Of a DNA stretch of 64,000 bases, positions 1 to 64,000 are shown in pieces. Under the pieces are notes generated by a model that was not told the DNA's origin, did no database searches, and saw only the letters and a list, made by a program, of their open reading frames with translations. Each line of letters begins with the position of its first letter. Positions within the stretch are counted from its first letter, which is position 1. The position numbers were made by a program, and so were the translations under genes. The stretch is from Allostella vacuolata (GTDB lineage: Bacteria > Pseudomonadota > Alphaproteobacteria > ATCC43930 > Allostellaceae): positions 1,825,001 to 1,889,000 of the forward strand of contig AP019702.1 of the NCBI GenBank assembly GCA_006739055.1. Reading direction: 5' to 3'.

Positions 1-757
1 TGCCCCCGTCGAACTCCATGTCGATGGCCATGCCCTCGTTCTTCAGCGCCAGCACCCGGCCGTCGAACAGCCATCCCATCACCGCGTCGCCGCTGCGGAA
101 GGCGTTGACCGCCTGGTCGGCGTTCTTCCACCACACCGTCACATGCGGCTTGATCCGGTCCATCGCCTTGAAGGCCCGGTCGAGGTCCATCGGGAAGAGC
201 TTGTCCTTCGGCACGCCGTCCGCCAGCAGGGCCGGGATCAGCACCTCCCAGGGATAGCCGATGTTGGGCAGGGTGCGCGGGCCGGGGAACGCCTTCTGGT
301 CCCAGAAGTCGGCCCAGCTCGCCGGCTTGCGGCCGCCGAACTCCTTGGTCATGTAGGTGAGCACCCCGCCGCCCAGCGTGCGCACGACCGAGTTCCTGCG
401 GCAGGCATTGGGGATGCCGTGCCGGGCGGCGTTCGGGATGCGCGCGCAGTCGATCGGCAGGAAGTCGTCGGCCATGGAGATCGTGGTGATCGGGTGGCTG
501 GTGACGATGTCCCAGGTGACGGCGTTCATCTCGCCCATCGCCTTGACCTTGGCGTTCTGCTCGCCGAACGTCGACGGTACTGCCGTCACGCGCACGCCGG
601 TCTTCTCCGAGAAGGGCTGGTAGAAGCTGGAGCGCAGCGAGCGCTCGAACTGGCCGCCGGCGGCGACGACCACCAACTCCTTTTCGAGCGTCTGGGCGCC
701 GGCCGGGACTCCGGTCGCGGCGAGGGCGATCGAGATCGCCAGGATGGGCTTCCGCAT
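1..757 (-). CDS. ABC transporter substrate-binding protein, spermidine/putrescine (PotD) type, 3' end cut by window
   Basis: Periplasmic solute-binding protein of an ABC importer. The reading frame is open from the ATG at 757 to the window edge, so the C terminus is missing. An N-terminal signal peptide is visible (MRKPILAISIALAATGVPAGA, likely cleaved before QTLEK), followed by the extracellular-solute-binding fold typical of PotD/AfuA-like proteins (VVVAAGGQFERS, TWDIVTSHP, FPGPRTLPNIGYPWEVLIPALL, VMGWLFDGRVLALKNEGM). A strong ribosome site (GAGGAGGTCC) precedes the ATG. It is the last gene of the minus-strand cluster ATPase, permease, permease, binding protein, lying 52 bases after the second permease. 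The hydantoinase genes upstream suggest a cyclic amide, amino-acid derivative or polyamine-like ligand, but the substrate cannot be read from sequence. Confidence 0.85.
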   Translation of the reverse strand, partial: MRKPILAISIALAATGVPAGAQTLEKELVVVAAGGQFERSLRSSFYQPFSEKTGVRVTAVPSTFGEQNAKVKAMGEMNAVTWDIVTSHPITTISMADDFLPIDCARIPNAARHGIPNACRRNSVVRTLGGGVLTYMTKEFGGRKPASWADFWDQKAFPGPRTLPNIGYPWEVLIPALLADGVPKDKLFPMDLDRAFKAMDRIKPHVTVWWKNADQAVNAFRSGDAVMGWLFDGRVLALKNEGMAIDMEFDGG

Positions 758-809
758 TTCGGACCTCCTCGTTGTTCGTCTGCGGGCGGCCGCCAATGGC
801 GGGACCGCC

Positions 810-1604
810 TCATTTGCTCACCTGTGCCGCCGCCGATCGCCCGAGCCACATGAGGGCGATCGTCACGACGACGATGACGGTCGATGCCGCCGCGATGATC
901 GGCGACAGGTTCATGTCGATGTCCTCGAACATCTTCCGGGTGAGCGTCTTGTGGCGGTCGCCGGAGATGAAGAAGGCGACCACCGTCTCGTCGAACGACG
1001 AGAGGAAGGCGAAGACGGCGGCGGCGAAGATGCCGGGACGGATCAACGGCAGGGTGACGGCGAAGAAGGCGCGCGTCGGCGAGGCGCCGAGGTTCATCGC
1101 CGCCCGGTCGAGCGTCGGGTCGAGCCGGGCGAGCGAGGCCGAGACGACCAGGACCACGTAGGGGATTGCGAGTGCCGTGTGGATCAGCACGAACCCGGTG
1201 GTCGTCCCGGTCAGGCCGATCGGCGTGAACTGCAGGTAGACCGCGATCGCGACGACGACGTGCGGCACCAGCAGCGGCGCCAGCAGCAGGGCCCGGATCG
1301 CCTCTCGCCCGGGCAGGCGGCCGCGCTCCAGGGCGACGGCGGTCATCGTGCCCAGCACCGTCGCCGCCAGCATGGTCAGGGCCGCGATCTGCAGCGAGAA
1401 GACGGTCGCCGCCATCCATTCCGGGTCGGCCAGATATTCCCGGTACCAGCGCAGCGAGAAGTCGCGCGGCGGGAAGCGGATGAAGTGCACGGAATCGAAC
1501 GAGACCGGCACCATGATCAGGGTCGGCAGCAGCAGGAAGGCCAGCACGGCCAGCCCGAACAGGCGCAGCGGCAGGTCGCCGGCGCGGATGCGCAGGCTAG
1601 GCAT
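810..1604 (-). CDS. ABC transporter permease, PotC-like
   Basis: Inner-membrane permease of 264 aa with about six hydrophobic segments, the first at residues 15-35 (LFGLAVLAFLLLPTLIMVPV). The cytoplasmic EAA loop that contacts the ATPase reads MNLGASPTRAFFAVTLPLIRPGI, around residue 170. Length and layout fit PotC, the second permease of spermidine/putrescine importers. The ATG at 1604 overlaps the stop of the upstream permease by 8 bases, so the two are probably translationally coupled and form a heterodimeric channel. Family assignment is firm; the transported compound is unknown. Confidence 0.9.
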   Translation of the reverse strand: MPSLRIRAGDLPLRLFGLAVLAFLLLPTLIMVPVSFDSVHFIRFPPRDFSLRWYREYLADPEWMAATVFSLQIAALTMLAATVLGTMTAVALERGRLPGREAIRALLLAPLLVPHVVVAIAVYLQFTPIGLTGTTTGFVLIHTALAIPYVVLVVSASLARLDPTLDRAAMNLGASPTRAFFAVTLPLIRPGIFAAAVFAFLSSFDETVVAFFISGDRHKTLTRKMFEDIDMNLSPIIAAASTVIVVVTIALMWLGRSAAAQVSK

Positions 1605-2520
1605 GGGCGGCCGCCCGCTCGACGCCGAGCAGCTTGCGGAAGGCGAAGGTGATGGCGAGCGACAATGCCAGAAGGACGAACGAGATGGCGCCCGCGAAGG
1701 GCCAGTTCAGCATCTCGGTCGCCTGCTGCGAGATCAGGGTCGCGATCATCAGCGTGCGCGGCCCGCCGAGCAGCGCGGGCGTGATGTAGAAGCCGAGCGA
1801 CAGGACGAAGACCATCAGGCAGCCGGCGAAGATGCCGGGCAGGCTGAGCGGCAGGGTGACGTGGACGAAGCCGCGCCAGGGGCTGGCGCCCAGGTTGAGC
1901 GCGGCCTTTCCCAGGTCCGGGGAGATGTTCTTCAGCGAGGACACCAGCGGCAGGATCATGAAGGGCAGCAGCACGTGGCTCATCGCCACCAGCACCGTCG
2001 TCTCGCTGTAGAGCAGCGCCAGGGAGCGGTCGATGAAGCCCCACTCCTTGAGCCAGCTGTTGACGATGCCGTTGCGCTGCAGCAGCAGGATCCAGCCGTA
2101 GGAGCGCACCAGGACGCTGGTCCACAAGGGGATGAGCACGCAGAGCGTGACGAAGGCCGCGACGCCGGCCCGCGCGCGGGCGATCCACAGCGCGATCGGG
2201 TAGCCGAGCACCAGCGCCAGCACGGTGACCCCGGCGGATATCCACAGGGTGCGCAGGATGATGCGCAGATAGAGCGGCTCGTCGATCAGCCGGGCGTAGT
2301 GGGCCAGCGTCCAGGTCGGCTCGGAGACGCTGCGGAAGAGCAGCGCGGCGACCGGCAGGAAGAAGGCCCAGCCGAGCAGCAGCAGGGCCGGGGACACCAG
2401 CAGCAGCGAGGCGCGACGCGACAGGCGGTCGCGCGACACCGGTGCCGCGGTCGCCGGCGCGGCGCGGGCCGTCCGCAGCCAGGGCCGGCGGCGCAGCGCG
2501 GGGGCGGCCGCGTCGGTCAC
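1597..2520 (-). CDS. ABC transporter permease, PotB-like
   Basis: Inner-membrane permease of 307 aa. I chose the GTG at 2520 because its GTG overlaps the TGA of the upstream ATPase (GTGA). A longer frame reaches further upstream, but only by reading antisense through the ATPase gene. A basic, proline-rich cytoplasmic N terminus of about 35 residues precedes the first membrane segment (ASLLLVSPALLLLGWAFFLP). The EAA loop (LNLGASPWRGFVHVTLPLSLPGI) lies near residue 210. It pairs with the PotC-like permease immediately downstream. Confidence 0.9.
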   Translation of the reverse strand: MTDAAAPALRRRPWLRTARAAPATAAPVSRDRLSRRASLLLVSPALLLLGWAFFLPVAALLFRSVSEPTWTLAHYARLIDEPLYLRIILRTLWISAGVTVLALVLGYPIALWIARARAGVAAFVTLCVLIPLWTSVLVRSYGWILLLQRNGIVNSWLKEWGFIDRSLALLYSETTVLVAMSHVLLPFMILPLVSSLKNISPDLGKAALNLGASPWRGFVHVTLPLSLPGIFAGCLMVFVLSLGFYITPALLGGPRTLMIATLISQQATEMLNWPFAGAISFVLLALSLAITFAFRKLLGVERAAAHA

Positions 2521-3632
2521 GGCAGGCCGTCCGCGAAGACGTGGGCGTCGACCGCGCTCCAGCCGACGGCGACGCGGTCGCCCGGCCGCAACTCGGCCAC
2601 GGCGGAGCGGGCATCGGCCGCCGCCTGCACGGTCGTGCCGTCGGCGATGTCGATGACGACGGTCAGGCTCGCGCCGTTGAAGACCTGCTGGCGGATGCGG
2701 CCCGGGATGCCGGCCGTGCCGGCCTCCTCCCGGCTGACCATCAGGCGCTCCGGCCGCACCGCGACCTGGACCGGCGAGCCTGGCTGCGCCACCGCCCCGG
2801 CGGCGGGCTGGGCGGCCATGCCGATCCCGCCGACCGAGATGCGGCAACCCTCGCCGGTCGCATGGTCCAGCCGGCCGCGGAAGAAGTTCATGTTGCCGAG
2901 GAAGTCGGCGACGAAGACGCTGTCCGGCCCCTCGTAGAGGGCGCGCGGCGAGCCCACCTGCTCGACCCGGCCTTCGCTCATCACCGCGACCCGGTCGGAC
3001 ATGGTCAGCGCCTCCTCCTGGTCGTGGGTGACGAAGATCACCGTGGCGCCCAGGCGCTGCTGCAGCTCCTTGATCTCGAGCTGCATCTGCTGGCGCAGCT
3101 TCTTGTCGAGCGCGCCCAGCGGCTCGTCCATCAGGATGACCTGGGGGTCGAAGACGAGCGCGCGGGCGAGCGCGACGCGCTGCTGCTGCCCGCCCGAAAG
3201 CTGGGCCGGAAAGCGGTCGGCATGGTCCGGAAGTTTGACCATGTCGAGGGCGAGCCGCGCGCGCCGGTCGCGCTCGGCCCGGGACACCCCGCGCATCCGC
3301 AGTGGAAAGGCGATGTTCTGGGCCGCGGTCAGGTGCGGGAAGAGGGCGTATTTCTGGAACACCATGCCGATGTCCCGCTTGTGCGGCGGCACGTGGGTGA
3401 TGTCGCGCCCGCCGACGACGAAGCGGCCGCCGGTCGGCTCGTCGAACCCCGCGATCATCATCAGCAGGGTCGTCTTGCCGGATCCGGACGGGCCGACCAG
3501 CGACAGGAACTCCCCGGCCCGCACCGACAGCGTCACGCCGTCGACGGCCCGGACCGGGCCGAAGTGCTTCGAGACGTCCTCGATCGCCACGGCAACCCCG
3601 CGCGTCGCGGCTTCGGTCGGTAGGGGGCTCAT
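2517..3632 (-). CDS. ABC transporter ATP-binding protein, PotA-like
   Basis: ATPase of 371 aa that drives the importer encoded downstream. Walker A is GPSGSGKT (residues about 49-56), the Q-loop region is MVFQKYALFPHL, the signature is LSGGQQQRVALARAL, Walker B is VILMDEPLGALD and the switch is FVTHDQEEAL. The C-terminal third (from about residue 245) is a TOBE/MOP-type regulatory domain (VQVAVRPERLMVS, VAVGWSAVDAHVF), as in PotA and FbpC. This is the first gene of the transporter block; it starts 75 bases after hyuB on the same strand, so it may share the hyuAB transcript. The stop overlaps the next start in GTGA. Confidence 0.93.
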   Translation of the reverse strand: MSPLPTEAATRGVAVAIEDVSKHFGPVRAVDGVTLSVRAGEFLSLVGPSGSGKTTLLMMIAGFDEPTGGRFVVGGRDITHVPPHKRDIGMVFQKYALFPHLTAAQNIAFPLRMRGVSRAERDRRARLALDMVKLPDHADRFPAQLSGGQQQRVALARALVFDPQVILMDEPLGALDKKLRQQMQLEIKELQQRLGATVIFVTHDQEEALTMSDRVAVMSEGRVEQVGSPRALYEGPDSVFVADFLGNMNFFRGRLDHATGEGCRISVGGIGMAAQPAAGAVAQPGSPVQVAVRPERLMVSREEAGTAGIPGRIRQQVFNGASLTVVIDIADGTTVQAAADARSAVAELRPGDRVAVGWSAVDAHVFADGLP

Positions 3633-3707
3633 CCTCGGCGTTCCCGGTTCCTCGTTTCAGCGATGGCGCGTCGTGCTGGCCAATCGATCAGGGGCTGCGA
3701 GCAATCA

Positions 3708-5705
3708 TCATGCCGCCCGCCGCCTGCCGCGGAGCGCGGGGTAGCCCTCGCGGATGCGCTCGAAGGCGGCATGGACCGCGCCGCCATTGCCGCGCGCCAT
3801 CCCTGGGTCGCTCGCCAGCTCGGCAAACAGCCGCTTCTTGATGAAGGCGCGCCAGTTGACCGGCAGCCCGTCCAGGATCGCGGTCATGGCGTCGTAGTTG
3901 GCCCGCGTCCAATGCGCCTCGTAGGCGTCGCGGAAGGCGCCGAAGTCGAAATGCCTGCCGGCCGGCACCGGCGCTGCGGCCGTGCGCAGCGCCTGGGTCG
4001 CCTCCGTGTCGACCGCGTCGCCGGCGATCGCCACGCCGTAGTCGTCGCGTGCCGACGCGGGCGAGACGAAGCCGCAGCGCACGTCGGTCAGCACCGCTTC
4101 GACGTCGCGGGTGAAGGGGTCGCCGTAGCCGCCGGCACCCGAGGAGACGATGCGGATGACGTCGCCCGGGTCGCAGGTCAGGATGTCGCGGCTGCCCAGC
4201 TCGACCGGCTTGTCGCCGTCCGGGTTGAGCGTGAAGTGCGACGGCTTGCCGGCGCGCCCGCCCAGCACCCCGAAGGGCTGGAACTTGCAGCGGTCGCGGT
4301 TGCGCGCGGTGATGCGCGACTGCGGCGAGAACACCATGAACTCCATCACCTGGGCGAGGCCGCCGCGGAAGCGCCCGGGGCCGCCGGTGTCCGGCTCCAG
4401 GCCGTAGCGGAGCACCTGGATCGGCACCTCCGCCTCGGTGATCTCGATCGGCGAGTTCTTGAGGAAGGTGGCGTCGCCGCCCGATCCGTTGGAGCCGTCG
4501 CGGAAGGGCAGGGCGCCGCCGCCGCCCATGATCGGGTTGATCGCCGCGATGATCCGCTCGCCCGTCTCGTTGTCGGTCGTCATGACGTTCATGATCGACG
4601 ACGCGCCCGACGACGCCGCCGGCATGCGGTCGGGCAGGGCCAGGCTGAAGGCGCCGAAGATCGCGGTGCGGATGCGGTTGCAGGTCAGGCTGCGCATGCC
4701 GACCGCGGCCGGGAAGCGCGGATTGAGGATCGAGCCGTCGGGGCAGATGCAGGTGAAGGGCCGGCACATCCCGCCATTGATGAGGATGCGCGGGTTCAGC
4801 GTGCACAGCGTGTAGTAGACGGCCACCAGCAGCAGGGTGTGGCGCGGGTGGCCGCCCGTGGGCACGTTGTTGCTGGCGTCGAGCTGCGGGTCGCTGCCGG
4901 AGAAGTCCAGCGTCGCGGTGTCGCCGGCGACCGTCAGGGCCAGCGCGATGCGGATCGGGTTGCCGTTGTCGCCGTCCTCGTCGATGTAGTCGGCATAGCG
5001 GTAGGTGCCGTCCGGCACCGCGCGCAGGAACTCCCGCGTCTGCCGCTCGGCGACATCGAGCAGGCCGGCGAGCCCGGCCTTGAAGGTCTCGACGCCGAAC
5101 TTGCGGATCATCTCGTGGATGCGCCGCTCGCCGGTGTTCATGGCGCCGACCAGGGCCTTGGTGTCGCCCCAGTTCTGCTCGGGCGCGCGCACGTTCAGCA
5201 TCATGATGCCGAGCAGCTCCTCGTTGAGGACGCCGGCGCGGTAGAGCTTGCAGGGTGGGACGCGGATGCCCTCCTGATGGACCTCGACCAGGGTGCGCGA
5301 CAGGCTGGCCGGGACGGCGCCGCCGATGTCGGTGTTGTGGATGTGGCCGACGGTGAAGCAGACCAGCTCGCCTTCCCAGAAGATCGGCTTCCACACATGC
5401 AGGTCGGGCGCATGGGTGCAGACATAGCCGCTGTAGGGATCGTTGGTGCAGCACACGTCCCCCTCCTCGTAGGAGGGGATCAGGTCGATGGCCTTCTTGT
5501 AGTCGAGCCCGATGAGCCAGGTGGCACCCAGGTCGCGCGGCACCGCTGCCGTCTCGCCGCCGACCGTGGTGATGCCGACGGTGAAGTCCTCCGTCTCCTT
5601 CACGAAGGTCGAGTGGGCGGTGCGGTAGAGCGTGTAGGCCATGCTCTCCGCGGTCGCCCGGCAGTAGTTCGCGAAGATCTCCTGGGTGATCGGATCGATC
5701 GCCAT
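3708..5705 (-). CDS. hydantoinase B / 5-oxoprolinase beta-type subunit
   Basis: Protein of 665 aa of the HyuB family, the partner of HyuA in ATP-dependent ring opening of 5-oxoproline, hydantoins or related cyclic amides. The start ATG at 5705 gives the canonical N terminus MAIDPITQEIFANYCRATAESM and has a GGAG-type site (TGAGGAGCG). Family landmarks are present: ERSMAYTLYRTAHSTF-like text near residue 20, DLGATWLIGLD, GDVCCTNDPYSG, FTVGHIHNTDIGGAVP, GGHPRHTLLL and the glycine-rich GAGGYGDP. A longer frame upstream to about 6098 is only antisense shadow within hyuA. It is 14 bases downstream of hyuA. Confidence 0.92.
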   Translation of the reverse strand: MAIDPITQEIFANYCRATAESMAYTLYRTAHSTFVKETEDFTVGITTVGGETAAVPRDLGATWLIGLDYKKAIDLIPSYEEGDVCCTNDPYSGYVCTHAPDLHVWKPIFWEGELVCFTVGHIHNTDIGGAVPASLSRTLVEVHQEGIRVPPCKLYRAGVLNEELLGIMMLNVRAPEQNWGDTKALVGAMNTGERRIHEMIRKFGVETFKAGLAGLLDVAERQTREFLRAVPDGTYRYADYIDEDGDNGNPIRIALALTVAGDTATLDFSGSDPQLDASNNVPTGGHPRHTLLLVAVYYTLCTLNPRILINGGMCRPFTCICPDGSILNPRFPAAVGMRSLTCNRIRTAIFGAFSLALPDRMPAASSGASSIMNVMTTDNETGERIIAAINPIMGGGGALPFRDGSNGSGGDATFLKNSPIEITEAEVPIQVLRYGLEPDTGGPGRFRGGLAQVMEFMVFSPQSRITARNRDRCKFQPFGVLGGRAGKPSHFTLNPDGDKPVELGSRDILTCDPGDVIRIVSSGAGGYGDPFTRDVEAVLTDVRCGFVSPASARDDYGVAIAGDAVDTEATQALRTAAAPVPAGRHFDFGAFRDAYEAHWTRANYDAMTAILDGLPVNWRAFIKKRLFAELASDPGMARGNGGAVHAAFERIREGYPALRGRRRAA

Positions 5706-5719
5706 GTCGCTTGCGCTCC

Positions 5720-7777
5720 TCAGGCCTGACGGGTGAGCACGAGACCGCCCTGCGCATCCACCTCGCCGGCGAAGCCGCCGGGGATGCAGGTCGTGGTGTC
5801 GCTCTGGACGACGATCGCGGGGCCGGTCAGCCGGTGGCCGGCCTGCATGTCGGCGCGGTCGTAGACGGCGGCCCGGCACGGTCGGCCGTCCAGGCGCACT
5901 TCCACCTCCTGGCGCGGCGCGAGCGGGCCGGTCGCGGGCGGCAGCGGCTCGAAATCGGGCTTGGGCGTCTGGCCGACGATGACCAGCCTGGCGTTGATGA
6001 TGCGGCAGGGCGCCTCGGCGTCGCTGATGCCGTAGATGGCATCGTGCTCGCGGTGGAAGGCGGCGGTGATCGCCGCCAGGTCGCCGGCGGCGATCCACCC
6101 GGCCTCAAGCGGCACCTCGATCTCGAAGGACTGGCCCTTGTAGCTCATGTCGGCCGAGCAGACGACGCGGTAGTCCGCGCCGACGCCGAGCCGTTCCTCG
6201 ATCCAGGCGCGGCCGGCGGCCTCCAGCTCGGCAAAGGTCGCCTGGACGATCCCGATCGTGCGCTCGTCCAGCGCGACATAGAGGGTGCGGACGAGGTCGT
6301 TCTTCATGTCCGCCACCAGGCCGCCCATGGCGCTCAGCACGCCCGGCGTCAGGGGCACGAAGACGCGGTCGATGCCGAGCTCGCGGGCGAGGAAGCAGGC
6401 CATCATCGGCCCGGCGCCGCCGAAGGCGAGCAGGGACAGGTCGCGCGGGTCGGTGCCGTACTTGGCCAGGATCTTGTTGACCTCGGCATACATGCCGGAG
6501 ACGGCGATGCGGATGATCGCCTCGGCCGTGTCCTCGACGCCGAGGCCGAGCTTCTGGCCGAGCTCGCCCACCGCCAGGCGAGCCCGGTCGGGATGCAGAC
6601 GGACGGCGCTATAGCCGAGCGTGCCCTGGCCCAGCAGGCCGCAGGCGGCGAAGGCGTCGGTGACCGTGGGCCGCTCGCCGCCGCGGCCGAAGCAGGCCGG
6701 GCCCGGCGTGGAGCCGGCGCTCTCCGGCCCGACCTTGAGAGTGCCCAGCGCGTCGACGGTGGCGATCGAGCCGCCGCCCGCGCCGATCGAGCTGACCGAA
6801 ACGGACGGGATGTAGAGCGGGAAGTCGCCGATCAGCTCGCCCATGCCGTACTTCGGCTCGCCGCCGAGGACGAGGGCGACGTCGGCGCTGGTGCCGCCGA
6901 TGTCGAGGGTCAGGGCGTCGCGGATGCCGGCCGCGCGCGCGGCATGGGCCGCGCCCATGACGCCGGACGCGGTGCCCGACAGCACCATGTTGACGCACGC
7001 GACCTTGGCGTCGCTGGCGCGCATGACGCCGCCGTTGGTCTTGGTGATCAGCGGGTCGGCGGCGACGCCGGCCTCGCGGAGCGCCGCCTGCAGGGCGGTG
7101 ATGTAGTGGGCGATCCTGGGCTGGATGTAGCCGTTGATGACCGTCGTCACCGTCCGCTCGTACTCGCGGATGACCGGCCACACCTCGCTCGAGCAGGTGA
7201 CCGGCAGGTCGGGGGCCAGTTCCTGCACGATCGCCTTCACCGCCCGCTCGTGGGCGGGGTTGCGGAAGGCGTTGAGCAGGCAGATCGCCACCGCCTCCGC
7301 CCCCTTGGCGCGGGCGCCGCGCACCGCCTCGACGACGCTGTCGCGATCGAGGGCGGTCTCGACGCTGCCGTCGGACAGGATGCGGCCGGTGATCGGGAAG
7401 ACGAGGTCCTTGCGCACCAGCGGGGTCGGGCGGATCGAGTAGAGGCTCCAGGCCTCCGGCATGCGCAGCCGCGCCAACTCCAGGACGTCGGTGAAGTTGC
7501 GGGTCGCCAGCAACGCCACCCGCGCCCCGTTGCGCTGGATGACCGTGTTCACGCCCACGGTCGAGCCGTGGGTGAAGAAGGTGACCTGCGACGGGCGGAT
7601 GCCGTAGCGCTGCTCCAGCTCGGCCAGGCCGGTCGTGACCTCCGAGCCCGGCCGGTCGGGGCGCGACAGCACCTTCAGCGTGCGGATGCCCCGCCCGACC
7701 TCGTCGAAGACGCAGAAGTCGGTGAAGGTCCCGCCGATATCGACCCCAACCCGATAGGTCGCTTCCGCTGCTTGCAT
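5720..7777 (-). CDS. hydantoinase A / 5-oxoprolinase alpha-type subunit
   Basis: HyuA-type subunit of 685 aa with an ASKHA (actin-like ATPase) fold that phosphorylates the cyclic amide before ring opening. The phosphate-1 loop is VGVDIGGTFTDFCVFDE (residues about 10-26), then the hydantoinase N-terminal domain, a second ATP loop LTLDIGGTSADVALV, GAGGGSIATVD, and the conserved LLAFGGAGPM. I prefer the ATG at 7777, which places DIGGT a dozen residues from the N terminus as is usual. An in-frame ATG at 7843 would add 22 residues, has little ribosome-site support and lies close to the putative operator. First gene of the minus-strand hyuA-hyuB-transporter group; divergent from the LysR gene. Confidence 0.92.
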   Translation of the reverse strand: MQAAEATYRVGVDIGGTFTDFCVFDEVGRGIRTLKVLSRPDRPGSEVTTGLAELEQRYGIRPSQVTFFTHGSTVGVNTVIQRNGARVALLATRNFTDVLELARLRMPEAWSLYSIRPTPLVRKDLVFPITGRILSDGSVETALDRDSVVEAVRGARAKGAEAVAICLLNAFRNPAHERAVKAIVQELAPDLPVTCSSEVWPVIREYERTVTTVINGYIQPRIAHYITALQAALREAGVAADPLITKTNGGVMRASDAKVACVNMVLSGTASGVMGAAHAARAAGIRDALTLDIGGTSADVALVLGGEPKYGMGELIGDFPLYIPSVSVSSIGAGGGSIATVDALGTLKVGPESAGSTPGPACFGRGGERPTVTDAFAACGLLGQGTLGYSAVRLHPDRARLAVGELGQKLGLGVEDTAEAIIRIAVSGMYAEVNKILAKYGTDPRDLSLLAFGGAGPMMACFLARELGIDRVFVPLTPGVLSAMGGLVADMKNDLVRTLYVALDERTIGIVQATFAELEAAGRAWIEERLGVGADYRVVCSADMSYKGQSFEIEVPLEAGWIAAGDLAAITAAFHREHDAIYGISDAEAPCRIINARLVIVGQTPKPDFEPLPPATGPLAPRQEVEVRLDGRPCRAAVYDRADMQAGHRLTGPAIVVQSDTTTCIPGGFAGEVDAQGGLVLTRQA

Positions 7778-7879
7778 GGTCTGCGCCTGCGCCGATTGCC
7801 GATTGCGGAAAAAAGCGTATCGGCCATCCCGGCCCAGAACCATTCTGCAAACTTCGCTATCAGATATGGCCAGATCGTT

Positions 7880-7900
7880 ATATGTTGTCGTTCAATATAT
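7880..7900. promoter_or_regulatory. imperfect AT-rich palindrome, putative LysR operator
   Basis: The arms ATATGTTG and CAATATAT flank a 5-base centre (TCGTT); the arms match at 7 of 8 positions. It lies in the 137-base region between the divergent hyuA and lysR genes, starting 35 bases before the lysR ATG, in an unusually AT-rich patch. LysR-type proteins usually bind such interrupted dyads (T-N11-A) near the divergent promoter they control. Binding by this regulator is inference. Part of the site (CGTTCAATAT) recurs upstream of the OYE gene at 9526-9535. Confidence 0.5.
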
Positions 7901-7914
7901 CGATCGAGGGTGCC

Positions 7915-8883
7915 ATGCAGGGGTTGCGACAGCTGCGGCTGATCCTGCGCATCGCGGAGACGGGGAGCCTGTCCCACGCCGCGGCTGCCGAGGGCATGGC
8001 CCAGCCGGCCATGAGCCGGCTGCTGCGCCAGGCGGAGGAGGAGCTGGGTGCGCGCCTGTTCTACCGGCACGGGCGCGGCGTCGCCCTGACCGACGGCGGC
8101 CGCCGCTTCGTCGCCCATGCGCGCGAGATCGTGCGCCACTACGAGGAGCTGTCGTCCGAGATCGACGAGCTGCGCAAGAACATCACCGGCGGGGCCACGG
8201 TCGGCATGCCGCCCGGCATCGCGCGCATGGTGATGGTGCCGCTCGTCCTGCGCTTCAAGCGCCTCTACCCGGCCGCCACGCTGCGCCTGCAGGAGAGCTT
8301 CACGGGCGATGCGCCGGAGCTGCTCGCCGCCGGCCGGCTCGACGTCGGCGCCTACTACCTGCGCGCGAGCGCGGCGGCCCAGCAGGGCGAGCCGATCCTG
8401 GTCGAGGACGCGCACGTCATCGGGCTTGCCGGCAACCCGGCGCTGGCGGGCGACGAGATCACGCTGACCCAGGCCGTCTCGCTGCCGCTCATCATGCCGA
8501 GCCGGGTCGGCGGCATCCGCGGCAACTTCAACGACGCGGTCGCCTCGCTCGGCCTCAGGCCCGAGATCCGGGTCGAGGTCGACGCGATCGATTCCATGCT
8601 GCATCTGGTCGACGAGGGCATCGGCTGCACCATCGTGCCGTTCTCGGTCGCCAAGGTCGGGGTCGAGCGCGGCATCTATCGCGCATCCCGCATCGTCCAG
8701 CCCCCCATCACCCGGCAGATCACGCTGGCCGGCTCGACCCACCACCCGCTGACACCGACCGCGCGTGAGGCGATCCGCATCTTCCGCGAACTGCTCATCG
8801 AGCTGGCGCCGAAGGCGCGCTGGACACGCTGGCAGCCCGCTATGGTCGACCCCGCCCGCGCCGCCGAAAAGGAGGACCTGTGA
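7915..8883 (+). CDS. LysR-family transcriptional regulator
   Basis: Regulator of 322 aa. The N-terminal winged helix-turn-helix covers residues 1-62 (LRQLRLILRIAETGSLSHAAAAEGMAQPAMSRLLRQAEEELGARLFYR), followed by a periplasmic-binding-protein-like effector domain (LDVGAYYLRA, VDAIDSMLHLVDEGIGCTIVPFS). The ATG at 7915 is preferred over one at 7882: it has a GAGGG site 6 bases upstream, and the 7882 codon lies inside the putative operator. Divergent orientation suggests that it controls the hyuAB-transporter genes and its own expression. Its stop overlaps the start of the XRE-cupin gene in GTGA. Confidence 0.93.
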   Translation: MQGLRQLRLILRIAETGSLSHAAAAEGMAQPAMSRLLRQAEEELGARLFYRHGRGVALTDGGRRFVAHAREIVRHYEELSSEIDELRKNITGGATVGMPPGIARMVMVPLVLRFKRLYPAATLRLQESFTGDAPELLAAGRLDVGAYYLRASAAAQQGEPILVEDAHVIGLAGNPALAGDEITLTQAVSLPLIMPSRVGGIRGNFNDAVASLGLRPEIRVEVDAIDSMLHLVDEGIGCTIVPFSVAKVGVERGIYRASRIVQPPITRQITLAGSTHHPLTPTAREAIRIFRELLIELAPKARWTRWQPAMVDPARAAEKEDL

Positions 8884-9497
8884 CCGAAACGACCGGAACC
8901 GCCGAGGCCCCGGACCTGGACGAGGATTCCGCCGTTCCCGCCGGGGTCGGGGCGACCATCCGGCGCCTGCGGCAGGAGCGCGGCATCTCGCTGCAGGAGC
9001 TGTCGCGGCGGTCGGGGGTCTCGACCGGCATGCTGAGCCAGGTGGAGCGCAACCGCGCCAACCCGTCGCTGCGCATCCTGACCAGCATCCGCGCCGCGCT
9101 CGATGCCCCCGTCAGCGCACTGTTCGAGACCGCGCCCGCACGCCCGGCCGATCCGCCCTTCGTGCGGCGGGCCGGGCGGCGGCCGAAGCTCGACCTCGGC
9201 TACCTCAGCAAGGAACTGCTGTCCGCCGATACGCCCTACAACCTGCAGATGATGATCCTGCACCTGCCGCCGGGCGGCTCCTCGGGCGAGCGGCCGCTCA
9301 GCTACCCGGCGGAGAAGGCGGGCCTGCTGCTCGAGGGGCAGGTCGCCCTGCAGGTCGGCGACGAGGAGGTGGTGCTGCAGGAGGGCGACAGCTTCATCTT
9401 CGACAGCGCCAGCCCGCACGGTTTCCGCAACTGCGGCAGCGGCCAGGCGCGCATCCTGTGGGTCATCGGCAAGGTGGCGCTCGACCGCCATCTCTGA
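8880..9497 (+). CDS. XRE-family regulator with C-terminal cupin domain
   Basis: Transcription factor of 205 aa. An XRE helix-turn-helix spans residues about 22-78 (GATIRRLRQERGISLQELSRRSGVSTGMLSQVERNRANPSLRIL), and a cupin_2 sensor domain spans about 125-195 (HLPPGGSSGERPLSYPAEKAGLLLEGQ, GDSFIFDSASPHGFRNCG). This architecture is common in regulators of amino-acid and polyamine catabolism (PuuR-like). The GTG at 8880 overlaps the LysR stop and has a near-perfect AAGGAGG site. Two coupled regulators of different families suggest dual control of the surrounding catabolic genes. Confidence 0.92.
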   Translation: MTETTGTAEAPDLDEDSAVPAGVGATIRRLRQERGISLQELSRRSGVSTGMLSQVERNRANPSLRILTSIRAALDAPVSALFETAPARPADPPFVRRAGRRPKLDLGYLSKELLSADTPYNLQMMILHLPPGGSSGERPLSYPAEKAGLLLEGQVALQVGDEEVVLQEGDSFIFDSASPHGFRNCGSGQARILWVIGKVALDRHL

Positions 9498-9510
9498 AGC
9501 GGCCCGCGCC

Positions 9511-9538
9511 TTGGGGCTTGCCGGACGTTCAATATTAT
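9511..9538 (+). promoter_or_regulatory. putative sigma70 promoter of the OYE gene
   Basis: TTGGGG at 9511-9516 and TATTAT at 9533-9538 are separated by 16 bases, 118 bases before the OYE start. The block CGTTCAATAT (9526-9535), which overlaps the -10, is identical to half of the palindrome at 7880-7900. Binding of a shared regulator there would block or position RNA polymerase. Prediction only. Confidence 0.4.
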
Positions 9539-9655
9539 GAAGAATTGGCGCCCGTCGTCGGACGCGGGGCGGATGGTCGCCCTGCGTCTCATGTCTTCAG
9601 GCGCATCCCTCGTCGCGCAGGCCCGGGATTGCGGAATCCCAGGAGGAGCAGTGCG

Positions 9656-10894
9656 ATGAGCATCCAGGATACGGCGGAGCGGCCGGGCTTCCGCTTCAGT
9701 CTCTACGCTCCCGGCACGGCCGGCGCCGCGGACGTGGAGGCCCAGGCCGACCGGCCGCTCCTCTTCACGCCGTTCCGGCTGCGCGGGGTGACCTTCCCGA
9801 ACCGGGTGGTGATCGCACCGATGCAGATGTACGTGGCCGGGCCCGACGGACTGGCGACCGACTGGCACCTGCAGCACCTCGGCAAATATGCCGTGGGCGG
9901 TGCCGGGACCGTCATGACAGAAGCGCTGATCGTCGACCCGCGCGGCCGCAACACCTATGGCGACCTCGGCATCTGGTCGGACGACCATGTGGCGCCGCTG
10001 GCGCGCATCGCCGGGTTCATCGCCGCCCAGGGCGCGGTGCCGGCGGCGCAGCTCCACCATGCCGGCCCGAAATCCTCGCGGCAGCGGCCATGGGAGGGGC
10101 TCGGCCCGCTCGGCGCGGCGGAGGCGGCGAAGGGCGAGCCGCCGTGGCAGCCGGTCAGCGTCAGCGAGCAGAGCAGCGTCGCCGGCTGGCACCGGCCGCA
10201 CTGCCTGACATCCGAGGAGATCGCCGGCATCGTCGCCGCCTATGGCCAGGGCGCCCGCCGCGCGGCCGAGGCCGGGTTCCGGGTGCTCGACATCCACGCC
10301 GCCCACGGCTACCTGATCCACTCGTTCCTCTCGCCGATCTCCAACGACCGCACCGACCGGTATGGCGGCAGCCTGGAGAACCGGATGCGCCTGGCGGTGG
10401 AGATCGCCCGCTCGGTGCGCGGGCACTGGCCGGACGACCGGCCGCTCTTCTTCCGCCTCTCCTGCGTCGACCGCATGGAAGGCGGCTGGCAGATCGAGGA
10501 CAGCGTCGTCCTCGCCCGGGCGTTGCGGGCCGAAGGAGTCGACCTGATCGACTGCTCGTCGGGCGGCATCCGGGCCGAGAATTCGGGCATGGACTTCGTG
10601 CGCAAGCGCCAGCCCCTGCGCCGCGGACACCAGGTTCCCTATGCCGACCAGATCCGCCGCGAGGCGGAGATGCCGACCATGGCGGTCGGCGTCATCCTGG
10701 ACGGGCCGCAGGCGGAAGCGATCCTGCAGGCCGGCAAGGCCGACCTGATCGCGATCGGCAGGGCCGCCCTCTTCGACCCGCACTGGGCGGTGCATGCCGC
10801 CCACCAGCTGCGCGCCGATCCCAAGTGGCAGATGTGGCCCCCGTCCTACGGCTGGTGGCTGGAGCTGCGCGAGCGCACCGGCGTCGAGGACTGA
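9656..10894 (+). CDS. NADH:flavin oxidoreductase, Old Yellow Enzyme family (YqjM-like)
   Basis: FMN-dependent ene-reductase of 412 aa. After about 30 extra residues the TIM barrel starts (LLFTPFRLRGVTFPNRVVIAPMQMY). Substrate- and FMN-site landmarks are AAQLHHAGPKSSR, the His-x2-His pair in VLDIHAAHGYLIHSFLSP, NDRTDRYGGSLENRMRLAVE, and the C-terminal FMN phosphate motif (MAVGVIL, DLIAIGRAAL). The ATG at 9656 has a strong AGGAGGAGCAG site. The frame is open further upstream, but that part is antisense or out-of-frame text within the cupin gene. It probably reduces an activated double bond of a catabolic intermediate; the natural substrate is unknown. Compare the shortened paralogue at 16050-16796. 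Confidence 0.9.
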   Translation: MSIQDTAERPGFRFSLYAPGTAGAADVEAQADRPLLFTPFRLRGVTFPNRVVIAPMQMYVAGPDGLATDWHLQHLGKYAVGGAGTVMTEALIVDPRGRNTYGDLGIWSDDHVAPLARIAGFIAAQGAVPAAQLHHAGPKSSRQRPWEGLGPLGAAEAAKGEPPWQPVSVSEQSSVAGWHRPHCLTSEEIAGIVAAYGQGARRAAEAGFRVLDIHAAHGYLIHSFLSPISNDRTDRYGGSLENRMRLAVEIARSVRGHWPDDRPLFFRLSCVDRMEGGWQIEDSVVLARALRAEGVDLIDCSSGGIRAENSGMDFVRKRQPLRRGHQVPYADQIRREAEMPTMAVGVILDGPQAEAILQAGKADLIAIGRAALFDPHWAVHAAHQLRADPKWQMWPPSYGWWLELRERTGVED

Positions 10895-11035
10895 CGCCGA
10901 AGGCCAGCCGGGGCGCCCGCTCTTCCCGGCCGCGGATATGTGCCGCGACGGGTAGGGGCGGTCGGAAGCCGTCGACGGCGCGCAGGAAATCCGGCATGGT
11001 GGATATTCACGCAAGAAACCATCCGGCGGGCTTTG

Positions 11036-12922
11036 GTGGACGGCATTCCCGAAAGGCTCATGCAGGGCTTCCAGAACGAGGTCCTGGAGGCAATCGCGAT
11101 CGGCCGGCCGTTCGCCGAGGTCGCGCGGTTGCTGTGCGAGCGGGCGGAGGCACTCGCACCCACGGCGATCTGCACCATCCTCGCGATCGACAATGGCCGG
11201 CTTCGGCCGATAGCGGCGCCGAGCCTGCCGCAATCCTATTCCGATGCCCTGGACGGGGCCGAGATCGGCCCGACGGCCGGGTCGTGCGGTACGGCGGCCT
11301 ATTTCGGCTGGCCGGTCGAGGTCATCGACATCGAGACCGACCCGCTGTGGCAGGACTACGCGGCGCTGGTGGCGCCGCTTGGCCTGCGGGCCTGCTGGTC
11401 GAGCCCGATCGTCGCGCGCGACGGCCGGGTCGTGGGCACCTTTGCCTTCTACTACCGGACGCGGCGCGGCCCGAGCCCGGTGGAGCGCCTGATCGTCGAG
11501 AACTGTGTGCATCTCTGCGCCATCGGCCTGGAGCATGAGGAGCAGCAGCGCCGCAACCATCGGCTGGCCTACTACGACCAGTTGACCGGCCTGCCCAATC
11601 GGCACCGGTTCAACGCGATGCTGGACGAGCGGCTGGCCGGCGACGCCCCGTCACTCGGCCTGATCCTGGCCGACATCGACAACCTGAAGACGATCAACGA
11701 CGTCATGGGGCACCAGGTCGGCGATCGCCTGATCCAGGAGGTCGCGGCGCGCCTGGCCCCGGGCGAGCCCGGTCTCGCCGGCTGCCACCTGGGCGGCGAC
11801 GAGTTCGCATTGCTGGTCGATCCCTGCGCCGACCACGACCAGCTGGGCAGGATCGCGCGCGACCTGCTGGCGCGGATGCGCCTGCCGCTGGCATGCGAAG
11901 GCAACGTCATCGTCCCCCGCATGACCCTGGGCGGCGTCCTGTACGAGGCGGACGGCACCGATGCGGGGACGCTCTGCCAGAACGCCGACCTGGCCCTGTT
12001 GCATGCCAAGGAGACGGCACGGGGTGGCTACGTCGCCTACCGGCCCGGCCTGCGGACCTCCATCACCCGGCGGATCGGCACCATCCGCGAGGTGGATCGC
12101 GCGCTCGCCGAGGGGCGGATCGTGGCCCACTACCAGCCGTTGGTGCGCCTCGATAGCGCCGAGATCGTCGGCCTGGAGGCGCTGGCGCGCATGCGCATGC
12201 CGGACGGCCGGTTCGTCGCGGCGGGCGCCTTCCAGGACGCGTTCTCGGATACGGACGTGGCCTGCCGCCTGACCGACACCATCCTGCAGCAGGTCGTGGC
12301 CGACATGGCGGGGTGGCTCGCCGCCGACATCCCGTTCCACCATGTGGGCATCAACCTGGCAGCGGCGGACTTCGCCCGCGACGACCTGGAGGCGCGGATC
12401 ACGGCCGCCTTCGGCAGCGCCGTCCCGCTGCGCCATCTGGTGCTGGAAGTGACCGAGAGGGTGCTCATGGGCGAGCCGGGCAACGCCGGCATGCGGGCGA
12501 TCAGCCGGCTGCGGGCGCGCGGAATGCTGGTGGCGCTCGACGATTTCGGCACCGGCTTCGCCTCGCTGACCCACCTCCTGACCTTCCCGGTCGACGTCAT
12601 CAAGATCGACCGCAGCTTCATCGACCGCCTGCTGACGGACCGTCCGAGCGCGGTCATCGTCGAGGCCCTGATCGACATCGCCCGCAAGCTGGACATGCGG
12701 GTCGTCGCCGAAGGAATCGAGTGCGACGTCCAGCGTGCCCGCCTGTGGGAGCTCGGGTGCAGGATCGGGCAGGGCTATCTGGTCGCGAAGGCCGCCGACC
12801 GGGCGACGACGACGCGTCTGCTGCGGATGTTCTGCCGCGTGGCGGAGTCGGGCCCCGGAGATGTCGGTACACGAAGGGGCGCGATCCAGCGGCTCGAACT
12901 GCCCCTGTCCGCCTCTGCCTGA
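11036..12922 (+). CDS. cyclic-di-GMP signalling protein: GAF-GGDEF-EAL
   Basis: Soluble protein of about 628 aa that may both make and degrade cyclic di-GMP. A GAF sensor domain covers residues about 10-175 (AEVARLLCERAEALAPTAIC, GPTAGSCGTAAYFG). The GGDEF domain has an intact active site (LADIDNLKTINDVMGHQVGD, LGGDEFALLV near residue 252). The EAL domain retains its catalytic residues (GLEALARM, GINLAA, LEVTERV, DDFGTGFASL, VIKIDRSF, AEGIE, GQGYLVA). No membrane segment is seen. The start is uncertain: GTG 11036 and ATG 11060 both keep the conserved FQNEVLEAIA helix, and a GTG at 10940 would add poorly conserved basic sequence. Confidence 0.88.
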   Translation: MDGIPERLMQGFQNEVLEAIAIGRPFAEVARLLCERAEALAPTAICTILAIDNGRLRPIAAPSLPQSYSDALDGAEIGPTAGSCGTAAYFGWPVEVIDIETDPLWQDYAALVAPLGLRACWSSPIVARDGRVVGTFAFYYRTRRGPSPVERLIVENCVHLCAIGLEHEEQQRRNHRLAYYDQLTGLPNRHRFNAMLDERLAGDAPSLGLILADIDNLKTINDVMGHQVGDRLIQEVAARLAPGEPGLAGCHLGGDEFALLVDPCADHDQLGRIARDLLARMRLPLACEGNVIVPRMTLGGVLYEADGTDAGTLCQNADLALLHAKETARGGYVAYRPGLRTSITRRIGTIREVDRALAEGRIVAHYQPLVRLDSAEIVGLEALARMRMPDGRFVAAGAFQDAFSDTDVACRLTDTILQQVVADMAGWLAADIPFHHVGINLAAADFARDDLEARITAAFGSAVPLRHLVLEVTERVLMGEPGNAGMRAISRLRARGMLVALDDFGTGFASLTHLLTFPVDVIKIDRSFIDRLLTDRPSAVIVEALIDIARKLDMRVVAEGIECDVQRARLWELGCRIGQGYLVAKAADRATTTRLLRMFCRVAESGPGDVGTRRGAIQRLELPLSASA

Positions 12923-13029
12923 GAGTCCTCGGCGTCCGCCCGCTTTCGACGGCATCGGGCTTGCTTGCGGCGCTGGTTTCTCTTCCCCGTTCGACCACCG
13001 ATGATTCCGCCCCAGCAGGGACGCCGGCG

Positions 13030-15900
13030 TTGGAAGAAGTACTGACCTTCGGCCCCTTCCGCTTCCTTCCGCAGCGCAACCTGCTGATCGATGGCGATCG
13101 GCCGCTGCGGCTCGGCGCCCGCGCCCTGGACATCCTGGCATTGCTTCTGGAACGGGCGGGTGAGGTGGTGCCGCACGACGATATCCGCGCCCGGGCCTGG
13201 CCGAGCACCTTCGTCGACGATACCAACCTGCGGGTGCAGATCGCGGCCCTGCGCAAGGCCCTGGGCGACGGCCAGGGCGATGCGCGCTACATCCTGAACC
13301 TGCCGGGTCGTGGCTATCGGTTCGTCGCAGAGGTCGGTCGTGGCGACCGGCCGCTGCGGCCGGTCGACCCGGCGGCAGCGCTGGTGCCGCCGCCGGGGCG
13401 GGACACGCCGGCCGTGGCCGAGATCCGCGAGCCGGCGGACACCGGCCTGCCGGTGCTGCTGGTCCGGCTGATCGGGCGCGACGGGCTGATCGCGACCGTC
13501 GCCGAGCGCCTGTCCCAGCGCCGCCTCCTCACCCTCGTCGGCCCGGCCGGGGTCGGCAAGACGACGGTGGCAGTGGCCGCGGCGCGGCAGCTGGCCGCCC
13601 GCTTCGCCGGCGGCGCCTGCTTCGTGGACCTGGCGCCGCTGACCGACCCGGCCCTGGTGCCGGGGGCGCTGGCCTCGGCGCTCCGGCTGCAGGTTCCGGC
13701 CGAGCGGCCGATCCCGGCGCTGGTGGAGCGCATCCGGCAGCGCAAGCTCCTGGTCATCCTCGACAATTGCGAACATCTGGTGGATGCGGCGGCTGCGATC
13801 GCCGAGGCCATTTTGGCCGGAGCGCCCGGTGTATGCGTCATCGCCACCAGCCGCGAGCCGCTGCGCGCCCAGGGCGAATGGGTGCAGCGCCTGCCGTCGC
13901 TGGAGCTGCCGCCGCCGGGACGGGATCGGACGGCGGGCGAGGCGATGGCGGCGCCGGCCGTGCAGCTCTTCGTCGAACGCGCGATCGCCGGGGGCGACGG
14001 CTTCGAGCTGGGCGACGGCGACGCGCCGCTGGCGGCGGAGATCTGCCGCCAGTTGGACGGCATCCCGCTCGCGATCGAACTGGCGGCGGCCCGCGTCGGG
14101 CAGTTCGGCGTCCGCGGCCTGGCGCGCGCGCTCGACGACCGCTTCGCCGTGCTGCGTGGCGGCCGCCGCACCGCCGCACCCCGCCACCAGACCCTGCGCG
14201 GGGCGCTGGACTGGAGCTTCGGCATCCTGCCCGAATTCGAGCGGGCCCTGCTGCGCCGGCTGTCGATCTTTGCTACCGGCTTCTCGATCGACGGTGCGAT
14301 CGCCGTGCTGGCCGGGGACGGTGCGGATGTCACCGAACTGATCGAGGGCGTGGTCGGGCTGGCCGAGAAATCCCTCCTGGCCGCCGACATCAGCGGCGAC
14401 CTGCCGACCTACCGGCTGCTGCAGTCGACCCGCGCCTACGCGCTGGAGAAGCTGCAGCAGAGCGGCGAGGCGCCGGCGCTGCGCCGCCGCCATGCCGAGC
14501 ACCTGGTCCGGATGCTCGGCCGCGCGGCGGCGGAGTGGGGCGTGCGCCCGGTCGACGAATGGCGCGCCGCCTATGTAAGCCTGGTCGACGAGGTGCGGGC
14601 GGCGCTGGACTGGGCGTTCCGCCCGGAGGGCGACGCCGCGCTGGGCTTCGCGCTGATGGCCGAATCCGGGCCGCTCTGGTTCCAGGCCTCGCTGACCCAC
14701 GAGTATCGCGCGCGCCTGGAAGCGGCCCTGGCGCATCCGGAAGCCGCCGACGCCCTGGCCGACCGGCCGCGGATGCGCCTGCAGATCGCGCTCAGCTCGG
14801 CCATCTTCAACACCAGCGGCCCCGGGGCGGACATGGCGGCGGCTTCGCGCCGCGCCCTGGAGCTGGCGGAGCGGCTGGGCGATGCCGATGTCCAGCTCCA
14901 GGCGCTGTGGGGGTTGTCGGGCGAGCGCTACCAGAGCGGCGACTATCATATGGCGCACGCCCTGGTGGAGCGCTTCGGCCTGGTCGCCGCCGCTGCCGGC
15001 GACCAGGCCGCGGGCGTGGTCCTGGACCGGATGATGGCGCTCGGCCTGCATCTGATCGGGCGCCACGCGGAGGCACGGCGCCATGCCGAGCGGGCCGTCC
15101 GTCACCCCCCGTCCCAGGTGCGGACCGCGCAGAAGAGCCTCTACGAGTACGACAACCGGGTGGCCGCCCGCTCCCATCTGGCGCGGATCCTGTGGATCTC
15201 CGGCTGTCCCGACCAGGCCGACGCGGTCGCGCGCGAGGGGTTGGAGTATGCCCGGTCCCTGCGGGCAGGGCCCAGCCGCTGCTATGTGCTGGTCTTCGCC
15301 GCCTGCCCGGTCGCCTTCTGGCGCCGGGACCCGGCGTTGGCGGGCGAGGAGGTCCGGTTGCTGGGCGAACTCGCGGCCGACCCCTCGCTCGCCCACTGGC
15401 GCTCCTGGGCCGCGGGCTATGCCGCGGCGCTGGACCTGGCGGCCGCCGACGGTCGGATAGCCGCCGGCCGGCCGGCCGGCGGCGACGGCCTCGGGATCGA
15501 TCTGACGGGCGCGCGAATCGGCCCGATTCACCTCGACATGCTGGGGACCCTGCATGCCGGCCTGGCCACGCCGGCGGCGATCGACCGGGCGGAGCAGGGA
15601 TTGGCGCCGTGGTGCGCACCGGAACTGATCCGCGCCCATGGCGAGCGTCTTCTTCGCGCCGGCGGCGCCGACGCCCGCCCGCAGGCCGAGGCGGCATTTC
15701 GGCGCGCCCGCGCCCTGGCGGCCGGGCAGGGGGCCCTGTCGTGGGAGCTCCGGGCGGCCACCAGCCTCGCCCGGCTGTGGCACGACCGCCCGCCCGAGGC
15801 GCGTGCCGCCCTGGCGCCGGTGGTGGAGCGCCTGCGGGAGGGCTTCGCCACCCCGGACTACCGCGACGCGGCCGGCCTGCTGGCGGAACTTGGCCACTGA
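13030..15900 (+). CDS. winged-helix (OmpR/CadC-type) regulator with NB-ARC-like ATPase and TPR-like C terminus
   Basis: Large regulator of 956 aa. Residues about 5-100 form a Trans_reg_C winged helix (FGPFRFLPQRNLL, LGARALDILALLLERAGEVV, VQIAALRKALGDG, LNLPGRGYRFVAEV). A STAND-type ATPase follows, with Walker A GPAGVGKTT near residue 171, Walker B LLVILDNCEHL near 244, sensor VIATSREPLRAQGE, and GIPLAIELAA. The C-terminal half is helical and TPR-like (RALELAERLGDADVQLQALWGLSGE). Such proteins bind a ligand and DNA using ATP-driven switching; the signal is unknown. No ATG/GTG fits near the conserved N terminus. I take the TTG at 13030, which has AGGGA 8 bases upstream; it could start further upstream at another TTG. 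Confidence 0.85.
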   Translation: MEEVLTFGPFRFLPQRNLLIDGDRPLRLGARALDILALLLERAGEVVPHDDIRARAWPSTFVDDTNLRVQIAALRKALGDGQGDARYILNLPGRGYRFVAEVGRGDRPLRPVDPAAALVPPPGRDTPAVAEIREPADTGLPVLLVRLIGRDGLIATVAERLSQRRLLTLVGPAGVGKTTVAVAAARQLAARFAGGACFVDLAPLTDPALVPGALASALRLQVPAERPIPALVERIRQRKLLVILDNCEHLVDAAAAIAEAILAGAPGVCVIATSREPLRAQGEWVQRLPSLELPPPGRDRTAGEAMAAPAVQLFVERAIAGGDGFELGDGDAPLAAEICRQLDGIPLAIELAAARVGQFGVRGLARALDDRFAVLRGGRRTAAPRHQTLRGALDWSFGILPEFERALLRRLSIFATGFSIDGAIAVLAGDGADVTELIEGVVGLAEKSLLAADISGDLPTYRLLQSTRAYALEKLQQSGEAPALRRRHAEHLVRMLGRAAAEWGVRPVDEWRAAYVSLVDEVRAALDWAFRPEGDAALGFALMAESGPLWFQASLTHEYRARLEAALAHPEAADALADRPRMRLQIALSSAIFNTSGPGADMAAASRRALELAERLGDADVQLQALWGLSGERYQSGDYHMAHALVERFGLVAAAAGDQAAGVVLDRMMALGLHLIGRHAEARRHAERAVRHPPSQVRTAQKSLYEYDNRVAARSHLARILWISGCPDQADAVAREGLEYARSLRAGPSRCYVLVFAACPVAFWRRDPALAGEEVRLLGELAADPSLAHWRSWAAGYAAALDLAAADGRIAAGRPAGGDGLGIDLTGARIGPIHLDMLGTLHAGLATPAAIDRAEQGLAPWCAPELIRAHGERLLRAGGADARPQAEAAFRRARALAAGQGALSWELRAATSLARLWHDRPPEARAALAPVVERLREGFATPDYRDAAGLLAELGH

Positions 15901-16049
15901 AATCGCGCCACGGCGACCTTCGCAACGTTTAGCAGCGATTTACAGCCGCCTTCCGCCGAACCTGGGCATGGTGTGCCCGGGCAATTCGCGCGGCGGCCGC
16001 TTCCGGCCGTTCGGGGGGAGCCCGCCGCAACAGGGTGGAGCTGGGCATA

Positions 16050-16796
16050 ATGGCGAAACTGTTTTCGCCCTTGAACGCAGGCGCATTCGAGCTCGCGCAT
16101 CGCGTCGTCGCGCTGGGCAGCTCGATGGCGCCGCCGGCGCCGGGAGCCGAGCCGCATCCGGCAGCCTATGCCGATCGCATGCGCGCCGGGGGATTGGTGG
16201 TGGCGGGGCCCATGGCATTCGGCCAGGCACCGGCCGAGATCGCGGCCTGGCGCCGCGTCGTCGGCGCGGTCCATGACTGCGGCGGCGTCGTCCTGGCGCA
16301 ACTGCCGGGTGCCGGTGCGGCGGCCCAGCACGCCCGGGCGGCCGTCCACGCGCAGCAGGCCGGATTCGACGGGCTGGAAGTGGATGTGACGCTGTCCGGC
16401 GCGGGCATGGCTTTCATCGAGGAGGCCGGCCGCGATGGCGGCGCCCTGCTCGACGTGCTGGCGATCCTGGCGGAGACCTGGGGCCGCGACCGCATCGGCG
16501 TCCGGCTGGCGCCGTGCAGCCGCGGGATGGCGATCGACCCCGCCCGGCGCCTGCGGCTCTTTACGGACATTCTCACCATGCTGGGCGAGGAGGAAGTCGC
16601 CTACGTCCACCTGGTCGTCGACGAGGCCTATCGTCTGGGCGGGCCCGAAGGGCCGATCGGCAGCTCCGGCCTGGCTCGGGATCTGCGGTCGGCGTTCCGC
16701 GGGATCCTGATCGCCTCCGGCGACTATTCGGAGGCCGAGGCGATCCGGCTCGTCGACAGCCGCTGGGCCGATGCCGTGGAGGTTCGCCGTCCCTGA
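16050..16796 (+). CDS. shortened, apparently degenerate Old Yellow Enzyme-like protein
   Basis: Protein of 248 aa. It opens like an OYE barrel (LFSPLNAGAFELAHRVVALGS) and keeps barrel-like segments (AAVHAQQAGFDGLEVDV, RIGVRLAPCSRGM, VAYVHLVVDEAY, RGILIASGDYSEAEAIRLVDSRWADAVEV), but is about 120-150 residues shorter than the usual 360-410. The segment that should carry the His/Asn or His/His pair (VDIHAAHGY in the OYE at 9656) reads LEVDVTLSGAG. The YGG and NRxR blocks are absent. Catalysis as an ene-reductase is therefore doubtful; it may bind flavin or a ligand, or be a decaying gene. The ATG at 16050 has GGAG 9 bases upstream. A GTG at 16035 is an alternative. Confidence 0.72.
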   Translation: MAKLFSPLNAGAFELAHRVVALGSSMAPPAPGAEPHPAAYADRMRAGGLVVAGPMAFGQAPAEIAAWRRVVGAVHDCGGVVLAQLPGAGAAAQHARAAVHAQQAGFDGLEVDVTLSGAGMAFIEEAGRDGGALLDVLAILAETWGRDRIGVRLAPCSRGMAIDPARRLRLFTDILTMLGEEEVAYVHLVVDEAYRLGGPEGPIGSSGLARDLRSAFRGILIASGDYSEAEAIRLVDSRWADAVEVRRP

Positions 16797-17083
16797 CCGG
16801 ACCGGAGGAACTGCCCGCTCTGCAAGGATCCCGGCCGCTCTGGCGGCGGCGGGACGATGGGCGCTGCCCGGATGGAAGTAATCGTCCCGGGCTGCCGAAG
16901 TAGAAGGAAAGATCCGGTCTTTACGGTTGCCAGGCGGATTTACGGATTTTCGTATAGCGCTACGGCCGATACAGCATTTTACGCCGATTAATTCGGATGC
17001 TGGGGCGGTTCGTCGCAGGATCTTGGGGACAGCGACGGGGGATCGAGCCCCGTCCTCCGATGGACCCAAGCCTGGAGGCACCG
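16797..17083. other. intergenic region upstream of the AraC gene with repeated TTTACGG motifs
   Basis: This 287-base gap holds no convincing gene. It is more AT-rich than its surroundings between about 16890 and 17000. It carries TTTACGG twice (in gtcTTTACGGttg and ggaTTTACGGatt), a related TTTTACGC, and an interrupted dyad CGTA-N6-TACG at 16951-16964. These could be regulator sites or part of a promoter for the AraC gene at 17084. No clear -35/-10 pair stands out. Confidence 0.4.
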
Positions 17084-17737
17084 ATGACGCCCTTTCCGAC
17101 CGCTTCGAGCATTCGCCCCTCGACCGGCCCCGCCTGGATGGTTGCGGAGGCGCATGAGGACACGGCCGGCCGGGATGGGTTGACCCGGCTCGTGCTGCCG
17201 GTGATGCGGCTGCTGGAGGCCGCCGGGGCGGCACTGGAGCAGGACCGGGCGGCGGCCGGGTCCTTGATCTCCCGGGCCGTCGGGCTGCTGCGGGAGGGCG
17301 AACGGGCGGCCGGCCAGGGACGGCCGGAGCCGGCGACCGGCGGCCTGGCGCCCTGGCAGGTGCGCCGGCTGGAGGCGCATATCGACGCGCACCTGGAAGA
17401 CCGCATCGCCGTCGGCGACCTCGCCCCGATCGCCCGCCTCAGCGTCGGGCATCTCTCCCGGGCGTTCAAGCGCAGCTTCGGCATGGCCCCGCACGCCTAC
17501 ATCATCCGCCGCCGGGTCGAGCGCGCCCAGGAGCTGATGCTGTCGACCGACGAGCCGCTGTGCCAGATCGCGCTGGCCTGCGGCCTGGCCAACCAGGCGC
17601 ACTTCTCGCGCCTGTTCCAGCGCCAGGTCGGCACCAGCCCGGGCGCCTGGCGGCGGCAACGCCGCGCGCGGCCGCCCGCCATGATCGCCGCCGTCGCCGC
17701 TGCCGACGACAACGGCCGCGCGCGCCTCGCCGCCTGA
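17084..17737 (+). CDS. AraC-family transcriptional regulator
   Basis: Regulator of 217 aa. The two helix-turn-helix motifs of the AraC DNA-binding domain fill residues about 100-205 (LEAHIDAHLEDRIAVGDLAPIARLSVGHLSRAFKRSFGMAPHAYI and CQIALACGLANQAHFSRLFQRQVGTSPGAWRR). The N-terminal 95 residues are a short helical segment, not a cupin-like ligand domain, so any ligand sensing must be external or absent. The ATG at 17084 has GGAGG 5 bases upstream; a longer frame from 16997 lacks this. The gene lies 66 bases before a histidine kinase gene on the same strand and may be cotranscribed with it. Confidence 0.88.
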   Translation: MTPFPTASSIRPSTGPAWMVAEAHEDTAGRDGLTRLVLPVMRLLEAAGAALEQDRAAAGSLISRAVGLLREGERAAGQGRPEPATGGLAPWQVRRLEAHIDAHLEDRIAVGDLAPIARLSVGHLSRAFKRSFGMAPHAYIIRRRVERAQELMLSTDEPLCQIALACGLANQAHFSRLFQRQVGTSPGAWRRQRRARPPAMIAAVAAADDNGRARLAA

Positions 17738-17803
17738 CACCGACATCGTGGGCCCGGCCGCCCCGGCCGGCTCCACCCGCCCCGCGACAGGAGGAACGAT
17801 CCC

Positions 17804-18604
17804 ATGCCTGCCATCGCCCAGATCGCCCGCCCGGCCGACGGCGTTCGCGACCAGCGGTTCGCCCGTACGGGCACCGTCCTCGATCGCATGCGTCGTCCCG
17901 ACCGCCGCCCGGCACCGGCCCGCGCGCACCTGGAGGTGCTGGGGTTCGTCGCCGCCGGCATCGCCCATGACATCCGCAACCTGCTGGCGGTGGTGACGGC
18001 CAATCTCGACGCCCTGGAGAACTGCCCGGGCCTGACCCCGGACATGCGGGCGCGCATCGACGGCATGCGGGAGCTGGTCCTGTCCGGCGCCGGCCTGACG
18101 GGGCGGCTGGCCAGGGCGACCGGCCCGGCCCCGCACCGCACGGTCGCCGTCCCGGTGGCGGCGGCCGCGGTGGCGGCGGCGAAGCTGCTGCGCCTGGCGG
18201 TGCCGCCCGGCATCCGGATCGAGACCGCGATCGACGCGCCGGACGCGACCATCCGCGCCACCGAGGGCGAGATCGAATCGGCCCTCATCAACCTCGTGCG
18301 CAACGCCGTGCACGCGATGCCGGGCGGCGGCGCGGTGCGGATCGCGGTCGGCATGACCCGGGACGAGGGCGAGGGCGCCCGCGTCGTCCTGTCGGTGGTC
18401 GACCAGGGCCATGGGATGACCGAGGCGGTGCGCCGGCGCGCGGCCCTGCCGTTCTTCACCAGCAAGGGGACCGGCGGGTCCGGGCTCGGCCTCGCCACCG
18501 TCGCCCGCTTCGCCGAAGGCGGCGACGGGCGGCTGCGCATCGACAGCGCGCTCGGCCGCGGCACCCGCGTCAGCCTGTCGTTCCCCGCCGTGGCCCCGAT
18601 GTAG
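17804..18604 (+). CDS. soluble sensor histidine kinase without a recognisable input domain
   Basis: Kinase of 266 aa. The dimerisation/phosphoacceptor region is FVAAGIAHDIRNLLAVV with His near residue 55. The catalytic domain has an N box (ESALINLVRNAVHAMP), G1 (VVDQGHGM), F box (LPFFTSKGTGGSGLGLATV) and G2 motifs, all apparently intact. There is no membrane segment and only about 45 residues before the H box, so it must sense through a partner or its short N terminus. No response regulator gene is adjacent. The start ATG follows GACAGGAGGAACG. The AraC gene lies 66 bases upstream on the same strand. Confidence 0.88.
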   Translation: MPAIAQIARPADGVRDQRFARTGTVLDRMRRPDRRPAPARAHLEVLGFVAAGIAHDIRNLLAVVTANLDALENCPGLTPDMRARIDGMRELVLSGAGLTGRLARATGPAPHRTVAVPVAAAAVAAAKLLRLAVPPGIRIETAIDAPDATIRATEGEIESALINLVRNAVHAMPGGGAVRIAVGMTRDEGEGARVVLSVVDQGHGMTEAVRRRAALPFFTSKGTGGSGLGLATVARFAEGGDGRLRIDSALGRGTRVSLSFPAVAPM

Positions 18605-18666
18605 GCCCGGCCTCTTGCCACGGTGTCGCGGCGGCGCCGGACCAGGCGGCGGAGTGGGCCGGCGGG

Positions 18667-19800
18667 TCAGCTGAAGGCGGCGTAGGGCAGGCGGATCCGG
18701 GCCGATCCGTCCTCGCCCGTCGCAGCCTCCCCGCCCAGCTGGCGGGTCAGCGCGGTCATCAGGCGGTTGCCGAGGCCGGTCGAGCGGCCTGCATCCACGG
18801 TGGTCAGTGCCGCCGCAGCATCCCCCACCGTGAGTAGCCAGTGTTCCGGGCCGTCCTCGGCGAAACGCACCGCGACCGCACGCTCCCGCTGCTTCATCGC
18901 GGTCGTCACCAGCTGCGTCACGATCAGGCCGAGCGACACGACGCGGTCGACCGGTACCGGGACGGCGGCAATCTCCAGCGTCAGGATGGCCTGGGCGTCG
19001 TGCAGCCCGAGCGAGGCCGCCAGGTCCGTGCACAGCCGCTCCAAATAGTCGGCCAGGTTGACGATCCCCGTCGCCTCGTGGCCGTAGAGACGGTCGTGGA
19101 CGAGGGCGATCGTCGACACCCGGGCCGCGGCCTCTTCCAGCTGCTCGCGCACGAAGCCGTCGTCGGAGGCACGCGCCTGCATCTCCAGCAGCGAACGGGT
19201 GACGGCGAGGCTGTTCTTGACCCGGTGGTCGATCTCCGAGACCAGGATGCGCAGCCGTTCCTCGGTCTGGCGACGCAGGTCGAGCTCGCGGCGGAGCGCG
19301 AACTCGCCGGTCGCCACCGACGCCAGGTCGATCAGCGTGGCCCGGTCGGTGGAGTTCCAGATCCGCGGGCGCTGCTCGATGACACAGAAGGCGCCCAGCA
19401 CATGGCCGCTGGCGTCGGTGATCGGCACCGCCAGGTAGCCGATCACGCCCAGGGTGCGGATCGCCAGGCCATGCTGCAGCCGGTCGTCGAGGCGCACGTC
19501 GCCCACCGCGATCTCGCGGCCGGTCTCCACGACATGCCGGCACAGGGAATGGCTGAGCGTCATCTGCCGCGCGCTCGCCCAGGGTTCCGACAGGCCGTAC
19601 TGGCTGACGAAGAACTGGCGATCGGCGTCGATCAGCGAGATGAGCGAAATCGGTGCGCCCAGCAGCCGGGCCGCGAGCCGGGTGAGGCGGTCGAAGGCCG
19701 GTTGCGGGGGCTGGTCCAGGAGGCCGCTGGCGCGGACCGCATTCAGCCGTTCGCCATCCCCGATGGGGTTCGCACCGTCCATTGCCTTGACCGCGTCCAC
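18667..19800 (-). CDS. GAF-HisKA_2 histidine-kinase-like protein with degraded ATP-binding domain
   Basis: Protein of 377 aa. A GAF domain covers residues about 20-165 (RLTRLAARLLGAPISLISLIDADRQFF, YLAVPITDASGHVLGAFCVIE). An intact HisKA_2 phosphoacceptor follows (LVSEIDHRVKNSLAVTRSLLEMQAR, His near 192). The catalytic domain is recognisable by position but has lost key residues. The N box reads GLIVTQLVTTAMKQ where related kinases have VNELVTNALKH, and the G1 region reads VGDAAAALTTVD rather than DxGxG. It may be a pseudokinase or a phosphoacceptor partner. GTG 19800 is used; ATG 19782 is an alternative. It is convergent with the kinase at 17804. Confidence 0.82.
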   Translation of the reverse strand: MDAVKAMDGANPIGDGERLNAVRASGLLDQPPQPAFDRLTRLAARLLGAPISLISLIDADRQFFVSQYGLSEPWASARQMTLSHSLCRHVVETGREIAVGDVRLDDRLQHGLAIRTLGVIGYLAVPITDASGHVLGAFCVIEQRPRIWNSTDRATLIDLASVATGEFALRRELDLRRQTEERLRILVSEIDHRVKNSLAVTRSLLEMQARASDDGFVREQLEEAAARVSTIALVHDRLYGHEATGIVNLADYLERLCTDLAASLGLHDAQAILTLEIAAVPVPVDRVVSLGLIVTQLVTTAMKQRERAVAVRFAEDGPEHWLLTVGDAAAALTTVDAGRSTGLGNRLMTALTRQLGGEAATGEDGSARIRLPYAAFS

Positions 19801-19916
19801 GATCGGCTGCCGTTCCTGGAGTTTCGTTTAGCCGGCGGTCGCGCGCCTGTCGCGCGGTCCACCCGAGAGAGGATCAATGACCGGACAGCGGGTCCGGTGT
19901 CGAGCGGAAACTTGGC

Positions 19917-21209
19917 TCAGCGCGATGCCAGGGCGCGTTCGACCCACTCGGCCAGGGTGACCAGCGCGTGATCGGTGCCGCGCCGGCCGACCAGCTGGAT
20001 GCCGAGCGGCAGTCCGCCCGGGCCCGGCCCGTCCGGCACATGCAGCAGCGGGCCGTGCAGCAACGTCCACAGGCCGTTCAGGGACGGGTCGCCCGTATAG
20101 GCGAGGCCGCGCGGGGCTTCGCCGGCGGCGCTCGGCGCCAGCACGGCATCGAGCCCGGCCGTCAGGGTGTCGAAGCGATCGCGCAAGCGCTCCGCCGCCT
20201 CGCGCGCCGCGGCGATCTCGTCGGGCCGGCGGGTCTCGGCCTCGGCCAGCAGCTCCTGCAGCCGTGGGCTCAACGCCTGGCGGTGCCGGGACCATTCGTC
20301 GCCAAGCGTCGACAGGGCCTCGGTGGTGAAGATCGTGCGGTGGATCTCGCGCATCGGGGCGAACTCGGCCGGCAGGTCCAGCGGCACGATCTCCGCCCCG
20401 GCCCGCTCCAGGCGGGCGAGCGTCACCTCCAGGTGCCGGCGGTAGCCGGGCTCGACCAGGTCCCACAGCGGCGTGCGGCACCAGCCCAGGCGCGGGCGCG
20501 CCGGGGCCGTCGGCCGGTCGCGGCCCAGGCCCCAGGCCTCCAGCAGCAGGAACAGGTCCCCGGCGTGGCGGGCGAAGGCGCCGATCGTGTCGAAGGACGG
20601 TGCCAGCGCCATGGTTCCGTCCAGGGCAACGCGGCCGCGGGTCAGCTTCATGCCGACGACGCCGCAGAAGGCCGCGGGGCGGATGACCGAGCCCACCGTC
20701 TGCGACCCGTAGGCGAGCGGCACGTGCTGGTCGGCCACCGCAGCGGCCGACCCGCTCGACGAGCCGCCGGGGGTATGGGCGGGATTGGCCGGGTTGGCGG
20801 TGGGGCCCGGATGGAAACAGGCGAACTCGGTCGTCACCGTCTTGCCCAGGATGATGGCGCCGGCCGCGCGTGCCTGCCGGACGCAGGCGGCATCTGCGGC
20901 GGGCCGCCGGCCGCGATGGATCGGCGAGCCGCGCTCGGCCGGCATGCCGGCCACGTCGAAGATGTCCTTGATGCCGATCGGCAGCCCGTGCAGCGGCCCG
21001 CGCGGCGGTTCGGCATCGAGCGCGCGCGCGGCGTCCAGCGCCCCGGCCGGCTCGACATGCGTCCAGGCGTGCAGCGTGCCGTCGCGCTCGGCGACCCGGG
21101 CCAGGCAGTCCCGTGTCAGCGCCTCGGCGCTGAGACGGCCATCGGCGATGGCGCGCGCGGCCGTGGTGGCCGACAGGGCCGAAGGACGGCTGCCGTCGCC
21201 GGCCAGCAT
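19917..21209 (-). CDS. amidase (amidase-signature family)
   Basis: Amide hydrolase of 430 aa of the Ser-cisSer-Lys family (GatA, AtzF and allophanate-hydrolase relatives). Visible triad segments are the Lys in LPIGIKDIFDVAG, the cis-Ser loop PGGSSSGSAAAVAD, and the nucleophile block GSQTVGSVIRPAAFCGVVG. The ATG at 21209 overlaps the stop of the upstream PLP-enzyme gene by one base (TGATG). It is the last gene of a minus-strand set with a deacetylase, a metallophosphatase and a D-serine-dehydratase-like enzyme, so it may release an amino acid or ammonia from an amide. Substrate unknown. Confidence 0.9.
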   Translation of the reverse strand: MLAGDGSRPSALSATTAARAIADGRLSAEALTRDCLARVAERDGTLHAWTHVEPAGALDAARALDAEPPRGPLHGLPIGIKDIFDVAGMPAERGSPIHRGRRPAADAACVRQARAAGAIILGKTVTTEFACFHPGPTANPANPAHTPGGSSSGSAAAVADQHVPLAYGSQTVGSVIRPAAFCGVVGMKLTRGRVALDGTMALAPSFDTIGAFARHAGDLFLLLEAWGLGRDRPTAPARPRLGWCRTPLWDLVEPGYRRHLEVTLARLERAGAEIVPLDLPAEFAPMREIHRTIFTTEALSTLGDEWSRHRQALSPRLQELLAEAETRRPDEIAAAREAAERLRDRFDTLTAGLDAVLAPSAAGEAPRGLAYTGDPSLNGLWTLLHGPLLHVPDGPGPGGLPLGIQLVGRRGTDHALVTLAEWVERALASR

Positions 21210-22546
21210 CAGAAGAACGTCCGGTAGGCGCCGACGATGGTGTAGGCGTCGTCCACCACCGGCAGCACCTGCCACTTGTCGAAGGTGACGCAAGGGTGCG
21301 AGACGCCGAAGCCGACCATGTCGCCGACCTGGAGCGGGCTCGCCGCCGGCACCGTCATGTGGCAGTGCTGGTCGTTGAGCCCGGTCACGATGTGGTCGCC
21401 GTCGAGCGGGGCGGGGCTTCCGGCGGCGCCGGGGCGGTGCCAGACCTGGGCCTGCGGCAGGCCGCCGGTCACGCCGACGTCGCGCTGGCCCATGGTCAGG
21501 ATCACCTTGCCCGGCTCCGGCCGGGACTGGACGTAGGCCCAGACTTCGAGGGCCGGCTGCAGGCCGGTGCCGAGCTGGTCGACCTGCGGGGTGCGGCCGC
21601 GAACGGCGGCGAAGAAGTCGCGATACATCAGCGAATCATGGGTGATGTAGCAGCCGCTGCGCGACACCAGCAGTACGTCCCGCTCCAGCCCGGCGCGGCG
21701 GAAGCGGTCGACGACGATGTCGTAGAAGGCCGACCCGCCGGCGCTGAGGATGATCGGGCCGTCGGCGAAGAGGCCGCCGGCACCGGCCGCGGCGGCCATG
21801 GCCACCATCTGCTCCAGGAAGAGCCGCACCTGGTCGGCCGCCTCGTCGATGGTGCGGCCCGACACCAGGCCCTCGAAGCCCTCGATGCCGCGCAGTTCCA
21901 GGTAGGGGGCGGCATCCTTGACCGCGGACGCCACGGCCAGCGCGGTCTCGGTGTCGCGGCATCCGGTGCGGCCGCCGGCATAGCCCATCTCCAGCAGCAG
22001 CGGGATCGGCCGGCCGATCGGGTCGGCCGCCGCGGCCCTGGCCAGCAGCTCGACGGAGGCCACGGAATCGACCAGCGCCAGCAGATCGAAGCCGGGGTCG
22101 GCGCGCAGCAGGTCGAGGGCGCCGCGGATGGCCTGCCGGCCGATCAGCTGGTTGGCCAGCAGGACCCGCCGCACGCCATGGCGGTAGGCGACGACCGCCT
22201 GGTGGATCGTGCCGACGGTGATCGCCCAGGAGCCGTGCTCGACCTGCTCGCGGAACAGGCCCGGCGCCATCGTCGTCTTGCCGTGCGGCGCCAGCACCGC
22301 GCCGCGCTCGTCGACGAAGCGCGCCATCCAGTCGAGATTGTGGTCAAGCGCGGCCCGCTTCAGCACGGCGAGCGGCAACGGCATGTCCTCGGCCAGCAGG
22401 TTCCAGCCCTTGGCGCCGATGGCGGCGATGGGGAACGGGGCGATGCCGGGCGGCATCCCCTTCACCGTCTCGTCGAGCGGGAAGGCGGCGGGGTCGCCGA
22501 CGGCGGGCTCGAGCGGCGACGGGCCGGCTGCGGTCATTGCGGGCAC
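21209..22546 (-). CDS. PLP-dependent D-serine deaminase / D-threonine aldolase-like enzyme
   Basis: Fold-type III (alanine-racemase-like) PLP enzyme of 445 aa. The PLP lysine lies in VLAPHGKTTMAP (Lys90). The C-terminal domain has the DQHCHM motif, matching the His-Cys zinc pair of eukaryotic-type D-serine dehydratases, and GYAGGRTGCRD, GTGLQPALEVWAYVQS and MVGFGVSHPCVTFDKW are typical. Family members deaminate D-serine-like or beta-hydroxy D-amino acids. The GTG at 22546 has GGAAGGA 7-8 bases upstream and overlaps the upstream phosphatase gene by 13 bases; ATG 22537 is an alternative. If it is a dehydratase, its product would be a reactive enamine (see ridA). Confidence 0.87.
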   Translation of the reverse strand: MPAMTAAGPSPLEPAVGDPAAFPLDETVKGMPPGIAPFPIAAIGAKGWNLLAEDMPLPLAVLKRAALDHNLDWMARFVDERGAVLAPHGKTTMAPGLFREQVEHGSWAITVGTIHQAVVAYRHGVRRVLLANQLIGRQAIRGALDLLRADPGFDLLALVDSVASVELLARAAAADPIGRPIPLLLEMGYAGGRTGCRDTETALAVASAVKDAAPYLELRGIEGFEGLVSGRTIDEAADQVRLFLEQMVAMAAAAGAGGLFADGPIILSAGGSAFYDIVVDRFRRAGLERDVLLVSRSGCYITHDSLMYRDFFAAVRGRTPQVDQLGTGLQPALEVWAYVQSRPEPGKVILTMGQRDVGVTGGLPQAQVWHRPGAAGSPAPLDGDHIVTGLNDQHCHMTVPAASPLQVGDMVGFGVSHPCVTFDKWQVLPVVDDAYTIVGAYRTFF

Positions 22547-23784
22547 GTGAAATTCCTTCCGTCCAGTCGGCAGCGGCGGACCGTGCCGCCGTCGACATCA
22601 TGCAGCGTCGCCCGCCAGCCGGCGCCGTCGCGCTCCAGCAGCAGGAACAGGAAACCCTTCTCCGAGACCCGCTCGGCCACTTCCATGCCGGCAATCTCGT
22701 AGCGGGGCGGGCCGTCGCCGAGCGCGCCGTCCACCGCGGTGCCGCCGCCGCCGACGATCACCTGGCTCGGGCGCGGGCCGGCGAAGCGGAAGACGTCGAA
22801 GCGATGGATATGTCCCGAGAAGACGACCGGAAACGGGTCGGGGCCCAGCCCCTCGGCGGCGGCGAGGAGGGTGGCGTTGGTCTCGACCGGGCGGCGCTCG
22901 GGACCGTCGAAGCGGAAGACGGCGTAGAGCGGATGGTGCGCCAGCAGCCAGCTTCCAGGCGTCGCCAGGGCGCGGGCAGCCTCGATCTGCGGCCGGTAGC
23001 GGTCGACCAGGGGCTGGGGCGGCTGCTGGTCGAGGGCGTGCGCGGTGTCCAGCACCACCAGGCTGAAGTCGCCCAGCGTCACCCGGTAGGGCGCGGTGAA
23101 GGCCTCGCAATCGACCGGGCGGGCCCGTGGCTCCAGGTAGCGGTACCAGCCATGGCCGGCGCGGCGGCAGTCCTCGTGGTTGCCGCGCACCATCACCCAG
23201 GGGGCGGCGGCCAGCAGCGGCGCCGCCGGTTCGAAGAAGTCGGCCCGCCAGGCCGGCCAGTTGTAGCCGTAGGGGCTGCCCTCGCAGCCGGCGCTGGGCT
23301 GCGGGCAAGGCGATTCGCGATAGTGGTAGTCGCCGACATGGATGACGAGGTCCGGCTTCAGCGCGGCCGCGGTCGCGGCCAGCCGGGCGAACGGCCATTC
23401 CCGGGGGTCGTTGCACGCCTGGGCGAAGCCGCCGCGGATGCGGCAGCCGGTATCGCCCAGGATGACGATGCGCTGGGGGTCGGGCCGGGGCACCGGCACT
23501 GGGCGGCCGGCGAAGGAGACGCTGCGGACGATGGCCGGCAGGGGGGCCTCGCACACCGTGTGCGGATAGTCCTGCCACGGGCCGACGCGCACCTGCATCG
23601 GCCGGTCGAAATCGTCGTAGCGGATGCGCGGGCAGGCCGCGTCGGTGGTGGCGGTGCGCACCACCGCGGCACCGTCCGGGCCGAGCACGACCCAGGGATG
23701 GATCGTCTCGGCCGCCGCGGCACCCGCAAGGGACATGGCGGCGGCCAGCGCCGCCAGGCCGGACCGCACGGCACCGCCCGCCAT
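22534..23784 (-). CDS. exported metallophosphoesterase, purple-acid-phosphatase-like
   Basis: Protein of 416 aa with a signal peptide (residues 1-25, ending GAAAAETIHP) and a calcineurin-like dinuclear-metal site: GDTGCR, HVGDYHYRE, VMRGNHEDCR (read MVRGNHEDC), LAHHPLYAVF and FSGHIHRFDVF. It is therefore a periplasmic or secreted phosphatase or phosphodiesterase. Several cysteines (TDAACPRI, TVCEAP, NFTCPQ) could form disulfides. Its presence inside an otherwise cytoplasmic catabolic operon is unexpected. The ATG at 23784 sits in the third copy of a TGACATG repeat just after the deacetylase gene. Confidence 0.87.
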   Translation of the reverse strand: MAGGAVRSGLAALAAAMSLAGAAAAETIHPWVVLGPDGAAVVRTATTDAACPRIRYDDFDRPMQVRVGPWQDYPHTVCEAPLPAIVRSVSFAGRPVPVPRPDPQRIVILGDTGCRIRGGFAQACNDPREWPFARLAATAAALKPDLVIHVGDYHYRESPCPQPSAGCEGSPYGYNWPAWRADFFEPAAPLLAAAPWVMVRGNHEDCRRAGHGWYRYLEPRARPVDCEAFTAPYRVTLGDFSLVVLDTAHALDQQPPQPLVDRYRPQIEAARALATPGSWLLAHHPLYAVFRFDGPERRPVETNATLLAAAEGLGPDPFPVVFSGHIHRFDVFRFAGPRPSQVIVGGGGTAVDGALGDGPPRYEIAGMEVAERVSEKGFLFLLLERDGAGWRATLHDVDGGTVRRCRLDGRNFTCPQ

Positions 23785-23819
23785 GTCAGGCCCCCCCCAT
23801 GTCAGGCACCCTCATGTCA
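23782..23819 (-). repeat. three tandem TGACATG copies with a G8 tract at a gene junction
   Basis: TGACATG (minus strand) occurs at 23819-23813, 23804-23798 and 23788-23782. The first copy contains the deacetylase stop codon and the last contains the metallophosphatase start codon. Eight consecutive G residues separate the second and third copies. The spacing of 15-16 bases suggests small local duplications. A 9-codon ORF from the ATG at 23815 ends in the last copy, one base before the true start. Confidence 0.6.
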
Positions 23820-24971
23820 AGCGATCGTCGGCTGGGCGGCCGGCTCGTGCCAGCGGCCGCCCGCGACCATGCCGCGGGCCAGCAGGCGCTGGCGCCCCTC
23901 CAGCCGCTCGCCCAGCACGTCGCGATAGCTCCAGTTGCCGTCGGCCAGGTCCAGCACCGAGGCATCGCCGATCCCGCCTTCGACCAGGCGTCCCAGTTCC
24001 GGCCGCTGCACCGCGTCGCCCGCGGTCTGGGTCGCCCGCCGGATCACCTCCGCCAGCGGCACGCCGAGGCAGACGAACTTCGACAAGGTCACCAGCAGGT
24101 CGTAGGCCGGCCCGTGGATGGAAATCTCGTGCACGTCGCTGGAGATGACGTCCGGCAGGAAGCCGGAGGCGAGCATCGCCCGCGTCGTCTTGAAGCCGAA
24201 GCTGCCGCCGCCATGGCCGATGTCGAAGATCACGCCGCGCTCGCGGGCGGCCGCGATCTCCTCGCGCACGCGGCCGTCGGCGGTCACCGGGGCGTTGGGG
24301 AAGGGGCGGAAGCAGTGGGTCAGCACGTCGCCCGGGCGCAGGCGCTCGATCACCTCGAGGCGGCTCGGCGGCGGGTTGTCGAGATGGCACATGATCGGCA
24401 TGCCGACCTCCTCGGCGACGTCGAGCGCCATGTCGAGCGGGGCGATGCCGGACGTGCCGCTGGCCGAGCGTCCGACCCGCACCTTGATGCCGACGACGAT
24501 GTCGCGGTTGGCGGCGGCGATGCGCGCGCATTCCCGCGAATCGAGCAGCCGGATGTCGGCGCACTCGCCGACCATGACCGTGTTGCTGAAGGCGAAGATG
24601 CCGGGATAGGAGATGTTGATGTAGGGCAGGATGCGGATCGGCGAGCCGTCGATCAGGAACTTGCGGAAACCGTGCAGGGTGCCGGCCCCGGCGCTGCCCG
24701 CATCGATCAGGGTGGGGGTCGCCATCTGCCGGGCGACCGTCAGCGGGTCGACGCCGAGCGAGGTGCCGCCCCAGTAGACATGGGTGTGCAGGTCGATCAG
24801 CCCGGGGGTGACGATCAGGCCGCGGACGTCCTTCACCTCGGCGCCGGGCGGCACGTCCAGGTCGGGGCCGATCGCCCGGACGCGGTCGCCCGAGAAGGCG
24901 ACGTCGGAGATCTGATCGAAGCCGCGGCTCGGGTCGAGCACCCGGCCCCCCTTCAGGACGAGATCGGTCAT
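23817..24971 (-). CDS. amidohydrolase/deacetylase family metallohydrolase
   Basis: TIM-barrel metallohydrolase of 384 aa related to dihydroorotase, D-aminoacylase and N-acyl amino-acid deacetylases. Metal-site landmarks are LIDLHTHVYWGG, the likely carboxylated Lys in VVGIKVRVG, IMCHLDNPP, LTHCFRPF and VISSDVHEISIHG. The N-terminal LVLKGGRVLDPSRGF and C-terminal GDASVLDLADG are the usual small beta-sandwich of these enzymes. The ATG at 24971 lies 113 bases from ridA, and a strong hairpin between them may limit read-through. It probably cleaves an acyl or ring amide of an amino acid derivative. Confidence 0.88.
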   Translation of the reverse strand: MTDLVLKGGRVLDPSRGFDQISDVAFSGDRVRAIGPDLDVPPGAEVKDVRGLIVTPGLIDLHTHVYWGGTSLGVDPLTVARQMATPTLIDAGSAGAGTLHGFRKFLIDGSPIRILPYINISYPGIFAFSNTVMVGECADIRLLDSRECARIAAANRDIVVGIKVRVGRSASGTSGIAPLDMALDVAEEVGMPIMCHLDNPPPSRLEVIERLRPGDVLTHCFRPFPNAPVTADGRVREEIAAARERGVIFDIGHGGGSFGFKTTRAMLASGFLPDVISSDVHEISIHGPAYDLLVTLSKFVCLGVPLAEVIRRATQTAGDAVQRPELGRLVEGGIGDASVLDLADGNWSYRDVLGERLEGRQRLLARGMVAGGRWHEPAAQPTIA

Positions 24972-25046
24972 GCCTGGGATGCCTCTTTTCTTGGCAGGTA
25001 GCCCTATCCTGGCGCCGCGTCAGTCGCGCGCCAAGGGAAATGACGG

Positions 25047-25076
25047 CCGGCGGCCCCGCCGGTGCGGGGCCGCCGG
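25047..25076 (-). terminator. perfect 13-bp GC-rich hairpin after ridA
   Basis: The arms CCGGCGGCCCCGC and GCGGGGCCGCCGG are fully complementary around a CGGT loop. On the minus strand this follows the ridA stop (25085) directly and is followed by CCGTCATTTCCC, so the U tract is weak. It would be a full or partial terminator between ridA and the deacetylase gene. Confidence 0.55.
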
Positions 25077-25084
25077 TTCGCGGT

Positions 25085-25531
25085 TCAGGCGATCTCGATG
25101 ATCGCTTCGATCTCGACGGTGATCTGGTTCGGCAGCGAGCCCATGCCGACGGCCGAGCGCGCATGGCGGCCCTTGTCGCCGAACACCTCGACGAACAGGT
25201 CGGAGCAGCCGTTGATCACCTTCGGCTGGTCGCCGAACTCCGGCACCGCGTTGACCATGCCCAGGACCTTGACGATCCGCTGGACCCGGTCGAGGTCGCC
25301 CACCGCCTGCTGGATGACCGCGATCAGCACCAGGCCGACGTCGCGGGCGTGCTTGTAGGCCTCCTCGACGGTGACGTCGCGGCCGACCTTGCCGGTGGCG
25401 CCGGGGCCGGGCCCCTTGCCCGCGAGGTACAGCAGGTTGCCGGTCTGGACCGCGTGCACATAGTTGCCGGCGGCGTTCGGGACGGCGGGCAGGGTGATGC
25501 CGAGGTCGGCGAGGCGCTTCTCGATCTGCAT
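25085..25531 (-). CDS. RidA/YjgF-family enamine/imine deaminase
   Basis: Protein of 148 aa. The family core is clear (LYLAGKGPGPGATGKVGRDVTVEEAYKHARDVGLVLIAVIQQAVGDLDRVQRIVKV and ARSAVGMGSLPNQITVEIEAIIEI). RidA hydrolyses reactive enamines such as 2-aminoacrylate that PLP enzymes release. The usual GxxPxxxxVE ending is seen as GSLPNQITVEIE, although the Arg that binds the substrate carboxylate in canonical RidA is not obvious at its expected place (SAVGMGSL), so this may be a divergent Rid subgroup. It lies upstream of the deacetylase-to-amidase cluster, which includes a candidate enamine-forming enzyme. Confidence 0.88.
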   Translation of the reverse strand: MQIEKRLADLGITLPAVPNAAGNYVHAVQTGNLLYLAGKGPGPGATGKVGRDVTVEEAYKHARDVGLVLIAVIQQAVGDLDRVQRIVKVLGMVNAVPEFGDQPKVINGCSDLFVEVFGDKGRHARSAVGMGSLPNQITVEIEAIIEIA

Positions 25532-25598
25532 GGGGACGGGCTCCGTCGGGAAAGGCAGGGGCGGACGGCGCGGAGCCTAGCAGGACCGTTCCGCGCCG

Positions 25599-26453
25599 TC
25601 AGTCCCCGGGCGCGCCGGCGCCGGCAGAAACCTCGCGCGCGAGCCGGGCGAACTCCTCGACCGACAGTTCCTCGGCCCGGCGCGTCGGCTCGATGCCGGC
25701 GCGGGCGAGCAGGGCCTCGCCGCCCAGCGGGCGCAGGCTGGCGCGCAGCATCTTGCGGCGCTGGCCAAAGGCCGCCTGCGTCACCCGCTCCAGGGTCTTG
25801 CGGTCGGCCGGGGCCAGCGGCTCGGCGCGCGGCACGATCTCCACCACCGACGAGACGACCTTGGGCGGCGGGACGAAGGCGCTGGCCGGCACGTCGAAGA
25901 GGCGCCGCACATGGCAGAGCCACTGGACGATGACCGAGAGCCGGCCATAGGCGCTTTCGCCGGGCCGGGCCTGGAGCCGGTCGGCGACCTCCTTCTGGAA
26001 CATCAGCGTGAAGCCGGCATAGGCGTCGGCCCGCTCCAGCCAGCCGAGCAGCAGCGCCGTCGACACGTTGTAGGGCAGGTTGGCGACGATGCGCCGCGGC
26101 GCCTCGCTGATGTCGACGGGATCGATCCGCAGGGCGTCGCCCATCACCAGTTCGAGCCGGCCGGGGTAGGCGGCCTGGACCTCGTGCAGGGCGGCCGCGC
26201 AGCGCTGGTCGCGCTCGATGGCGACCAGGCGGCCGGCGCCGCATTCGAGGAGCGCGCGGGTCAGCCCGCCCGGGCCGGGGCCGATCTCGATCACGGTGCC
26301 GGCGGCGATGTCGCCCGCCGCCCGGGCGATGCGGCGCGTCAGGTTGAGGTCGAAGAGGAAATGCTGTCCCAGCCCCTTGCGCGCGCCGATGCCGTGGCGC
26401 GCGATGACCTCGCGCAGCGGGGCCAGGCCGTGGCCGTCCGGGGGGGCGCTCAC
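25599..26453 (-). CDS. rsmA: 16S rRNA adenine dimethyltransferase RsmA (KsgA)
   Basis: Methyltransferase of 284 aa that dimethylates the two adjacent adenines near the 3' end of 16S rRNA. Landmarks are [18 protein letters not shown] motif [25 protein letters not shown], and motif [20 protein letters not shown]. The C-terminal domain includes [14 protein letters not shown] and [14 protein letters not shown]. The GTG at 26453 overlaps the pdxA stop (GTGA). It ends the conserved cluster lptD-surA-pdxA-rsmA, the same order known in enterobacteria. Confidence 0.96.
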
Positions 26454-27490
26454 TCCGCCGCGATCGGGTCGCGCGCCGGCCCCGCGGCGGCCAGGCGGCG
26501 CCGGGCGATCTCGCCCGCCATCCGCATCGCGGCCTGCAGGCTGCCCGGATGGGCGGTCCCGGTGCCGGCGATGTCGAGCGCGGTCCCATGGTCGGGCGAG
26601 GTGCGCACGAAGGGCAGGCCGAGCGTGATGTTGACCCCCCCATCGAAGTCGATGGTCTTGAGCGGGATCAGCGCCTGGTCGTGATACATGCAGAGCGCGG
26701 CGTCGTAGCGCGCCCGGGCCCGGGCATGGAACATGGTGTCCGCCGGCAGCGGGCCGCGCACGTCGATGCCCTCGGAGCGCAGGATCTCGATCGCGGGGAT
26801 GATGATCTCCAGCTCCTCGCTGCCCAGGCTGCCGTTCTCCCCGGCATGGGGGTTGAGGCCGGCAACGGCCAGGACCGGGGCGGGGATGCCGAAGTCGCGG
26901 CGCAGCGCGCGGGCGGTGATTCGCCCGGCACTCAGGATCAGCTCGACCGAGATCATCTCGATCGCCGCCCGCAGCGAGCGATGGACGGTCGCCGGCACGA
27001 CCCGCAGTTCGGGACATGCCAGCATCATGATCGGGTGCAGCCCGCCGCCCGCCAGCTCGGCCAGGAACTCGGTATGGCCGGCATGGCGGAAGCCGGCGGC
27101 GTAGAGCGTTTCCTTCTGGATCGGGTTGGTGACGACCGCCGACGCCTTGCCTTCCTGCACGATGTGCACCGCGCGCTCGATCGATTCCAGCACGAGATGG
27201 GCCTGGTCCGGATCCGGTCGGCCGGGCTGGGCGTCGGGGGCGGTCGACAGCGGCAGCACCGGCAGGGCCCGGTCGATGACGGCCGCCGCATCCGCGGGGC
27301 TGGCGATGGCCGAGACCGGCACCTCGATGCCGACCCGCCGCGCGAGCGCCGCCAGCCGCCCCGGATCGTCGACGACGAAGAAGGCGGGATCGCCCGGACG
27401 GCGCTCCGCCCAGCATTTCAGGGTGATCTCGCCGCCGATGCCGGCCGGCTCGCCCATGGTCAGGGCAAGCGGCAAGGGATGGCCCGTCAT
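26450..27490 (-). CDS. pdxA: 4-hydroxythreonine-4-phosphate dehydrogenase PdxA
   Basis: Enzyme of 346 aa of the DXP-dependent pyridoxal phosphate pathway, oxidising 4-phosphohydroxy-L-threonine with NAD. Landmarks are [27 protein letters not shown], the metal-binding blocks [17 protein letters not shown] and [45 protein letters not shown]. The ATG at 27490 lies 33 bases downstream of the surA stop. The ribosome site is weak. Confidence 0.96.
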
Positions 27491-27522
27491 GGTCGCGTGG
27501 GTTCCGTATGCGTGGGGCGACG

Positions 27523-28839
27523 TCAGCCGCGGATGTCGATGTAGGCGCTGCGCCGCAGGTCGCGGATGACCCGCCGCGCCACGTTCTCCAGCCGCTGCAG
27601 GGTCAGGCTTTCGGCGATCTCCTCGCGGTCGAACTGCTGGGCCGGCGCCGCCTTGGCCGGCTCGTCGCGCTCGCAGACCATCAGGATCACGAAGCCCGCC
27701 TCGGTCTGCAGCGGCGCCGTGGCCCGGCCGATCGGCTGGGCGGCGACGAGCTGGCGCAGCCCGGGCGGCATGTCGCCCAGCCGGACGCGGCCGAGATCGC
27801 CCGACAGCGAGCCCGAGCCCTCGCGATTGGCGACCATGTCGGCGCAGTCGCTGACGGTGCGGCTCAACTCCTCTGCCTGGGTGCGCAGGGCCTGCACCTG
27901 CTGCGGCGAACTGCCCCCCGGCACCGGAACCACGATCTGGCGCAGCCCGACCATCTGCTCCTCGGAGACGGCGGCGGCGGCCGGCTGGCCGTCGGGGGTG
28001 CGCCGGTCGATCAGCAGCAGGATGTAATAGCCGCCCGGCAGCTTGAGGGGCGGGCTCAGCTCGCCCGGCTGCATGGCGTTGACCGTGTTCTCGAGCACCG
28101 GGTCGAGCTGGCCCGGCCGGACCCAGCCGAGGTCGCCGCCGGCCGTCGCGGTCGCCGAGCGCGAGAACTGCTGCGCCACCTGGGTGAAGCGCACGCCCGA
28201 GCGCATCTGTTCGATCAGCCGCTCCGCCAGGCGGCGGATCTCCGGTTCGTCCGCGGGATTCTCGATCGGCAGGAAGATCTCGGCCACGCGCCGCTCGATG
28301 GTCGAGCGGGCGGCCAGGCGCTGCTGGATCGCCTCGTCGATCTCTTCCTCGGTGACGCTGATGCTGCGGGCGTGCCGCCGGCGCATCAGCTTGGACCAGG
28401 CGATGCTGGCCCGCACCTGCTCCGTCGCGGTCTGGCGGGCGATGCCGTTCTGGTCGAGCCAGGCGTAGAAGCCGCCCTCGCCCATGCTGTTCTGCCGCTC
28501 GAGGCGGCGGATGTTGTCGGCCAGCTCCTGGTCGGTCACCCGGATGCTGGCGCGGTTCGCCTCCTGGAACTGCAGGCGCTCGTCGATCAGGTTGCGGACG
28601 ACCTGGGCGCGCAGGCGCTCGGCGTTCTCCGCGGTCGCCGGCATGCCGGAGGCCGCCAGGACGAGCCGCAGCCGCGCGTCGATGTCGTAGACCGTGATCA
28701 CGTCCTCGTTGACCACGGCGGCGATCCGGGTCGAGGCCTGCTGGGCCTGCCCGTGCGCGACCGGCGCGGCCAGCGCCAGCACGGCGATCGCCGTGGCGCC
28801 GGCGAGGCGGCGGAGAAGGGGGCCGAGGGGCATGCGCAT
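27523..28839 (-). CDS. surA: periplasmic chaperone / peptidyl-prolyl isomerase SurA
   Basis: Protein of 438 aa with a signal peptide (residues 1-31, ending [10 protein letters not shown]), a SurA N-terminal chaperone domain ([39 protein letters not shown]), and a parvulin domain ([43 protein letters not shown]). A second, weaker parvulin-like repeat follows ([21 protein letters not shown]). It escorts outer-membrane proteins, including LptD, to the assembly machinery. The ATG at 28839 shares one base with the lptD stop (TAATG); ATG 28833 is an alternative. Confidence 0.93.
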
Positions 28840-31109
28840 TACAGAAGGTCCACCCGTGGCAAGCCGAACTCGCCGAGATTCTTGAAATAGAGCCGCACCA
28901 GGATCGAGTCCGACGGCTCGATGTCGAGATCCTGCGTCCGGGTCCGCCGGTAGCTGACGACGACCGCGAAGCACTCGTCCTCATACTTGGCGCCGAAGCC
29001 GGAATCCAGCAGGTCGCCGCCGTTGGTGATGTCGAAAGTGCCGCGGCCGAAGATCGACCAGTAGCGGCTGATCTGTGCCGACCCGCCGAAGGCGACTTCC
29101 TCGCGCTTGCCGGTGACCGGTTCGTTCGGCGGCGCGTCGAGGAAGATGTAGCTGCCGTAGAGCTTCAGCCAGGACGGGCCGCCGGACGCGCCGATCTCGT
29201 GCCGCCGCCCGGCCAGGCTGTCCTTGTCGAGGCGGAAACGATAGAGCAGGTCGAGGTATTCCGACGGCGAGACGACGAAACGGCCGACGACGTCCGAGCG
29301 CTTGTCCTCGGCGCCGGAGCCGATCGGCATCGCCCGGTTCTCCTGGAAGCTGTAGCTCTGCGCGACGAACGCCCGGACGCTCATGCCACCGGCCAGGTAG
29401 GCGCCGAGATTGAGGCCGTAGGCGACCCGCTGGCCGCCGTCGTAGCGGTCGAGGCCGGGGAAGCGGTTGGGCCGCATGATGTTGACGTCGTTCAGCTCGA
29501 ACCCGAGGCTGTCCTCGTTCGGGACCTTGCTCTGGCTGCCGAGCACGGGGGACGCCGCGAACATCGCCACCGGCTCGATCAGGTACTGCACGCCCGGGTC
29601 GTTGCGGACCCAGGGGTAGCTCCAGTTGACCGACAGCTGCGGCATCAGCCGCGCGGTGGTGGCGTTCTGCGTCGGGCTGGCATCGCCGAGCGCGGCGTCG
29701 ATGGGCAGGTCCTTGGCCCAGTAGACGTCGCCGCGGACATTGGCGGCGAAGACGTAGCGGTCGCCGAGCGACGATTGCCACGGCATCTGCCAGCCGCCGT
29801 TGATCGACATGCGCCGGCTGTCGGTGCCGTCCTGGCGGTAGAGGTTGAGGACGTTGGCGTCCATCGACCAGTAGGCGCCCAGCTCGTTGGGCTCGCCCAG
29901 GTAGTGGACGGTGGCGGTCGGCGCCACGATCGGCTGGCGGCTGTCGCTGTCTTCCGGCCGCAGGCCCTGGAAGGCATAGGCGCTGACCTCGGCATAGCTG
30001 CGGCCGCGGAAGCCCTCGGCGAAGAGCCGGGTGGTCAGCGATTCCTCCGACCCGTAGCCGTAGCGGCGCATGTAGGTCTTGTCGGTGGTCCGGGCGAGGT
30101 CGATGCCGGCGCGCCAGGTGTCGTCGATGTCGATCCGGCCCTTGCCCTTCACGTGGCCGCGGAACTTGTCCTGCTCGTCGATCGGGTTTTCGTTGGTGCC
30201 GGTGGTGCGGTCGGCGACCGTGCCGCTGGCGGCGATCTCGTAGAAGCCGTTGCGCAGCCGCTGGCGGAACTCGCCGCCGATCACGATGCCCTGGCGGCTG
30301 GTGATGATCGGGTCGAAGGTGAAGTCCATGCTGTCGGACAGCACGAAGTAGTAGGGCACGCGGACGAAGCCGCCGAGGTCGGTCTTGACGCCGATCGTGG
30401 GGGCGAGGAAGCCGCTCTGCCGCTTCACCGTCGGGTCGGGGTGCGAGAAGTAGGGAGAATAGGCGACCGTGTAGCCCATGATCTCCATCGAGGCGTCACG
30501 GTACTGCACGATCTTGCGTTCCTGGTCGTGGATGACCCGCGCGGCGCGGATCTGCCAGACCGGGGGGCGCGTCGGGTCGCTCTTGCACAGGTCGCAGGGG
30601 GAGTAGACGCCCTGGTCGAGCTCGGTTCGGTTACCGCCGGTGCGGGTGGCGTCGTTGCCGGCCATGCGCCCGCCGTCCGTCATCAGCATGCGCACGTTGC
30701 GCACGAAGCCCTCGCGCAGCCCCTCCTGCAGTTCCACGTAGTCGGCGAAGATGACGTCGCCGGTCGGCTCCAGGATGCTGACGTTGCCCGACGCGGTCGC
30801 AGTATTGGTGCGCTGGTTGTACGAGACCACATCGGCCATCAGCGTCCGCTGGTCCTGGGTCATCTCGACCTTGCCGCGGGCGACGATGATGGCGAGGTCG
30901 CTGTCGTAGGACAGCTCCTCGGCCGAGAACAGGACCGGCTGGCTGGTGTCCTGCCCGCCCGCGCCGGGCAGGACGATGCCCTGGCCGCGCGCCTGGGCCG
31001 CCGCTTCGCCGGCGGCGAAGGGCAGAATGGCGGCGCCGGCCAGAAGGCAGCCGACGGCAGCGGCGAGACCTGGAGCGATGAAGGAGAGCGGGCGCATGTC
31101 GTCAGCCAT
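28839..31109 (-). CDS. lptD: LPS-assembly outer-membrane protein LptD
   Basis: Outer-membrane beta-barrel of 756 aa that inserts lipopolysaccharide into the outer leaflet. A signal peptide (residues about 1-38, ending GEAAAQA) precedes an OstA/LptA-like jellyroll (VLFSAEELSYDSDLAIIVARGKVEMTQDQRTLMADVVSYN), the CDLC motif typical of alphaproteobacterial LptD (VYSPCDLCKSDPTRPPVWQIRA), and then barrel strands to the C-terminal SILVRLYFKNLGEFGLPRVDLL. The start at 31109 overlaps lptG by 8 bases; ATG 31097 is an alternative. It follows lptF and lptG, giving three parts of the LPS export bridge in one operon. Confidence 0.95.
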   Translation of the reverse strand: MADDMRPLSFIAPGLAAAVGCLLAGAAILPFAAGEAAAQARGQGIVLPGAGGQDTSQPVLFSAEELSYDSDLAIIVARGKVEMTQDQRTLMADVVSYNQRTNTATASGNVSILEPTGDVIFADYVELQEGLREGFVRNVRMLMTDGGRMAGNDATRTGGNRTELDQGVYSPCDLCKSDPTRPPVWQIRAARVIHDQERKIVQYRDASMEIMGYTVAYSPYFSHPDPTVKRQSGFLAPTIGVKTDLGGFVRVPYYFVLSDSMDFTFDPIITSRQGIVIGGEFRQRLRNGFYEIAASGTVADRTTGTNENPIDEQDKFRGHVKGKGRIDIDDTWRAGIDLARTTDKTYMRRYGYGSEESLTTRLFAEGFRGRSYAEVSAYAFQGLRPEDSDSRQPIVAPTATVHYLGEPNELGAYWSMDANVLNLYRQDGTDSRRMSINGGWQMPWQSSLGDRYVFAANVRGDVYWAKDLPIDAALGDASPTQNATTARLMPQLSVNWSYPWVRNDPGVQYLIEPVAMFAASPVLGSQSKVPNEDSLGFELNDVNIMRPNRFPGLDRYDGGQRVAYGLNLGAYLAGGMSVRAFVAQSYSFQENRAMPIGSGAEDKRSDVVGRFVVSPSEYLDLLYRFRLDKDSLAGRRHEIGASGGPSWLKLYGSYIFLDAPPNEPVTGKREEVAFGGSAQISRYWSIFGRGTFDITNGGDLLDSGFGAKYEDECFAVVVSYRRTRTQDLDIEPSDSILVRLYFKNLGEFGLPRVDLL

Positions 31110-32196
31110 CTTCGGCGTGTAGCAGAATCGACGCGCCTATCAAAAGGCATACGCCGGCGGGGGTCCAGGCAGCGAGCGCGATCGGAATGTTCGAGGCGAG
31201 ACCGAGGGCGAATACCACGTCCGACAGGAAGTGCAGCAGGAATCCCGTCAGCACCCCGCCCATGATCAGCCAGGTGGTGCCGCCGCGCCGGGTCGGCCGC
31301 AGCGCGAAGGTGGCCGCGATCAGGACGAGCGCCCCCAGGAGCAGCGGCTGGGCGAGGAGGGAATGCCAGTAGAGCCGGTGGCGGTGGGCCGAGAAGCCGG
31401 CCGTCTCCAGCAGCGAGATGAAGCCCGGCAGCTCCCAGAACGAGATCGTCTCGGGCGCGGCGAAGCTGTCCTGGAGGCCGCGCGTGGTCATCGTCGTCGG
31501 CAGCACGTATTCGCCGATCGGGGTCGACTGCTGGCCGGGGGCCCACGACCAGGCGCCCATCAGGCGCCAGCGCCGCTCTTCCAGCAGGGCGCTGTCCGCG
31601 TCGATCCGGCGCACCAGACGGTTGTCGTCCTGGAACTGCAGCACGGTGACGTCGAGCAGGCGCCCGTCGTCGGCATCCACCCGTAGCGCATGGATGATGG
31701 TCGGTCCCTCCTCGTCGTTCTGGCGCAGCCACAGGCCGGTGCGCGACAGGGCGAGGTCGCTGGTGCGGCCCTTCAGGACCCGGCTCTCCAGCCCGTCGTA
31801 GCGGTTGCGCAGGATCGAGGCGACCGGGTTGAAGACGGTTACCGCGAAGACGCCGATCAGCACCGCTACCAGGACCGCCGGGGCCAGGAACTGCCAGGCC
31901 GACACGCCGGCCGCGCGCGCCACCAGGAGCTCGCTGCTGCGGGTCAGGCGCCAGAAGGCGAGCATGCTGCCGAACAGCATGGCGAACGGCAGGATCTCCT
32001 GGGCCAGGTAGGGCAGCTTGAAGACGGCCATCTGCAGCAGGATGGCCACGGTCGCGTCGGCCTTGGTGCCGGACCGGCGCAGCAGTTCCACCAGGTCGAT
32101 GACGAAGGCCACGCCGACCATGGCCACGAAGACGCCGGCGCACCAGCCCAGGAACTGCCGGGCGATGTAGCGCCAGAGGGTGGGGCCGACGGTCAT
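31102..32196 (-). CDS. lptG: LPS export ABC transporter permease LptG
   Basis: Inner-membrane protein of 364 aa of the YjgP/YjgQ family, which pairs with LptF to extract LPS for transport to LptD. The N terminus TLWRYIARQFLGWCAGVFVAMVGVAFVIDLVELLRR is characteristic, as are the second helix region (QEILPFAMLFGSMLAFWRLTRSSELLVARAAGVS), a periplasmic beta-jellyroll (residues about 130-270) and the C-terminal membrane helices. The ATG at 32196 overlaps the lptF stop (ATGA). Confidence 0.95.
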   Translation of the reverse strand: MTVGPTLWRYIARQFLGWCAGVFVAMVGVAFVIDLVELLRRSGTKADATVAILLQMAVFKLPYLAQEILPFAMLFGSMLAFWRLTRSSELLVARAAGVSAWQFLAPAVLVAVLIGVFAVTVFNPVASILRNRYDGLESRVLKGRTSDLALSRTGLWLRQNDEEGPTIIHALRVDADDGRLLDVTVLQFQDDNRLVRRIDADSALLEERRWRLMGAWSWAPGQQSTPIGEYVLPTTMTTRGLQDSFAAPETISFWELPGFISLLETAGFSAHRHRLYWHSLLAQPLLLGALVLIAATFALRPTRRGGTTWLIMGGVLTGFLLHFLSDVVFALGLASNIPIALAAWTPAGVCLLIGASILLHAEDG

Positions 32197-33314
32197 GCCG
32201 CGGCCGCGCCGGCCGGGGTGCCGCGGCGGTGGTGGTTGCGGCCCCGCAGCATCAGGAACGCCCCGAGCGCCATGGGGGCCAGAAGGTTGAGATGCATGAG
32301 CGGCAGCATCTCCGGAGTCTTGTTGGCGAGGTTGTTGAACGCGATGTTGCCCACCTGGACGAAGAAGGCGATGCCGATCGCGCCCATCACCCGGCCGCTC
32401 TGGCCGCGGCGGTTGAACTCTCCGCCCAGGAGGCAGCCGAGCGCCAGCAGGGCGTAGGCGAAGGGATAGAGCGGGGCCAGGATCCGCTGGTGTCCCTCGA
32501 TCGTCAGGCGATGCCCGTAGTAGCGGTCGGCCTGGGTCCCGGCGGGAAAGAACAGTTCCGGCAGGTAGCGCTCCTGCGGCTCGTGCCAGCGTGCGCCGGG
32601 CGCGTCGCGTATGTCGCCCAGCTCGATGATGTAGCGGTCGAAGGCCAGGACCGACAGGCGATGCGTCTTGCGGTCCAGCTCCTGGCGCGTTCCGTTCATC
32701 ATCACGATGCGGGGCCCCGAATCGGTCTGGGCCAGCGCGCCGCGCTCGGCGGTCAGGGTCGCCGGGCGCTCCTCCACCCGTTCGTCCTGGACCATCAGGC
32801 CCGAGAGCTCGCCCGTCGCCGACTGCTGGCGGATATAGACGGTCACCTTGTCGGTAATGCTGTTGAACACCCCTTCCTGGAGCAGGACCGAGGCGAAATT
32901 GTTGCGGATCTCGAACTGCAGGTCCTTGAAGGCGCGGAACGAGGTCGGCAGGAAGTAGAGGCTGAGGGCGAAGCCGATGAGGCTGGCGGTGCCCGCGACC
33001 AGGAGCGCCGGCCGGGCCAGCCCCATCTGGCTCACCCCCGTGGCCCGCAGCACCACCAGTTCGCTGTCGGTGATCAGGCGGTGATAGGTGAAGAGGATCG
33101 CGGCAAAGGTCGCGATGGGAAGCACCACCTCGAGGAAGCGCGGCAGGAGCAGCAGCGCCAGATAGAGGAAGATGCCGACGGAGACGCCCCGATTGACGAT
33201 CAGCTCGATCAGGCGGAGGGACTGCGACAGCCAGATGGCGAAGCACAGGCCCAGCGCAATGAAGGCGAGGACCGTCAGGCACTGGCGATATACGTAGCGA
33301 TCTATGCCCAGCAT
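32193..33314 (-). CDS. lptF: LPS export ABC transporter permease LptF
   Basis: Inner-membrane protein of 373 aa, partner of LptG. Landmarks are LGIDRYVYRQCLTVLAFIALGLCFAIWLSQSLRLIELIVNRG, the second helix block with LITDSELVVLRATGVSQ, a periplasmic domain and three C-terminal membrane segments (RILAPLYPFAYALLALGCLLGGEFNRRGQSGRVMG). I chose the ATG at 33314 because it aligns with the usual family N terminus. The longer frame to 33383 would read through a perfect TATAAT box that lies only 9 bases before this ATG. It is divergent from pepA and first gene of lptF-lptG-lptD-surA-pdxA-rsmA. Confidence 0.94.
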   Translation of the reverse strand: MLGIDRYVYRQCLTVLAFIALGLCFAIWLSQSLRLIELIVNRGVSVGIFLYLALLLLPRFLEVVLPIATFAAILFTYHRLITDSELVVLRATGVSQMGLARPALLVAGTASLIGFALSLYFLPTSFRAFKDLQFEIRNNFASVLLQEGVFNSITDKVTVYIRQQSATGELSGLMVQDERVEERPATLTAERGALAQTDSGPRIVMMNGTRQELDRKTHRLSVLAFDRYIIELGDIRDAPGARWHEPQERYLPELFFPAGTQADRYYGHRLTIEGHQRILAPLYPFAYALLALGCLLGGEFNRRGQSGRVMGAIGIAFFVQVGNIAFNNLANKTPEMLPLMHLNLLAPMALGAFLMLRGRNHHRRGTPAGAAAA

Positions 33315-33323
33315 GAGACAGTG

Positions 33324-33329
33324 ATTATA
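33324..33329 (-). promoter_or_regulatory. perfect -10 box (TATAAT) just before lptF
   Basis: TATAAT on the minus strand ends 9 bases before the lptF ATG, so transcription would start within about 1-4 bases of it and give a leaderless or nearly leaderless mRNA. No good -35 is found at 16-18 bases (ATCCGC at 17). No Shine-Dalgarno sequence precedes the ATG, which agrees with a leaderless start. Confidence 0.5.
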
Positions 33330-33449
33330 GGAAGTGCGCCCGCGTCGCGGATAGAAGCAAATATCCGGCCCTGCCGTTGACATGCCGGCGGCAGGGGGCT
33401 ATCCGGGCCGGTCCGCCAATTGCCTGCCGCCGTCCGCTGGAGACCCCCG

Positions 33450-34940
33450 ATGGAAATCCGTTTCGCCAACGCCGCGCCGCCGAAGTCGGGCGGTCTCGTT
33501 CTGCCGGTCCATGAGGGCCGCGTCCTGACCGAAGCCGGCCGGGCGATCGACGAGGCGACCGGCGGGGCGCTGACGCGGGCCATGGAATCGAGCCGCTTCG
33601 CCGGCAAGAAGGACCAGCAGCTGGTCGTCGCCGCCCCGGCCGGGCTGCCGCTCACCCGCATCGTGCTGATCGGGCTGGGCAAGCCGGCCGATGCGGACGC
33701 GGCGCGCTTCCAGGCATTGGGCGGCCAGGCGGTCGCCGCCTTCAACGCCGCCGGCGACAAGGAGGGCACGATCCTGCTCGACGGCATCGCCGACGAGAAG
33801 GCGGATCTGGCCGATGCCGCCGCGGAGGCCGCGTTCGGCGCCCGCATGCGCAGCTATCGCTTCGACAAGTACCGGACCACCGAGAAGGCGGACAAGAAGC
33901 CGACCCTGGCCCGCCTGACCGTCGCCGCCACCAACGCGGCCAAGCGCGCCTATGCCGCCCGGGAGGCGGTCGCCGACGGCGTGTTCCTGACCCGCGACCT
34001 GGTGTCCGAGCCCGGCAACGTGATCTATCCGGAGACGCTGGCCGACGCCGCCAAGGCCCTGAAGAAGGACGGGGTCGAGGTCGAGGTGCTGGACGAGAAG
34101 GCGATCCGCAAGCTCGGCATGGGCGCCCTGATCGGGGTGGCGGTCGGCAGCGTGCGGCCGCCCCGCGTCGTCGTCATGCAGTGGAACGGCGGTCGCAAGG
34201 GCGATGCGCCGGTCGCCTTCGTCGGCAAGGGCGTCACCTTCGATACCGGCGGCATCTCGATCAAGCCGGCCGCCGGCATGGAAGACATGAAGTGGGACAT
34301 GGCGGGCGCCGGGGTCGTCATCGGCCTGATGCGGGCGCTGGCTCGCCGCGAGGCGCCGGTGAACGCGGTCGGCGTGGTGGCGCTGGTCGAGAACATGCCG
34401 TCCGGCGCCGCGCAGCGGCCGGGAGACATCGTCACGTCGATGTCCGGCCAGACGATCGAGGTCCTGAACACCGACGCCGAGGGCCGGCTGATCCTGGCGG
34501 ACGCCTGCTGGTACTGCCAGGACCGCTTCAAGCCGACCGCGATGATCAACCTGGCGACGCTGACCGGCGCTATCATCGTCGCGCTGGGCGACCGCCATGC
34601 CGGCCTCTTCTCCAACAACGACGAACTGTCGGAGCGCCTGGCCGCGGCCGGCACGGCGGTCGGCGAGCGCCTGTGGCGCCTGCCGCTGGACGAGTACTAC
34701 GACAAGCAGATCGACAGCGACTGCGCCGACGTGAAGAACATCGCCGCCAATCGCGGGGCCGGCAGCATCATCGGGGCGCAGTTCATCCAGCGCTTCGTCA
34801 ACGACGTGCCCTGGGCCCATCTCGACATCGCGGGCGTGACCTGGTCGAAGAGCGACACGGCGATCACGCCGAAGGGGGCGACCGCCTTCGGCCTGCGCCT
34901 GCTCGACCGGCTGGTCGCCGATCACTACGAGAACCGGTGA
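33450..34940 (+). CDS. pepA: leucyl aminopeptidase PepA
   Basis: M17 metallo-aminopeptidase of 496 aa that removes N-terminal residues from peptides and in some bacteria also binds DNA. The catalytic half contains VGKGVTFDTGGISIKPAAGMEDMKWDMAGAGVVIG and the family signature NTDAEGRLILADA near residue 340, with the two-metal ligands (Lys, Asp, Asp, Asp, Glu) in place. GGAG lies 8-9 bases before the ATG. Divergent from lptF; its stop overlaps the holC start (GTGA). Confidence 0.96.
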   Translation: MEIRFANAAPPKSGGLVLPVHEGRVLTEAGRAIDEATGGALTRAMESSRFAGKKDQQLVVAAPAGLPLTRIVLIGLGKPADADAARFQALGGQAVAAFNAAGDKEGTILLDGIADEKADLADAAAEAAFGARMRSYRFDKYRTTEKADKKPTLARLTVAATNAAKRAYAAREAVADGVFLTRDLVSEPGNVIYPETLADAAKALKKDGVEVEVLDEKAIRKLGMGALIGVAVGSVRPPRVVVMQWNGGRKGDAPVAFVGKGVTFDTGGISIKPAAGMEDMKWDMAGAGVVIGLMRALARREAPVNAVGVVALVENMPSGAAQRPGDIVTSMSGQTIEVLNTDAEGRLILADACWYCQDRFKPTAMINLATLTGAIIVALGDRHAGLFSNNDELSERLAAAGTAVGERLWRLPLDEYYDKQIDSDCADVKNIAANRGAGSIIGAQFIQRFVNDVPWAHLDIAGVTWSKSDTAITPKGATAFGLRLLDRLVADHYENR

Positions 34941-35386
34941 CGGACGTCGGATTCTATCACCTGACCCGCACCCCGCTCGAACGCGCGCTGCCCCGGCTCC
35001 TGGAGAAGGTGTGGGGCAGCGGGCGGCGGGCGGTGGTGCTGGCCGCCTCCCGGGAGCGGGCGGAGGCGCTGAACGCGCTGCTCTGGACCTACGATCCGGC
35101 CAGCTTCCTGCCGCACGGTACGGCCCGCGACGGCAACCCCGCACAGCAGCCGATCTGGTTGACCGCGGTCGACGAGAACCCGAACGCGGCCACGGTGCTG
35201 GTGCTGGTCGACGGCATGGTGTCGGACGCGCTGGCGGGCTTCGAGCGCTGCCTCGACCTGTTCGACGGGAACGATCCCGACGCGGTCCTGGCGGCGCGCG
35301 AGCGCTGGAAGGCGGCCCGGCAGGCCGGCCACGCGCTCACCTACTGGCAGCAGACCGAGCAGGGCGGCTGGCAGGCCAGGGCCTGA
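34937..35386 (+). CDS. holC: DNA polymerase III subunit chi
   Basis: Protein of 149 aa of the HolC family, which links the clamp loader to single-stranded-DNA-binding protein. Typical segments are TDVGFYHLTRTPLERALPRLLEKVWGSGRRAVVLA, LNALLWTYDPASFLPHG and ATVLVLVDGMVSDALAGFERCLDLFDGNDPDAVLAARERWKA. The GTG start overlaps the pepA stop. The pepA-holC pairing is widely conserved in Proteobacteria. Confidence 0.93.
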   Translation: MTDVGFYHLTRTPLERALPRLLEKVWGSGRRAVVLAASRERAEALNALLWTYDPASFLPHGTARDGNPAQQPIWLTAVDENPNAATVLVLVDGMVSDALAGFERCLDLFDGNDPDAVLAARERWKAARQAGHALTYWQQTEQGGWQARA

Positions 35387-35429
35387 GCGGGCTGTCCCCG
35401 CGAATCCGCCCTGCTTTGCCGCGGGCCGG

Positions 35430-35458
35430 TTGCGGGCGCCATGGGCCATCGCTATAAC
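35430..35458 (+). promoter_or_regulatory. predicted sigma70 promoter of ndk
   Basis: TTGCGG (35430-35435) and TATAAC (35453-35458) are separated by exactly 17 bases, 32 bases before the ndk ATG. The spacing and the AT-rich -10 in otherwise GC-rich DNA make this one of the better promoter candidates in the window. Confidence 0.55.
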
Positions 35459-35490
35459 CCCGCGACTTTACCCCCTGAAAGAGGAACTCC

Positions 35491-35913
35491 ATGGCGGTCG
35501 AACGCACGCTGTCGATCATCAAGCCGGACGCGACCCGGCGCAATCTCACCGGCAAGATCAACGCCCGCTTCGAGGAGCAGGGGCTGCGGATCGTCGCCCA
35601 GAAGCGCCTGCAGCTGTCGCGGGAGATGGCCGAGAAGTTCTACGGCGTCCATTCCGAGCGGTCGTTCTTCAACGATCTCTGCTCCTTCATGACGTCCGGC
35701 CCGGTCGTGGTCCAGGTGCTCGAAGGCGAGAACGCCGTCGCCCGCAATCGCGAGATCATGGGCGCGACCAACCCGGCCAACGCGGCGGCCGGCACGATCC
35801 GCAAGGATTTCGCGGAATCGATCGAAGCCAACTCGGTCCATGGTTCCGATTCGGCGGAGAACGCGGCGAACGAGATCGCCTTCTTCTTCGCCCAGACGGA
35901 AATCGTCGGCTGA
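35491..35913 (+). CDS. ndk: nucleoside diphosphate kinase
   Basis: Enzyme of 140 aa that transfers the gamma-phosphate of ATP to nucleoside diphosphates through a phosphohistidine. The catalytic His117 lies in [29 protein letters not shown] and the full length match bacterial Ndk. A good site (GAAAGAGGAACT) precedes the ATG. It has its own predicted promoter and is followed by a perfect hairpin. Confidence 0.97.
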
Positions 35914-35923
35914 TCCGGCGACC

Positions 35924-35948
35924 GGCGGCGCCCCGGCGGGGCGCCGCC
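35924..35948. terminator. perfect 11-bp hairpin between convergent ndk and the oxidase subunit gene
   Basis: The arms GGCGGCGCCCC and GGGGCGCCGCC pair fully around a GGC loop, 11 bases after the ndk stop and 12 bases from the stop of the convergent small gene. There is no U tract on the plus side. It probably acts as a bidirectional terminator or 3'-end stabiliser. Confidence 0.6.
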
Positions 35949-35959
35949 AGCCGTCCCGG

Positions 35960-36091
35960 CTACAGCAGGAAGAACGCCATCAGGGCCAGGAACACGACGA
36001 CCACGGCGGTTGCCCAGGTCGCGAACCGGACGAACGAATCCCAGAACCGACGATGGTCGCGCTCGACCGCTTCGAACTTGTTGGCCGCCAT
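35960..36091 (-). CDS. aa3-type cytochrome c oxidase subunit IV
   Basis: Small membrane protein of 43 aa, MAANKFEAVERDHRRFWD followed by one hydrophobic segment ending in VFLALMAFFLL. The layout of a short charged head with HxxFWxxFVRFATW and a single transmembrane helix fits the alphaproteobacterial aa3-oxidase subunit IV family. The ATG at 36091 has GGGGA 6 bases upstream; ATG 36103 would add four residues. It sits alone between ndk and purN, away from other oxidase genes, as is common for this subunit. Assignment rests on a short sequence. Confidence 0.7.
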   Translation of the reverse strand: MAANKFEAVERDHRRFWDSFVRFATWATAVVVVFLALMAFFLL

Positions 36092-36166
36092 AGATGTCCC
36101 CATTCGCTGCCCAGTTTGGGCGTTTCTGCTAGCGAACCGCCAGCGGATTGGCAAGCCGGTTGAAGC

Positions 36167-36813
36167 CTATGTCCGCGGCAGGAGCAATGGTCCCGCCGAC
36201 CAGTCGGCGCCCTCCACCACGACGCGCTCGGCCTCGACCCGGACGCGGCCCTCGGCGATCAGCCGAACCGCCAGCGGGTAGGCGGCATGCTCGGCTGCCA
36301 GGATGCGGTCGGCCAGGATATCCGCCGAATCGTGTGGCAGGACGGCGACCACCGCCTGGACGATGATCGGCCCGGCATCCATCGCGTTGCGCACGAAATG
36401 GACGGTGCATCCGCTCACCCGCACGCCGGCGTCGAGCGCCTGCTGCTGGGGATGCAGCCCCTTGAAGGCGGGCAGCAGCGAGGGATGGATGTTCACCATC
36501 CGGTCGTGCCAGCGGTCGACGAAGCCCGGCGTCAGCAGGCGCATGAAGCCGGCCAGGCAGACCAATCCCACCCCGGCCTCCGCCAGGGCCCGGTCGACGG
36601 CGGCGTCGAAGTCGGCCCGGCTGGCGAAATCCCGGTGCGGCAGGGTGCAGGTGGCGATACCCGCCTGGCGGGCCCGGTCGAGGGCCGGCGCATCCGCCAC
36701 GTTGCTGACGACGATCGCCATCTCGGCCGGAAAGGCCGGGTCGGCGGCGGCGTCGATCAGGGCCTGCAGGTTGCTGCCGCGCCCGGACACCAGCACGCCC
36801 AGCCGGAGCCGGG

Positions 36814-36817
<4 letters not shown>
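36167..36817 (-). CDS. purN: phosphoribosylglycinamide formyltransferase PurN
   Basis: GAR transformylase of 216 aa, using 10-formyl-tetrahydrofolate in step 3 of purine synthesis. [19 protein letters not shown] is the phosphate-binding N terminus. The catalytic Asn-His-Asp set lies in [48 protein letters not shown]. The ATG at 36817 overlaps the purM stop (ATGA), the usual purMN arrangement. Confidence 0.96.
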
Positions 36818-37884
<1,067 letters not shown>

Positions 37885-38011
37885 GGCGTCCTCGCCACAT
37901 ATGGGGTACAGAACGGCGACTGCTCGGCCCCCCGTGCCCGGACCATGCGCCCGAGACCGCGAGGGCAGCAGCCAGCGCGGGCCGACAATACCGGATCGGA
38001 GAACCATTGCA

Positions 38012-39190
38012 ATGATCCGCCAGCGTCCTGCCAATGAACCCCGCGCGATCGTGCGCATCGGCTTGGCCCTGCTCGTGTGCGGGCTGGTCCTGGCCGGCCC
38101 CTCCATGCCGGCGGCAGCGGCCGGGCCCTTCACCGTCCCGGACAATCCGGTCGACGTCACCGCGGCATCGGCGGTCCAGGCGCGCGAGCGGGCGCTGGCG
38201 GAGGCGCAGCAGGCCGCCGCCCGCAAGCTGATGGAACGCCTCGTGGTGCCCGCCGGCGGCACCCCGCCGCGTCTGTCCGCGGCCCAGGTCCAGGGCCTGG
38301 TGCAGGACGTCGAGATCAGCGACGAGAAGGTCTCGGCGGTGCGTTACATCGCCAACGTCACGGTCCGCTTCCGTCCCGACGCGGTGCGCAGCCTCCTGCG
38401 TGGCCAGGGCATCCTGTTCACCGAGCGGGCGGCGCAGCCGGTCCTGGTCCTGCCGGTCCTGGACCTGGCCGATGGTCCCATCCTGTTCGAGGACCGCAAC
38501 GGCTGGCTGCGGGCCTGGGCGGACCGCGCGCCGGCCGGCGGCGCCATGGTGGCCGTGCCGCTGGGCGACCTGGCCGATGTCGGGGCTCTGACGGCGGCCC
38601 AGGCGCTGGCCGGCGACCGGGCGCGCATCGCCGCGCTGGCGCGCCGCTACGGCGCGGAAGAGGTGGCGGTCGTCCGGGCCGCGCCCGCCGCCGGCGGTAC
38701 GCTCGCGGTCACCGTGACCCGGTTCTCCGGGGATGGCCCGGCGCGCACCAGCCGCAGCACCTATCCCGACCCGGAGCAGAATTTCGCGGCCGCGCTGCGC
38801 GGCACGGCAGCCCTGCTCGAACGGCCGCAACCCCCGGCGACGCCGCCCGCAGCGGCCGCGGCGCCCGCCGGCCCGGGCGGCGCCGATCTGGCGACCGCGC
38901 CCGTCTCGACCATGGAGGCGTGGGTGGCGCTCCGCCGGCGCATCGCCGAGACGCCCGGCATCGAGCGGGTCGACATCGTCGCCCTCACGGCTGGCCAGGC
39001 AAGGCTGCGCATCACCCACAGCCTGGGCTGGGAGCGCCTGCGCCAGGCGATGGCGCCGCTCGCCGTCCAGGTCGACGCCGCGGCCCCGGCGCCAGCCGTG
39101 CCGCAGCCGGCCGCGGCCGCGCCGCAGCCGCCATCCTACCCGACCCCGCTGGCTCCGCAGCCGCTCTTCGCCCCGCCGCCCCGCCGCTAG
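38012..39190 (+). CDS. DUF2066 domain-containing exported protein
   Basis: Protein of 392 aa with a signal peptide (residues about 1-37, ending [10 protein letters not shown]), the DUF2066 core ([65 protein letters not shown]) and a proline/alanine-rich C-terminal tail (from about residue 365). Function is unknown. In alphaproteobacteria it is often found, as here, between purM and a CDP-alcohol phosphatidyltransferase, AI-2E permease and hdaA. GGAGAA lies 9 bases before the ATG. Confidence 0.85.
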
Positions 39191-39203
39191 TCCGGAGCCG
39201 TCC

Positions 39204-39752
39204 TTGTATCTCGCCAACATCATCACGCTGGGCCGGCTGCTGTCGGTACCGGTGATCGTCTGGCTGATCATCGACGGATCCATGTTGGCCGCCTTTGCGT
39301 TGTTCGTGGCGGCGGGGGTGTCGGACGCGGTCGACGGCTTCCTCGCCCGTCGCTACGACCAGCGCTCGGAACTGGGCGGGTATCTGGACCCGCTGGCCGA
39401 CAAGGCCCTGCTGGTGGGGGTCTATGTGACGCTCGGCCATGTCGGCTACCTGCCGATCTGGCTGGTGATCCTGGTGGTATTCCGCGACCTGCTGATCATC
39501 GGAGGGGCGATCCTGCTCTACATGTTCACCGACCGGCTGCAGATGGCGCCCCTCGCCGTGAGCAAGGTCAACACCGCCGTCCAGATCATCCTGGCGGCCG
39601 TGGTGCTGGGGGCGGCCGGCTTCGGCATTGCCGAAGAGGGCGCGATCCGGATCCTGGTCTACCTCGCGGGGGCGACCACCGCCCTGTCCGGCGCTGCCTA
39701 CATCCTGCAATGGAGCCGGCACGTCTCGGAAGCCGGGGAGCCGCGGCAGTGA
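39204..39752 (+). CDS. CDP-alcohol phosphatidyltransferase family protein
   Basis: Membrane enzyme of 182 aa that transfers a phosphatidyl group from CDP-diacylglycerol to an alcohol. The diagnostic DG-x2-AR-x8-G-x3-D-x3-D motif reads SDAVDGFLARRYDQRSELGG plus YLDPLADK, beginning near residue 34. Four to six membrane helices follow. Its size and N terminus (YLANIITLGRLLSVPVIVWLI) resemble phosphatidylglycerophosphate synthase, but other acceptors are possible. TTG 39204 is used, with GGAG 7-8 bases upstream. The stop overlaps the next start (GTGA). Confidence 0.88.
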   Translation: MYLANIITLGRLLSVPVIVWLIIDGSMLAAFALFVAAGVSDAVDGFLARRYDQRSELGGYLDPLADKALLVGVYVTLGHVGYLPIWLVILVVFRDLLIIGGAILLYMFTDRLQMAPLAVSKVNTAVQIILAAVVLGAAGFGIAEEGAIRILVYLAGATTALSGAAYILQWSRHVSEAGEPRQ

Positions 39753-40813
39753 AGCAGCGGAGCATCGGCTGGACCTGGGCCGGCTTCGGCCTGGCCACGG
39801 CGCTGCTGCTCTACCTCGTCAGCGACATCCTGTTCCCGTTCGTGGCCGGGCTGGTCGTCGCCTACATCCTCAGCCCGACGGTCGACCGGCTGGCCCGCCA
39901 TGGCGTGCCGCGCTGGGTCGGGACGCTGCTGGTGGGCGTCGGCTTCATCCTGGCCGCGTCCGCCGTGGTGCTGGTGATCGTGCCGCCGCTGGTCGACCAG
40001 TCGATCGACCTGGTGGCCCGCATGCCGGAGATCATGGAGGCGCTGCGCCTGCGCCTGCTGATCGTGGGCGACGCCATCCGCGAGCGGCTGGGGCCGGAGG
40101 ACGCGGCCCAGATCGAGGAGTTCGTCAGCCGCAATGTCGGCACGGTCGCCAGCTGGGCGGCGGGGCTGGTGGGGGGCATCGTCGGCAGCGGGTTCGCGAT
40201 CTTCAATGCGCTGTCGCTGATCTTCATCACGCCGATCGTGGGTTTCTACCTGCTGCGCGACTGGCACCACATCATGGCGGCGCTCGACACCAACATCCCG
40301 CGCTGCCATGCCCCGGCCATCCACCGGCTGGCGATCGAGATCGACCATCGCCTGGCCGGCTTCCTGCGCGGGCAGGGGACCGTCTGCCTGGCGCTGGGCG
40401 GCCTGTACGCCGGCGGGCTGACCCTGGTCGGGCTCGATTTCGGGCTGGCGATCGGCATCTTCTCGGGGCTGGTGTCGTTCATCCCGTTCGTCGGCTCGAT
40501 CTCCGGCCTGGTGCTGTCGACCTCGGTCGCGCTGTTCCAGTTCCAGGACTGGACGTCGGTCGTGATCGTGGTCGTCGTGTTCCTGGCCGGGCAGGCGCTG
40601 GAAGGCAACGTGCTGACGCCGTGGCTGGTCGGCGACCGGGTCGGGCTGCACCCGGTCTGGGTCATCTTCGCGCTGCTGGCCGGCGGCGCCCTGTTCGGCT
40701 TCGTCGGCCTGCTGCTGGCGGTGCCGGTCGCCGCCGTGCTGGGCGTCCTGGTGCGCTTCACCCTGGAGCGGTACCGCGCCGGCCCCCTGTTCAATGGCCA
40801 GACGGACGCGTGA
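39749..40813 (+). CDS. AI-2E family transporter (PerM-like)
   Basis: Membrane protein of 354 aa with about seven helices. The family pattern is clear: LLYLVSDILFPFVAGLVVAYILSPTVDRLARHGVPRW, a long amphipathic segment (PEIMEALRLRLLIVGDAIRERLGPEDAAQIEEFV), FITPIVGFYLLRDW, and the C-terminal YAGGLTLVGLDFGLAIGIFSGLVSFIPFVGS with FLAGQALEGNVLTPWLVGDRVGLHPVWV. The substrate is unproven in this family. GTG 39749 overlaps the upstream stop, and its own stop overlaps hdaA. Confidence 0.92.
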   Translation: MKQRSIGWTWAGFGLATALLLYLVSDILFPFVAGLVVAYILSPTVDRLARHGVPRWVGTLLVGVGFILAASAVVLVIVPPLVDQSIDLVARMPEIMEALRLRLLIVGDAIRERLGPEDAAQIEEFVSRNVGTVASWAAGLVGGIVGSGFAIFNALSLIFITPIVGFYLLRDWHHIMAALDTNIPRCHAPAIHRLAIEIDHRLAGFLRGQGTVCLALGGLYAGGLTLVGLDFGLAIGIFSGLVSFIPFVGSISGLVLSTSVALFQFQDWTSVVIVVVVFLAGQALEGNVLTPWLVGDRVGLHPVWVIFALLAGGALFGFVGLLLAVPVAAVLGVLVRFTLERYRAGPLFNGQTDA

Positions 40814-41517
40814 ATGAGCCGATGCAGCTGGCGCTGCCGCTGGCCCACCGGCCGGCGCTGGCCGCCCGCGACTTCCTGGTGGACGAGAGCAACGCGGCCG
40901 CGGTGGCCTGGCTGGAGCGGTGGCCCGACTGGCCGGCCACGGCCCTGGTGATCATCGGGCCGGAGGGGGCGGGCAAGACGCATCTGGCCCGCGTCTTCGC
41001 CGAGCGCACCGGCGCGCCCGTCTTCGAGGGCCGCCGCCTCGCCATGGCCGCGCTGTCGCCGCTGGTGGAGGGCGCCCCGGCGGCGGTGGTGGTCGACGAC
41101 GGCGACCAGGTGCCCGACTGGACCATCCTCTTCCACCTCTACAACATCCTGGCCGGGCGCGAGGGGCATCTGCTGCTGACCGCGCGCCAGGCGCCCTCGC
41201 GCTGGCCGATCGGCCTGCCCGACCTGCGCTCGCGGCTGCTGACCGCGCCGATCGCCGCGATCGCGCCGCCGGGCGACGCCCTGCTGGCGGCCATCCTGGC
41301 CAAGCTCTTTTCCGATCGCGGCATCGCGGTCGATCCCGACGTGGTGGGATACCTGGCGCTGCGCATCGAGCGGTCCTTCGCCGCGGCCCAGCAGGTGGTG
41401 GCGGCGATCGACCGCCATGCGCTGGCCGCCGGCCGCCGCGTCACGCTGCCGCTGGTGCGAGCGGCATTGCCTGAACTCGGCCGGGCGGCCGATGATCGCC
41501 CGGACGAATCAACCTGA
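40810..41517 (+). CDS. hdaA: DnaA-related regulator of replication initiation HdaA
   Basis: Protein of 235 aa homologous to the AAA+ part of DnaA, as in Hda, which with the sliding clamp stimulates DnaA-ATP hydrolysis. The N-terminal MQLALPLAHRPAL includes a clamp-binding-like QLALPL segment; Walker A is GPEGAGKTHLARVF and Walker B AAVVVDDGDQ. There is no DNA-binding domain IV. GTG 40810 overlaps the AI-2E gene stop; ATG 40822 (MQLALPL) is an alternative. Neighbours match the usual alphaproteobacterial order. Confidence 0.88.
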   Translation: MNEPMQLALPLAHRPALAARDFLVDESNAAAVAWLERWPDWPATALVIIGPEGAGKTHLARVFAERTGAPVFEGRRLAMAALSPLVEGAPAAVVVDDGDQVPDWTILFHLYNILAGREGHLLLTARQAPSRWPIGLPDLRSRLLTAPIAAIAPPGDALLAAILAKLFSDRGIAVDPDVVGYLALRIERSFAAAQQVVAAIDRHALAAGRRVTLPLVRAALPELGRAADDRPDEST

Positions 41518-41527
41518 GGAGGAACCG

Positions 41528-42304
41528 ATGGATCTCGGCTTGAAGGGGAAGACCGCGCTCGTCTGCGCGGCGAGCAAGGGGCTCGGCAAGGGCTGCGCGG
41601 TGTCGTTGGCGCGCGAAGGGGTGGAGGTGACGATCCTGGCGCGCGGCGTCGAGGCGCTGGAGGCCACCGCCGCCGAGATCCGGGCCGCCGGCGGCACGGT
41701 GACGACGCTCGCCTGCGACATCACTACGCCCGAGGGCCGCGAGAAGGCGCTGGCCGCCTGCCCGGCGCCCGACATCCTGGTGACGAATGCCGGCGGTCCG
41801 CCGCCCGGCGACTTCCGCCAGTGGGGCGAGGCCGAGTGGCTGTCGGCGCTGAAGGCGAACATGCTGACGCCGATCGAGCTCATCAAGGCGACCATCGACC
41901 CGATGATCCAGCGCCGCTTCGGCCGCATCATCAACATCACCTCGGGCGCGGTGAAGATGCCGATCGACGTGCTCGGCCTGTCGAACGGCGCCCGCACCGG
42001 CCTGACCGGCTTCTGCGCCGGCCTCGCCCGCCAGGTGGCGCAGCATGGCGTCACCATCAACGGGCTGCTGCCGGGGCCGTTCGCCACGGACCGGCTGCGC
42101 ACCAACACGAAACTGGCGGCCGACAAGTCGGGCAAGGACTTCGACGACGTCTGGAACCAGCGGATGATGCAGAACCCCTCGCGCCGCTTCGGCACGATCG
42201 AGGAGTTCGGGGATGCCTGCGCGTTCCTGGCCAGCGCCCAGGCGGGCTTCATCACCGGCCAGAACCTGCTGATGGACGGCGGCCACTACCCCGGCACGCT
42301 CTGA
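41528..42304 (+). CDS. SDR-family oxidoreductase, atypical catalytic site
   Basis: Short-chain dehydrogenase/reductase of 258 aa. The Rossmann motif is ALVCAASKGLGKGCAVSLA, with NAG at ILVTNAGGPPPG. The canonical Tyr-x3-Lys is not present. The segment after the catalytic-type Ser (INITSGAVKMPIDVLGLSNGARTGL) carries Ser and Arg where Tyr and Lys are expected, a pattern seen in a recognised SDR subgroup often annotated as 3-oxoacyl-ACP reductase-like. The ATG has a strong TGAGGAGGAACC site. Substrate unknown. Confidence 0.88.
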   Translation: MDLGLKGKTALVCAASKGLGKGCAVSLAREGVEVTILARGVEALEATAAEIRAAGGTVTTLACDITTPEGREKALAACPAPDILVTNAGGPPPGDFRQWGEAEWLSALKANMLTPIELIKATIDPMIQRRFGRIINITSGAVKMPIDVLGLSNGARTGLTGFCAGLARQVAQHGVTINGLLPGPFATDRLRTNTKLAADKSGKDFDDVWNQRMMQNPSRRFGTIEEFGDACAFLASAQAGFITGQNLLMDGGHYPGTL

Positions 42305-42308
42305 GCGT

Positions 42309-42827
42309 CTAGGCGAGGTCGCGGGGCGTCACGAACTCGACGAGGCGTCCCGCGCCCGCCACCGCCTGCTCCCAGCCGCCGTCGAACGCGATCACCGCCA
42401 GGGCGCCGGTCGGGAACTTGTCCGCCAGCCGCCGCCGCAAGCGGCTGTCGCCCCGCCCGCACAGGCCTTCGGCCAGTTCGTGCAGGCCGGGGTTGTGGCC
42501 GACGAGCAGGACGCAGCGGGCGGCGTCCGGCAAGTCGCGGACCGTCCTCTCCAGCGTTGCCGCATCGGCGAGGTAGAGGGCGGGCTCGATCCGGATCTCG
42601 GGTTGGCCCGCAAGGGCGGCGGCGACCCCGTCCAGCGTCTCGCGGGTGCGCCGAGCGGCCGAGCAGAGGACCAGCGCCGGGGGCGGCGCTCGCGCCAGTT
42701 CGCCCGCGATCGCCCGCAGGGCGCCGCGGCCGCGGGCGTTGAGCGGCCGGTCGAAGTCATCCGCCGCCGGATCGGCCCAGCTCGACTTCGCATGGCGGAG
42801 CAGCAGGAGGGTGCGCGTTTCGGCCAT
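42309..42827 (-). CDS. histidine phosphatase family protein, SixA-like
   Basis: Phosphohistidine-type phosphatase of 172 aa. The catalytic RHG-type motif reads LLLLRHAKSSW (RHAKS is typical of SixA), followed by DFDRPLNARGRGAL, LCSAARRTRETL and the second histidine block VLLVGHNPGLHELAE. SixA-like enzymes dephosphorylate phosphohistidine in signalling proteins. ATG 42827 is chosen to place RHAK near residue 11; a frame up to 42863 exists. It converges with the SDR gene (4 bases apart) and is divergent from ppk1. Confidence 0.87.
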   Translation of the reverse strand: MAETRTLLLLRHAKSSWADPAADDFDRPLNARGRGALRAIAGELARAPPPALVLCSAARRTRETLDGVAAALAGQPEIRIEPALYLADAATLERTVRDLPDAARCVLLVGHNPGLHELAEGLCGRGDSRLRRRLADKFPTGALAVIAFDGGWEQAVAGAGRLVEFVTPRDLA

Positions 42828-42943
42828 CGCCCGTGCAGTAGCGTGCGTTGATGTCGGCTGCAAGCCGCGCCCCGCGCCGGATTGACGCGGGGTGCGGGCC
42901 GGCTCGCCATGACACAGTCATCTTGCCGGGCTAGCATGCGCTC

Positions 42944-45229
42944 ATGCCCGACGATCCCGAACTGTCCGAACCTGCCGCCGCGACGCCTCAGCGCCCGGCC
43001 CGCCGACGTCCATCCGCGGCCGCCCAGCCGCCGTTGCCGGCCGAGCCGCCCATTCCGATCCAGCCGCCCATTCCGGTCCAGCCGCCCGTTCAGAGCCAGC
43101 CGCCCGAGCCGGTTCCGGAGGCGCGATCGGTAACCCGCTTCATCAACCGGGAACTCTCCTGGCTCGCCTTCAACGAGCGGGTGCTGGCCGAATCGGAGAA
43201 CCTGCACCATCCGCTGATGGAGCGGCTGCGCTACGTCTCGATCTCGGCCGGCAACCTGGACGAGTTCTACATGGTCCGCGTCGCCGGCCTGAAGGGGCAG
43301 GTGCTGGCAGGGGTGGAGACGCCGAGCCAGGACGGGCTGACCCCGGCGCAGCAACTGGCCGCCATCACCCAGCGCGCCCAGGGATTGATGGACGCCCAGC
43401 AGTATCGCTATCGCGTGCTCCGCCAGGATCTGCGCCAGGCCGGCGTGTCGGTGGTCGATCCGGGGGAGCTCACGGACGAGGAGATGGCGTTCCTCGGCGG
43501 CCATTTCCGCGCCGAGGCGTTTCCGGTCCTGACCCCGCTGGCGATCGATCCGGCCCACCCGTTCCCCTTCATCCCCAACCTCGGGATCGGGCTGGTGCTG
43601 GCGCTGCGCCGCCGCCTGGACGGCGAGCAGATGCAGGCGATCATCCTGCTGCCGCAGCAGCTGGGCCGGTTCATCCGCCTGCCGGGGCCGGAGATCCGTT
43701 TCCTTCCCATGGAGCAGTTCATCGGCCTGTTCCTCGACCGGCTGTTCCCGGGCTTCGACGTGCTCGGCCGTGGTGCCTTCCGCATCCTGCGCGACAGCGA
43801 GGTCGAGATCGAGGAGGAGGCCGAGGACCTGGTCCGGCTCTACGAATCCGCGCTCAAGCGCCGCAAGCGCGGCCATGTCATCCGCCTCGGCGTCAGCGCC
43901 GACACCACGGCCGAGCTGCGCCAGTTCCTGGTGGAGCAGCTCCATGTCGTGGCGGACGACGTGTTCGAGGTCGACGGCCTGATCGGCCTGGTGGACGTGA
44001 AGCAGGTGATCGTCGACGAGCGGCCGGACCTGAAGTTCGCCCCCTACAACCCGCGCTTCCCGGAGCGGATCCGCGATTTCGGGGGCGACTGCTTCGCCGC
44101 CATCCGCTCCAAGGACATCCTGGTCCACCATCCCTACGAGAGCTTCGACGTCGTCGTCCAGTTCCTGCGCCAGGCCGCGGCCGACCCGGCGGTGGTCTCG
44201 ATCAAGCAGACGCTCTATCGCACCAGCAACGATTCGCCGATCGTCCGCGCCCTGATCGAGGCGGCCGAGGCCGGCAAGTCGGTCGCCGCCCTGATCGAGC
44301 TGAAGGCGCGCTTCGACGAGGAGCAGAACATCCGCTGGGCCCGGCACCTGGAGCGCGCGGGCGTCCAGGTCGTCTACGGGTTCTTCGACCTGAAGACCCA
44401 TGCCAAGATCTCGCTGGTGGCGCGTCGCGAGGGGGCGGGTCTGCGCAGCTACGTGCATTTCGGCACCGGCAACTATCACCCGTACACGGCCAAGGTCTAC
44501 ACGGACCTGTCCTTCTTCACCTGCGACCCGGCGCTGTGCAGCGACGCCGCCAAGTTCTTCAACTACATGACCGGCTATGCGGTGCCGGAGGGGCTGGAGA
44601 AGCTGGCGATCGCGCCGATCTCGCTGCGCTCGACCCTGGTCCGGCACATCGAGGACGAGATCGAGCACGCCCGGGCCGGCCGCCCGGCCACGATCTGGGC
44701 CAAGATGAACGCGCTGGTCGATCCCGACATCATCGACTGCCTCTATCGTGCCTCCCAGGCCGGGGTGAAGATCGAGCTGGTGGTGCGCGGCATCTGCTGC
44801 CTGCGGCCGGGGGTGCCCGGCCTGTCCGAGAACATCCGGGTCAAGAGCATCGTCGGCCGCTTCCTGGAGCATGCGCGGATCGTCTGCTTCGGCGGGGGCC
44901 ACCGCATGCCGTCGCGATTCGCCAAGGTCTTCATCTCGTCGGCCGACTGGATGCAGCGCAATCTCGGCTACCGGCTGGAAGCGCTGGTGCCGATCGAGAA
45001 TCCGACGGTCCACCGCCAGGTGCTCGACCAGATCATGGTCACCAACCTGCGCGACGAGGCGCAAAGCTGGACCTTGAGGGACGATGGCGAGTATGTCCGG
45101 GTATCCCCGACCGGCGACGGACTTTCCGCCCATGCGTACTTCATGACCAATCCCAGCCTGTCCGGCCGCGGCAGTGCCCTGAAGCCTGGGCGACACGCCG
45201 TCCGGCCGCCGGTGCTCAATGGGGATTGA
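42944..45229 (+). CDS. ppk1: polyphosphate kinase 1 with proline-rich N-terminal extension
   Basis: RNA-degradosome-type PPK1 of 761 aa that builds polyphosphate from ATP. The conserved protein starts near residue 62 ([19 protein letters not shown]) and includes [18 protein letters not shown], the phosphoacceptor His486 in [35 protein letters not shown] and the second histidine block [14 protein letters not shown]. The first 60 residues are an extension of PPIP/QPP repeats encoded by an 18-base tandem repeat and probably disordered. The stop overlaps the ppx start by 11 bases. Confidence 0.96.
43043..43114 (+). repeat. four 18-base tandem repeats in the 5' part of ppk1
   Basis: The units begin at 43043, 43061, 43079 and 43097. 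Each opens with CAGCCGCCC (GAGCCGCCC in the first), and the second reads CAGCCGCCCATTCCGGTC. The first two differ at two bases, the later ones more. They encode a Pro-rich QPPIPV-type hexapeptide repeat. Because the unit is a multiple of three, copy-number change would keep the frame. Confidence 0.8.
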
Positions 45230-46739
45230 GGCGTCGCCGGTGCCGTCCGCGGGTGCCAGCGAGCGGGTGGGCGTCATCGATGTCGGCTCGAACTCGATCC
45301 GCCTCGTCGTCTTCGACGGGCTGAAGCGCTCGCCGCTCGCGCTCTTCAACGAGAAGGTCCTGTGCGGCCTGGGCCGGGGCCTGGAGCGCACCCGGCGCCT
45401 GCACCCCGAGGGCGTGGTCCAGGGGCTGGAGAACATGCGCCGCTTCGTCCAGCTTGCCCGCCTCATGGGGGTGGGCCGGCTCGACGTGCTGGCGACCGCG
45501 GCGGTGCGGGAAGCGCTGGACGGGCCGGATTTCGTCGCCGCCGTCGAGCAGCAGTGCGGCACCGCGGTTCGGGTCATCACCGGGCTGGAGGAGGCGGCGC
45601 TGTCCGCGGCCGGCGTGCTGAGCGGCATTCCCGACGCCGAGGGTGTGATGGGCGATCTCGGCGGCGGCAGCGTCGAGCTGGTGCCGCTGCAGGCGGGCCA
45701 GGCGGGGGAGGGGATCAGCCTCCCGCTCGGGCCCCTGCGCCTGGCCGATGCCGCCCAGGACAGCCCGAAGAAGGCGCGCGAGATCGTCGATGCCGGGCTG
45801 GCTCGGGTCGGGTGGCTGTCGCAGCATCGCGGCCGCAACCTCTACCTGGTCGGCGGCGCCTGGCGGGCGCTGGCGCGCATCCACATGGATCGCATTGGAT
45901 ACCCGCTGCACGTCATCCACCACTATGCGCTTGACGGTACGACCGCCGACGCGTTCCTGCGCGAGCTCGCCAAGACCAGCCGCAAGGGCCTGGAGAAGCT
46001 GACCGGCGTCTCCCGGCGCCGGCTCGATTCGATTCCCAACGCCGCCCTGCTGCTCGGCCGGCTGGTCGATGCGATGGCGCCGGCGCGGGTGGTGTTCTCG
46101 GCGACCGGCCTGCGCGAGGGGCATGTCTTCGCGGCCCTCGACCCGGCCGGGCGCGCGCTCGACCCGCTGCTGGCCGCGTGCCGCTCGATCGCGGCCCGCG
46201 GCCGGCGCTTCGGCGCCGGCGGCGACGACCTGGTGTGCTGGACCGACCTCCTGTTCGCCGACGATCCGCCGGCGCTGCGGCGTCTGCGCCACGCGGCCGC
46301 CCTGCTGTCCGACAGCGCCTGGAACGAGCATCCGGACTATCGCGCCGAGCAGGCATTCCTCGGCACCCTGCGCCTCGCCCATGGCGGCATCGATCATCGC
46401 GGCCGGCTGCTGATCGCGACCATGCTGCATGCCCGCTACGGCGGCGACGCCAAGGCCGCGGTGCTGGCACCCTATGCCCGCCTCGCCAGCGACGGCGAAC
46501 GGCTGTGGGCCCAGGCGGTCGGCCTGGCCCTGCGGGTCGGCTACACGGTGTCCGGCGGCTCGCCGGCCGCGCTGGCCCGCGCCCGCCTGGAGACGATCGA
46601 TGGCGGCATCCGCCTGTCGCTGACGCGCGCCGACGAGGTGATGGCGGGCGAGGCGGTGCGCCGGCGGCTGGACGCGCTGGGGCGCACCCTGGGCCGGCCG
46701 GCGGCGGTGGCGTTCTCGGAACAGGCCGGCCGCGCCTAA
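45219..46739 (+). CDS. ppx: exopolyphosphatase / guanosine pentaphosphatase (Ppx/GppA)
   Basis: ASKHA-fold enzyme of 506 aa that degrades polyphosphate and/or pppGpp. Landmarks are [18 protein letters not shown] (phosphate 1), [43 protein letters not shown] (phosphate 2), and the C-terminal HD-like region ([31 protein letters not shown]). The ATG at 45219 lies inside the end of ppk1, so synthesis and breakdown of polyphosphate are translationally linked. Confidence 0.94.
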
Positions 46740-46788
46740 ACCCTCGTCGGCGGCCTGGGGATCGATTCCATCCGCCGGGACGGTGAGG

Positions 46789-46807
46789 GGGCGGGGCGTG
46801 CCCGCCC
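46789..46807. terminator. hairpin between convergent ppx and a secreted-protein gene
   Basis: The arms GGGCGGG and CCCGCCC pair around a GCGTG loop, 49 bases after the ppx stop and 4 bases beyond the stop of the convergent gene. No U tract is present; function as a bidirectional terminator is inferred from position. Confidence 0.45.
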
Positions 46808-46811
46808 GTCG

Positions 46812-47201
46812 CTACCGCACCGATACGGTGCAGCCGCGAACATGGTAGGGGTTCTGCCTGTTTTCCTGGTTCGTCAGGAAATAGATGTACATGTCCACCC
46901 GGTCGACATTGGCCGGGATCGCGTAGGGCGAGCCGGCGGACTTGCAGTCGTGCAGGGTCGGGCTGTTGTCCGCCCTGGCCTTGGCGACCCCGGTGGCGGT
47001 GACGTTCGGCACGCATCCGCCGATGGTCGAGCTCTGGGCAAACTGGAACGTGAAGCTCTGCCCGGATTCCACGAACTCGATATGGACGGGGGAGACCAGC
47101 GCCGGCTCGTAGGGCGAGACGCACAGGGTATAGGCGGAAGCCGCGCCGGGACAGAGTGCCGCCACCAAGCCGGTTGCGCTGAAAAGCACACGGACAGACA
47201 T
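46812..47201 (-). CDS. small secreted cysteine-containing protein of unknown function
   Basis: Protein of 129 aa that I do not recognise. A signal peptide is evident (MSVRVLFSATGLVAALCPGAASA, likely cut before YTLC). The mature part of about 106 residues has four cysteines (YTLCVSPY, IGGCVPN, LHDCKSAG, VRGCTVSV), which could form two disulfides, and a beta-rich look (VHIEFVESGQSFTFQF, VDRVDMYIYFLTNQ). A strong GGAAGGAGG site precedes the ATG at 47201, and a good promoter lies just upstream, so expression looks efficient. It is a single-gene unit. Confidence 0.72.
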   Translation of the reverse strand: MSVRVLFSATGLVAALCPGAASAYTLCVSPYEPALVSPVHIEFVESGQSFTFQFAQSSTIGGCVPNVTATGVAKARADNSPTLHDCKSAGSPYAIPANVDRVDMYIYFLTNQENRQNPYHVRGCTVSVR

Positions 47202-47229
47202 GGGATGAGCCTCCTTCCCTGGAACCATA

Positions 47230-47258
47230 AGTATAAATTTCGGCTGGCCGGCTACCAA
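47230..47258 (-). promoter_or_regulatory. predicted sigma70 promoter of the secreted-protein gene
   Basis: On the minus strand TTGGTA (47258-47253) and TATACT (47235-47230) are separated by exactly 17 bases in a conspicuously AT-rich patch. The predicted transcript starts about 20 bases before the ATG at 47201, just ahead of the GGAAGGAGG ribosome site. Confidence 0.55.
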
Positions 47259-47359
47259 CAGGATTCCTGAGCGGCGAGGGCGACAAGCGCGCGGGTCGAC
47301 GGCATGCTGGCCGATCGAAACCCGCCAAGCCGTGCGGGGCACATCCCGGAGAAGGCGCC

Positions 47360-48223
47360 ATGACCGCGGTCGAGCACCATTTCGCGCACCTGTCCCAGGT
47401 GACCATGCACTATGTCACGGCGGGCGAGGGGCCGCCGGTGGTCCTCCTGCATGGCTGGCCGTCCACCTGGTACGAGTGGCGGCACGTCATCGACCGGCTC
47501 GCCGGCGAGTACCGCGTGATCGCGCCCGACCTGCGTGGCCTGGGCGATTCCTCGCGGCCGGCGGACGGCTACGACAAGGCGACCGTCGCGGCCGACGTGC
47601 ATGAACTGGTGGCGCAACTCGGCCTCGGCCGGTTTCATCTGGTCGGCCACGACTGGGGCGGGCCGACCGCCTTCGCCCTGGCCGCAGCCCATCCGGGCGA
47701 GGTCCGCACGCTGTCGATCGTCGACGTCACCGTGCCCGGCATCGGCCCGGATATCTCCCAGGGCGGCCAGCGCTGGCATCATCTCTTCCATCGCACGCCG
47801 GACCTGCCGGAGGCGCTGGTGACGGGGCGGGAGCGGATCTACCTGTCCTGGTTCTACGATGCGTTCTCCTGGCGCAAGGGGGCCGTCTCCGACGCCGACA
47901 TCGACGAGTATGTCCGCACCTACGCCAAGCCGGGCGCGCTGCGCGCCGGCTTCGCCTTCTACCGCAACATCCCGCGCGATGCCGCCGACAATGCCCGGCT
48001 GCTGGCGTCGGGCTTCCGCCTGCCCATGCCGGTGCTGGCGCTGGGCGGCGCGCGCACCGAGGCCCGGGCACGCGGCCTGGAGCCGGCCGAGTCGCTGGGC
48101 CACATCGCCCTTCTGGTGGAGGGCGGGGTCATCGCCGACAGCGGCCACTTCGTGCCCGAGGAACAGCCGGACGCGCTCTGCGACCGGCTGGTGGACTTCT
48201 GGCGGCGACACCCCGACGGGTGA
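47360..48223 (+). CDS. alpha/beta hydrolase, epoxide hydrolase/haloalkane dehalogenase-like
   Basis: Hydrolase of 287 aa. The oxyanion loop is LLHGWPSTWYEWRHVI (HGWP as in epoxide hydrolases). The nucleophile Asp is in LVGHDWGGPTAFALAA, and the catalytic His is in VIADSGHFVPEEQPD. The VIAPDLRGLGDSSRP segment is typical. Whether it opens epoxides or acts on haloacids or alkanes cannot be decided from sequence. GGAGAAGG lies upstream of the ATG. It is divergent from the secreted-protein gene. Confidence 0.88.
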   Translation: MTAVEHHFAHLSQVTMHYVTAGEGPPVVLLHGWPSTWYEWRHVIDRLAGEYRVIAPDLRGLGDSSRPADGYDKATVAADVHELVAQLGLGRFHLVGHDWGGPTAFALAAAHPGEVRTLSIVDVTVPGIGPDISQGGQRWHHLFHRTPDLPEALVTGRERIYLSWFYDAFSWRKGAVSDADIDEYVRTYAKPGALRAGFAFYRNIPRDAADNARLLASGFRLPMPVLALGGARTEARARGLEPAESLGHIALLVEGGVIADSGHFVPEEQPDALCDRLVDFWRRHPDG

Positions 48224-48227
48224 CGCC

Positions 48228-49388
48228 CTAGGCGGCGTCCCCGAGGCCGACCACGGCGATCGAGCGGCCGTGGGCGGTCAGGCCGAGCTTGCCGTGTTTC
48301 AGGGCAAGCGCGTGCTGGCCGAACACCTCGCGCCGCCAGCCCTCCAGCGCCGGGACGTCGGCATCGTCGGAGGCGGCGATCCGCTCCAGGTCGTCGGCCG
48401 AGGCCACCAGCTTCTGGGCGACGTCGTGCTCCTCGCACTTCATCTTCAGGAGGACGCGCAGCAGGTCGCAGAGCGGCCCCAGCCCGGGCGGCATGTCCTG
48501 GCGCGGCGGCGGCTTGGGCAGGTCGACCTCCGGCAGGGCCAGGCCGCGCCGCACCGCCTCCAGGATCTCCGTCCCGAACCGGCCCTCGGCCAATCCCTTG
48601 CCGAGCCCGCGGGTACGGGCCAGGTCGTCGACGGTGGCCGGGTGGTGGGCCGCGATCTCCAGCAGCGCCTCGTCGCGCAGGATGCGCCCGCGCGGCATGT
48701 CCTTGTCCTGGGCGGTCCGCTCCCGCCAGGCGGCGATCTCCTGCAGGACGGCCAGGAACCGGCCGCTGCCGCCGCGGATCTTGAAGCGCTTCCAGGCATC
48801 GACCGGCTGCAGCCGGTAGGTGCCGGGCTCCAGCAGGATGTTCATCTCCTCGTCCAGCCACTCGCCGCGGCCGGACTTCTCGAGCCGGCGGCGCAGCTTC
48901 TCGTAGGTCGGGCGCAGGTGCGTCACGTCCGAGAGCGCATAGGTGAGCTGCCGGGTGGTCAGGGGCCGCTGCGCCCAGTCGGTGAAGCGCGACGACTTGT
49001 CGATGCGTGCGCCCGCCAGCTTGGTGGCGAGGTTCTCGTAGGACACCGCCTCGCCGAAGCCGCAGACCATGGCCGCCACCTGGGTGTCGAACAGCGGCTC
49101 CGGAATGCGCCCCGTCAGGTGGAAGAAGATCTCGATGTCCTGCCGGGCGGCATGGAAGACCTTTACGATGCGCTCGTCGTAGAGCAGGTCCAGGAGCGGT
49201 GCCAGGTCCATGCCCGGCGCCAGCGGGTCGATCGCGACCGCCTCCTGGGGGCCGGCCACCTGCACCAGGCAGAGCTGTGGCCAGTAGGTCTTGTCGCGCA
49301 TGAATTCGGTGTCGACCGCGACATAGTCGGTGCCGGCCTGCCGCTGGCAGAAGGCGAGGAGGGATTCGGTGTCGGCGATAAGCGTCAT
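48228..49388 (-). CDS. rnd: ribonuclease D
   Basis: 3'-5' exoribonuclease of 386 aa that trims tRNA precursors. The DEDDy catalytic residues are in YVAVDTEFMRDKTYWPQLCLVQ, VFHAARQDIEIF, LFDTQVAAMV and RQLTYALSDVTHLRPTYEKL. An HRDC domain follows (AWRERTAQDKDMPRGRILRDEALLEIAAHHP). The ATG at 49388 is divergent from aspS across a 230-base region. Confidence 0.95.
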   Translation of the reverse strand: MTLIADTESLLAFCQRQAGTDYVAVDTEFMRDKTYWPQLCLVQVAGPQEAVAIDPLAPGMDLAPLLDLLYDERIVKVFHAARQDIEIFFHLTGRIPEPLFDTQVAAMVCGFGEAVSYENLATKLAGARIDKSSRFTDWAQRPLTTRQLTYALSDVTHLRPTYEKLRRRLEKSGRGEWLDEEMNILLEPGTYRLQPVDAWKRFKIRGGSGRFLAVLQEIAAWRERTAQDKDMPRGRILRDEALLEIAAHHPATVDDLARTRGLGKGLAEGRFGTEILEAVRRGLALPEVDLPKPPPRQDMPPGLGPLCDLLRVLLKMKCEEHDVAQKLVASADDLERIAASDDADVPALEGWRREVFGQHALALKHGKLGLTAHGRSIAVVGLGDAA

Positions 49389-49618
49389 TCGGCCTCGGGT
49401 GGCACCCGCACGGGCGCGGGGCGATGGCGGGTGGCGTGCATGGCTCTTCCGATGTAAGAGGAGCGCCGCGACGACATTAGGCGCCGGCCGGCACGCGGTC
49501 GAGCGACGCTTTCGCTCCCGGCCCGCCGATCCGCCCCGGTCCGGTCATTCTTGACACGGGCGGTGATGCCATGCGCTTTTCGCCCGCTCATTCCCGCTCC
49601 CATTCGATGGTTTCCACG

Positions 49619-51403
49619 ATGCACGCCTATCGCACGCACACCTGCGGCCAGCTCCGCGCCGGCGACGTCGGCGGCCAGGCCCGCCTTTCCGGCTGGATCC
49701 ACCGCAAGCGCGACCACGGCCAGCTCGTCTTCATCGACCTCAGGGACCATTACGGCATCACGCAATGCGTGGTCGACGTATCGAGCGGCCTGTTCGCCGA
49801 GGTCGATGCGCTGCGGGTGGAAAGCGTCATCACGGTCACCGGCAAGGTGGTGGCCCGCTCGGCCGAGACCGTCAACACGAAACTGGATACCGGCGCGATC
49901 GAGCTGCAGATCGGCGAGCTGACCGTGCAGTCGGTGGCCGACACCCTGCCGATGCCGGTCAATGCCGACGCGGACTATCCCGAGGACATCCGCCTGCGCT
50001 ACCGCTTCCTCGACCTGCGGCGCGAGGCGGTGCACCGCAACATCATGCTGCGCTCGCAGGTCATCGCCAGCATCCGCCGCCGCATGATCGAGTCCGGCTT
50101 CGCAGAGTTCCAGACGCCGATCCTGACCTCCAGCTCGCCCGAGGGCGCGCGCGACTTCCTGGTGCCGAGCCGCATGCATCCGGGGCAGTTCTACGCCCTG
50201 CCGCAGGCCCCGCAGCAGTTCAAGCAGCTGCTGATGGTGGCGGGCTTCGACCGCTACTTCCAGATCGCGCCCTGCTTCCGCGACGAGGACAGCCGCGCCG
50301 ACCGCTCGCCGGGCGAGTTCTACCAGCTCGACTTCGAGATGTCGTTCGTCACCCAGGAGGACGTGTTCCGGACCATCGAGCCGGTCCTGTCCGGGGTCTT
50401 CGACGAGTTCTCGGGCGATCGCTCGGTCACCCCGCCGCCCTTCCCGCGCATCCCCTACGACGAGGCGATGCTGAAGTACGGGTCCGACAAGCCGGACCTG
50501 CGCAACCCGCTGGTCGTGGTCGACATCACCGACATCTTCGCCCGGTCGGACTTCCAGGTCTTCGTCAAGGTCGCGGCCGCGGGCGGCGTCGTCCGCGCCA
50601 TCCGCGCGCCGGGGGCCGCTGCCCGGCCGCGCAGCTTCTTCGACAAGCTGAACGACTGGGCCCGCGGCGAGGGCGCGCCCGGCCTCGGCTACATCACGCT
50701 GGCCGACGGCGAGGCCAAGGGGCCGATCGCCAAGTTCCTGTCGGCCGAGCGGGTGGCCGAGATCCGGGCCGCGACCGGGGCCGCCGACGGCGACGCGGTG
50801 TTCTTCGTCGGTGACAAGAAGGCCGCGGCCGAGAAGCTGGCGGGTGCGGCCCGCAACCGCATCGGCCAGGAAATGGGGCTCTACGAGCAGGGCACCTTCC
50901 GCTTCTGCTGGATCACCGACTTCCCGATGTTCGAGATGGACGAGAAGACGGGCCAGATCGTCTTCTCGCACAACCCCTTCTCGATGCCCCAGGGCGAGCT
51001 GGAGGCGCTGGAGACCCAGGACCCGCTGACCATCAAGGCGTTCCAGTACGACATCGTCTGCAACGGCGTGGAACTGTCGAGCGGGGCGATCCGCAACCAC
51101 AAGCCCGAGATCATGTACAAGGCGTTCGCCATCGCCGGCTATTCCCGGGAAGAGGTGGAGGCGCGCTTCGGCGGCATGCTGGCCGCGTTCAAGTTCGGCG
51201 CGCCGCCCCATGGCGGCTCGGCCCCGGGCATCGACCGCATCGTCATGCTGCTGGCCGACGAGCCGAACATCCGTGAGATCATCGCCTTCCCGCTCAACCA
51301 GCAGGCCCAGGACCTGCTGATGCAGGCGCCGTCGCCGGTACCTTCCGAGCGGCTGAAGGAGCTGCATATCCGCCTCGACCTGCCGCCGGCCAAGAAGCCG
51401 TGA
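49619..51403 (+). CDS. aspS: aspartyl-tRNA synthetase
   Basis: Class II synthetase of 594 aa. The N-terminal OB-fold anticodon domain reads [40 protein letters not shown]. Class II motifs are [50 protein letters not shown] (motif 2) and [28 protein letters not shown] (motif 3); the bacterial-type GAD insertion lies between. I place the start at ATG 49619 ([10 protein letters not shown]), the usual N terminus of the alphaproteobacterial enzyme; upstream in-frame starts at 49607 and 49571 exist. A consensus -35 (TTGACA, 49551-49556) lies in the rnd/aspS gap, but its -10 partner is poor. Confidence 0.96.
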
Positions 51404-51428
51404 GCGCGCTCGACGCCGGCCGATAAGG

Positions 51429-51511
51429 TATACTAATTCCCGCATATCCCGGAGGAGACGAGCCCGCGGTTGTAGGCTAGGGTGACCGGGGCGCGGCCGT
51501 TCGGCCGCGCC
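51429..51511 (+). promoter_or_regulatory. candidate structured leader of the nucleobase permease gene
   Basis: The 136 bases between aspS and the permease hold a TATACT -10-like box (51429-51434, no good -35), a strong GGAGGAG (51451-51457) that precedes no usable start codon at normal spacing, and a perfect 10-bp hairpin at 51490-51511 (arms GGCGCGGCCG and CGGCCGCGCC, loop TT). The hairpin may end aspS transcripts or regulate the permease. No known riboswitch consensus was recognised. Confidence 0.4.
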
Positions 51512-51539
51512 GCCGCAGCCTTCCGGGGAGAGGCACGGG

Positions 51540-53240
51540 GTGGCCCGAAAACCGTCGAACCTGACCTATGGCGTGGCGGACCGGCCATCATGGCCCGTCA
51601 CCCTGGTGCTGGCCTTCCAGCACCTGGTGCTGATCCTGATGTTCATGGCCTATCCGCTGATCGTCGCGGCGGGGGCCGGCTTCTCGCCGGAGGCGACGCG
51701 TCATTTCGTGACGGTCACCATCTTCGCGATGGGCGTCGGCACCATCCTGCAGGCATGGAGCCGGTTCGGCAGCGGCTTCCTGCTGGTCCACAATCCCAAC
51801 CCGATCCACATCCCGATCCTGATCCAGGCGGGTGCCGCGGGCGGGCCGGCGCTGATTGCCACGCTGGGCCTGTTCAGCGCCGCCGTGCAGGCCTTCATGG
51901 GACGGATCATCCGGCCCCTGCGGCGCCTGCTCCCGGCCGAGGTGTGCGGCGTCACCGTGACGATGCTGGGCGTGTCGCTGATCCTGCCCGGGCTCGACCG
52001 GGCGCTGGAGCTGTCGCCCGACCGCGCGACCTTCCATGCCGACAGCCTGGCGGTCGCCGCCCTGTCGCTGACGCTGATGCTGGCGGTGGCGATCTTCGCG
52101 CGCGGCACGCTGCGGCTCTTCTCGCTGCCGATCGGCATCGGTGTGGGCTGGCTGTGCGCGGCGCTGCTCGACCACGGGACGCACGCGCCGTCGGTCTCGA
52201 TCCAGGCCCTGCCATGGATCGACCTGCCGTTCGCCATGCCCTCCTTCGCCTTCGACGCGGCCTTCGTGCCGGCGATCATGCTGGGCGCGTTCATCGCCGC
52301 GATCGACACGCTCGGGCTGATGATCTCCGTCCAGCGCATGAACGACGCCGACTGGCGGCGGGCCGACCTGCGCAGCGCCTCGCAGGGGATGCTGGCCGAC
52401 GGCTCCAGCTGTGCGATCAGCAGCGTGCTGGGCGGCATGCCGACGCATATCTCGTCGTCCAACGTCGGGCTGGCCTTCGCGACCGGGGCCACCAGCCGGA
52501 TCATCGCCACCTGCACCGGCTGCATGCTGGTGGTGGCGGCGCTGTGCCCGCGCGTCGCCGCCACCGCGACCATGGTGCCGCAGCCGGTGCTGGGGGCGAT
52601 CATCCTCTATTCCGCCGCCTACCTGATCACCTCCGGCATGGAGCTGATCCTGTCGCGCCGGCTGAGCGAGCGGCGCGTCTTCATGGTCGGCCTGTCGATC
52701 ATTGCCGGCATCAGCCTGCTGGTCATCCCGATGGTGTTCCGCGGGGTGCCGCCGGTGCTGGCGCCGCTCTTCGGCTCGCCCCTGTCGCTGTCGGCGATCG
52801 TGGCGCTGCTGCTCAACCTGCTGTTCCAGATCGGCATCAGCCGCCAGGCCACGCTGACCATGCCGGTGGACGCCAACCCGTTCCTGGCCGTGCACGAGTT
52901 CCTGGACCGCCAGGGCGAGCTGTGGGGCGCACGCCGCGATGTCATCATCGCCGCGTCCCGCACGACCGCGCTGGCGGTCGAGGCGATCGTCGAGGCCGGC
53001 CTGGCGCGCGAGGCGATCCGCCTCGACGTGCAGTTCGACGAGACCCACCTCGACGTCGACATCGTCTACACCGGCATCGCGCTCGAGCGGCCGAGCGCCC
53101 AGCCCTCGCCGGAGGCGCTGCTGGGCGACGAGCGCGAGGTCGGCCGCTATGTCGGCTGGACGCTGGGCCAGCTGGCCGACCAGCTGACCCTGCGCTCGGA
53201 CGGCGACCGCCAGACGGTCGCCATCCGCTTCGAGCATTGA
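51540..53240 (+). CDS. SLC23/NAT-family xanthine-uracil permease with cytoplasmic C-terminal domain
   Basis: Protein of 566 aa. Residues about 15-430 form a nucleobase-ascorbate transporter with many membrane helices (LVLILMFMAYPLIVAAGAGF, SGMELILSRRL). The family signature [QEH]-x4-N-x-G-x4-T-[RKG] is exact at HISSSNVGLAFATG, near residue 302. About 115-130 further residues follow the last helices: a helix with RTTALAVEAIVEAGLA, strands IRLDVQFDETHLDVDIVYTG, helix VGRYVGWTLGQLADQL and strand TVAIRFEH. This tail resembles the order of a GHKL/HATPase domain but lacks its ATP motifs. GTG 51540 has GGGGAGAGG upstream. Substrate is a purine, pyrimidine or related compound. Confidence 0.87.
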   Translation: MARKPSNLTYGVADRPSWPVTLVLAFQHLVLILMFMAYPLIVAAGAGFSPEATRHFVTVTIFAMGVGTILQAWSRFGSGFLLVHNPNPIHIPILIQAGAAGGPALIATLGLFSAAVQAFMGRIIRPLRRLLPAEVCGVTVTMLGVSLILPGLDRALELSPDRATFHADSLAVAALSLTLMLAVAIFARGTLRLFSLPIGIGVGWLCAALLDHGTHAPSVSIQALPWIDLPFAMPSFAFDAAFVPAIMLGAFIAAIDTLGLMISVQRMNDADWRRADLRSASQGMLADGSSCAISSVLGGMPTHISSSNVGLAFATGATSRIIATCTGCMLVVAALCPRVAATATMVPQPVLGAIILYSAAYLITSGMELILSRRLSERRVFMVGLSIIAGISLLVIPMVFRGVPPVLAPLFGSPLSLSAIVALLLNLLFQIGISRQATLTMPVDANPFLAVHEFLDRQGELWGARRDVIIAASRTTALAVEAIVEAGLAREAIRLDVQFDETHLDVDIVYTGIALERPSAQPSPEALLGDEREVGRYVGWTLGQLADQLTLRSDGDRQTVAIRFEH

Positions 53241-53883
53241 ACGAAAGTTGAGCAGCGGGTAGCTCCCCGTGCGCAGGTCCACCAAGGGCTGCTTGCTGAT
53301 GGCCTGGACGCCTTCCGACGGCGACCCGCCGGGTTCATCCCCGGCAGGTCGCTTGCTGCGGTGATAACTCGTCGACTTGCAGGCTAGCCGTAGCTTGCCA
53401 CCGCGAGCGTGTAGACGGTCGCTTCGTAGGCGGTCATCGGCTCGATCCGCCCTTCGTGAACATACTCCCATGCCATCTTCAACGAGAACCCGATCGCCAT
53501 AAGCGTGTAAGTCATCATGACTTCCTCCCGAAAGCCAGTCAGTGCTCACAAATTCCCTGAGGTCGGCATTCTCGTCTTGACGCGTGGCTGCTCTTTTTTG
53601 TATCAGCCATCTGGCACTGCGGTAGACGTAAGCCTGCCGTTCCTTGGGGTGGTCAGTAATCTGATCGCCCCTTTCTTTTAGGTGCGCCGACCCCGACCAA
53701 TCAGTCTGGTACACATGGGTGATGAAGTCGTTGTTACGCTTGTGCGTCAATGTTGTGACGGCGCCCGCCGGAACATTGCACTCGCAGGGACGGCTTATGC
53801 GAATTCGCTTCTAACTTCGGACGCCTTCCCGGATTCAGCTAAGCCATTCGTGGTCCACCGCGCCGGCAGCGTGAGCGACAAAG
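53241..53883. other. 643-base gap of different base composition between permease and helicase genes
   Basis: The segment, especially about 53400-53830, is visibly less GC-rich than its neighbours (runs such as CTTTTTTG and CTTTCTTTTAGG) and lacks their codon bias. It contains one well-supported small ORF (53384-53518, minus). On the minus strand another frame is open from a TTG at 53750 (THKRNNDFITHVYQTDWSG...) and overlaps that ORF, but it has no ribosome site and runs antisense into the permease gene. No terminal inverted repeats or integrase gene are seen. It may be remnant or boundary DNA of an acquired segment carrying the helicase gene. Confidence 0.5.
53384..53518 (-). CDS. predicted 44-aa small protein
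   Basis: The ORF begins ATG-ATG at 53518, directly behind a strong ribosome site (CGGGAGGAAGTC), and ends at a TAG at 53384-53386. Translation starts MMTYTLMAIGFSLKMAWEY, continues VHEGRIEPMTAYEATVYTL and ends AVASYG. It is mildly hydrophobic and amphipathic, without a clear signal peptide. I do not recognise it. It lies 366 bases downstream of the helicase stop on the same strand and could be an accessory gene of that protein or an unrelated orphan. The main support is the ribosome site. Confidence 0.5.
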   Translation of the reverse strand: MMTYTLMAIGFSLKMAWEYVHEGRIEPMTAYEATVYTLAVASYG

Positions 53884-56800
53884 TCAATTGGGAGATGCGT
53901 CCTGGCGCTGTCCCATGGGCCGATCTGATGCCATAGCCAGCGCCAGTTCCAGCCGGCGCCGGCTGGCTGCGCGCAGCCGCTGCAGGCCGGCCGCGCGGGC
54001 CATTGCCGTGACCGCGTCGTCGGCGCTCTGGCCCGGGGCCGCCAGTTCGCGCGCCAGGGCAGCCAGCTCCGGCAGGGCGATCTCGTCGACGGGCCGGGCA
54101 TCCGGCCCGGACGGCCGGCGGAAGGCGAGTTCGGTCGGCTCGGGCTTGGCCAGGGGCCAGAGGAAGGCCGCGTCGTCCTCCGGCACGCGCCGGCAGGCGC
54201 CGGCCGCCAGGGCCAGGACGCGATCGCCGATCCGGGCACCGGCCCGGGCCCAGCCATGGGCGCGGGCGATCCGCCGGCACAGCACGTCCTCGCGGATCGG
54301 CCCCTCGGCCTCGACCACCGCCCGGATCATGGCGAGCAGCGCCGGCTCGTAGCCCGCCTCGAAGAAGCGCTCGGGCGACGCGGGCAGGTCCAGTTGCGCC
54401 TCGCGGAACAGGGCCGGGGGCCGTGCCGCCGCCATCGCCAGCCCCGCGATCTGCCGCTCGGCGCGCGGCTCCGGCGGGGCCTCCGCCGCCCCGGCGCCGT
54501 GCACGGGCGCTTCGGGAACCGGCTTGATGTCTTCGGCGTCCGTCACGGCCGGGGCGGCTGTTGCCGGCTCGACGACCGGCATCGGCGGCGGCTTCGCCCG
54601 CGACGCGGCCAGAAGCATCTGCAGCGCGTCGTCCGTGCGGTCGAGCGCGGTCTCGGGGTCGAGCCACCAGTCGGTCGACCAGATGCGCACGATCTCCCAG
54701 CCGAGCCCGCGCAGGACGAACTCCCGCAGCTTGTCGCGGTCGCGGGCGGTGGCCGAGCGATGATAGGTGGCGCCGTCGCACTCCACGCCCGCCAGGTAGC
54801 GGCCCGGCGCGTCCGGGTCGACGATGCCGAGGTCGATGCGGAAGGCCGAGACGCCGACCTGCGGCTGCACCTGCCAGCCGCGGCCGGCCAGCGCCCGGGC
54901 GACCGCCTGCTCGAACGGGGATTCGAACTGGCCGACGCTGCCGAAATTGGCCTCGGCGAGCACCTTCGGGCCGCGATCGGCGAACTCCAGGAAGTGCTTC
55001 AGGTCGCGCACACCCGGCGCCTGGGTGCGGGAGAGGTCCATCTGGTCCGGCGTCAGGCTGGAGAAGACGCGCAGCGCCTGGCGCGCCCGGGTGATGGCGA
55101 CGTTGAGGCGGCGCTGCCCGCCGTCCCGGTTCATCGGCCCGAAGTTCATCGACGGCGGCAGGCCCGGCCGGGCAGGGCCGTAGGTGATGGAGAAGTACAT
55201 GACGTCGCGCTCGTCGCCCTGGACGTTCTCCAGGTTCTTGACGAACACCGGCTCCAGCCGGTCGTCGGCGAAATGCGCCTCCAGGTCGGGGTCGCGGCGG
55301 CGCTCCTCGTCGAGCAGGTCCTCGATCAGCTTCTGCTGCTCGGCGTTGAAGGTGACGACGCCGATGCTGTGGCCGGCGGCCGCGAAGGCCGGGTCGCGCA
55401 GCCGCGCCACCAGGTCGGCCACCAGGGCGCGCGCCTCCGGCTTGTTGATGCGGGCGCCGCCCTTCTCGTACACGCCGTCGGCGACATGGTGGAAGCTGAC
55501 CGCCCGGTCGTCGGTGACCGGCGAGGGGAAGGTGACCAGCCCGCCGCCATAGTAGCGGTGGTTGGAGAAGGCGATCAGGCTCTCGTGCCGGCTGCGATAG
55601 TGCCAGGACAGGTTGATGGTCGGCAGGTTGGCGCCCAGGCACTCGTCCAGGATGCTCTCCAGGTCCTGCTCGATCTCCTCGTCCAGCTCCTCGTCCTCGG
55701 CGCGCTCGAAGAAGGCGGTGGGCGGCAGCTGCTTGGGGTCGCCCACCATCACCACCTGGCGGCCGCGGGCGATCGCGCCGACCGCATCCCAGACCGGGAT
55801 CTGCGAGGCTTCGTCGAACACCACCAGGTCGAAGCGGGCGGCATCCGTCGACAGGTACTGCGCGATCGAGAGCGGGCTCATCAGCAGGCAGGGCGTCAGC
55901 TGCAGCAGGGCACCGGGCAGGCCCTGGACCAGCTCGCGCAGCGGCAGGTGGCGCTTCTTCTTCTCCATCTCGCGCTTCAGCAGGCCCCATTCGGACCCGC
56001 GCGAGACATCCGACGGGTCGGGCAGGCCGCCGCAGAGCCGGGCGCGGACATAGGCGCGGGTCAGGGCCGTGAAGCGATCGTCCAGGGCGCGGAAGTCGGC
56101 GATCCGCTTCTCGTGCTCGGCCGGGATGAAGTTGCGCAGCACCGGGTCGCCGTCGACCGTGGCGTTCAGCCACCAGCGGGCATAGGCGACCTCGAACAGG
56201 TCGCGCGCGGCGACCCCGGCTCCGCCCTCGATCGCCGCCACCAGGGGGGCGAGCGCCAGGGCGAGCGCCTCGCCGCGGACCTTGCGCCAGCCGCACCAGC
56301 CGTTGAGGCGCGGGCCGGCGGCGACGATGCCGCGGCACCGCGCGACGATGGCTGCCGGATCGGGGCCGAAATGCGCTGCGAAGGCCTCGGCCGGGCGGCC
56401 GGACAGCTCCGCCAGGGCGCCCGCCCGGCCCTCGAACGCGGCCAGATCGGCCAGGTAGGCCGCGCCCGCCCTGGCGACGGCGCCGTCCTTCTCCAGCAGC
56501 GGGTTGCCGTCGCCGAGCAGCCGCTCGACGGGCGGGCGCAGGGCCGCCATCGCGTCGACCGTCGGCGCGAGGTCGGCGAGTGCCGCGCCCAGCGCCGCCC
56601 GGAAGCGCAGCGCGCCGTCCACCTCCGCCTCGTTGGTCGCCGGTCCCGCCCACAGGCCGCCGGTCCGCGTCGACAGCGGGGCCAGGGCGGCGATCTGCCC
56701 GTCCAGCGCGGCCAGGCTGCGCAGCGTCGCCAGGTCCCGGGCGGCTGCCGGGCCGCACCGGCCTTCGGCGACCGCTTCCAGCCCCTGGTCGGACCAGGTC

Positions 56801-59800
56801 TCGCCGCGGGCCGCCGCGGCGAGAGCCGACTGGAAGCGGGATGCGGCCTCGGCGATGCCGAGGTCGGTGTCGCGGCCGGCCCAGGGCGGGCACGCGGCCC
56901 GCAGGTGGTCAAGGCCGTCGATGTCTCCTTCCAGACGCCGCATCCGCGCCAGGCGCTCCAGGTCGGGCCCGGTCTCGCCGGCGGGCGCGCCGTCCAGAGC
57001 CGGCGCCAACGCCGCGACCACCCGGCGCTGCTGCACGGCGCGCATCGGCCACCAGGATTCCTCGGCCTTCCTCCAGTCCGCCAGCAGGGCGGGGGTGTCG
57101 AGGCGGTCGAGTTCCGCCGGATCGTACCGCACCGACAGTTCGCCCCGCACCGCGCGGTAATGGCCGACCAGCCGGCAGCCATGCTCGAACTCCCGGACCA
57201 GGTCCTCGGGCCAGGGGGCCGACAGGGTCGCCTTCAGGGTCCGGTGGCGTGCGACCAGTTCCAGCCCCTGGGTCAACCCGTCGGCGATGCCGGCCCAGTC
57301 GGGGCGCAGGACGAAGCGCCAGTCGCGCCCGGCCGCGACCGGCAGGGTGCCGGCCAGCGCTGCCAGCGCGCGCCGCCCGCGGCCGTCGCGCGGCAGCTCC
57401 GGCAGGCCGGCCGCACTGCGGACGCCCTCGGCCGAAGCCTCCAGCGCCTCCACGGCGGCGATCATGGCCTGGGCCGCGGCGAGCAGCGCCTGCTGCCAGC
57501 CGGGCGACCAGTCGCCGCGCGCGACCGGCGCCAGCGGATGGCCGTCGAGCCGTCCGACCGACTGCAGGTTGACGTCCAGCCGCTCGGCCACCTCGCGCAT
57601 GGCGGCGAGCGCGGCTGGGTCGTGGGCATCGCCCGACGGCCACGACAGGCCGATCTCGGGCAGGGAAGCGGCCTCGACCACCCGGCCGATGGCGGCATGG
57701 ACCGACAGGCCGTTGCGGCGGCGCAGGTGCAGGCGCTCGACGAAGTCGTTGAGCTGGTCGCGCAGGCGGCGCAGGCGGGCGGCCTCCATCTGCCAGGCGT
57801 CCGCGTCGACCTCACCCCGGGCGTCCCAGGCGCGGCGCAGCTGCGCCAGCACGTCGGCCTTGCGGGCCTTGCTGGAATGCAGCTCCAGGCAGAAGTCGCC
57901 CAGCCCGACGTCGCGCAGCCGGCGATAAACGACGTCGAGCGCGGCGATCTTCTCGGAGACGAAGAGGACGGTCTTGCCGCTCGCCAGGGTCTGGCTGACC
58001 AGGTTGGCGATGGTCTGGCTCTTGCCAGTGCCGGGCGGGCCGACCAGGACGAAATCCTTGCCCTTCGATGCCGCCATCACCGCCGACAGCTGCGAGCTGT
58101 CGGCGGGCAGGGGACAGAAGGTTTCCTCCGGCCCATGGTCCCGGTCGAGCCGCCGCGGGTCGGGAAAGGGAATGGCGCTGGGATAGGGATCGCGCGGGTT
58201 CTCGATCAGGTGGCGGACCACCGGGTTCTGCTTCAGCTGGTCGGTGCGGTCGACCAGGTCCTTCCACATCAGGTGCTTGGCGAAGGAAAAGACCGACAGG
58301 ACGACCTCTTCGGTCACCTCCCAGCCCTTGACGTCCTTGATCGCGCGGGAGATCGCCTGCCACAGGCCGGCGACGTCGAGGCCGCTCTGGTCCTTGGCCA
58401 GCCCGCCGTCGGCGATCGGCAGGTGGAGGCGGAAATCCTGGCGCAGCATCTCCAGCAGGGTCGGGTTGAAGCGCGGCTCGTCCTCGTGCAGCAGGAGCGT
58501 GAAGCCCGAGCGCACGCTCTTGCGCTCCAGGGTCACGGGAACCAGGATCAGCGGCGCCTTGAAGCGCCGGTCGGCCTTGTCGCCGCGGGTCCAGGCGAGG
58601 AAGCCGAAGGCCAGGTACAGGGTGTTGGCGCCGCCCTCCTGCAGGGCCGAGCGCGCTTGGCGGTAGAGGTCGACCAGGCGGACATCGATCTCCTCCGCCG
58701 GCAGGTCGACCAGGAGCTGCTGGCGCTCCAGCGCCTCCAGCGCGTGGGCGCGGCGGACATCCTCCGCGTGGCGCTCCTCGTGGATGGCCTGGCTGCGCGG
58801 GTCGGGCCCCTCCATCAGGACGGGCCGCGGCAGCAGGCGCAGCCGGCGGCCGCCGGACAGCAGGTCCTCCAGCCGGCCCGGGTCGGGGGCCTCGATGCGC
58901 ATCGCCTTCTTGCCGGCGCGAAAGTTCAACAGGCCGTTACGCAGCGACAGGTCCAGGAGCTTGCGCTGCCAGCGGTCGAGCCGGCCCTGGGGCGTGGTCG
59001 GCGCCTCGTCCTCGCGGCCGTCATGGTCGGCCAGGTCGGGGGCGGCCTCGAAGACCGGCTCCGGGGTTCCGGTGCCGTCCTCGGCCGCGGCCGGGGTGGC
59101 GTCGGCGCTGGCCAGCGGGCGCAGCCGCTGCATCCGGCAGCGCCGGATGTCGACCGCCAGCTCGAACTTGTCCTCCTCCGCCTCGGCGATCTGGGCCATG
59201 GCCCGCTCGGCGGCGCGGGTGAAGGCGGGGCAGGGGCGGTGGGTGGCGAGCGTCGTCTCGAACAGCACGATCTCGTGCAGCTTGACCCGCTTGCGCAGCG
59301 CGGTCACGTCGTCGACGACCGCGGTCGGGAACTCCTCGGCCTTCAGCCACAGCCCGGGAAAGGCGTGGCCCTGGGTGAAGACGACCAGCGGGTTGAGGCC
59401 GGCCTGCTCCAGGCAGGCGGCGAACAGCAAGGTCGTGTCGAGACAGGTGGCGAGGCCGAAATCCAGGATCTGCGAGGGGCTGCGCACCTTCTGCCCGGCC
59501 TGCTCGAAGCTGGCCGGCGGCAGGGCATAGTCGAGCCCCAGCCCACCGATCGCGGTCCAGACCGCGGACGCCAGCTCCCAGGCGCGCCGCGGGTCGCCCT
59601 GATAGCCGTTGAGGCCGGCGGGAAGGCCGTGCCCGTGCAGGATGGCGGCCGCCCGCTTCAGGATCCGTTCGACCGCCGGATCGTTCGGCTGGACGAAGGC
59701 GGCGACCATCTCCGGCAGGTGGCCGATGCCGCCCCACTGGTTGCGCGGCAGCAGCTCGACCGGCACCACCGTCTGGGCCCGTTCGGCCCCGCCGGCGCGC

Positions 59801-60111
59801 AGGGTGAACACCGCCCGGACCTCCTCGGCCTCGGTCAGGCGCGCCAGATGGCCCGCATCCAGCCCGACGTCGCGGTCGAGCAGGGGATAGATCGCGCCCG
59901 CCTCGATGCGCGCGATCCGCCAGGTGCGCGGCTTGAGGAAGCCGGGCTCGGAATGCAGCGTCAGCTCGACATCGACCAGGGCCTCGCCCAGGCGGTTGTC
60001 GACGGCGAGCTCGCGCAGGACCGGGATCGCGTTCTGGTGAAGCGCGATGTTGACCCGCGGCGCCAGCTCCGCCGCGATGCCGACGCCGCCCTCCGCCTCG
60101 CGATCCTCCAT
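53884..60111 (-). CDS. giant SF1 helicase-nuclease: DUF4011, helicase, Vsr-like nuclease, winged-helix tail (candidate Hhe-type defence protein)
   Basis: Protein of 2075 aa; ATG 60111 has TTGGAGGAC 6 bases upstream. A transglutaminase-like segment comes first (LATCLDTTLLFAACLEQ with Cys223, QGHAFPGLW with His249). DUF4011 follows (LDRWQRKLLDLSLRNGLLNF, from about residue 376). The SF1 motor has Walker A GPPGTGKSQT (Lys697), Walker B VVFDEASQIP (Asp1433-Glu1434), VGDPKQLPPT, SWHYRSRHESLI, VQGDERDVMYFS and RRLNVAITRARQAL. About 730 residues separate Walker A and B. A Vsr/PD-(D/E)xK-like nuclease follows (RIDLGIVD with Asp1760, AGVECDGATYH with Glu1777), then a DUF3320/winged-helix-like tail from about 1850. 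From memory this order matches the single-gene anti-phage system Hhe. Motifs look intact. The N-terminal frame upstream of 60111 is not conserved-looking. Confidence 0.88.
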   Translation of the reverse strand: MEDREAEGGVGIAAELAPRVNIALHQNAIPVLRELAVDNRLGEALVDVELTLHSEPGFLKPRTWRIARIEAGAIYPLLDRDVGLDAGHLARLTEAEEVRAVFTLRAGGAERAQTVVPVELLPRNQWGGIGHLPEMVAAFVQPNDPAVERILKRAAAILHGHGLPAGLNGYQGDPRRAWELASAVWTAIGGLGLDYALPPASFEQAGQKVRSPSQILDFGLATCLDTTLLFAACLEQAGLNPLVVFTQGHAFPGLWLKAEEFPTAVVDDVTALRKRVKLHEIVLFETTLATHRPCPAFTRAAERAMAQIAEAEEDKFELAVDIRRCRMQRLRPLASADATPAAAEDGTGTPEPVFEAAPDLADHDGREDEAPTTPQGRLDRWQRKLLDLSLRNGLLNFRAGKKAMRIEAPDPGRLEDLLSGGRRLRLLPRPVLMEGPDPRSQAIHEERHAEDVRRAHALEALERQQLLVDLPAEEIDVRLVDLYRQARSALQEGGANTLYLAFGFLAWTRGDKADRRFKAPLILVPVTLERKSVRSGFTLLLHEDEPRFNPTLLEMLRQDFRLHLPIADGGLAKDQSGLDVAGLWQAISRAIKDVKGWEVTEEVVLSVFSFAKHLMWKDLVDRTDQLKQNPVVRHLIENPRDPYPSAIPFPDPRRLDRDHGPEETFCPLPADSSQLSAVMAASKGKDFVLVGPPGTGKSQTIANLVSQTLASGKTVLFVSEKIAALDVVYRRLRDVGLGDFCLELHSSKARKADVLAQLRRAWDARGEVDADAWQMEAARLRRLRDQLNDFVERLHLRRRNGLSVHAAIGRVVEAASLPEIGLSWPSGDAHDPAALAAMREVAERLDVNLQSVGRLDGHPLAPVARGDWSPGWQQALLAAAQAMIAAVEALEASAEGVRSAAGLPELPRDGRGRRALAALAGTLPVAAGRDWRFVLRPDWAGIADGLTQGLELVARHRTLKATLSAPWPEDLVREFEHGCRLVGHYRAVRGELSVRYDPAELDRLDTPALLADWRKAEESWWPMRAVQQRRVVAALAPALDGAPAGETGPDLERLARMRRLEGDIDGLDHLRAACPPWAGRDTDLGIAEAASRFQSALAAAARGETWSDQGLEAVAEGRCGPAAARDLATLRSLAALDGQIAALAPLSTRTGGLWAGPATNEAEVDGALRFRAALGAALADLAPTVDAMAALRPPVERLLGDGNPLLEKDGAVARAGAAYLADLAAFEGRAGALAELSGRPAEAFAAHFGPDPAAIVARCRGIVAAGPRLNGWCGWRKVRGEALALALAPLVAAIEGGAGVAARDLFEVAYARWWLNATVDGDPVLRNFIPAEHEKRIADFRALDDRFTALTRAYVRARLCGGLPDPSDVSRGSEWGLLKREMEKKKRHLPLRELVQGLPGALLQLTPCLLMSPLSIAQYLSTDAARFDLVVFDEASQIPVWDAVGAIARGRQVVMVGDPKQLPPTAFFERAEDEELDEEIEQDLESILDECLGANLPTINLSWHYRSRHESLIAFSNHRYYGGGLVTFPSPVTDDRAVSFHHVADGVYEKGGARINKPEARALVADLVARLRDPAFAAAGHSIGVVTFNAEQQKLIEDLLDEERRRDPDLEAHFADDRLEPVFVKNLENVQGDERDVMYFSITYGPARPGLPPSMNFGPMNRDGGQRRLNVAITRARQALRVFSSLTPDQMDLSRTQAPGVRDLKHFLEFADRGPKVLAEANFGSVGQFESPFEQAVARALAGRGWQVQPQVGVSAFRIDLGIVDPDAPGRYLAGVECDGATYHRSATARDRDKLREFVLRGLGWEIVRIWSTDWWLDPETALDRTDDALQMLLAASRAKPPPMPVVEPATAAPAVTDAEDIKPVPEAPVHGAGAAEAPPEPRAERQIAGLAMAAARPPALFREAQLDLPASPERFFEAGYEPALLAMIRAVVEAEGPIREDVLCRRIARAHGWARAGARIGDRVLALAAGACRRVPEDDAAFLWPLAKPEPTELAFRRPSGPDARPVDEIALPELAALARELAAPGQSADDAVTAMARAAGLQRLRAASRRRLELALAMASDRPMGQRQDASPN

Positions 60112-60343
60112 GGCCGTCCTCCAAGTTTGGTGCAGTTGCGGTGGGTGTACCACGCGCCATGGTGGAGAAGAATCCGTTAGTGCTGAAATTTTGTCTGTTG
60201 AGTCAAGGTTTTGGGACGAATTCCAGGATTTCTGGCCAGTATGTCGGGTTCGCGGGGGCGCTCGCATCGCCGGATGCCGAATTGCCCCTGGACCACGCCG
60301 GACTGATCGTCCAGGTTGCAGAAGGGCAGTTGGAGGGATCGGG

Positions 60344-61147
60344 ATGATCCGTGGGGCGAGCCGTTGGGTGCGGCAAGGCACGGCGGCGGGAGTCGCGCTG
60401 CTACTGGCAGGTTGCGCCGTCGACGGCGCCTTTCCAATCCTGCCGGGATCGAATCTCGACCAAGTCTGGAATACGACGCGGATCTATCATCCACAACGGT
60501 CGGGGCCCCCGGCCAACCCGCACACGCTGGGCGACTTGCAGTTGCCGGTCGATGGCTCCAGGACCTGGCCGGCGGTGATCTTCCTGCATGGCTGCACGGG
60601 ATTCAGCGGCGCCAAGTCGCAGGCCCAGTACCCGCCCGCCCTGGCCCGCGCGGGCTTTGCCGTCTTCGTCCCCGACAGCTTTGCGCGGGGGCCGGCGCGG
60701 CAACCCGTCTGCGGCAATGTCCGCAGCGACACGATCGCGCTCCGCCATGCGGAGGTCGAGAGCACGCTCGCGCATATCCGCCGCCTGCCATGGGTCGACC
60801 AGAAGAACCTGTTCCTGGCCGGTCATTCGGAAGGGGGGATCGCGACGGCGATGTATGACGGCGGCGAGGTCTTCCGGGCCTACTTCATCGCCGGCTGGAG
60901 CTGTTCGTCGACCAATCCGGACTTCGCTCGCATTCACGCCCCGCGCGCCAGGCCGGTGCTGGCGATCATCGGCGCCAACGATAGCCTGCAGGTCGGGACC
61001 GCGCGGGAGGGGCACCATTGCGGCATGCGCATGTCGGGCCGGTCGGATTCGCGATCGATCGTCCTGCCCGGCATCGGTCACGAGGCGACGGACCACTACA
61101 GTACGCTGCCGACCCTGATCGAGTTCTTCTCGAAGCACAGGCAGTAG
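60344..61147 (+). CDS. lipoprotein dienelactone-hydrolase-like alpha/beta hydrolase
   Basis: Protein of 267 aa with a lipoprotein signal peptide (MIRGASRWVRQGTAAGVALLLAGC, lipobox LLAGC, Cys at 24), so it is probably membrane-anchored and periplasmic. Alpha/beta-hydrolase landmarks are VIFLHGCTGFSG, the nucleophile elbow LFLAGHSEGGIATAM (Ser in GHSEGG), VLAIIGANDSLQ (acid) and LPGIGHEATDHYST (His). Cysteines in PVCGN, WSCSS and HHCGM may form disulfides. GGAGGGA precedes the ATG. The 232 bases separating it from the divergent helicase gene are AT-rich in parts and hold no other convincing gene. Confidence 0.84.
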   Translation: MIRGASRWVRQGTAAGVALLLAGCAVDGAFPILPGSNLDQVWNTTRIYHPQRSGPPANPHTLGDLQLPVDGSRTWPAVIFLHGCTGFSGAKSQAQYPPALARAGFAVFVPDSFARGPARQPVCGNVRSDTIALRHAEVESTLAHIRRLPWVDQKNLFLAGHSEGGIATAMYDGGEVFRAYFIAGWSCSSTNPDFARIHAPRARPVLAIIGANDSLQVGTAREGHHCGMRMSGRSDSRSIVLPGIGHEATDHYSTLPTLIEFFSKHRQ

Positions 61148-61166
61148 TGCTGCCGACCAGGGTGCG

Positions 61167-62957
61167 TCAGAGCCACTCCGGCCGGGTGCCCGCCACGGTC
61201 GGGTCGCTGTCTTCGACCAGGGTCGCCCAATGGGCGGTCTTCGGCAGCTCCCAGGCGAAGAACCAGTCCGCGGCGGCAAGCTTGCCGCGGTAGAAGTCCG
61301 CGTCCTCGCCCGATGCGCCGTCCAGCCGGCTGAGGGCGACCAGCGCCTGGCCGAGCCAGATCCACGCCACCACGACATGGCCCGCCAGATCCAGATAGGC
61401 GCCAGCGTTGGCGAGCGCGGCCGGCGCCTGTCCCCCGGCCATGGTCGCGCGGACCGCCGCCGTGGCCCGGACCAGCCGGTCGATCGCCGCTTGCAGGGCG
61501 AGCCCATGCGCCGCCAGCCCCGTTCCGGCCGCGGCCGCGATCGCCGGCTGCATCCGCCCCACCAGCTCGGCCAGCAGGGCGCCGTCCTCCAGCATCACCT
61601 TGCGGCCGAGCAGGTCGAGGGCCTGGATCCCGTTGGTGCCCTCGTGGATCGGGTTGAGGCGGTTGTCGCGATAGAACTGCTCGACCGGGTATTCGCGGGT
61701 GTAGCCGTAGCCGCCATGGACCTGGATCGCGAGCTTGTTCGCCTCCAGGCACCATTCGGCCGGCCACGCCTTGACGATCGGGGTCAGGATGTCGAGCAGG
61801 CGGTGGGCGGCGGCGCGCCCGGCCGGGTCGGGGTGGGTGCGGGCGTCGTCGACCAGGCGGGCGGCATACAGGCACAGCGCCAGCCCGCCCTCGGCATAGG
61901 CCTTCTGGGCCAGCAGCATGCGGCGCACGTCGGCATGCTCGACGATCGGCACCTGGGGCCGGCTCGCGTCCTTGGCGTCGGCCGGGCGGCCCTGGGTGCG
62001 GGTCCTGGCATAGGCGAGCGCGTGCAGGTAGCCGGTATAGCCCAGCATCGCCGCACCCAGGCCGACGCCGATGCGGGCCTCGTTCATCATCTGGAACATC
62101 TGGGCGAGGCCGCGGCCGGGCTGCCCCACCAGTTCGGCGACGCAGGCACCGTTCTCGCCGAAGTTCAGCATGGTCGAGGTGGTGCCGCGCCAGCCCATCT
62201 TGTGGATCAGCCCGGCCAGGGCCACGTCGTTGCGGGCCCCGGGCGCGCCGTCGTCGCCGAGCGCGTATTTCGACACCAGCATCAGCGACAGGCCCTTGGG
62301 CCCGGGCGGCGCGCCGGCGATGCGGCACAGCACGAGATGGACGATGTTCTCGGCCAGCTCGTGGTCGCCGCCGGAGATGAAGATCTTCGACCCCTTCAGC
62401 CGCCACGAGCCGTCCGGGGCCGGGGTCGCCGTGGTGCGCACGTCGCCCAGCGACGAGCCGGCCTGCGGCTCGGTCAGGGCCATGGTGCCGAAGAAGCGGC
62501 CGGCGCGCATGGCGGGCAGGTAGCGGCGCTTCTGGTCGTCGCTGCCGAAGGTGGCGATCAGGTTGGCGGCCGCGATCGTCAGCAGGGGATAGGACGCGGT
62601 CGCGATGTTGGCCGCGTCGAACAGCCCGAAGCAGGCCTGGGCCACCAGGTGGGGCAGGGCCATCCCGCCGTCATCGAGCGGGGCCTCCATGGCGAAGAAG
62701 CCGGCCGCGGCGAAGGCATCGAGTGCCGCCTTCGCCTCCGGCACGATCGCCACCCGGCCGTTCTCCAGCCGCGGCTCTTCCAGGTCGGCCTTGCGGTTGT
62801 GCGGGGCGAAATGGCGCCCGGCGATCGCCGTCGCGGTGTCGAGCGCGGCCGCGAACGTCTCCGGCCCATGGTCGGCGAAGGCCGGCCGCTCCGCCAGCCG
62901 CCCGGCCTCCAGCCACTCGAAGAGCAGGAAGTCGAGGTCGCGGCGGCGGACCAGCAT
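61167..62957 (-). CDS. acyl-CoA dehydrogenase, large (DmdC-like) type
   Basis: FAD enzyme of 596 aa. The core shows MALTEPQAGSSLGDVRTTATP (FAD/substrate loop), KIFISGGDHELAENIVHLVLCR, IQVHGGYGYTREYPVEQFYRDNRLNPIHEGTNGIQALDLLGRKV (with the Glu of IHEGTN in the catalytic position), and the extra C-terminal domain of about 130 residues that marks the 590-600 aa subgroup including 3-methylmercaptopropionyl-CoA dehydrogenase. The acyl substrate is unknown. ATG 62957 lies 11 bases after the stop of the upstream dehydrogenase; the ribosome site is weak, suggesting coupling. It converges with the lipoprotein hydrolase gene. Confidence 0.92.
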   Translation of the reverse strand: MLVRRRDLDFLLFEWLEAGRLAERPAFADHGPETFAAALDTATAIAGRHFAPHNRKADLEEPRLENGRVAIVPEAKAALDAFAAAGFFAMEAPLDDGGMALPHLVAQACFGLFDAANIATASYPLLTIAAANLIATFGSDDQKRRYLPAMRAGRFFGTMALTEPQAGSSLGDVRTTATPAPDGSWRLKGSKIFISGGDHELAENIVHLVLCRIAGAPPGPKGLSLMLVSKYALGDDGAPGARNDVALAGLIHKMGWRGTTSTMLNFGENGACVAELVGQPGRGLAQMFQMMNEARIGVGLGAAMLGYTGYLHALAYARTRTQGRPADAKDASRPQVPIVEHADVRRMLLAQKAYAEGGLALCLYAARLVDDARTHPDPAGRAAAHRLLDILTPIVKAWPAEWCLEANKLAIQVHGGYGYTREYPVEQFYRDNRLNPIHEGTNGIQALDLLGRKVMLEDGALLAELVGRMQPAIAAAAGTGLAAHGLALQAAIDRLVRATAAVRATMAGGQAPAALANAGAYLDLAGHVVVAWIWLGQALVALSRLDGASGEDADFYRGKLAAADWFFAWELPKTAHWATLVEDSDPTVAGTRPEWL

Positions 62958-62968
62958 GGACAAGGCGG

Positions 62969-64000
62969 TCAGGCGGCCTGGAAGCGCGCCAGGTGGTGGT
63001 CGCCGTCGCCGAAGGTCTGCTCGATCGCGGTCAACCGCTTGAAGTAGTGGCCGATCTGCATCTCCTCGGTCATGCCCATGCCGCCATGCAGCTGGACGGC
63101 GCTCTGCCCGACGATGCGGCCGCTCTTGCCGATCTGCACCTTGGCGGCGGACACCGCGCGGCGGCGCTGGGCGGCATCGGCGTCGTCGCAATGCACGGCG
63201 GCCACGATCGCCAGCGAGCGCGACTGCTCGAGCTCGATGAACATGTCGACCAGCGCGTGCTGCAGGGCCTGGAAGTTGCCGATCCTGGTGCCGAACTGCT
63301 CGCGGGTGTTGAGGTAGTCCCGGGTGCCGTCGACGGCGGCCTGCATGCAGCCGACCGCCTCGGCGCAGACGGCCGCGGTCGCGATGTCGACCGCATGCTC
63401 GATCGCCGGCAGGGCGCCGCCGTCGGGGCCCAGCAGCGCGTCGCCGCCGACCCGGACCCCCTTCAGCATCACCTCGGCGGCGCGCGCCCCGTCGATGGTG
63501 GCGTAGGGGCGCAGCGACAGCCCTTCGGCCGCGGCATCGACCAGGAACAGCGAGATCCCGGCCGGCGTCCGGGCCGAGACGATGAAGTCGGTGGCGGACG
63601 GCGCGCCGAAGACGACGCTCTTGGTGCCGTCCAGCACGAAGCCGTCGCCGGCGGGGGTGGCGTTGGCCTCGACATGGCCCAGGTCGTGGCGCGCCCGGCG
63701 CTCGCCATGGGCGAAGGCCAGGCGCCGCTTGCCGCCGATGATCCCGGGCAGCAGGGCCGCGCGCTGGGCCGGGCTGGCGGCCAGCTTGAGCAGGCTGCCG
63801 CACAGGACCACGGTCGGCAGGAACGGCTCGACCACCAGGCCCTTCCCGAAGGCCTCCATCACCACCATCGTGTCGACCCCGTCGCCGCCGATGCCGCCCT
63901 CCTCCTCGGCGAAGGGCAGGCCGAGCAGGCCCAGCTCGGCGAACGTCCGCCAATGGTCGGGGCTGTAGCCGGCCTCGGAGGCGACGATGCGCCGCCGGGC
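62969..64000 (-). CDS. acyl-CoA dehydrogenase, 5' end beyond window
   Basis: The frame is open from the stop at 62969 to the window edge (344 codons visible), with the N terminus missing. The visible part begins RRRIVASEAGYSPDHWRTFAELGLLGLPFAEEEGGIGGDGVDTMVVMEAFG, then DLGHVEANATPAGDGFVLDGTKSVVFGAPSATDFIVSART, DYLNTREQFGTRIGNFQALQHALVDMFIELEQSRSL and IVGQSAVQLHGGMGMTEEMQIGHYFKRL, all typical of the 370-390 aa acyl-CoA dehydrogenase family. The usual catalytic Glu region is not obvious in the visible part. It may form an alpha-beta pair with the larger dehydrogenase directly downstream. Confidence 0.92.
   Translation of the reverse strand, partial: ARRRIVASEAGYSPDHWRTFAELGLLGLPFAEEEGGIGGDGVDTMVVMEAFGKGLVVEPFLPTVVLCGSLLKLAASPAQRAALLPGIIGGKRRLAFAHGERRARHDLGHVEANATPAGDGFVLDGTKSVVFGAPSATDFIVSARTPAGISLFLVDAAAEGLSLRPYATIDGARAAEVMLKGVRVGGDALLGPDGGALPAIEHAVDIATAAVCAEAVGCMQAAVDGTRDYLNTREQFGTRIGNFQALQHALVDMFIELEQSRSLAIVAAVHCDDADAAQRRRAVSAAKVQIGKSGRIVGQSAVQLHGGMGMTEEMQIGHYFKRLTAIEQTFGDGDHHLARFQAA

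Follow-up and report, generated by a model that had tools for sequence, protein, structure and literature searches.

A ProA-family helicase-nuclease gene in an accessory segment of Allostella vacuolata, a candidate for stand-alone phage defense

Results

One gene in the 64,000-nucleotide stretch of A. vacuolata DNA analyzed here (the window) encodes a giant protein of the ProA family, with the ProA-type domain order, intact helicase and nuclease motifs and a conserved Cys-His-Asp set, and it lies in a segment that is absent from two congeners. We consider it fairly probable that the protein is a stand-alone accessory helicase-nuclease that would sense and cut abnormal phage DNA and that carries an optional peptidase-like arm. 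An ORF check of the window placed the gene at 53884-60111 on the minus strand, with an ATG start and 2075 aa, in agreement with the complete ORF of the first-pass annotation. A longer ORF of 2165 aa starts from a GTG at 60381. The ATG at 60111 was favored because GGAGG (60118-60122) precedes it by six bases.

The first-pass annotation had likened the domain order to that of Hhe, a proposal that did not survive the profile comparison. The NCBIfam model "anti-phage protein ProA" (NF058533) gave 2272.8 bits against a cutoff of 1500 and matched over its full length (profile positions 1-1903 of 1903; aa 21-2045 of the protein), whereas the Hhe model (NF042953) gave 818.4 bits and missed its curated cutoff of 2000. 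The best PADLOC profile was the candidate PDC-S37, with 1208.3 bits versus 577.6 for Hhe, as ranked by score with no PADLOC cutoff. The protein is thus a member of the ProA/PDC-S37 family and not of Hhe, and the suggested search for defense systems did return an anti-phage family. Hhe has the DUF4011-helicase-nuclease core in common with it and ranks second in both profile libraries, and all 19 sequences of our alignment match the Hhe model at E values up to 1e-50, as they do the ProA model. Nevertheless, Hhe membership was rejected on the missed cutoff and is highly improbable, since four further homologues scored singly also gave 764.6 to 1006.8 bits for Hhe against 1591.5 to 2171.4 for ProA.

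The domain order is that of the ProA type: a transglutaminase-like (TGL) region, recognized through family members, followed by DUF4011, an SF1 helicase, an MTES_1575 nuclease and DUF3320. All coordinates below are on the minus strand unless stated otherwise. At the N terminus, an AlphaFold2 model showed a beta-rich domain (aa 10-120; 59752-60084) with block pLDDT values of 86-95. All the profiles that the first-pass annotation had named for a search matched the protein above their Pfam cutoffs: DUF4011 (5.9e-51; aa 384-556; 58444-58962), found at the same position in a genus-wide DUF4011 search; AAA_11 and AAA_12, which mark a split SF1 helicase; the Vsr-type MTES_1575 nuclease (2.6e-35; aa 1733-1829; 54625-54915); and DUF3320 (4.9e-19; aa 1915-1961; 54229-54369), which corresponds to the winged-helix-like tail described earlier.

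Residue conservation was examined in alignment A1, which holds the window protein and 18 of 28 homologue loci, with relatives at no more than 61% identity to the window protein. The loci left out (L003, L009, L010, L022, L023, L024, L025, L027, L028 and L029) are split, shortened or without the N terminus; A3 and A5 additionally exclude L014, L017 and L018, and A4 excludes L004, L007, L014 and L026. TGL-bearing relatives are over-represented among the 28 loci because the search patterns included an N-terminal peptide. The Walker A motif GPPGTGKS (motif I; aa 691-698; 58018-58041), including K697, was invariant in the 19 sequences, as were the Walker B residues D1433/E1434 in the second part of the helicase (aa 1416-1684; 55060-55866), which also holds R1675 and R1677. 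In the nuclease, D1760 was kept in 18 of 19 sequences and E1777 and D1779 in all 19. The intact ATPase motifs and the three acidic nuclease residues of the first-pass annotation were thus confirmed. A HEPN RNase domain was rejected: Pfam gave no HEPN match for the protein even at E values as high as 1, and no R-x4-6-H pair reached 85% conservation in the 19-row alignment.

Structure models covered the protein outside aa 661-1690. Foldseek gave weak matches of the nuclease to 3hrl (E 0.039) and to the catalytic domain of I-Bth0305I (E 0.072), and weak winged-helix matches of the tail, for example BlaI (E 0.23); a Toxoplasma mitoribosome chain (E 0.0065) ranked first for the nuclease/tail model.

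The TGL region (aa 121-335; 59107-59751) had no Pfam match of its own in the window protein. Transglut_core was matched by 8 of 16 family members (best 2.6e-5) and DUF553 by 7 of 16. Together with C223, H249 and D268 (of the pair D267/D268), which were invariant across the 19 sequences, the Transglut_core matches uphold the transglutaminase-like N terminus proposed earlier; position 268 is Glu in a further homologue (G054). The best E value of the TGL-region model against PDB was 1.0e-3 or worse, and a sequence-profile search of the region in PDB gave one unrelated match (E 0.8). Among the 50 Foldseek matches listed, most span about 114 to 141 columns and some up to 415 with an rmsd above 15, and the part of the model covered is not specified in the output. 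We read the short matches as the N-terminal beta-rich domain, and they are therefore no proof of a TGL core.

The gene lies in a 7,926-bp segment (53241-61166), from the stop of a permease gene to that of an acyl-CoA dehydrogenase gene, which is absent at the same junction from two single-contig congeners (G001 and G002). The only other gene recognized in it is dienelactone hydrolase-like (60344-61147, plus strand); it reached 22.5 bits for DLH against a cutoff of 21 when read from a longer 60047 start and had no Pfam match at 1e-5 when read from 60344, and its matches in three congeners were all weak (best 1.2e-6). At another place, G002 carries a distant homologue of 1867 aa without the TGL module. 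It takes up a 5.7-kb segment, apart from about 75 bp ahead of the gene and 36 bp behind it, and G000 and G001 both have this junction without the segment. DUF4011 was found in two of the four genomes of the genus, and only 4 of 61 genomes, its own included, scored above the ProA cutoff. The junctions in G001 and G002 bear out the earlier placement of the giant gene in accessory DNA, and the gene is not at the same place in all relatives. It was probably acquired horizontally, although the segment may instead have been lost from the congeners. The segment ends (53141-53400 versus 61051-61300) have no 11-mer in common, direct or inverted. As for the compositionally different gap noted earlier, a GC content of 63.5% was found in 53001-54000, but the effect is mild and the segment as a whole (71.6%) lies inside the window's range. 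For the 643-bp gap, searches of four genomes gave no support to an origin from a mobile element, the only matches being of 45 bp (84%, G003) and 68 bp (76%, own genome).

The genus offers a natural contrast, with the TGL form in one species, a TGL-free relative in another and each junction empty in the other. Because the conserved Cys-His-Asp set is absent, with the whole module, from the congener's relative, the role of the TGL domain is directly testable. Most likely, it serves as an optional peptidase or regulatory arm. In a bolder and rather doubtful version, the helicase, once bound to DNA, would activate the arm as a peptidase, and a single polypeptide would then attack a protein as well as phage DNA.

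The same distribution bears on whether the protein is instead a DNA or RNA maintenance enzyme with no immune role, acting in repair or R-loop removal like UPF1, SEN1 or DNA2. The family profile does match SMUBP-2, SEN1, UPF1 and DNA2 among solved structures. In addition, the source text available places a DUF4011 gene in the core genome of P. aeruginosa, at the flank of a defense hotspot, which makes a housekeeping function conceivable for some DUF4011 proteins. However, the patchy presence of the gene and the congener junctions without the segment make this reading quite improbable for the window protein.

Of the 10 ORFs scanned in 42944-64000, 8 belong to general families (Ppk, Ppx/GppA, a hydrolase, a 3'-5' exonuclease, a tRNA synthetase, a permease and two acyl-CoA dehydrogenases) and 2 match no family. 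Neither a methyltransferase family nor a defense island was present among them, and the link to defense islands raised earlier was not borne out near the gene. This general-family neighborhood counts against a defense role, and so does the weakness of the Foldseek matches for the nuclease and tail.

Partner genes were sought by clustering the flank proteins of 25 loci (the window, L071, L073 and 22 of the 28 homologue loci), using a crude gene caller for which three of four picks in the window differ from the described genes and which missed the hydrolase gene. No neighbor family occurred in more than 3 of the 25 loci; nine sets reached three loci, five of them in the Polaromonas trio L013/L016/L021 and four in other mixtures. 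Pfam searches of 100 neighbors of the 25 copies gave mixed, largely general families as the commonest (best 25 of 91 families). With PADLOC at E up to 1e-15, no family matched more than 2 of the 100 nearest-neighbor proteins among the best 25 of 77 families; two matches each went to PDC-S05 (best 7.2e-160) and to PDC-S23 (best 2.4e-46), which means that a defense candidate adjoins some ProA-family copies. As the comparison depicts them, chromosomal ProA-type genes come in segments of one or two genes with no defense island adjoining.

Accessory presence, the DNA-processing architecture and the lack of a modification partner among the 10 ORFs scanned would also suit defense against plasmids or other mobile DNA, in which the helicase-nuclease would destroy incoming conjugative or transforming DNA. 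This is unlikely, since homologues are themselves plasmid-borne: 213 of 356 matching plasmid records are predicted to be conjugative, although the looser matches may include non-ProA kin. Matches spanning 80% or more of the query occur in 22 of 72,556 plasmid records, a count in favor of the phage-defense reading.

Discussion

We favor a role against phage DNA, on the strength of the full-length ProA match, the conserved catalytic positions, the lack of a methyltransferase family among the 10 ORFs scanned, the G002 homologue in its small segment, the absence of a widely recurring neighbor family and the plasmid records. In this model, the UPF1/DNA2-like SF1 helicase, aided by the winged-helix tail, would load on abnormal phage DNA such as ends, single-stranded regions or replication intermediates. 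ATP-driven movement would then release the Vsr-type nuclease, which would cut this DNA without any methylation partner.

Our literature searches on ProA, its domains, PDC-S37 and Hhe found no phage assay or publication on ProA, which weighs against this reading, as do the largely general neighbor families of the 25 copies and the core DUF4011 gene of P. aeruginosa. The family is already named, and the window protein is therefore a good but ordinary defense candidate; what the analysis corrects is a plausible misfiling under Hhe. Compared with ProA/PDC-S37, the window protein has the same full-length profile match, domain order and best PADLOC match, and no distinguishing feature was found in it; with Hhe it has only the core in common and falls far below the cutoff. 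The available text of a 2013 paper (PMC3710099) describes giant MTES_1575-type proteins that combine a HEPN RNase, a transglutaminase-like domain, an SF1 helicase, a Vsr-type REase and a wHTH overlapping DUF3320, and it proposes modification-independent recognition or defense for such a TGL-helicase-Vsr architecture. Unlike these HEPN-bearing proteins, the window protein had no HEPN domain detectable by Pfam or by the motif scan; it likewise has the TGL region, the helicase, the Vsr-type REase and the wHTH tail, the last two with weak fold matches. Hachiman HamAB, as described in the available text of PMC12278908, consists of two proteins, with a helicase that its authors liken to Hel308/Ski2. 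The likeness to the window protein is one of analogy only, in that HamAB provides a worked precedent for coupling between a sensing helicase and an effector nuclease.

Family and domain anatomy of the window protein

The description of a complete giant protein with DUF4011, helicase and nuclease parts in the first-pass annotation held. The gene is an uninterrupted ATG-started ORF of 2075 aa at 53884-60111 on the minus strand, with GGAGG six bases 5' of the ATG; an alternative longer reading starts with GTG at 60381. All of the domain profiles proposed for the protein, namely, DUF4011, the AAA_11/AAA_12 helicase parts, MTES_1575, and DUF3320, matched above the Pfam cut-offs. Its genome, one 5.83-Mb contig, contained a single match to the protein. 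An antisense open frame of 1974 aa (54256-60180, plus strand) spans nearly all of proA and is probably a shadow of high-GC codon usage.

The protein had initially been named Hhe. However, its top NCBIfam match was NF058533, "anti-phage protein ProA," at 2272.8 bits (model positions 1-1903 of 1903; equivalog cut-off, 1500 bits), whereas the Hhe model gave 818.4 bits against a cut-off of 2000. The name Hhe is therefore unsupported and was corrected to ProA/PDC-S37. Both profiles matched 19/19 aligned sequences (the window copy and 18 of 28 homologue loci) at E <= 1e-50 because their core is common; the choice was made on the curated cut-offs, not on E-value matches. With PADLOC, PDC-S37 (1208.3 bits) came first and Hhe scored lower (577.6). 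Judged by these profiles, the window protein is a member of the known ProA/PDC-S37 family.

Across the 19 aligned sequences, C223, H249, and D268 in the transglutaminase-like (TGL) region and K697, D1433, and E1434 in the helicase were invariant. The nuclease residues noted earlier proved conserved as well, E1777 and D1779 in all 19 sequences and D1760 in 18. A further homologue, G054, kept C223, H249, and D267, with Glu at 268. Transglut_core was matched by 8/16 family members and DUF553 by 7/16, and neither Pfam profile matched the window protein itself; the putative TGL assignment rests on those family members. The predicted structure of aa 1-660 (mean pLDDT, 80.1) had a beta-rich segment at aa 10-120 and, next to it at aa 121-335, one of helices and strands; its Foldseek matches in the PDB were weak, and the fold did not settle the TGL core. 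For the model of the last 385 residues (mean pLDDT, 78.5), a Toxoplasma mitoribosome chain ranked first. Below it came weak matches to the catalytic domain of I-Bth0305I, to winged helices (BlaI, for example), and to 3hrl, a putative endonuclease-like protein. A family-profile search against solved structures matched SMUBP-2, SEN1, UPF1, and DNA2 over short helicase stretches and found none matching the whole protein length. Some ProA relatives, L012 and L026 among them, end shortly past the nuclease; in L026, the match to the ProA model extends to position 1718.

proA lies in an accessory segment

The location in accessory DNA was supported by the junctions of two single-contig congeners. There, the permease orthologue (83% in G001 and 82% in G002) is followed directly by the acyl-CoA dehydrogenase orthologue, with inter-ORF gaps of 10 bp and 20 bp, respectively. 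The same junction in the window holds 7,926 bp (53241-61166) with proA and a dienelactone-hydrolase-like gene. In G003, a 570-contig congener draft, neither ProA nor DUF4011 was matched. The segment may possibly have been lost in other lineages instead; we read it as a gain in the lineage of the window.

The dienelactone-hydrolase-like gene (60344-61147) has a lipoprotein-like start (LLLAGC) and gave only weak matches in the three congeners. The gap at 53241-53883 has a lower GC content, a 44-aa ORF (53384-53518, minus strand) without a Pfam match, and short matches to G003 (45 bp) and elsewhere in its own genome (68 bp).

A defence-island link was not found beside this copy. Among the 10 ORFs scanned in 42944-64000, 8 carried Pfam families at E 1e-5 (polyphosphate kinase, Ppx/GppA, alpha/beta hydrolase, 3'-5' exonuclease with HRDC, class II tRNA synthetase with a GAD domain, xanthine/uracil-type permease, and two acyl-CoA dehydrogenases), and 2 carried none.

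A TGL-free relative in a congener

G002 has its own ProA-scoring gene (1591.5 bits), at a different place from the window segment. BLAST placed it within about 8097-13811 of the G002 locus, the matching flanks being 10 bp apart in the window's own genome and 15 bp apart in G001; the junction of this 5.7-kb segment is thus empty in both. The ORF, of 1867 aa (8172-13775), fills the segment, where the remaining long ORFs run across it in different frames. With its DUF4011 starting at residue 43, the protein lacks the TGL module. It shares 38% identity with the window protein. A 24-sequence tree with midpoint rooting placed it with relatives from G004 and G010 (100/100) and the window copy with Azospirillum and Magnetospirillum (100/98); exact places are unsure because the G004 and G010 branches are long and several rows, including those of the window and G002, were flagged for unlike composition. 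The two species most likely acquired members of different subfamilies in separate events.

Distribution of other copies

The ProA profile matched 14/61 genomes, the window's own included, at E <= 0.001 and exceeded the cut-off in 4. Of 72,556 plasmid records, 356 matched at E <= 1e-20, and in 22 a place spanned 80% or more of the query; a single record among 50,697 phages matched at E <= 1e-10, with 67% coverage. Among the PADLOC families listed for 100 proteins neighbouring 25 copies, defence candidates did occur but were rare: PDC-S05 and PDC-S23 were each matched by 2 neighbours.

Three Polaromonas genomes (L013, L016, and L021) have common neighbour genes around proA, which therefore looks stably inherited there. 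ProA-like sequences also came from two assemblies (L027 and L028) of Pelagibacteraceae, which have small genomes. In metagenome-assembled genomes, three relatives (L003, L009, and L010) are split across two frames or reading segments, through either decay or assembly error.

Proposed mechanism and comparison with known systems

We infer that the window protein most likely works on its own, sensing and cutting DNA independently of modification. Its helicase would load onto aberrant phage DNA and license the Vsr-type nuclease; the winged-helix tail would assist in contacting DNA. Because a related gene does without the TGL domain, whereas aligned members that carry it keep its catalytic positions, this domain probably serves as an optional peptidase or regulator.

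A literature search, mostly of papers outside subscription, found none on ProA as an anti-phage protein. According to PMC10250203, a DUF4011 gene is a core flank of Pseudomonas aeruginosa defence hotspot 1, so DUF4011 alone does not imply accessory status. The Hachiman mechanism, as outlined in PMC12278908, was taken as an analogy for the window protein. A 2013 paper (PMC3710099) covers a matching architecture, there with HEPN, and proposed that it defends the cell independently of modification; apart from HEPN, which was not detected here, the window protein is alike.
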